A stretch of DNA of 23,048 bases from a virus: positions 1 through 23,048 of the IMG/VR virus record IMGVR_UViG_3300036860_000110; one strand, written 5' to 3'. Shown here piece by piece: positions 1 to 23,048 of the stretch. The translations under genes and the position numbers were made by a program. How positions within the stretch are numbered: position 1 is the stretch's first letter; each line of letters begins with the position of its first letter. The notes beneath the pieces were generated by a model that saw nothing but the letters and a program-made list of their open reading frames with translations, did not search any database and had not been told where the DNA came from.

Positions 1-1750
1 GTGCCACGTCGGCGGGCTGCTGCCCGCTGGTCGACTGCGCCCCGACGGTGGAGTCACCCACGTCCAGCGCGCGGTCGGCCGAGGGGAGGCCTGCCCAGTC
101 GGCGATCCGGTCGAGCCGCTGGTCGGTCCGCTCGCCGGCCAGCCCATTCGCACCGGCGTTGTAGTGGTCGGCGATCCGGCCGGCGGCCAGCGCGCCCGAG
201 TGCGCGGCGACGTGGGCGAGCGTGCCGTTGAAGATCCCGTAGCCGGACGGGTTGGACTTCCACCAGCCGATCCCGAGGGACCGGTAGGCTGGCAGCGCGG
301 TCGACGTGAACGTCGTCGTCGACCGCTGGACCCCGTCGACGTACAGGCGCACCGTCACCGTCGTCCCCGAGATCGACTCGGTGACCACCAGATGGTGGGT
401 GCGGCCGTCGCCGACGTTGTTGGACGCCCACGCGATCGCGTAGATCTCCTTGCCGGCGGCGCGGGCCCCGGCGGCCTCCGCCTCCCCGAACTCGTTGATG
501 GACAGCATGGTCGCGTTGCCGCTGCCGTCGTAGACCGCCGCGACCGTCCGGGACACGGTGGAGGTCGTCGCGGTCCGGATCCACGCCTCGAGGGTGATCC
601 CGAAGAATCCGACCGGGGTGGCAAGCGGTGCCAGCAGGTACTTCCCGGCCGTCGGCGACGCGGGAGTGAGCATCGGCGCGGACAGGTCGTCGGTGCCCGG
701 CCCGGTCCCCTGCGCGAACTCGAGCGTCCCACCCGACCCGGCCTGCACGAGCGCGGCGGGTCCCTGCGGCGACGCGGTGATGTTGGCCGCCGAGGTCGCG
801 CCGGTGGGCTCCGACAGCGGGTAGTACGCCGAGGCGGTCCCGAACGCGGCGACCGTGTCGCGGAGGATCTCCTCCTCGAGCATCGAGCGGAGCGTACCGG
901 GCCGGCCGAACCGTTTCATCCGGTCGGTCGCGGTGATCGTGGCGGGAACATACTGCGCGAGGGGGGCGGCCCAGGTGGTCGGGAACTCGTTGACGTGCCC
1001 GTCGAACCGGATCGACACCAGCGGCGGGGTGCCGTCGAAGGTGGTCGCCACCGGGCCCTCTTCGACCTGGATGTCGTCGACCCGGCCGGTCTGCCCACTG
1101 GTCGGCGCCGAATCCGGCCACACTTGCAGGCTGTGGGTGGTCGCGGTCGCCACGAACGTGAGCGTGATCTGCTGGTACGCCCCGGTGATGGTGGAGGGGC
1201 TGCCGATCCCGATCCCACCGATGACCAGTTTCAGCGCCGGGTTGGTGGCTGGCACGTTCACCCACGCCGACGCGGTGTAGGTCTTCCCGATCGTCAGGTC
1301 GTTCAGGGTGGTGGCGATCTGGGGGAACGTCCCACCGGTCCCCCAGGTGATCAGCCCCGCCCCAGCACCCGAGTGGGTCGTGCTGGTCGTCCTCGTCAAG
1401 ACGGGGGGGACCGACCCGCCCACGACCCACCCCGAGGTGTCCACGTCGAAGGTCGGGTTGGTCACCCAGTTGCGCAGGATGAACACGCGGGTCCAGCGGC
1501 ACCGCCGGCCGTTGCGGACATTGGGGTACAGCGGCGACGCGGCCCGGAAGCGGGTGAACCGCCCATCGGTGTTGTCGAGGGTGAAGGTCAGCACCGTCGG
1601 GCTGGTGTCGCTGAACTCGTCGGGGCGGCCATGATTGTTGGCGCTGATCTGGGGCGGGCGCAGGTAGGCGCTCTCGTCGCTCCAGACCGGGGAGGGGTCC
1701 AGCGGCTGGGTCGTCCACGCGACCTCCAGCCGGTCAGCGAACGCCACCAT
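1..1750 (-). CDS. Distal tail/fibre-type protein with CBM-like and LamG domains, 3' end outside
   Basis: Starts at ATG 1750 in a TGATG overlap with the tape measure stop and stays open through the left edge (583 codons seen). The N-terminal 90 residues (FADRLEVAWTTQPLDP, RPPQISANNHG, TFTLDNTDGRFTRF) match distal-tail proteins of actinophages. N94 to about 245 looks like a carbohydrate-binding module (NWVTNPTFDVDTSGWVVGG, GKTYTASAWVNVP, VDDIQVEEGP). About 250-300 returns to the tail module (DRMKRFGRPGTLRSMLEEE). About 305-530 is a LamG-like sandwich (YYPLSEP, LEAWIRT, HHLVVTES, LYVDGVQ, LAHVAAHSGALA). Probable role: adsorption at the tail tip, binding cell-wall sugars. Confidence 0.88.
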   Translation of the reverse strand, partial: MVAFADRLEVAWTTQPLDPSPVWSDESAYLRPPQISANNHGRPDEFSDTSPTVLTFTLDNTDGRFTRFRAASPLYPNVRNGRRCRWTRVFILRNWVTNPTFDVDTSGWVVGGSVPPVLTRTTSTTHSGAGAGLITWGTGGTFPQIATTLNDLTIGKTYTASAWVNVPATNPALKLVIGGIGIGSPSTITGAYQQITLTFVATATTHSLQVWPDSAPTSGQTGRVDDIQVEEGPVATTFDGTPPLVSIRFDGHVNEFPTTWAAPLAQYVPATITATDRMKRFGRPGTLRSMLEEEILRDTVAAFGTASAYYPLSEPTGATSAANITASPQGPAALVQAGSGGTLEFAQGTGPGTDDLSAPMLTPASPTAGKYLLAPLATPVGFFGITLEAWIRTATTSTVSRTVAAVYDGSGNATMLSINEFGEAEAAGARAAGKEIYAIAWASNNVGDGRTHHLVVTESISGTTVTVRLYVDGVQRSTTTFTSTALPAYRSLGIGWWKSNPSGYGIFNGTLAHVAAHSGALAAGRIADHYNAGANGLAGERTDQRLDRIADWAGLPSADRALDVGDSTVGAQSTSGQQPADVA

Positions 1751-4608
1751 CAGCGGGTGACCCCACCGACACGCCGGCTCGCCCGTGCCTGCCCGGCGGC
1801 CAGGTCATCGACCACGATCCGGGGCGGGTTGGCGCGGAGCTCATCGGCGAGCGCCCGGATCGAGTCGGGGTGCAGCCGGATGCTTTCCTGCGGGCCGATG
1901 AACCGCTCCGGCCGGCTGGTCAGGTTGATCCCGCTCTCCCCCGGCATCAGCCAGCCGCCCCGGTCGAGGACCCGCCGGTAGCCGGTCCCGACCCGCCCGC
2001 CGGACACGCGGACGACGTCGCCGGTGTGGGGGGCGTGGAGCATCCGGTCCCCGCCGAGGTAGAACCCGATGTGATGCGCGGGGCTGCCGAAGTAGATCAG
2101 GTCACCCAGCCGCGCGCCGGCGCGGGACACGCCCCGGCCGGCGTGGGCCTGCTGCGCGGCGACCCGGGGGAGACGGACCCCGCCGGCGGCGAAGCCGCGG
2201 AGCATCAGCCCGGAGCAGTCCCACCGGTCCGGGCCGGTCGCGCCCCACTGGTACGGCTCGCCGAGCTGCGCCGTCAGGAACTTGAGGACCCGGCCGATCC
2301 GTCCCGAGGGGATCAGGAACTTCTTGAGCGCGGCGCCGAGCTGCGCGGCGATCCTAGCGAGCTGCGCGTTGACCTTCGGGACGTTGCGTTCCAGGTTGCT
2401 GACCGACCCGAACGGGGTGATGTGCACGCCGGGCGCGTCGCCGGCGTCGCCGACCGGTCCGCCGCGGGCCATCCCGTGGGCCAGGAGCTGACGGGTCTGC
2501 GCTGCGGTGTACACGTAGCCGGGCTGGTGGAACTGGACGAGCTCGGGGCCTTCCTCCCCGACCAGGGTCGTCACACCCAGGCTTGTGGGGCCGCCCTTGG
2601 CTTGGCGCCGCACGATCCCGAGCGGCCCGGTCGATGAGAAGGTCTGCAGGATCGCCTCGGCCTTGACGGTGACCTTCTTGTCCTTGATCCCGCCGAGCTT
2701 GGCGTTCACCTGGTCCCGGAAGGTGTCGAACGTCTTGGCCGCGCTGCGGAGTTTCCCGCCGATGCCGGGCACCCACCCGAACGCGGTCGCGGCGGCGTGG
2801 ACGATGGTGCCGGCGACGTCGAGGAAGGTGTTGGCCAGGAACCGGAACACCGGCTTCAGAACGGTCTCCCACATCCACTTCCCGGCCGCCGCGACCGCCC
2901 GGAACGCCGCGTTGACGATTGCGCGGAATTTGTCCGAGTGCTTGTAGGCCAGGACGATCCCGGCGACCAGCGCGGCGACCGCGACGATCACGATCCCGAT
3001 CGGGTTGGCCGTCAGCGCCGCGTTGACGAGCCACTGGACCGCCGCCCACGCCCGGCTCGCCACAGCGACCGCCTTGGCGGCGATGGCCTGACCGATCATC
3101 GCGGCGCGCGCCCGAAGCGAGGTGAGGATGCCGACCTTCCCGGCGGTGGTGGACACCTCGGTCGCCACAGTGTTCCCGGTGATCGCGCCAGTGTTCTCGA
3201 CCAGCGCGGCGGTGTGGGCCTTGAGCGCCCGGTTCTGCGCGAACAGCGCCGCGATCCGGAACGGCGCCGCGATGTTGGAGATCAGGTCGCCGATCTGGAC
3301 TAGTGGTGCGGTGACGCTGCGGATCGCGCGGAACGCGAGGAACCCGGCGAGGATCGCGGGGAGCCACGGGAGGATGTTGTGGAGGTTGCGGGCGACCGCG
3401 TCCAGGACCGGCCCGACGATGATCAGGCTGTTGGCGAACATGTGGCCGCCACCACCAGCCTGCTGCAGGGCCGGGCCGACCTGGCTGGACGAGGTGAACA
3501 GCTTGCCGAAGCTCTGCCCGATCCGGCCGAGGAGCGGCCCGAAGCTTTTGGCCCAGTCGACCACCTGCCGGCCTTTGACGCCGAGCCGTTCCATGGTCCC
3601 GACGAAGGTGCCCGCCTGGGTGGTGATCCCCTCACCCGAGAATGCGGCCTGGAGCGCGGTGATGCCGTACCCGAGCTCTTTCGAGGTGGGCACCGCCTTG
3701 GCGAACGAGGTGGCCAGGCGGGTCACGACCGCGCCAGCCTTCGGCCCGTAGGTGCTGGCCAGCACCGTCAGCGCGGGGAGGAGCTTCGAGGTCATCGCCT
3801 TGGTCACGGCCAGCTGCGCAGGCAAAAAGCCTTGGCCGATGGTGGTCTTCAGGTTCTCCCACTGCGCCTTCTGGATCCGCTGCTGGTTCGCCAGCCCGCC
3901 GCTGGTCCGCGCGAAGTCGCCCTGCGCACGAGTCGAGTCGTGCATCATGATCGTGTAGGTCGCCTGCGCCTTCTCAGCGTCAGTCAGGTCCTTCACGCTC
4001 TTCTTGTGGGTTTGGGAGAGCGCGACCTGCTGGACCCGCGCGGCGTTGATCGCGGGGATGAACCGCTGGAGCGAGTCGTATTCGCCGCGGAAGGCGGCCT
4101 GCTGCGCCTCCAGCACCTGGCTGATGTCGGCGTTGGAGAATGAGGCGAGGTCGGAGGCCAGCCCGACCATGCTCTTGCTCATCTTGGTGGTGGTCGGCAG
4201 GCCGATGCCGAGCTGGCGGAACATGTCCCCGAACGCGGAAGCGTTCGTCAACGCCTCATTCCGGGACAGGCCGAACGACTTGGCCGATCCGCGCGCCCAC
4301 TGCTGGATCCCCTTCGCGCTTTTCCCGAAGATGACGTCGGTCTTGTTGACCGTCTCGTTCAGATCCGACGCGGCCTTGGTGGTCGCCAGGACACCCTTGG
4401 TCGCCAGCACCGTCGCAGCGGCCAGCCCCACACCGATCGCCACGCTGGAGGCTTTCAGCCCTCGCGCGAAGCTCCGACCGAAATGGTGGGACGCCTGCTC
4501 GCCGGCCTTGCTGACCGGACCCTGGAGCTTGCTGGCCAGCTTCCGGTTGAACCCTGGCTCAAGCTCCCCGTGAACATCGAGGTACGCGTCACCTGCGGAA
4601 AGGCCCAA
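1750..4608 (-). CDS. Tape measure protein with C-terminal NlpC/P60 peptidase (952 aa)
   Basis: Sets tail length and is ejected with DNA. Starts TTG 4608, six bases after AGGAG. The N-terminal half is helical and rich in Ala/Gln, with hydrophobic stretches at about 54-78 and 390-432 and a long one at 537-560 (NPIGIVIVAVAALVAGIV), typical of tape measures. Near 685 is a GEEGPELVQF motif. Residues about 770-880 are an NlpC/P60 domain: C798 in DCSGL, H846 in HHIGFYLGG, H858 in MLHAPHTG, so the catalytic triad is complete. The enzyme should cut peptidoglycan stem peptides during DNA entry. About 70 C-terminal residues follow. Stop overlaps the next ATG (TGATG). Confidence 0.92.
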   Translation of the reverse strand: MGLSAGDAYLDVHGELEPGFNRKLASKLQGPVSKAGEQASHHFGRSFARGLKASSVAIGVGLAAATVLATKGVLATTKAASDLNETVNKTDVIFGKSAKGIQQWARGSAKSFGLSRNEALTNASAFGDMFRQLGIGLPTTTKMSKSMVGLASDLASFSNADISQVLEAQQAAFRGEYDSLQRFIPAINAARVQQVALSQTHKKSVKDLTDAEKAQATYTIMMHDSTRAQGDFARTSGGLANQQRIQKAQWENLKTTIGQGFLPAQLAVTKAMTSKLLPALTVLASTYGPKAGAVVTRLATSFAKAVPTSKELGYGITALQAAFSGEGITTQAGTFVGTMERLGVKGRQVVDWAKSFGPLLGRIGQSFGKLFTSSSQVGPALQQAGGGGHMFANSLIIVGPVLDAVARNLHNILPWLPAILAGFLAFRAIRSVTAPLVQIGDLISNIAAPFRIAALFAQNRALKAHTAALVENTGAITGNTVATEVSTTAGKVGILTSLRARAAMIGQAIAAKAVAVASRAWAAVQWLVNAALTANPIGIVIVAVAALVAGIVLAYKHSDKFRAIVNAAFRAVAAAGKWMWETVLKPVFRFLANTFLDVAGTIVHAAATAFGWVPGIGGKLRSAAKTFDTFRDQVNAKLGGIKDKKVTVKAEAILQTFSSTGPLGIVRRQAKGGPTSLGVTTLVGEEGPELVQFHQPGYVYTAAQTRQLLAHGMARGGPVGDAGDAPGVHITPFGSVSNLERNVPKVNAQLARIAAQLGAALKKFLIPSGRIGRVLKFLTAQLGEPYQWGATGPDRWDCSGLMLRGFAAGGVRLPRVAAQQAHAGRGVSRAGARLGDLIYFGSPAHHIGFYLGGDRMLHAPHTGDVVRVSGGRVGTGYRRVLDRGGWLMPGESGINLTSRPERFIGPQESIRLHPDSIRALADELRANPPRIVVDDLAAGQARASRRVGGVTR

Positions 4609-4623
4609 AGGGAACTCCTGCAG

Positions 4624-5363
4624 TTAGCTTTCGGAGTAGACGATCTCGGTCCCTGCCCGACCGAAGAACGCGCGGATCTCTTCCTTGGTGCTCATCCGTG
4701 GCGGCTCGGCCAGCTCCACCGTCCCCGGCTCCGCCGGCTGGCTGTCACCGGTGGCCCAGGGGCGGGGCAGCGGGGTCGGCTCCGGGTGGGGCGGCTTGAA
4801 CGACGCCGCGTGGAAGTAGAACGCGATCTTGCGGAGCTCCTCGACCGCCGTGGCGGCCAGCTCCTCACGGTTCCCCCACCCGGCGCCAGGGCCGTGGACC
4901 GCCAGGGCGGTCCGTGAGGTCGGTGGGAGTTCGCGGATCAGGGTGTCGATGCGGCGGGCACTGGCGGGGTGGGGGCCGTAGCAGACTTCCGCGAGCGGGG
5001 GGAGGCCGGGGTAGTAGTGGGCGAAGTCGGCCTCGAGCTGCGGCCACCACTGGTCGAGGAACTGCCCGAGGCCTGCGATTCCCCCAGGACCACGCCGTAC
5101 AGATCGATCATGGCCAGCAGATCGTCAGCGTCCACGCCAGCCGCGCACATCCGCCGCCAGTCGGCCGGGTCGACCAGCAGCAGCTCCATCGCCTCGCGGA
5201 ACTGGCCCGTGTTGAGCAGGTCGGTGATCTCCAGCGGCAGGGACGGGACGAGCTTGAACACCTGCTCCTTGCCGTCCTCGTCGACCCCGAGCACAACCTC
5301 ATGCGGGGTGTTCTCCGCCTCGGACCGCGCGGCGCGCCGGGCGTTCAGATCCACTCGTGCCAT
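4624..5363 (-). CDS. Tail assembly chaperone G-T, -1 frameshift product (about 246 aa)
   Basis: Not a single open frame: residues 1-94 come from the zero frame (5363-5082) and 152 residues from the -1 frame (5082-4627). The second part has no usable start codon at its 5' end but clear protein character: LGQFLDQWWPQLEADF, HYYPGLPPLAEVCYG, a basic helix EELRKIAFYF, a Pro-rich linker, and a C-terminal MSTKEEIRAFFGRAG. FDQWWPQLEADF-like and MSTKEEI-like pieces are what T-domain extensions in siphoviruses show. G and G-T act in a fixed ratio on the tape measure, encoded directly downstream. Start of the shift is inferred, not proven. Confidence 0.8.
4938..5363 (-). CDS. Tail assembly chaperone G (unshifted product, 141 aa)
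   Basis: ATG 5363 behind GGAAGGAG. Functions as a tape-measure chaperone during tail assembly. Residues 1-95 are a folded domain (VVLGVDEDGKEQVFKL, LEITDLLNTGQFREAMELLL, DLLAMIDLYGVVLGE). After residue 95 the zero frame becomes a Ser/Thr/Pro/Arg low-complexity tail, as expected when a region mainly selected in another frame is read through. A -1 frame takes over there (see the frameshift product). Confidence 0.85.
   Translation of the reverse strand: MARVDLNARRAARSEAENTPHEVVLGVDEDGKEQVFKLVPSLPLEITDLLNTGQFREAMELLLVDPADWRRMCAAGVDADDLLAMIDLYGVVLGESQASGSSSTSGGRSSRPTSPTTTPASPRSRKSATAPTPPVPAASTP
5079..5085 (-). promoter_or_regulatory. Candidate -1 ribosomal frameshift site GGGGGAA
   Basis: In the chaperone frame the codons are CTG GGG GAA. 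Slipping one base back after GGG (5084-5082) continues with GGA (5082-5080) and then an open frame to a TAA at 4626-4624. The -1 frame is closed by a stop at 5127-5125 and the zero frame ends at 4938, so the shift must lie between them; this is the only run of five G there with a slip-compatible codon. Glu-tRNA re-pairing on GGA is imperfect, so slippage may occur with an empty A site. Confidence 0.65.
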
Positions 5364-5364
5364 G

Positions 5365-5826
5365 TCATCTCCTTCCGCTGATCGCCCGCTGCTGGCCACT
5401 GATCGCGGGTCGCGGCCGGCTACCGATCGCGCGTCGGGCGACCATGCCGCCGACAGCGCCGAGCGTCTGACCGGCCAGCACCCGGAAACCGACCTGCTGC
5501 GCCGCACGGGCGAGGATGTGGCGTGCCCGCTTGCCGCCCCTGCGGTCACCCCAGCCCCGCTCCGCCCAGTGCGACTTCCAGTCGGTCGCCACGACCCGGC
5601 CGACCAGCTCGCCATGCTCGTTGGTGCCGGTGTCGGCCTCGATGCCGCGCACATACCCGCCGGTTCGGTAGAACTCGCGGCGGCCGATCTGTCGGGCCCG
5701 CTGCGCGATCTCCTCCGCCGCCTCGCCGAGCACTCGCTCCATCGGCCCGTGCGTTTCCGCGCGGGAGCCGAGAAGCCGGCCGGTGAGCTCGGCCTCGAGG
5801 TTGGGGTTGATGCGGATGTTCGCCAT
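5365..5826 (-). CDS. HK97 gp10-like protein (153 aa)
   Basis: ATG 5826 overlaps the previous stop. The N-terminal half is a helix-rich module (LEAELTGRLLGSR, MERVLGEAAEEIAQRARQI), followed by FYRTGGYVRGIEAD, ELVGRVVATDWKSHWAERGWG, the pattern of gp10-type neck/tail completion proteins. The C-terminus is basic and Arg/Gly-rich. Such genes usually precede the tail terminator; here the gene follows the major tail protein. It is one base from the chaperone gene, whose AAGGAG site lies within its end. Confidence 0.7.
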   Translation of the reverse strand: MANIRINPNLEAELTGRLLGSRAETHGPMERVLGEAAEEIAQRARQIGRREFYRTGGYVRGIEADTGTNEHGELVGRVVATDWKSHWAERGWGDRRGGKRARHILARAAQQVGFRVLAGQTLGAVGGMVARRAIGSRPRPAISGQQRAISGRR

Positions 5827-6386
5827 CAGGCGAAAGCGGGGTCGTTGGTCAGGATCGTGCCGAGCACGGTGCCCGAGGCGGGCGACATCGCGGAGATCGT
5901 GAAGGGCCATTGGATCGCGTCGTTCCGCCCGACCGTGGTCTCCCCGGTGTCGGTGACCATGCACCGCGGCATGATGAACCGGTAGATCAGCGCCGCGTCG
6001 GTCCATTCCAGCCCGAACACCCGCTCATCCACCGTCGGCGCGGAGGAGATGTCGAACTTGTACTTCCCGGCCGCCTGGGTGACCACGGAACCGCCACCGA
6101 AGTACAGCGGCAGGATGTCCTTGTCGGACTGGAGCAGCGTGAACGCGCAGGTGAGGCCGACGCCGGTGATGAGGTAGCGCAGCACCCCGATCGACTGCCA
6201 CGCCTTCACCATCTCGGTGTCCATGCTGCGCGCGAGCTTCCCGCCATCCTCGGTCGCAAACCCGATGTTGACGAACGCGCCGGGCCACGCGGCCAGGATG
6301 TCCACTGGCGGGGTCGTCCCGGACGGCGCGATGTAGATGGTGCCGTTCGCGCCGACCCTGATCTCTGAGGCCGCTTGGCCAGCCAC
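5826..6386 (-). CDS. Major tail tube protein (186 aa)
   Basis: Builds the siphovirus tail tube. Start GTG 6386 with a strong AAGGAGG upstream. Tail-tube features: N-terminal RVGANGTIYIAPSGTTPP, ILAAWPGAFVNIGFATEDG (the strand and loop after which tube proteins describe alternating strands), MVKAWQSIGVLRYLIT, then VFGLEWTDAALIYRFIMPRCMV and a C-terminal INAMSP-type strand (here TISAMSPASGTVLG). Position before the chaperone and tape measure genes agrees. The TGA overlaps the next ATG as TGATG. Confidence 0.8.
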   Translation of the reverse strand: MAGQAASEIRVGANGTIYIAPSGTTPPVDILAAWPGAFVNIGFATEDGGKLARSMDTEMVKAWQSIGVLRYLITGVGLTCAFTLLQSDKDILPLYFGGGSVVTQAAGKYKFDISSAPTVDERVFGLEWTDAALIYRFIMPRCMVTDTGETTVGRNDAIQWPFTISAMSPASGTVLGTILTNDPAFA

Positions 6387-6424
6387 TAGGTTCCTCCTTC
6401 ACGCGGTGCTGTCGGGACCGCTGG

Positions 6425-6754
6425 CTAGGCCTGCGGCACGGAGATCGCGGCGACCAGCACTGAGGCGGTCACCGAGTAGCTGATGACGGTGACGGTCCCG
6501 CCGAACCGGGCGATCGGGAACGGGCCGATGATCTCGTCGCCGGTGGTCGCCGCGACGCTCGGGGCCGGGTTGTGGTCGACGCCCTGGTCGCACGGCCGCA
6601 CCGAGTCGATCGTGACGACACACGGGGAAGCGTTGGCGTTCTTCACGTGCAGGACGGTGTGCCCGTCGTTGGGGAAGGTGTCGCCGTTGGCGGGGGTCAC
6701 GTAGGCCTTGGAGTCGCCGGTCAGGTCCGGGGTGTAGACGGTGTACGCGGCCAC
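6425..6754 (-). CDS. Small virion protein (109 aa)
   Basis: GTG 6754 lies eight bases after GGAGG, which is just upstream of the previous gene's TAG. Beta-rich sequence: AYTVYTPDLTGD, GDTFPNDGHTVLHVKNANAS, PCVVTIDS, GPFPIARFGGTVTVISYSV. The HTVLHVKN and IGPFPIARF patterns recur in small phage structural proteins of actinobacteria. Probably a capsid decoration or tail component; which one cannot be told from sequence. Confidence 0.7.
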   Translation of the reverse strand: MAAYTVYTPDLTGDSKAYVTPANGDTFPNDGHTVLHVKNANASPCVVTIDSVRPCDQGVDHNPAPSVAATTGDEIIGPFPIARFGGTVTVISYSVTASVLVAAISVPQA

Positions 6755-6757
6755 GTG

Positions 6758-6976
6758 CTACGCCTCCTGGGCCGGCTCGGCGGCGGCGCCGCGGAGCGCG
6801 CTGATGATGTCCTGCTCGGTCGCGCCTGCCTTGACGTGGACGCCGCGCCGCCCGGCCTCGGCGCGGAGCGTGTCCTTGTCGAGCGCGTCGAACTCGCCGG
6901 CCTCGAGGCGGCGGGCGTTCATCTCCGCCTGCCCGATGCGGTCCTTCTCGTCCTGGCCCATTGGCTTGCTGGCCAT
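6758..6976 (-). CDS. Small SAP/Rho-N-like protein (72 aa)
   Basis: Start at ATG 6976, four bases after GGAAGGGAG; an upstream in-frame ATG at 6997 lacks a site. The N-terminal half is charged helix (QDEKDRIGQAEMNARRLEA); the C-terminal half has the pattern of a SAP or Rho N-terminal fold (LDKDTLRAEAGRRGVHV then EQDIISALRGAA), a small helical module that often binds nucleic acid. Similar short proteins sit in actinophage structural clusters. Role unknown; could be a capsid or connector accessory. Confidence 0.65.
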   Translation of the reverse strand: MASKPMGQDEKDRIGQAEMNARRLEAGEFDALDKDTLRAEAGRRGVHVKAGATEQDIISALRGAAAEPAQEA

Positions 6977-7119
6977 ACGGCTCCCTTCCTGGTGCACGGA
7001 TGCGGTAACGTCCTGGCTCGGCGCTCGGCGAGGGGGTGCTGCCCTCTACGTCCCTCGTCCTGGTGTTGGGCGTCGGACCCGCTGAGGCCAGGAGAGGCGG
7101 GCCCGAGCCGGGCGCCGCG
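6977..7119 (-). other. 143-base non-coding gap with cloverleaf-like folding potential
   Basis: Longest spacer in the window. In minus-strand orientation 7109-7103 pairs with 7021-7015 (GGCTCGG with CCGAGCC), and a shifted copy allows 7108-7103 to pair with 7028-7023. Enclosed helices are 7100-7097 with 7082-7079, 7078-7075 with 7060-7057, and GAGGG at 7046-7042 with 7034-7030 around a seven-base loop. The layout recalls a tRNA, but the T-loop TTC and D-loop GG consensus and a proper anticodon arm are missing, so I do not call a tRNA. It ends in the GGGAG site of the next gene. Confidence 0.4.
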
Positions 7120-7560
7120 CTAGACCATCGCTGAGGTGATGACTTCCAGGCCGACGCTCGCGCCGACATGCTCGACGCCGGCACCCTCGAACCCTCTGCG
7201 GTACCCGCTCCACCCGGTCACCCGCGCCTTGCAGTTGAGCAGCCCGAACGCGTCGCGGCGCTGGTCGCGGCTGGCGTAGACCGCCTGCCGGATCGACCGG
7301 GGCCCCGCGCCGGTGAGGAACGCGTCGAGCTTGTTCTGCGCGAGCACGTCGTCGGCGGCAGAGCAGAGCACGTCCAGGTCGAACAGGTACAGGTCGTCCA
7401 CGCCCGGGCCCATGCCCGCCTCATAGGTCCCGCCGCGGGGGACCACCACGACCGCTGGCAGGTTCACCACCGAGGAGATCTCGGGGTAGCCGAACAACCC
7501 GGGGATCGCGGCGACCAACGTGGCGCTGGCCGCGTCGCGGATCTCCTCCATCCCGGCCAC
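7120..7560 (-). CDS. Tail terminator (tail completion) protein (146 aa)
   Basis: Caps the tail tube and joins it to the neck. Start taken as GTG 7560 behind a GGAGG/GCAGG region; ATG 7551 is an alternative. Family-like pattern: N-terminal helix EEIRDAASATLVAAIPGL, NLPAVVVVPRGGTYE, DLYLFDLDVLCSAADD, helix QNKLDAFLTGAGPRSIRQAV, and a C-terminal strand VEHVGASVGLEVIT. Length of about 140-150 is normal for the family. Position after the connector and before the major tail protein agrees. Confidence 0.75.
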   Translation of the reverse strand: MAGMEEIRDAASATLVAAIPGLFGYPEISSVVNLPAVVVVPRGGTYEAGMGPGVDDLYLFDLDVLCSAADDVLAQNKLDAFLTGAGPRSIRQAVYASRDQRRDAFGLLNCKARVTGWSGYRRGFEGAGVEHVGASVGLEVITSAMV

Positions 7561-7563
7561 CGG

Positions 7564-8538
7564 CTACCTGCCTCCGTGGAAGAGGCTGGACCGCTGCGGG
7601 GTGTAGTTGAGCGTCCGGCTCCGGGTCTTCATGAACGGCTCGAGCATCGCGGCCACATCGGGGTCCTCGTAGCGGGAGATGCGTACGGGGCCGAAGTCGG
7701 TGAAGCCGCGCCACCCGTCGGGGGAGTCCTTGCGGCGGAACAGTTTGACCGCCTTCAGGATGGCGGCCTGGTTGACCCCGTAGGGAATGGCTGGCCAGCC
7801 GAACCGGGCGGTCACCTGCACGCCGGCGCGCTGCGGGAACACGGGGAACTGGCGGGTGCCGACCGCGACGATCTCCCACCACGCGGACCCTTCGAGGTCG
7901 GCGTTGAGCGGCTCGAGCTGGAAGTCGGTGGTGATCGTCCAGGTCGTCTCGAAGACCCCGTCGCCGTCCTCGTCGGTCTTGACCAGCAGCCCGGTCGCGG
8001 TGGAGATGTCGGCGACCCACGCGCGCCACGGGTCATCGGTCCGGAAGACACGGATCGTGGGGGCGAGGTCCCGCCAGAACCGGCGGGGCGCGTCGGTGAC
8101 CCCACCGGAGCAGTAGGTGTCGATCGCCTCGGAGGTCGCGTTGACGGCCCGCTGGAGCAGCGTCCCGTCGAGGTTGCCGCCGTCGTCGCCGAGCTGCCCG
8201 CGGACCTCCCCGACCGTGCAGTAGAGCGCCGAAGGCGTCGTGCCCGCGGGGGTGACCTCGAACTGGCCCTCGCTGACCTCGGTGAGCGCGCCCGTCGCGG
8301 CGAACTTATAGCTCCAGATGCCAGGCTGGGAGCACGACCCGACCGCGGTGTACACCCGGACGGGGCCCACCGGTGTGCCCGGCGTGGTCGTCGGCGTGTC
8401 CGGCGTGCCGTCCGGCTTGGTGACCGTGGTCGTGACGACCACGCCGGCCCAGTTGGTGAACGCCGGATCGTCGGCGGTCAGGGTGTAGGGCAGCTTGTAG
8501 CTGTCGCCGACGCTCAGCGGCTCTGGGCTTGCGGTCAT
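7564..8538 (-). CDS. Head-tail connector with Ig-like N-terminal domain (324 aa)
   Basis: ATG 8538 overlaps the previous stop (ATGA), with GGGGAGG upstream. Residues 1-100 look like an Ig/fibronectin-type domain (VVVTTTVTKPDGTPD, PGIWSYKFAATG, EGQFEVTPAG). From about 106 the sequence turns to a gp6-like adaptor: YCTVGEVRGQLGD, helix LLQRAVNATSEAIDTYC, and a C-terminal helix VNQAAILKAVKLFRRKDSP followed by FGPVRISRYEDPDV. Connectors of this type form the ring under the portal. The extra N-terminal domain makes it about twice the size of a minimal connector. The next gene starts four bases after its stop. Confidence 0.8.
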   Translation of the reverse strand: MTASPEPLSVGDSYKLPYTLTADDPAFTNWAGVVVTTTVTKPDGTPDTPTTTPGTPVGPVRVYTAVGSCSQPGIWSYKFAATGALTEVSEGQFEVTPAGTTPSALYCTVGEVRGQLGDDGGNLDGTLLQRAVNATSEAIDTYCSGGVTDAPRRFWRDLAPTIRVFRTDDPWRAWVADISTATGLLVKTDEDGDGVFETTWTITTDFQLEPLNADLEGSAWWEIVAVGTRQFPVFPQRAGVQVTARFGWPAIPYGVNQAAILKAVKLFRRKDSPDGWRGFTDFGPVRISRYEDPDVAAMLEPFMKTRSRTLNYTPQRSSLFHGGR

Positions 8539-10271
8539 TCCACGCTCACCTCCCCTTCCGCGCTGGTCACGGTGACGGTGCCCTGATGTTGGCTGGCGAC
8601 CAGGACTGACCCGGCCGGCCCGCCGACGTTGACCCGGCCGAACGCTTTGACGACTGCGGCCAGCATCGTGGCGACGACCTGGCCGGCGAGCCGCTGCTGC
8701 CCGCTGGTCGCGCCGCGGCCACCCTTCGCCCCGGCGGTGGTGGCACCGATCCTCTGCTGGCCGCTGGTGGCACCGACGGCGCGGTGGATCCCGGTGCTCG
8801 CGCCGGCGGTGCGCTGCTGCCCGCTGGCAGTGCCGACGGCGCCTTTCCGGCCGGTCGACAGGCCGGTGACCCGCTGCTGGCCGACCGCCGCGCCGGAGGG
8901 TGGCGGTGGGGCGGTGGTGGCCAGCCCGGTGGTGCGCTGCTCCCCGATGGTCGCGCCGGTGGCCTGCTTGCGTGCCGACGCTGTACCGACGCTGCGCTGC
9001 TGCCCACTGCCGGCGCCGAGCGCCTGCTTGCGGACGGCCACTTGGCCGGCGGTGCGCTGCTGGCCGCTCTGCGCACCGACGGCGCCCTTGGTCCCGGTGC
9101 TCTGGCCGGTGACGCGTTGCTGGCCGCTGGTCGCTCCGGTGGCGAACGGCGCGCCCCGGACCGCGAGCCCGGTGGTGCGCTGCTCCCCGACCGTCGCCCC
9201 GAGGGCCTGCTTGCGGACCGCGACCAGCCCTGCGGTTCGGGCCTGCCCTTGCGTGGCGCCGACGGCGCCCTTGCTGCCGGTCGACAGCCCCGACACCCGC
9301 TGCGCGCCCACCGTGGCGCCCGCGGCCCCCTTGACGCCCGTGGCCAGCCCGGCTACCCGGGCTGCGCCCACCGTGGCGCCGGCGGCGCCCTTGACGCCCG
9401 CGCTGGTGCCGGTGGTGCGCTGCTCCCCGGTCGCCGCGCCGGAGCTCGCCTGCCCACCACCGGTGATGGCGTACTTGGTGAGCAGATAGTTGGTGACCAG
9501 GTCCCGGTCCGCGTCGGCGATCTTGTTCGCGCCGACGTAGACGATCAGCTCGGCGATGTCGCCAGCCCAGAACTCCCCGAGCCCGTCCGCGCGGCCACCG
9601 ACCGCTGCGGCGAGCGCGTTGGTCGCCGATGTCGTCCCCGAGCTGGTCAGCGCCAGGTTCGACCCGATCTGCGTCCCGTCGAGGTTGAGGAACCCGTCGC
9701 CGTTGACGTAGTCCATGATCGCCGAGTGGACATGCCAGGCGGTGTCGTCGTTTGCGTCTTCGATGTTGGCGGCCGCGTCGGCGTCCAGCCGGCGGGCGGT
9801 CATCCCCCACACCCCCGACCCGGCGGGGGCGCGCTGCCCCGCCTTGAGGCGGGCCGAGTTGGCGGCGGTGCCGGTGGAGATCGCCAGGTAGTCGTTGGTG
9901 GTCGCGGCGGTCGCGCTCAGCTTGGCGACCGCGAAGAAACTGATCGCACCAATCGCGTTCGTGGCGGCGAGCAGATCGGTGGTGGCCAGGTTCATCCAGT
10001 CGTTGGAGCCGTCGAACCGGACAACTGGAAGGCCGTTGATGACTGCGGTCTGGTAGGTGGGCTGGTTGGCGCCGGTCGGCTGGGTGGCGTCGTTTGCGCG
10101 GCCGCTCGCGTCGGCCCAGGTGGCGACGGCGGCGCCGCCGGAGAGGCCGCCGATCTTGTCGGCGGCCAGCCACAACCGCAACCCCGCGACGGTCTGCGGG
10201 GCCTCCAGCGGAGGCTTGCCGTGCAGGTAGATGGCCCGGCGTGGCTGCCGCCGGCCGGTGAACCGGGCCAT
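8535..10271 (-). CDS. LamG-like protein with thirteen 20-residue repeats (578 aa)
   Basis: ATG 10271. Residues about 25-275 form a concanavalin-A/LamG-type beta-sandwich: GLRLWLAADKIGGL, WADASGRANDATQP, LPVVRFDGSNDWMNL, WAGDIAELIVY and a closing VTNYLLTKYAI helix. From residue 278 there are 13 tandem units of 20 (two of 21) residues with consensus GATxGQQRxxGxxTGxKGAx, very low in aromatics and with regular positive charges. Residues 530-578 form a short beta-rich tail. Such LamG heads on repetitive stalks usually bind sugars or surfaces. The gene lies on the head side, ahead of the connector, so a capsid fibre is as likely as a tail fibre. Stop overlaps the connector ATG (ATGA). Confidence 0.8.
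   Translation of the reverse strand: MARFTGRRQPRRAIYLHGKPPLEAPQTVAGLRLWLAADKIGGLSGGAAVATWADASGRANDATQPTGANQPTYQTAVINGLPVVRFDGSNDWMNLATTDLLAATNAIGAISFFAVAKLSATAATTNDYLAISTGTAANSARLKAGQRAPAGSGVWGMTARRLDADAAANIEDANDDTAWHVHSAIMDYVNGDGFLNLDGTQIGSNLALTSSGTTSATNALAAAVGGRADGLGEFWAGDIAELIVYVGANKIADADRDLVTNYLLTKYAITGGGQASSGAATGEQRTTGTSAGVKGAAGATVGAARVAGLATGVKGAAGATVGAQRVSGLSTGSKGAVGATQGQARTAGLVAVRKQALGATVGEQRTTGLAVRGAPFATGATSGQQRVTGQSTGTKGAVGAQSGQQRTAGQVAVRKQALGAGSGQQRSVGTASARKQATGATIGEQRTTGLATTAPPPPSGAAVGQQRVTGLSTGRKGAVGTASGQQRTAGASTGIHRAVGATSGQQRIGATTAGAKGGRGATSGQQRLAGQVVATMLAAVVKAFGRVNVGGPAGSVLVASQHQGTVTVTSAEGEVSVE
8681..9440 (-). repeat. In-gene tandem repeat array, 60-bp period, 13 units
   Basis: Units of 60 bases (two of 63) begin at 9440 and step down to 8714, the last one merging into the C-terminal domain. 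Each unit reads a Gly-rich half with GQQR or GEQR and a second half with GxKGA or RKQAL. Two alternating second-half types (TGxKGA and AVRKQAL) recur, suggesting blocks of two or more units were duplicated together. The array is in frame throughout. Confidence 0.9.
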
Positions 10272-10274
10272 CGG

Positions 10275-10475
10275 CTACCCCAACCGCAGGATCACACCGA
10301 CCAGCCGATGCGGCCGGATCGGCTCCCCGCTGGCCTCGTCGATACCGTGGTCTTCCACTTCGATGTCGAGCTCGGCGCCGGCCACGTCGACCAGCTCCCC
10401 GTCGGCCAGCCGGACCCGGACGGGCATGTCCGCCTTGACCAGCGCGGCCACCTCCAGCAGCTGCCCATAGGTCAT
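10275..10475 (-). CDS. Small acidic hypothetical protein (66 aa)
   Basis: ATG 10475 is one base after the previous stop; a GAGGA run lies upstream. The protein has an N-terminal helix (YGQLLEVAALVKA) and then short strands rich in Asp/Glu/Val, ending VGVILRLG. No family recognised. It is three bases from the LamG-repeat gene, suggesting co-translation and perhaps a chaperone or partner role, which is inference only. Confidence 0.6.
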   Translation of the reverse strand: MTYGQLLEVAALVKADMPVRVRLADGELVDVAGAELDIEVEDHGIDEASGEPIRPHRLVGVILRLG

Positions 10476-10476
10476 G

Positions 10477-10953
10477 TCAGGTCCTCTCGAAGAACATGGT
10501 CGGGGTGACGTTGACAGCGGCCGGAGCGGTCATGCGGAGCGCGAACCCGTTGGACACCGGGGTGTCCCATGACCGGCCCGGTGGGCGCTCGACGAGGATG
10601 AAGCCCTTGTTGGGGTCGAGCCCGAACCGCCAGATTGGGGTGAGCACGGTCGGCTCGTTGGCGGCGGTCCACGCGGACGCGGCGGTGAATCCGGGCGTGA
10701 TCGTCGGCCCGTACTCCTGCTGCGGGGTGATCGTGGTCGAGTTGGTGCCAGGCGCGTTGGTGGCGAAGGTGGCTCGGCACAGCTCGACGACGACGATCAC
10801 CGCGGTGGCGGTCACCCCGTCGAAGACGAACGAGAAGCCTTGCAGGTCGCAGCCGAACTGGGCTGGTGACTGGACGCCGATCGTGGTCTTGGCGGTGGCT
10901 GCGACCAGCGCTACCGCCGCTGCCGCTGGCGCGGAATAGCCTGCCTTGGCCAT
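10477..10953 (-). CDS. Putative virion protein (158 aa)
   Basis: Start at ATG 10953, five bases after AGGAG. After an Ala-rich N-terminus (residues 1-21) come beta-type stretches: GCDLQGFSFVFDGVTATAVI, ELCRATF, PTVLTPIWRFGLDPNKGFIL and a C-terminal NGFALRMTAPAAVNVTPTMFFER. Sequences of this kind occur in phage structural regions. Function unassigned. Its TGA lies one base before the start of the next gene. Confidence 0.65.
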   Translation of the reverse strand: MAKAGYSAPAAAAVALVAATAKTTIGVQSPAQFGCDLQGFSFVFDGVTATAVIVVVELCRATFATNAPGTNSTTITPQQEYGPTITPGFTAASAWTAANEPTVLTPIWRFGLDPNKGFILVERPPGRSWDTPVSNGFALRMTAPAAVNVTPTMFFERT

Positions 10954-10961
10954 TGATGCTC

Positions 10962-11588
10962 CTATCGGGCGTCGGCGTACCTGATTGCCCTGCGGTAGAT
11001 GACCGGCTTGGGTGCGGTGCCGGCCTGCACGACCGAGTTGAGCGTCTCGGTGAACGTGACGTACGTGTCCCCAGCGACCGCGGCGGTCGGGCCCGAGTAG
11101 GTGTTGGTGATGGTGTGGCCGCTGCCCATCGTCCCGACGTTGCGGACCTTCAGGGTCACCTTGATCCGGTCGGTGTTCACCAGCGCAGTGGAGGTCGGGG
11201 TGTACGTGCCGTTCTTGGCCGCATCGCTGGTGGAGTACTCGGTGATGGTGCTCGGCACCGTGACGTCGTTCAGGATCGTGGAGATCACATTGCCGAGCGA
11301 GTCGCACCGCTCCACGAGGATCCCCGCGCCGCAGTTGGCGCTGACGCTGGACTCTTTCCCGCGGACATTGACAGTGACTATCCCCGAGATCGTGACCGCC
11401 AGCAGCTGGGTCGAGAACCACGTGAGGATCTGCCCGCCGCCGGTTGCGGTGACGGTGATGTTGGTCCCTGAGGCTGCGTCGTTGGTGATCGCGTTCGCCG
11501 ACGCTGCGCCTCGAGAGGTGGAGAGGGCCTTCTGCCCTGCGCCGCCAAGGTCAGAGGCGGCATCGGTGAGGAACAGCGTTGTGGCCAT
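10962..11588 (-). CDS. Virion structural protein, jelly-roll-like (208 aa)
   Basis: Begins ATG 11588 immediately after the previous TGA, with only a weak GGTGGTG upstream, so coupling is likely. Sequence resembles a recurrent phage and metagenomic structural family: MATTLFLTDAASDLGG, LSTSRGAAS, a TISGIVTVNVRGKES strand pair, GTYTPTSTALVNTDRIKV, and the C-terminal GPTAAVAGDTYVTFTETL. No catalytic motif. Probably a surface, fibre or baseplate component; placement in the head half of the region leaves open whether it is on the capsid or the tail. Confidence 0.7.
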   Translation of the reverse strand: MATTLFLTDAASDLGGAGQKALSTSRGAASANAITNDAASGTNITVTATGGGQILTWFSTQLLAVTISGIVTVNVRGKESSVSANCGAGILVERCDSLGNVISTILNDVTVPSTITEYSTSDAAKNGTYTPTSTALVNTDRIKVTLKVRNVGTMGSGHTITNTYSGPTAAVAGDTYVTFTETLNSVVQAGTAPKPVIYRRAIRYADAR

Positions 11589-12275
11589 TCACACCACCGT
11601 CGCCTGACCACCCTGCGAGAACGGCTCCTCCGCAGCTGCCCGGTAGACCAGCATGGCGCCAAGCGCCAAGCCCATCGTGCCGCCGAGATCGGCGGTGCAT
11701 TCGTACGTGCCGCCGGCCCCCGGATAGGCGCGGGACACCATGACCGTGATGTTCCCGCTGCCGTTGTTCAGCGTGATCTCCTCACCCTTGACGAACCCGG
11801 CGGTCTGCGGGGTCATCGTGGTCACTGCGGAGGAGGTGGCGTGGACAGCGATGCAGGCAATGTCGGTGTCGTCGACCTGCGGGGTTGTCCCCGTCGAGAG
11901 CGTGGCGACGCTCAGCCCGGAGTTGGTGGCGTACTGGTCGAGCGGCGAGACACGATCCACGCTGGAAAACTCGTACGCGAGCCAGGCGAAGATGTTGCCG
12001 CTGGAGGGGAACTGCGCGTCCAGCGGCCAGGAGTTCTCGCCGCCGAACACCTCCCGGTGGCGGCGTTGCAGCATGGTGTTGCCGCCCGCGCCCAGCGACG
12101 GCCCGTCATCCATGAACCCCGCCGCCACGATCTCGAGGCTGGAGCTGTTGTTCCGGAAGGTGAGGAGCAGGACGGTGCTGCCATCCTGGGTGGGGTTGGG
12201 GAGGCTCGCCGTCCCAGTTTGGGTCGTGAAGGTGCCGAATGCTGGAGGCTGAACCAGACTCGCCTCAGAAAGCAT
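11589..12275 (-). CDS. Putative virion protein (228 aa)
   Basis: Start set at ATG 12275, six bases after GGAGG; a TTG two codons upstream is less likely. The protein is strongly beta-patterned, with PPAFGTFTTQTGTASLPNP, STVLLLTFRNNS, a central acidic/aromatic region (SGNIFAWLAYEFSSVD) and a C-terminal MGLALGAMLVYRAA strand. Such sequences are typical of jelly-roll or sandwich proteins on virions, but I recognise no named family. The stop is directly followed by the next ATG with no spacer. Its translation start is enclosed in a long hairpin. Confidence 0.65.
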   Translation of the reverse strand: MLSEASLVQPPAFGTFTTQTGTASLPNPTQDGSTVLLLTFRNNSSSLEIVAAGFMDDGPSLGAGGNTMLQRRHREVFGGENSWPLDAQFPSSGNIFAWLAYEFSSVDRVSPLDQYATNSGLSVATLSTGTTPQVDDTDIACIAVHATSSAVTTMTPQTAGFVKGEEITLNNGSGNITVMVSRAYPGAGGTYECTADLGGTMGLALGAMLVYRAAAEEPFSQGGQATVV

Positions 12276-12303
12276 GCTCAACCTCCAGCATGATCATTTC
12301 GGC
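12234..12303 (-). promoter_or_regulatory. Hairpin with buried ribosome binding site and start codon at the loop edge
   Basis: In the minus-strand RNA bases 12291-12276 pair with 12254-12239: 14 Watson-Crick pairs and two G-U wobbles, 16 pairs without a mismatch. An outer helix of 12303-12299 with 12238-12234 adds five pairs after a seven-base bulge. The GGAGG site is inside the stem and the ATG at 12275 is the first codon of the 21-base loop. A short upstream frame (ATG 12297, MIMLEVEHAF, stop at 12265) runs across the stem and could open it when translated. No U-run follows. Confidence 0.65.
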
Positions 12304-12304
12304 G

Positions 12305-12616
12305 CTACTGGCGGTTGGGGTACTGGTCGATCGCCCATTGCTTCGCGGCGTCCTGGGTGCAGCCGACATCGCTGGTCCCGTTCACCGTCCCCTGCGCGTA
12401 CGAGTACGGGTTGTAGTACGTCGGGTTCGCGGCGGCGTAGGCCGGGTCGTAGACGCCGGGGGCGGGCTGCGGGTCGGGGTAGCACGCCACCGGGGTGGCG
12501 GCCTGCCAGTAGTAGAAGACGCCGAAGCTGGTGCCGTTGCAGGTGACGGTCATCTTGACGTCCTCACCAGCGATGCAGACGTGCTCGAAGACCCAGCCGG
12601 AACCACCGTGCGGCAT
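12305..12616 (-). CDS. Hypothetical Tyr/Pro-rich protein (103 aa)
   Basis: ATG 12616 follows GGAAGGAGA by seven bases, a strong site. The first half has two cysteines and strands (FEHVCIAGEDVKMTVTCNG), the second half is rich in Tyr, Pro, Ala and Asn (YDPAYAAANPTYYNPYSY) before a short helix ending QWAIDQYPNRQ. No known family recognised; the composition suits a surface or virion protein. Lies between the HNH gene and a larger virion-type gene. Confidence 0.65.
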   Translation of the reverse strand: MPHGGSGWVFEHVCIAGEDVKMTVTCNGTSFGVFYYWQAATPVACYPDPQPAPGVYDPAYAAANPTYYNPYSYAQGTVNGTSDVGCTQDAAKQWAIDQYPNRQ

Positions 12617-12631
12617 GCGCTGCTCTCCTTC

Positions 12632-12664
12632 CTATGCGGGCAGGCTGATCGGGAAGCTCGACAT
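12632..12664 (-). pseudogene. Orphan 10-codon tail resembling the C-terminus of the upstream virion protein
   Basis: Right after the HNH stop, overlapping it as TGATG, a frame reads MSSFPISLPA and stops at TAG. The protein upstream of the HNH gene ends SAFSVALPG: S, F, L and P coincide and the others are conservative. This could be the displaced original end of that gene, separated by insertion of the HNH unit that brought its own replacement end. With so few residues, chance is a real alternative. Confidence 0.3.
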
Positions 12665-13317
12665 CATTTGCGGCTCAGCCTCCATTGGCGCTTGTAGTGC
12701 TTGTGGCAGAGACCACGCGCTTTCGCCGCCTGCGCACAACCCTCGATCACGCAGATCACACCAAGCCACTTGGTCCTGCTGCCACGCTGCACGTTCTCTT
12801 GGTGCGTCACCGGCTCGAGGTGATCGAACCGCACGCACGCAGGGACACGGCAAAGATGGTCCGGCTCGAAGCCCTCGCGGATCGGGCCGACGAACCGCTC
12901 GAAGCCCCAGCGATGCGCCCCGACCGAGCGGCCATGCTCGTTCGAGAACCAGCCATATCCCTGCCAGTTGAACGGCTCAATCCACAGCCAGCACGGACCG
13001 AGGTCCGGGCGGTGCTCCGGTATGGGGCCGTCCTTGTTGACTCGCGCCCACCAGCGCTCCTCCGGGGTGCCGCTGTTGCGGATCCGCAGGCGGGCTTCCG
13101 GATCGCCGTGCCGTTGCCAGCGGCGGTAGTGCGTCTGGCACCAGCCGTGTGCCTTGACCGGCCGGTCGCAGCCGTCGATTGAGCAGGTTTCCTCCGGCCG
13201 AGACTGCGGGTCAGCCGTTGTGCCGTGCCGCTGCCAGCGGCTGTAGTGCTTCCGGCAGAGCCCCTGCCCTACCGCTGAGCCTTCGCAGCCGTCGACCGTG
13301 CACGTACGCTTGGCCAT
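12664..13317 (-). CDS. HNH homing endonuclease with three zinc fingers (217 aa)
   Basis: Free-standing HNH endonuclease. Starts at ATG 13317 behind GGAGGGG. Two N-terminal fingers of pattern C-x4-C-x9-C-x2-H (C6, C11, C21, H24 and C45, C50, C60, H63), each followed by a YxRWQRHG-type helix, and a third copy at the C-terminus (C189, C194, C204, H207), presumably bind DNA. The nuclease core has WLWI (110-113), AHRWGFERF (134-142), PDHLC (152-156) and RFDHLEPVTHQENVQRG (163-179). The position often held by Asn in the central HNH motif is Arg163, as in many actinobacterial CVRPDHL-type members. The gene has no virion role and interrupts a structural block, as selfish homing genes do. Confidence 0.9.
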   Translation of the reverse strand: MAKRTCTVDGCEGSAVGQGLCRKHYSRWQRHGTTADPQSRPEETCSIDGCDRPVKAHGWCQTHYRRWQRHGDPEARLRIRNSGTPEERWWARVNKDGPIPEHRPDLGPCWLWIEPFNWQGYGWFSNEHGRSVGAHRWGFERFVGPIREGFEPDHLCRVPACVRFDHLEPVTHQENVQRGSRTKWLGVICVIEGCAQAAKARGLCHKHYKRQWRLSRK

Positions 13318-13351
13318 GTCGGCACCCCTCCTCGATGTCGGGTGTCGTCCT

Positions 13352-13382
13352 GGCCCCCGGCCGCTCCAACGGTGCGGGGGCC
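13352..13382 (-). promoter_or_regulatory. GC-rich hairpin in the leader of the HNH gene
   Basis: GGCCCCCG at 13352-13359 pairs with CGGGGGCC at 13375-13382, with a short inner CCG/CGG helix. No U-run follows in the transcript. A TAGGAT box at 13401-13396 would suit a -10 element directed toward the HNH gene, with the hairpin then in its leader; the -35 region is not convincing. It may be a terminator for the upstream gene or part of the mobile unit carried by the endonuclease. Confidence 0.45.
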
Positions 13383-13410
13383 GTTCTGTCCAACCATCCT
13401 ACACGAAAGC

Positions 13411-14058
13411 TCAGCCAGGAAGTGCGACGCTAAAGGCCGAAACTTGGTAGGTTCCCTGCGCCGCGAACACTTCGGGCGTGAACTTCTGGACGTCGCCGTC
13501 GCCGATTGCGGTGATGTTGATTGCGGCGCCGCCGAGGGTGAGCGAGAGCTGGAAGGTGTCGGTGGTCACGCCGACGACGAAGTACTCTGTGTCCTCCGCC
13601 ACACCGGTCGGGAGCACCGCGCCGATCGTGGGCCACACCAGCACCGAATTGCCGTTGGCGAGGCCATGCGCGGGCGAGTCGAACGCGTCGGCGGTGACTC
13701 CGGCCGCGTTCACGGTGAAAGCGCGCCGGGCCGTGCTGCCCGCTGGCATCCATGCTCGCATCGTCGCAGCACCGGACGAGGAGTCGACCAGTGAGACCGC
13801 CCTCACGGTCCCTGCCGGGACGTCGAAGGTGACCGCCGCGGTGATGTCCTTCTGGCCCTGCACGACGGCACCGGCCGCCTGCCAGGTGATCGCCTTCCGT
13901 GCGTAGGCGGGCGCGCCGCCGGTGACCTCGTTGCCTGGGTTGACGGCCGGGGGGAAGCCGGTGTGGAGCGCCAGGAACGGTGTCGCCGGGTTGAGGGCAG
14001 CGGCGACGGCACTGTCCAAAAGGGCATTTTTACATGCATTGGTCAAGATGGCCGTCAA
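13411..14058 (-). CDS. Virion (tail or fibre-type) protein (215 aa)
   Basis: Starts at TTG 14058, chosen because GGAGGG is seven bases upstream and no better start exists. Residues about 1-105 resemble a widespread phage structural family: a short helix (LTNACKNALLDSA), then FLALHTG, a NEVTGG segment, YARKAITW and an AAVTFDVPAGTVRAVSLVD core. Residues about 115-215 look like a second beta-rich domain ending SAFSVALPG. Probably displayed on the virion surface. Its neighbourhood shows fragments resembling its N-terminus (14643-14699) and C-terminus (12632-12664), pointing to past duplication or insertion. Confidence 0.7.
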   Translation of the reverse strand: MTAILTNACKNALLDSAVAAALNPATPFLALHTGFPPAVNPGNEVTGGAPAYARKAITWQAAGAVVQGQKDITAAVTFDVPAGTVRAVSLVDSSSGAATMRAWMPAGSTARRAFTVNAAGVTADAFDSPAHGLANGNSVLVWPTIGAVLPTGVAEDTEYFVVGVTTDTFQLSLTLGGAAINITAIGDGDVQKFTPEVFAAQGTYQVSAFSVALPG

Positions 14059-14112
14059 CTGAGAACCCTCCTAGTGTGTCCTGCCCTGACCGCGCGACCG
14101 CTCGGCGGCGGT

Positions 14113-14646
14113 TCAGGCAGCGCTCACACAGACGGCATAGGCGTAGCGCGTGACGGCATACGCATTGTTGTTGATGAAGACCGTGACCCATGAGAACGCC
14201 GGGCCACTCGAATTCTGATAGTTCGGCGTAGAACTGCGTATATCCACGCCCGATTCCGACTCGAAGCCACCAGCAATGGCTGTCTTGCCTGTAGGGCAGT
14301 CAACCGACGCCTGACCGAGCGAGTTCGCCGGGATGGAGATCTCTTCCTGGACGTACTGAAGTCCCGAGACGCCATCCGCTCCCGCCGGCCCGGCCGGCCC
14401 CGCTGGCCCCGCTGCGCCTGTTGGCCCGGCTGGTCCTTGCGGGCCGGTCTGGCTCCAGTTGAGAGCCGTGTACCCGCTCGGGCAGCTCGCCGCCGAGTCG
14501 ATGGCGATCAGTGCGCCCTGCGCAGGGTTCGAGGTCTTGTAGCAGCCGTGGATCACGCCGTCGGGGCCGGGGATGCTGGCCCACGCGATGCCGCCGATGG
14601 CCAGCAGCAGCGCGACGACGAGCACGACGACGAACGGTCTCTTCAT
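14113..14646 (-). CDS. Exported collagen-like protein (177 aa)
   Basis: Starts at ATG 14646 with AGGAG upstream; a farther in-frame start at 14706 lies within the previous gene. Residues 4-23 are an export signal ending AWA, followed by a domain with VIHGCYKTS and TALNWSQTGP. Residues 68-91 are eight Gly-X-Y triplets, mostly GPA. The C-terminal domain (about 95-177) has CPTGKTAIAGGF and ends YAYAVCVSAA. This architecture is common in exported proteins of actinobacterial chromosomes. Base composition over 14150-14350 is visibly less GC-rich than the flanks. Host origin is likely; a virion fibre role is the alternative, since phage fibres also use Gly-X-Y. Confidence 0.8.
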   Translation of the reverse strand: MKRPFVVVLVVALLLAIGGIAWASIPGPDGVIHGCYKTSNPAQGALIAIDSAASCPSGYTALNWSQTGPQGPAGPTGAAGPAGPAGPAGADGVSGLQYVQEEISIPANSLGQASVDCPTGKTAIAGGFESESGVDIRSSTPNYQNSSGPAFSWVTVFINNNAYAVTRYAYAVCVSAA

Positions 14647-14699
14647 GCGGTCACTCCTGTCATCGCGTTGACGCACACGTCGGTCAGGATCGCGTTCAC
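14643..14699 (-). CDS. 18-codon mini-ORF, possible remnant of a virion gene N-terminus
   Basis: Reads MNAILTDVCVNAMTGVTA from GTG 14699 to TGA. It begins in a GTGA overlap with the stop of the proline-rich gene and ends in an ATGA overlap with the collagen-like gene start, so it bridges the two and would couple their translation. Its first 13 residues match the start of the virion protein encoded at 13411-14058 (MTAILTNACKNAL) at 8 of 13 positions. It may be a translated leader, or the stump of a second copy of that gene that lost its body when the collagen-like gene arrived. Confidence 0.45.
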   Translation of the reverse strand: MNAILTDVCVNAMTGVTA

Positions 14700-15049
14700 C
14701 GGCCACTGCCCCGCTTGCTGGACCCGTTGGACGGGCCGCCGGGCTGGCCGAGCAGCGCGCGGACCTGCTCCATGTCCGGCTGCGCGACGACCAGCTCCCC
14801 CGGCCACACCTGCAGGTGCCCCATGAGGATCTGGACGATCTGCTGGGTGAACGCCCGATCGGAGAAGATCGTCTTGGTGCCCGAGGGGGTGGTGATGTCC
14901 CAGCGGAGCATGTGCAGCGTCGGCTGGCCCGGCTGGGTCGCGGTGACCAGGTCCACCTTCACCTGGGTTGGCAGCGGCTGCGGGACGACCTGCGGTGCCG
15001 CCGGTGGCGGCAGCGGCGGCAGCGGCTGGGGGGTTGGCTCCGGGGTCAT
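14696..15049 (-). CDS. Proline-rich N-terminus hypothetical protein (117 aa)
   Basis: ATG 15049 follows the preceding TGA by one base, so translation is probably coupled. Residues 1-30 are Pro/Gln-rich; residues about 30-105 form a mixed fold with VKVDLVTATQPGQPTLHML and FSDRAFTQQIVQILMG, and the C-terminus is Gly/Ser-rich and basic. No signal peptide, unlike its neighbours. Function not recognised. Its TGA lies in a GTGA overlap with an 18-codon mini-ORF. Confidence 0.7.
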   Translation of the reverse strand: MTPEPTPQPLPPLPPPAAPQVVPQPLPTQVKVDLVTATQPGQPTLHMLRWDITTPSGTKTIFSDRAFTQQIVQILMGHLQVWPGELVVAQPDMEQVRALLGQPGGPSNGSSKRGSGR

Positions 15050-15050
15050 C

Positions 15051-15458
15051 TCAGAGCGTCACCGAGATCCCGTTGGTCACGTCGGTCACGGTCACGGCCC
15101 CGAACACGACCGACATCGGCGGGGAGCAGGACGGCTGGAACACCGCCTTGAGGTCGAGCGAGAAGTACGCCTTGCCGTTTTGCACAGGCACGTCGGCGGA
15201 GGCGGTCACGGTCTCCTTGTTGGTGGCCTGGGGGAACTGCTGCCCCGGGTTCAGGCACGCCGCCACCACGGACGCTTCGACGGTGATCTGGGTCTCGTCG
15301 CCGAGGCCGGCTTCCTTCCCGCTCACCGTCAGCGTGTCACCCGAGCGGGTCGTGGTGACCGTGCCGTCGACGAAGTGGGGCGAACCGGCCCACGCCGGCG
15401 CCGCGGCGACAGCGAGCAGCGCGCAGGCCAGCGCGAGGATGGTGATGATTCGCTTCAC
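15051..15458 (-). CDS. Secreted protein with Sec signal peptide (135 aa)
   Basis: Starts at GTG 15458 with AGAAGGAG about six bases upstream. Residues 1-24 form a textbook Sec signal: MKR, a long Leu/Ala/Ile core, and a cleavage site AWA before G25. The mature part is about 111 residues, Thr/Val-rich and probably beta-structured, with two cysteines (in VAACLNPG and PSCSPP) that could form a disulfide outside the cell. No known domain recognised. A Sec-exported protein inside a virion gene block is unusual and suggests a moron or surface-acting product. The stop is one base before the next ATG. Confidence 0.8.
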   Translation of the reverse strand: MKRIITILALACALLAVAAAPAWAGSPHFVDGTVTTTRSGDTLTVSGKEAGLGDETQITVEASVVAACLNPGQQFPQATNKETVTASADVPVQNGKAYFSLDLKAVFQPSCSPPMSVVFGAVTVTDVTNGISVTL

Positions 15459-15481
15459 GAATGCTCCTTCTCAGCAGTTGG

Positions 15482-15643
15482 TCAGAGTCGTGCCCATGCG
15501 GCCCACGCGAGCGTGAGCATCCAGCAGGCCAGGCCCGCGGCGACTAGGTCGTGGCGCCACGGCTTGGCGAAGAAGGCGACGATGAACAGCACGAGCGCCG
15601 CGAGCAGCAGCACGGCGACGACCCACGGGGCCATGGCGGGCAT
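15482..15643 (-). CDS. Two-helix membrane peptide (53 aa)
   Basis: Start set at ATG 15643 because GGGAGG lies five bases upstream; the frame is open further up but without a site and overlapping the previous gene. Residues about 5-26 and 32-50 are hydrophobic helices joined by the basic turn KPWRHD, and the protein ends in WARL. This is a minimal hairpin membrane protein; no family recognised. It precedes two genes whose products carry export signals, so the group may act at or outside the host membrane. Confidence 0.65.
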   Translation of the reverse strand: MPAMAPWVVAVLLLAALVLFIVAFFAKPWRHDLVAAGLACWMLTLAWAAWARL

Positions 15644-15653
15644 GCGAACCTCC

Positions 15654-15935
15654 CTAGGCGAGCCACACCGACCCGGACAGGGTCCCGGTCGAGATGGTGG
15701 CGAACACGCCGTTGGCGGCCCGGAGCCCCGTGGCGATCGCCACGGTCGCCGCCAGCGCACCCGCAGCGGTGTCGAAGGTGGCCAGGATCGTCCCGGACCC
15801 GGCCGCCGCGTTGTCCCACAGGGTCACGGTCGCCGCGACGGAGGTGCGCAGGCTGTACCCGCGCAGCTCGCACGGGTTGGCGCTGATGACCCCGGCCGCC
15901 GCGGCGGCGGGCGAGGCCATCACATCCAGCGACAT
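15654..15935 (-). CDS. Small beta-rich protein after capsid, possible decoration protein (93 aa)
   Basis: Start taken at ATG 15935, seven bases after AGGGG; a GTG two codons earlier (15941) is the alternative. After an Ala-rich N-terminus the protein alternates short hydrophobic strands and Gly/Ala/Thr turns (LRGYSLRTSVAATVTLWDN, later GVFATISTGTLSGSVWLA), the look of a small beta-sandwich. Similar proteins occur near capsid and tail genes of many phages, usually unannotated. Being directly after the capsid gene, a capsid decoration or head-fibre role is a reasonable guess but unproven. Its ribosome binding site and start codon are inside a long hairpin. Confidence 0.65.
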   Translation of the reverse strand: MSLDVMASPAAAAAGVISANPCELRGYSLRTSVAATVTLWDNAAAGSGTILATFDTAAGALAATVAIATGLRAANGVFATISTGTLSGSVWLA

Positions 15936-15970
15936 CAGCACACCCCTAGGAGGGGCATGCTGATGTCGCT
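15928..15970 (-). promoter_or_regulatory. 20-bp RNA hairpin hiding the ribosome binding site of the next gene
   Basis: In the minus-strand transcript bases 15970-15951 pair with 15947-15928 around a three-base loop. Eighteen pairs are Watson-Crick and two adjacent ones are G-U or U-G wobbles, so the helix is complete only in this RNA strand; the opposite strand would carry A-C mismatches. The AGGGG ribosome binding site (15947-15943) and the ATG (15935-15933) of the downstream gene both lie in the 3' arm. No U-run follows, so it is not a typical intrinsic terminator. It begins 17 bases after the capsid stop. Likely roles: limiting translation of the next gene, or shielding the 3' end of capsid mRNA. 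Confidence 0.7.
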
Positions 15971-15987
15971 CCGCCAGGTCCGCCGGC

Positions 15988-18957
15988 TCACGGGATGCCC
16001 TGGCGCTGGAAGCCGCGGTAGTCCAGCACGGCCCCCGAGTAGATGTGGCGGATCTTGTACTTGATGACGTCGTTGGAGAACACCGAGCCCTGCGTCGGGT
16101 CCGACTGGGTGAACAGCTCCGGGGTGTCGCGGCCCTGGTAGAACCCGATCTCGATGGTGGGGCACAGCGACGGGTCGGCGACCACGAACCACCAGTTCGA
16201 CGCGGGGGTGCCGGTCACGCCGGGGAAGTAGTCCACCACGATGAAGTCCATCGAGGAGTGGATGTTCGGCGTGTCGGAGGGGCCCGCGGGGGTGGCGGGG
16301 ACCGCCACGACCGACTTGGTGAGCTGGTAGGCGATCTCCTCCAGCGACGCCGGCACGACCAGCGTGCGGGGGACCAGCGAGAGGATGTCGGCGGTGTCGC
16401 CGTAGGCGCTCTGCGCGCGCATCTTCGCGCGGATCAGCGACAGCGCGGTCTGGGACAGCGCCGGTGGGGTGATGATCAGGTCGTTGGCGTGGGTGGCGAC
16501 GTTGAACAGCGCGATCGCGTCGTAGATCGCGGCGTTCGCGCGGAGGAAGTCCCACACGAACCGGTACAGGGTCTGCGCGGCGGCCAGGCCGAGCTTGACG
16601 GGGATCTTGCTGATCGCGCGGACGTCGTCGTTGGCGATCATCTCGAGGGTGAGGTCCTCGGTGCCGCCACGCTTGGTCGGGGTGTAGGTGACTTCCTCGT
16701 TGGTCGGGGAGGTCAGCGCGGTGTACGCGGCCGCCTGCGCGACCGCCGGGAGGGTACCGTACCCGCCGATCCGGTCGATCCGCACGGTGCGGAAGTCGTT
16801 GACCGGCGCGATGCTCGAGACGATGTTCCGCCAAGACTGCAGGCTCGGCTGGCCGTACTCGGCGACCATCCGCCGGGTGATCGAGTCACCCAGGACCAGG
16901 TTCCAGCTGGACGAGGTCATGGACTCCTGCGCGTGCACACCCGAGTCGAACGGCCCGACCGACTCCGCCATCATCGTGCGGTTGAAGTCCTCGTCCCAGT
17001 TCTTCGGCTGGCGGCCGGTGATGTCCACGAACGCCTGCCGGAACGACCGGTAGCCGTGCTGGTAGTCGCCCTCGAAGAACTTGTCGAGCGCCTCGATCTT
17101 CTTCTCGATCGACTCGCTGCCGACCGTGGCCCCACCGATCCGGGGGGTGAGCGAGGCGCCCTCGAACACGGCGATGCCGTCCTTGATGTTGGCGATCCGC
17201 GCGTCGACGTCGGCCTCGGTCATCGGCTCGGGGAGGCTCTCCATGATCCGGTCGAAGCTGGTCATCGGCAGGCCCGCGGCGAGGATCTTGTCGCGGGTCA
17301 ACGTCCGCGCCAGCCACGAGTCCTTCCCGATCGCCTCGCTGGCGCGGGTCTCCCCGCCCCGCAGCGCGTGGAGGACGCTCGGCGGGGGCGGTGGGGTGGC
17401 CTCGGTGGCGGGTGTGCCACCGTTGCCGTTGCCGTTGCTGGCGGTGTGCCGCTTGAGGCCAACGCCGGCGAGCTGCTCGTCGGACGCCTCCTTCAGCACG
17501 CCGAGCAGTTCATCGAGGGTGGGGGGCACGGACTCCTCCTTGCTACTGTCGGGCTCCGCGCCCGAACCGGTTGTTGCTGGGGTTTCGCCGCCGGCGACCA
17601 TCCGGACGGCCCGGCCGCCGGCTGCCGGGTCCGCGACGATGTCGGACGAGTTGACCTTGGTGATCGCGGTCGCCTCCTGGAGGCGGCGGCCACCCACCAC
17701 GATCGACTTGTAGGTGCCGTAGACGTCGTGGGAGATCCCCACCAGCGGTGGCAGGCCCTGCTCCTGGCCGAGCGCCGCGTCGAGCGCCTCCGCGGCGTGG
17801 ACCGCGCCGGGGAACAGGTGCAGGTCGCCCTCCAGGCCCACGTCGGTCGCCACGACGTCGCGGTACGACCCGATCAGCCCCTGGATCGTCCCCGACGCCA
17901 TCTCCTGGTCGCTGCGGTGGTGGTCGTAGGCCTTGGCACCCTCGTACAGCGGCGCCGCGGCCCGCATCACCGCCTCCGGGTAGCGCCGCATGTTCTTCGA
18001 GTCCCCGTAGGCGATGATCCGCACCCCGAACACCCGCCCGCCGCCCTCGTCGACGCCCTTGGCCTCCAGCACCCGACCGTCGATCCGGTCGCGCTGCTGC
18101 TCCGCCGGCGCTGGCGCCTCGCCGAGCTCGACCGCCTCACCCGCTCCGGTCTGCATCGCGGCTGGGGCGGGGGTGTAGGTCCGCACCACCATCGAGGGAA
18201 CGCCGAGGGTCACCTGTCCGGCCTCGTCGACGCTGTACGGACGCTGCCACAGCTCGTCTTTGCTGCCGCAGGAGTAGACCACCTGGCTGTCGGTCAGGTC
18301 GGCGATGTAGCAGTAGGCGTAGAACTCGCCGCTGCGTTCCCGCTCGTCCTCGGCGAGCGCGGCGCGGACCAGCTCGCGGACGTCGTCGAACGAGCGGGCC
18401 CCGTCGATCATCGCCTCGGTGCTTGAGTCGGAGATGGTGATATTGAACTTGCTGGCAGCGCCCTTGATCCGCCCCTTGATGAGCTTCAGCTGACTGGCGG
18501 TGTACTGCGCCGCGTTCTTCTTCTGGTTGATGTACGACCACGCCGCCCGGGTCCGGTCCGCCGTGCTCAGGTCGTAGCGGGCGACCGGGGTGAGGCCCGT
18601 GTCAGATGCCTGCTGCCCGGCGCCGTCCAGATAGCCAGGATCGGCGTAGTCGACATCGCCGTGCGGCTTGGTCGCGGTCGCCTTGGCAGTCGCCTCAGCG
18701 GTCTCCTCGGCCGGCTCGCCCTCCTCGCCCTCAGCGGCCGGGGTCTCCTCCGGCGCGCCGACCGACTCGGTCATGCGAACCCCCTCAGCAGGTTGGGGGA
18801 CAGGCCGGAACACGTGCCGGCAGTTCGGGCAGGTCACCATCCCCGTGCCATCAGGAGCCGGCTGGCCGTTGAACCCGGCCTCCATCAGCTCCTGATTGCA
18901 CACCGGGCAGCCGGCACGCCCCGCCGGGCCCTCGTGGTTGTGCTCGAGGGCGGTCAC
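15988..18957 (-). CDS. Prohead protease-major capsid fusion with N-terminal zinc ribbon (989 aa)
   Basis: One uninterrupted frame from GTG 18957. Seen in order: a zinc ribbon (CPVC at 17-20, CPNC at 43-46); an acidic linker; a segment of DUF6582 type (about 101-175, with DYADPGY and RAAWSYINQ); a module with FYAYCYIADLTDSQVVY (about 212-228); an HK97-type prohead protease domain (about 290-440) with candidate catalytic His in DHHRSD (345-350) and Ser in GISHD (407-411); a Ser/Thr/Gly linker; then the HK97-fold capsid part (about 600-989). Proteolysis after assembly would release the mature capsid subunit. An internal ATG at 18774 (residue 62) has its own GAGGGG site, so two products with and without the zinc ribbon are possible. 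Capsid and protease are usually separate genes. Confidence 0.88.
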   Translation of the reverse strand: MTALEHNHEGPAGRAGCPVCNQELMEAGFNGQPAPDGTGMVTCPNCRHVFRPVPQPAEGVRMTESVGAPEETPAAEGEEGEPAEETAEATAKATATKPHGDVDYADPGYLDGAGQQASDTGLTPVARYDLSTADRTRAAWSYINQKKNAAQYTASQLKLIKGRIKGAASKFNITISDSSTEAMIDGARSFDDVRELVRAALAEDERERSGEFYAYCYIADLTDSQVVYSCGSKDELWQRPYSVDEAGQVTLGVPSMVVRTYTPAPAAMQTGAGEAVELGEAPAPAEQQRDRIDGRVLEAKGVDEGGGRVFGVRIIAYGDSKNMRRYPEAVMRAAAPLYEGAKAYDHHRSDQEMASGTIQGLIGSYRDVVATDVGLEGDLHLFPGAVHAAEALDAALGQEQGLPPLVGISHDVYGTYKSIVVGGRRLQEATAITKVNSSDIVADPAAGGRAVRMVAGGETPATTGSGAEPDSSKEESVPPTLDELLGVLKEASDEQLAGVGLKRHTASNGNGNGGTPATEATPPPPPSVLHALRGGETRASEAIGKDSWLARTLTRDKILAAGLPMTSFDRIMESLPEPMTEADVDARIANIKDGIAVFEGASLTPRIGGATVGSESIEKKIEALDKFFEGDYQHGYRSFRQAFVDITGRQPKNWDEDFNRTMMAESVGPFDSGVHAQESMTSSSWNLVLGDSITRRMVAEYGQPSLQSWRNIVSSIAPVNDFRTVRIDRIGGYGTLPAVAQAAAYTALTSPTNEEVTYTPTKRGGTEDLTLEMIANDDVRAISKIPVKLGLAAAQTLYRFVWDFLRANAAIYDAIALFNVATHANDLIITPPALSQTALSLIRAKMRAQSAYGDTADILSLVPRTLVVPASLEEIAYQLTKSVVAVPATPAGPSDTPNIHSSMDFIVVDYFPGVTGTPASNWWFVVADPSLCPTIEIGFYQGRDTPELFTQSDPTQGSVFSNDVIKYKIRHIYSGAVLDYRGFQRQGIP

Positions 18958-19328
18958 GACGGCGACGCCTTCCCCTTCGCCGACGCCACCTTCTCAGCCT
19001 TGGCCGGCGCCGCCTTCGGCTCGTCCGCAGTGGCACTGGCGGGCTCCGGGGCCGCCGGGGCAGCCTCAGAGCCGAGCTTGGAGGCGTCAGCGACCTCGTA
19101 CATTCCGCCGCCACCGACCGGGATGACCACCCCACGGCCGCTCTTGAGCACGACCAGGTCGCCGGCGTCGACCAAGCGGACCTCGTCGATGTCCTGTTCG
19201 GGTAGGCCAAGCTGCTGCGCCGCCTCCGCCTTCGACCGCACGGTCGGCACGACGTCGTCGCCGACGTGGTAGGAGCCGTCGCCGGCCATGCCACGCCGCG
19301 CGACCTCAGCCTGCTCTGAACGGGCCAT
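18954..19328 (-). CDS. Hypothetical protein with A/P/E/K-rich C-terminus (124 aa)
   Basis: Start set at ATG 19328 because a strong AAGGAGG site, which includes the portal stop, lies six bases upstream; a farther upstream start at 19382 would sit inside portal and has no such site. Residues about 30-85 look like a small folded domain (SKAEAAQQLGLPEQDIDEV, then GRGVVIPVGGGGMYEV); residues 86-124 are low-complexity Ala/Pro/Glu/Lys. It ends in a GTGA overlap with the capsid polyprotein. Position between portal and protease would suit a scaffold-like or capsid accessory role, but nothing in the sequence proves it. Confidence 0.7.
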   Translation of the reverse strand: MARSEQAEVARRGMAGDGSYHVGDDVVPTVRSKAEAAQQLGLPEQDIDEVRLVDAGDLVVLKSGRGVVIPVGGGGMYEVADASKLGSEAAPAAPEPASATADEPKAAPAKAEKVASAKGKASPS

Positions 19329-19338
19329 TCGTCCCTCC

Positions 19339-20778
19339 TTATGCGGGCCCAACGGCCCGGAGCTTGGCCTTTGCGGCGTCATCCACCGCGCCTGCCACGT
19401 CGTCAGGGTTGGCCGCCGACGAGTCGAGCTCGGCGGTGTAGGGGATGCCGACGTAGTCCTCCCACGCCTTGCGCGCTGCGACCGCCGCGCCCTCGCGTGA
19501 GAGCGCGCCGATCTGGACGAGCTTCTCCAGCCCAGTGCTGAGGTTCAGGAGGACCTGCGCGGTGATCTGGCTGTCCGCCGCGGCGATCTCCGGGCCGGTC
19601 ACCAGCACCGCCTGCGCCGCCGGGATCGCAAAGCTCTGCCCGGTCTTCGGATCGACCGCCTCCACCGTCGCCGCGAGGCGCTTGGCGGCCACGGCCTGGT
19701 CGACCGCGAAGCGGACCAGCTCGGTCATGTAGTCCAGCCACATCTTCTGGACCCCACCGACCCGGCGGCGGACCGGCTCCGCCATCGTCAGCGACGTGGC
19801 CCGGTTGGCGTCCTCCGGCTCCGCCAGCCACGTCTTGGCCAGCCCGGAGCCGCCTGCAACCTGGGTGAGGGCGCTCTTGGCGGCCACGGAGTCCTCTTCC
19901 GCGCCGGTCGAGCCCTGCTTGATGTCCCACTTGACCTTCTGGTTGTGGACCTCCATCGACCCGGACGGTGGGACCGCGGTGCCGCCCCGCTGGGTGATGA
20001 AGGTGTCGACGTCGCTCTGCTCACCTTCGACGGTCACGTCCCACACCAGGTACCGCATCAGCGCGGTCCGGTCGATCAGGTTCGACAACACCGTGTCGTA
20101 GTTGTCCAACCAGTCCAGGATCGGCATCAGGTATGGCATGCTGCGCTTGTCGGTCTCAAGCGACTTGAACGGCGCGAGGAACGTCGCCTCCCCGACCCGC
20201 AGGCCGGTCTGGTCGTCGATCTGGACGACCTGCAGGTCCCGGCCCTCGCTGGGCGCGCCATCCCACCGGTACAGGACCTTGTTCGGCCACAGCGCGTTCC
20301 CGGCGACCAGGGTCACGTCGGTGATCCATGACGGGTCGACCGGGGCGTAGCGGACCACCCCCGACAGCGGGCCGACCATCAGCTCCAGGAGCCGCTCCCC
20401 CAGCAGCATCGTCGACCGCAACGCGAGCTCCTGCCCGGCGGCGACGTTGTTGCGGGGGTCCTTCCAGAAGCCCTCCGCGACGCGGCGGACGTCGGGGTTG
20501 GTGACCTGCAGGCTCACCCCCGAGTCGCCCACACAGAACGACGTGTAGGTGTCGACGATCGCGCGGGCCATCGGGTTGGCCCGATAGGCGGCCACCGAGT
20601 AGGAGCGGGCGCGTTCCTGGGTCCAGTACGGCACCTCCCGCCCGGCTGACCCGGCGGGGCGCCAGCCGCGGTCCCCGTCGATCGGGTCGGTCGAGCTGGT
20701 GCCGAGCATCGCGCCGGTGGCGACGAGCTGCTGCGGGGTCGCCTCCGTCGCCCGCGCGGGCCAGAACCAGGACCTCAC
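19339..20778 (-). CDS. Portal protein (479 aa)
   Basis: Forms the dodecameric ring at the capsid vertex through which the terminase pumps DNA and to which the neck attaches. Start is GTG 20778, in a GTGA overlap with the previous stop. Portal-type features: an N-terminal region with WTQERARSYSVAAYRANPMARAIVDTY cut short here as residues about 52-78, typical of HK97/SPP1-like portals; a central wing region; DWLDNYDTVLSNLIDRT (about 225-241), the conserved helix-rich crown-side segment; and a C-terminal alanine-rich helical tail. Length is within the usual 450-550 range. Position directly after terminase and before protease/capsid agrees. Confidence 0.9.
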   Translation of the reverse strand: MRSWFWPARATEATPQQLVATGAMLGTSSTDPIDGDRGWRPAGSAGREVPYWTQERARSYSVAAYRANPMARAIVDTYTSFCVGDSGVSLQVTNPDVRRVAEGFWKDPRNNVAAGQELALRSTMLLGERLLELMVGPLSGVVRYAPVDPSWITDVTLVAGNALWPNKVLYRWDGAPSEGRDLQVVQIDDQTGLRVGEATFLAPFKSLETDKRSMPYLMPILDWLDNYDTVLSNLIDRTALMRYLVWDVTVEGEQSDVDTFITQRGGTAVPPSGSMEVHNQKVKWDIKQGSTGAEEDSVAAKSALTQVAGGSGLAKTWLAEPEDANRATSLTMAEPVRRRVGGVQKMWLDYMTELVRFAVDQAVAAKRLAATVEAVDPKTGQSFAIPAAQAVLVTGPEIAAADSQITAQVLLNLSTGLEKLVQIGALSREGAAVAARKAWEDYVGIPYTAELDSSAANPDDVAGAVDDAAKAKLRAVGPA

Positions 20779-20969
20779 TCGGCCGCCTCCCGGGTGGGCT
20801 TGTAGCCGATGGTGCGCTCGGGCTTGGCGCGGACGATCTTGGCCAGCTTGCCGTCCGGGCCGAGGAGCCGGCCGACCTCGGGGTTGTCGCTGACGGTCGC
20901 CTGCGGCTGGGGCGGCTCCATGTAGCGGCCCTTCTGGTAGTAGCCGGCCTCCGGCTGGTCGTCACACAT
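20775..20969 (-). CDS. Small hypothetical protein (64 aa)
   Basis: Starts at ATG 20969 overlapping the previous stop, and its own TGA overlaps the portal GTG start by four bases (GTGA). The N-terminal third is polar and proline/glutamine-rich; the rest (DNPEVGRLLGPDGKLAKIV) looks like a short amphipathic segment followed by a basic tail. No known domain recognised. The tight overlaps on both sides are the main support that it is translated. Confidence 0.65.
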   Translation of the reverse strand: MCDDQPEAGYYQKGRYMEPPQPQATVSDNPEVGRLLGPDGKLAKIVRAKPERTIGYKPTREAAE

Positions 20970-21229
20970 CAGCCAACCGCCCTCGGCCGCCGCTCACCCT
21001 GCGCCTGCCCAGTCGCCGGCGCCGCTGCTGGCGTCTGGACGGGGGTGCTGGCCTGCGCGACGACCGCCACGACGACCAGGACCAGCCCGGCGAGCAGCAG
21101 CGCCCACCAGCCGCCAGCCAGCCCGGCGACCGCGACGACCAGACAGACCAGCCCGGCCGCGCCGACCAGGTTCGACGTGAGCTGCCCGCCGAGGTGGGGC
21201 ACGCGGATGCGGATCTCCCGGGGTTCCAT
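20969..21229 (-). CDS. Small membrane protein with two transmembrane helices (86 aa)
   Basis: Starts at ATG 21229 inside the stop of the preceding gene (TGATG), indicating translational coupling. Residues about 20-40 and 42-59 are two near-continuous hydrophobic helices separated by GGWW; the N-terminus is charged (MEPREIRIRV) and the C-terminus is an A/P/T-rich tail ending in basic residues. That topology suits an inner-membrane hairpin protein. Location between terminase and portal does not suggest a lysis role, although a holin-like function cannot be excluded from topology alone. Function unknown. Confidence 0.75.
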   Translation of the reverse strand: MEPREIRIRVPHLGGQLTSNLVGAAGLVCLVVAVAGLAGGWWALLLAGLVLVVVAVVAQASTPVQTPAAAPATGQAQGERRPRAVG

Positions 21230-21489
21230 CAGCTCTCCTCGACCCGCTCGGGCCAGTGCCATGTCCCGCCCTTGTGCCCGTCCTCGTCCTGCGGTAGGTG
21301 CTGGTCGAAGAACAGGCCGCTCGGGTTGAGCACCGCAAGGGAAACGCACAGCGTGCCGGTCTCCGGGTCGATGCCCCTGGGGTTGTCGCAAAGCTCCGTC
21401 ACGACCGCCGCGCGGCACTCGCTCTTGTACTCGCCGCCCGGCGTGCCATAGCTCACGTAGTGGACGATGCGTCCAACGCTTGGCTTCAC
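21229..21489 (-). CDS. Small conserved actinophage protein of unknown function (86 aa)
   Basis: Start chosen at GTG 21489, because a GGGAG ribosome binding site lies just upstream and the start falls after the terminase stop; an upstream start at 21531 would overlap terminase and lacks a site. The protein is rich in aromatic and charged residues, with VGRIVHYVSYG near the N-terminus and GGTWHWPERV near the C-terminus. Proteins of this appearance recur beside terminase or portal genes in actinobacterial phages and prophages, but I know of no assigned function. No membrane segment, signal or catalytic motif is visible. Its stop overlaps the next start as TGATG. Confidence 0.8.
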   Translation of the reverse strand: MKPSVGRIVHYVSYGTPGGEYKSECRAAVVTELCDNPRGIDPETGTLCVSLAVLNPSGLFFDQHLPQDEDGHKGGTWHWPERVEES

Positions 21490-21500
21490 AGGTCTCCCTC

Positions 21501-23048
21501 TCACAGTTCGAGCCGCTTCGACGGCCGCCACACCTCGACCCGGACCTCACCCCTGGGCGCCGCCGCCTTCGCGGTCGCCGGTGCCGGCTCGTCGACGAAC
21601 GCCCCTGCGGCGAGCGCGTCGTTGCGGGCCGCCCACGCCAACGTGTCCGCCATCGCCGCGTCGATCTTGTTCGGCGACCCCTTGCGTTCCTTGGCCATCA
21701 GCGACATCGGCGCGCCGGTCTCGTCCTTGGCCCCGGTCGGCCGCCGATGCGCGTTCGCCCAGTGCCTGGCGGCGACCGGGTCGCCGTCCTGGGTGAGCTC
21801 CCGCTGCACGATCGCGGTGCGGATCGCCCGGAGCGCCCTGGCCATCGGCGCGTCCCGGTTCGTCCACCACGGGATCACCTTGTCGTTGCCATGCTTGGCT
21901 GCCCACTTCGGCACCCACGAGCCCCACCACGCCGGGTCGTAGTAGCCGCGGACCACCCGGAACCGGCGGTGCGCCTCGTCGACCGCCGCGTCAACCTCCG
22001 TCTCGGGGACCTCCCAGTCGCCCACCGGCCGGCCGCGGGAGTCCAGCGGCGCCTCCCAGATCCCCAGGGTGAACAGGTGCCCCGCCCGGGTGCACCCGCG
22101 CAGCGCGGTCGCGTCCTGCCGCAGCGACCCGTCAAACCCCAACGCGATCGGCGCGCCGTCCGGGACCACAATCGCCAGGTCCTCGCAGGCAGGCCACGCG
22201 CCCAGCGGGAGGAACCGGCCCGACGAGGCGTGCTCCTCGTTCAGCCAGTACCGGCGCCGGTCCGCCTCGTCGACGGTCTCGTCCAGCAGCAGCGTGACGA
22301 TCCGGTCGGTGTCCATCACGTCGGCGAAGTCGCCATAGACGTGGCGGAGCTCCGCGCGCAGCGCCGGCCCATCAACCAGCTCGAGGTGGCGACGGGCGCC
22401 GCGATGGTCGAACAGCAGCCGCGGCGCTTTGCCCTTGCTGACCGCCCGGTGGGTGACCTCGGCGACCGACTCCTCCCCCGGCGCGTACATCGTGGAGGTC
22501 TGCAGCAGCCACGGCTCCGCGGCCTTGCGCTTGCCGCAGTTGAACTTCACCGTCCGGTACATGCTCCGGGTCTCCGGGAGCACATACAGGTGCGTCTCGT
22601 CGGCGACCGCGAACGACTCTTTGCCACCATCCTTGGCCGCGCTGGAGGCGGTCGACGGCCGGATCTCCCCACCGCCAGGCAGGAGCACCCGCGTGGACGA
22701 CTGCCAGTCCCGGCCGATATCAACGCCGGCGAACTCCTCCGGGTGCTGCTCCCGCGCCTCCGACAGCATGAACGCGACGTTGGCGTAGGTGTTGCCGGCC
22801 TGCCCCTCCTCCGTTGCCAAACAGCGAATAAAGGGATAAACGACCCGCCGGCCGACCGGCTCGCCAGTGTCGGGGTCCCAGTGGGAGAACCGGACCGGCG
22901 CCCTGGCCTCCGCGCAGACCAGCATGCCAGCCAGTTCGCTCTTGGCGCGGCCCTTCACCCGCGACAGCAACGCCTCGTCGTACACGCGGCGGCCCGTCAC
23001 CGGATCCAGCGCGTACGCGCAGAGCACGAAGCCGAGCAGCTCGTCGTC
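21501..23048 (-). CDS. terL: Terminase large subunit, 5' end outside the window
   Basis: ATPase and nuclease motor that packages phage DNA into the prohead through the portal. The frame is open to the right edge, so the true start lies outside; numbering here is from a GTG at 23027 (508 codons). A degenerate Walker A, VKGRAKSE, is at residues 24-31, Walker B FAVADETH at 139-146, and a coupling motif LLQTSTM at about 174-180. The C-terminal half carries nuclease-type acidic residues: D299 in GFDGS, D305, and D456/D461 near the end. The family identification rests on this motif order plus its place ahead of the portal. A short run of AT-ending codons (22815-22841) stands out from the GC-rich codon use. 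The stop is followed after 11 bases by the next gene. Confidence 0.95.
   Translation of the reverse strand, partial: DDELLGFVLCAYALDPVTGRRVYDEALLSRVKGRAKSELAGMLVCAEARAPVRFSHWDPDTGEPVGRRVVYPFIRCLATEEGQAGNTYANVAFMLSEAREQHPEEFAGVDIGRDWQSSTRVLLPGGGEIRPSTASSAAKDGGKESFAVADETHLYVLPETRSMYRTVKFNCGKRKAAEPWLLQTSTMYAPGEESVAEVTHRAVSKGKAPRLLFDHRGARRHLELVDGPALRAELRHVYGDFADVMDTDRIVTLLLDETVDEADRRRYWLNEEHASSGRFLPLGAWPACEDLAIVVPDGAPIALGFDGSLRQDATALRGCTRAGHLFTLGIWEAPLDSRGRPVGDWEVPETEVDAAVDEAHRRFRVVRGYYDPAWWGSWVPKWAAKHGNDKVIPWWTNRDAPMARALRAIRTAIVQRELTQDGDPVAARHWANAHRRPTGAKDETGAPMSLMAKERKGSPNKIDAAMADTLAWAARNDALAAGAFVDEPAPATAKAAAPRGEVRVEVWRPSKRLEL

Follow-up and report, generated by a model that had tools for sequence, protein, structure and literature searches.

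A lectin-like head on a 20-residue repeat stalk, encoded as exchangeable cassettes between the capsid and adaptor genes of an uncultured siphovirus-like phage

The window, by which we mean the whole stretch of DNA analysed here, is a 23,048-base IMG/VR virus record representing a fragment of an uncultured siphovirus-like phage. Its core genes, as read from the open reading frame list, Pfam and PHROGs, all lie on the minus strand in the standard order from a terminase-like gene to a distal tail protein, with an accessory slot between the capsid and adaptor genes:

21501-23048, minus strand: terminase-like gene, named by gene order and comparison with related phage
19339-20778, minus strand: portal-like gene, named by gene order and comparison with related phage
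15988-18957, minus strand: capsid maturation protease/major capsid fusion (Phage_capsid_4, E = 2.9e-40; phrog_4523)
8539-15987, minus strand: accessory slot of about 7.4 kb containing the stalk gene, nearly empty in related phages
14113-14706, minus strand: collagen-like slot protein, its N-terminus bearing a hydrophobic segment (match to Pfam collagen at E = 3.3e-5, below the cut-off)
13411-14058, minus strand: slot gene related to the podophage GP4 fiber I protein gp80 (PF23140, E = 2.6e-12; phrog_240, head protein)
12664-13317, minus strand: HNH endonuclease that carries zinc-finger-like repeats and lies among the structural genes
7564-8538, minus strand: head-to-tail adaptor (phrog_5938 connector; tblastn matches to the adaptors of Rhodococcus phages Shagrat and Jflix2)
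7120-7560, minus strand: terminator-like gene, named by gene order and comparison with related phage
5826-6386, minus strand: tail tube gene
1750-4608, minus strand: tape measure gene with an NlpC/P60 domain
2-1750, minus strand: distal tail protein with LamG and CBM domains

Among genomes, those matching the capsid best were Actinomadura, Nonomuraea, Sphaerisporangium, Amycolatopsis, Parafrankia and Crossiella (47-54% identity), weaker matches occur in other phyla, and the nearest prophages of the phage are found mostly in Actinomycetota. Judged from such similarity, the host is probably an actinobacterium (Actinomycetota). The adaptor itself carries about 130 additional N-terminal residues (8143-8538, minus strand) that look beta-rich or Ig-like by eye and gave no Pfam match; the Rhodococcus adaptor matches begin near residue 133 and leave this extension uncovered, and the adaptors of four related contigs (L002, L006, L008 and L056) have N-terminal extensions that are similar to that of the window yet different from it.

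In Rhodococcus phages with the same core, the slot consists of one 204-base gene (Shagrat) or of none (REQ1). Seven actinobacterial prophages have roughly 0.5-0.8 kb between capsid and adaptor, and of 31 adaptor relatives in which this interval is visible, most carry the capsid gene immediately ahead of the adaptor. Since the slot is nearly empty in all of these, its cargo appears dispensable for assembly. Where slots are filled, the cargo is often adhesin-like: LamG stalks, a 36-residue Pro/Trp/Arg repeat in L007 and 22-residue repeats in L056. The L007 protein (15240-16241 of that contig) comprises about eight 36-residue Pro/Trp/Arg-rich repeats (RRGxRWDPPWPFxPPAPP), had no match in the phage collection, and ends in the same C-terminal cassette as the window's stalk protein. 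Repeats of 22 residues (AAGSTVTPATVAATAAVPAATV type) occur in slot or neighbouring genes of two actinophage-like contigs (L045:5263-8511 and L056:2-502), and the slot protein of L077 has, by eye, the look of a pectate-lyase-type or depolymerase-type beta-helix. In L006, a gp80-like gene with 65% identity to that of the window lies directly 3' of the stalk gene. Relatives of the HNH endonuclease sit at a different place in L007 (19026-19562) and also occur in L006. A fused glycosyltransferase group 1 and FkbM methyltransferase is encoded a few kilobases upstream of the stalk gene in L006 (14-1621) and L042 (925-2721), and phiPsal1 carries glycosyltransferases in the corresponding slot. The presence of such genes near the slot suggests glycosylated virion surface proteins; the window holds no glycosyltransferase gene.

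The stalk gene lies inside the slot, within the morphogenesis cluster, and immediately precedes the adaptor gene. Its stop overlaps the adaptor start as ATGA in the window, L002 and L007. From N- to C-terminus, its parts are as follows:

8535-10271, minus strand: whole stalk gene, 578 aa, ATG start and TGA stop; the frame is open in the window and has an orthologue in L002
10188-10271, minus strand: basic N-terminal leader, aa 1-28 (MARFTGRRQPRRAIYLHGKPPLEAPQTV), seen in the sequence; a similar basic leader is found in L042
9462-10187, minus strand: LamG/ConA-like lectin domain, aa 29-270, placed by profile matches of relatives, phrog_10356 and the DNA border with L042
8682-9440, minus strand: repeat stalk of 13 units, placed by lag-20 self-identity and orthologous arrays in L002 and L006
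9321-9380, minus strand: unit 2, a single 60-bp unit missing from L002 (in-frame gap in DNA and unit alignments)
9138-9200, minus strand: unit 5, 21 aa, linker-like (RGAPFAT), matching long units L002 unit 4 and L006 unit 5
8895-8957, minus strand: unit 9, 21 aa, proline linker (TTAPPPPS), matching long units L002 unit 8 and L006 unit 10
8538-8681, minus strand: C-terminal cassette type 1, aa 531-578, ending in GSVLVASQHQGTVTVTSAEGEVSVE, common to L007 and, weakly, L002

By eye, no signal peptide is evident in the leader (aa 1-28). Between the window and L002, 30 of the codon differences in the LamG part (243 codons) are synonymous and 12 nonsynonymous; for the stalk part (222 codons), the counts are 32 and 26. 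On these counts, the gene encodes a real protein under purifying selection, with a stalk that evolves faster than the LamG domain.

We located 13 units on the minus strand, running from 9440 down to about 8682, in agreement with the thirteen that the first-pass annotation had placed at 8681-9440. They begin at residues 278, 298, 318, 338, 358, 379, 399, 419, 439, 460, 480, 500 and 520; eleven are 20 residues long, while units 5 and 9 have 21 and end linker-like in GAPFAT and APPPPS. Self-identity at lag 20 was 0.434; in 2000 shuffles that preserved composition, no value across lags 5-44 exceeded 0.237. A chance or low-complexity product of a G+C-rich frame could be imagined here, as the DNA is high in G+C and full of overlapping spurious reading frames, with long ones on the opposite strand too; this explanation is refuted, and practically negligible, given a lag-20 signal far beyond the shuffles, orthologues in two other contigs, the synonymous excess and the same-strand packing of the genes.

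The unit consensus is GAT[SV]GQQR[TV][TA]GLSTGxKGA[VA] (short form GATSGQQRTTGLSTGxKGAV), with G1, G5 and R8 invariant in all 13 units, A2 and G11 kept in 12, Q7 in 11 and K17 in 9. Units are on average 48% identical in amino acids, compared with 13% expected from composition, and 59% identical in DNA. With its abundant G, A, T, S and Q, the stalk has almost no hydrophobic core or aromatic residues; an earlier statement that it lacks aromatics was nearly right, the array containing one Phe and one His. It is not collagen-like, as had been claimed: glycines fall at positions 1, 5, 11 and 15 rather than at every third residue, and the stalk had no Pfam match. Collagen-like segments of phage fibres likewise form low-complexity, aromatic-poor spacers, but the glycine spacing here is 4-6-4-6, with no Gly-X-Y and no Pfam collagen match. 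Of the internal order proposed in the first-pass annotation, the alternating half-units were only partly borne out, identity at lag 10 being just 0.20, and block duplication is visible in the unit types: units 3, 6 and 10 are 75-80% alike, units 4 and 7 80%, and units 5 and 9 65%.

The repeat had been described as unrecognised, and it is indeed absent from Pfam and PHROGs. Searched alone, the stalk gave no match in cultured phages (tblastn) or Pfam and only a meaningless row in PHROGs (E = 7.9), while the stalk alignment, run against the genome contigs and 395 genomes of the class of Nonomuraea, gave one weak match (L047), which we rejected as chance because it is antisense of an RCC1-like, Ig-rich gene. 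A repeat consensus of the 'ETDTAQ' type found no match in the phage collection, and in literature on 20-residue phage-fibre repeats and LamG decoration proteins, no title or abstract found describes the repeat. By sequence comparison, it is thus undescribed in the libraries searched (Pfam, PHROGs and the phage collection).

Copy number, which the first-pass annotation had proposed to compare, varies among three phages in whole units. L002, whose protein is 82% identical, has 12 units and lacks exactly 60 bases, in frame, which correspond to unit 2 of the window; the array of L006 is orthologous to that of the window and comprises 14 units. When the arrays are aligned unit by unit, the long linker units and the special ones (IHRA, KGGR) find their partners in each of the three phages, and random unit orders reached the observed score 0 times per 1000 for window/L002, once for window/L006 and 0 times for L002/L006. 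Tandem Repeats Finder reports 2.5 copies in the array. Because the units share on average only 59% of their DNA, the array appears old, and this divergence, together with the low Tandem Repeats Finder count and the unit-by-unit orthology, indicates that stalk length changes by whole units as rare evolutionary indels. The earlier note had read the array as a means of expansion and contraction that changes fibre length or antigenic surface; expansion and contraction stand, with 13, 12 and 14 copies in the window, L002 and L006, and a fast length or antigenic switch is not supported. Phase variation or antigenic variation, with copy number shifting within a population by slippage, would fit three phages with 12, 13 and 14 copies of exact 60-base units, but we consider it very improbable: phase-variable tandem repeats consist of near-identical adjacent DNA units, whereas this array, by both its DNA identity and the Tandem Repeats Finder count, offers no near-identical pool for slippage, and its unit order is kept across diverged phages with different heads.

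We modelled the stalk protein with AlphaFold from an alignment of three sequences (mean pLDDT 31, the stalk blocks being best at about 30-52) and the stalk alone (mean pLDDT 41). Both models place a short beta strand every 10 residues, at pLDDT mostly below 50. A pseudo-deep alignment of shifted six-unit segments added nothing, as the aligner returned each segment to its own place, and the stalk-only fold used a smaller segment set in its stead. Foldseek searches of both low-confidence monomer models against the PDB gave no significant match, none having E below 1; the beta-helix names that head the list are not evidence. Trimeric beta-spiral shafts of the adenovirus and reovirus type are built of 15-20-residue repeats with a conserved turn Gly or Pro and alternating hydrophobics; in the stalk, turn-like glycines are conserved, alternating hydrophobics are largely absent, and the model is a low-confidence monomer. 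The first-pass annotation had named constant copy number together with predicted disorder as what would count against its reading; that combination did not occur: the counts vary, and the models, with short strands at low pLDDT, point clearly neither to disorder nor to a fold.

It is possible, if doubtful, that the repeats form an unstructured, glycosylated or hydrophilic (mucin-like) spacer and that the lectin alone matters, a reading compatible with an adhesin. The composition of the stalk, the low model confidence, the glycosyltransferase/FkbM genes that neighbour the stalk gene of L006 and of L042, and the glycosyltransferases of the phiPsal1 slot agree with such a spacer, while the strict 20-residue register with its three invariant positions points to a structural repeat; the long units kept in place, length variation in whole units only, the regular strands in both models and the lack of a glycosyltransferase gene in the window also speak against it.

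The LamG assignment made in the first-pass annotation is supported, though weakly for the window copy alone: its match to Laminin_G_3 (PF13385; E = 0.0045, 17.6 bits) falls below the Pfam cut-off of 27.6, and the assignment draws on six of nine aligned relatives that match this family (best E = 2.8e-9) and on phrog_10356 (E = 2.6e-21), which PHROGs classes as 'head and packaging, virion structural protein'. The AlphaFold model of the LamG part has a pLDDT of only 20-30, and a jelly-roll fold cannot be read from it. A search for the domain in 297 genomes of the class of Nonomuraea gave a single distant LamG match, in Parafrankia (G005). A LamG-like protein of Pseudanabaena phage Pam2 (ON014754.1, 58054-58323) is annotated 'botulinum neurotoxin type A', a name that is most likely an annotation error, as the match covers only the ConA-like lectin part.

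Comparison of the stalk gene among related phages shows that it is made of three cassettes (head, stalk and C-terminus) exchanged independently between phages. L042 carries the head type of the window (about 80% amino acid and 83% DNA identity) on a different 20-residue stalk of 14 TDP units, most of them 20 residues long; in L008, a related head (42%) is joined to a third type of stalk, with 12 units, of which units 4 and 9 have 22 residues; and L006 bears the window's stalk type on another head, matching phrog_553. Independently of head and stalk type, the C-termini form one group in the window, L007 and, by a weak link, L002, and another in L006, L008 and L042, and the C-terminal cassettes of the window and L007 aligned with a score of 126, compared with at most 45 for shuffles. 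Within the stalk gene, DNA similarity to L042 is confined to 9462-10271 and that to L006 to the stalk (8682-9429), while similarity to L007 runs from 8626 onward through the adaptor. The breakpoints at 9462 and 8682 coincide with borders of the protein parts. Tail fibres are well known to exchange their receptor-binding ends as modules.

Between stalk types, hhalign gave a probability of at most 0.05% for all pairs, and the A-B score fell within the range of the column-shuffled control. Common ancestry of the 20-residue stalks of the window, L008 and L042 is undetectable by profile, and they share only period, position and partner domains; the shared period may reflect structural constraint or coincidence. 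Nor do all slot stalks have a period of 20, which is about 36 in L007 and 22 in L056. A bolder idea, which we would put forward only tentatively, is that the unrelated stalks GATSGQQRTTGLSTGTKGAV (window), GQATEAEAGQALGKLKTRAL (L008) and TDPEGLLDSASQAASFTQTA (L042) are interchangeable cassettes of one undescribed 20-residue fibre fold, such that phages swap lectin head, stalk and end piece as standard parts and tune reach by single units.

Like head decoration proteins and head fibres, the stalk gene sits among head genes and is accessory, as judged from its position and the near-empty slot of relatives. We favour, as reasonably probable, the reading that its product is an accessory virion fibre, attached to the capsid or neck, that serves adhesion. 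Such a fibre would combine a LamG/ConA-like head of the carbohydrate-binding type, a 20-residue-repeat spacer stalk and a short C-terminal segment, would be anchored on the capsid or neck, and could bind the cell or its glycans weakly and reversibly before tail engagement. We infer that the protein is part of the virion, that its head binds sugar, and that the stalk, as a probably oligomeric stiff rod or beta fibre, determines reach by its length; either end may be the anchor. The N-terminus is the anchor in most phage fibres, whereas here it carries the lectin. Support for an adhesion fibre comes from the capsid-adaptor position, the ATGA overlap, the resemblance to Galactica gp11 described below, the phrog_10356 class, the slot cargo, the relative of GP4 gp80, the cassette borders, purifying selection and the existence of an established class of head fibres.

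Tail fibre genes normally lie 3' of the tape measure gene. It is unlikely that the product is instead a tail (tip) fibre or minor tail protein merely encoded beside the adaptor, with the LamG head as its receptor-binding domain. The depositors of Galactica annotated gp11 as 'minor tail protein', the L006 head matches phrog_553, which bears the same name, and the distal tail protein of the window (2-1750) also has a LamG domain; such names, however, come from domain similarity rather than localisation, the stalk gene lies on the other side of the tape measure among head and neck genes, and a tail-end LamG protein is already present in that distal tail protein.

A close counterpart of the adhesion fibre we propose is gp11 of Streptomyces phage Galactica (MT316461), which is also encoded between the major capsid (gp7) and head-to-tail adaptor (gp12) genes, the last base of the stalk gene being the first base of the adaptor. 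Like the window protein, it has a carbohydrate-binding-like N-terminal part (by eye) followed by repeats of about 20 residues; it differs in its irregular repeats of another sequence type (closer to that of L008), its length of 1103 aa and its C-terminus. Surface-binding head fibres and decoration proteins that attach to the host and are dispensable for the stability of the capsid form an established class (PMC7602432). Within it, phi29 gp8.5, T4 Hoc, T5 pb10 and SPP1 gp12 are accessory head surface proteins that add little to capsid integrity and are presumed to attach, via carbohydrates, to surfaces of the host or of other origin (PMC7602432). Of these, gp8.5 is a coiled coil, Hoc and pb10 have Ig folds, and SPP1 gp12 is collagen-like, none being a LamG head on a 20-residue repeat stalk. 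Phage 7-7-1 has fibres at its capsid vertices for which the adenovirus fibre, with its tail, repetitive shaft and knob, served as model (PMC12796354); they share the shaft-and-knob logic and the shaft repeats, but the globular head of the window protein is N-terminal. The BACON repeats of crAss-like phages (PMC6949934) are likewise copies in an adhesion protein that evolve by duplication and horizontal unit exchange, but they are whole carbohydrate-binding domains rather than 20-residue units and are located with tail proteins.

What the first reading had described, a repeat stalk behind a LamG-like domain, survives without the rapid switch, and it amounts to a complete three-part adhesin-like protein whose gene lies on the head/neck side of the genome, where related phages have next to nothing in the slot. 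Because of this, a role in adsorption would be testable by simply removing the gene from a cultured phage, Galactica for instance. If folded, the nearly aromatic-free, hydrophilic repeat would add a new building block for fibres or spacers, and the single-unit length differences provide a natural series on whether stalk length matters. In Microcystis phage Mae-JY22 (L014:3-1421), a protein that is LamG-like by eye carries 22-residue His-rich repeats (LTVxDATHAHxxDxxALTQVHQ) and is encoded upstream of the capsid gene.
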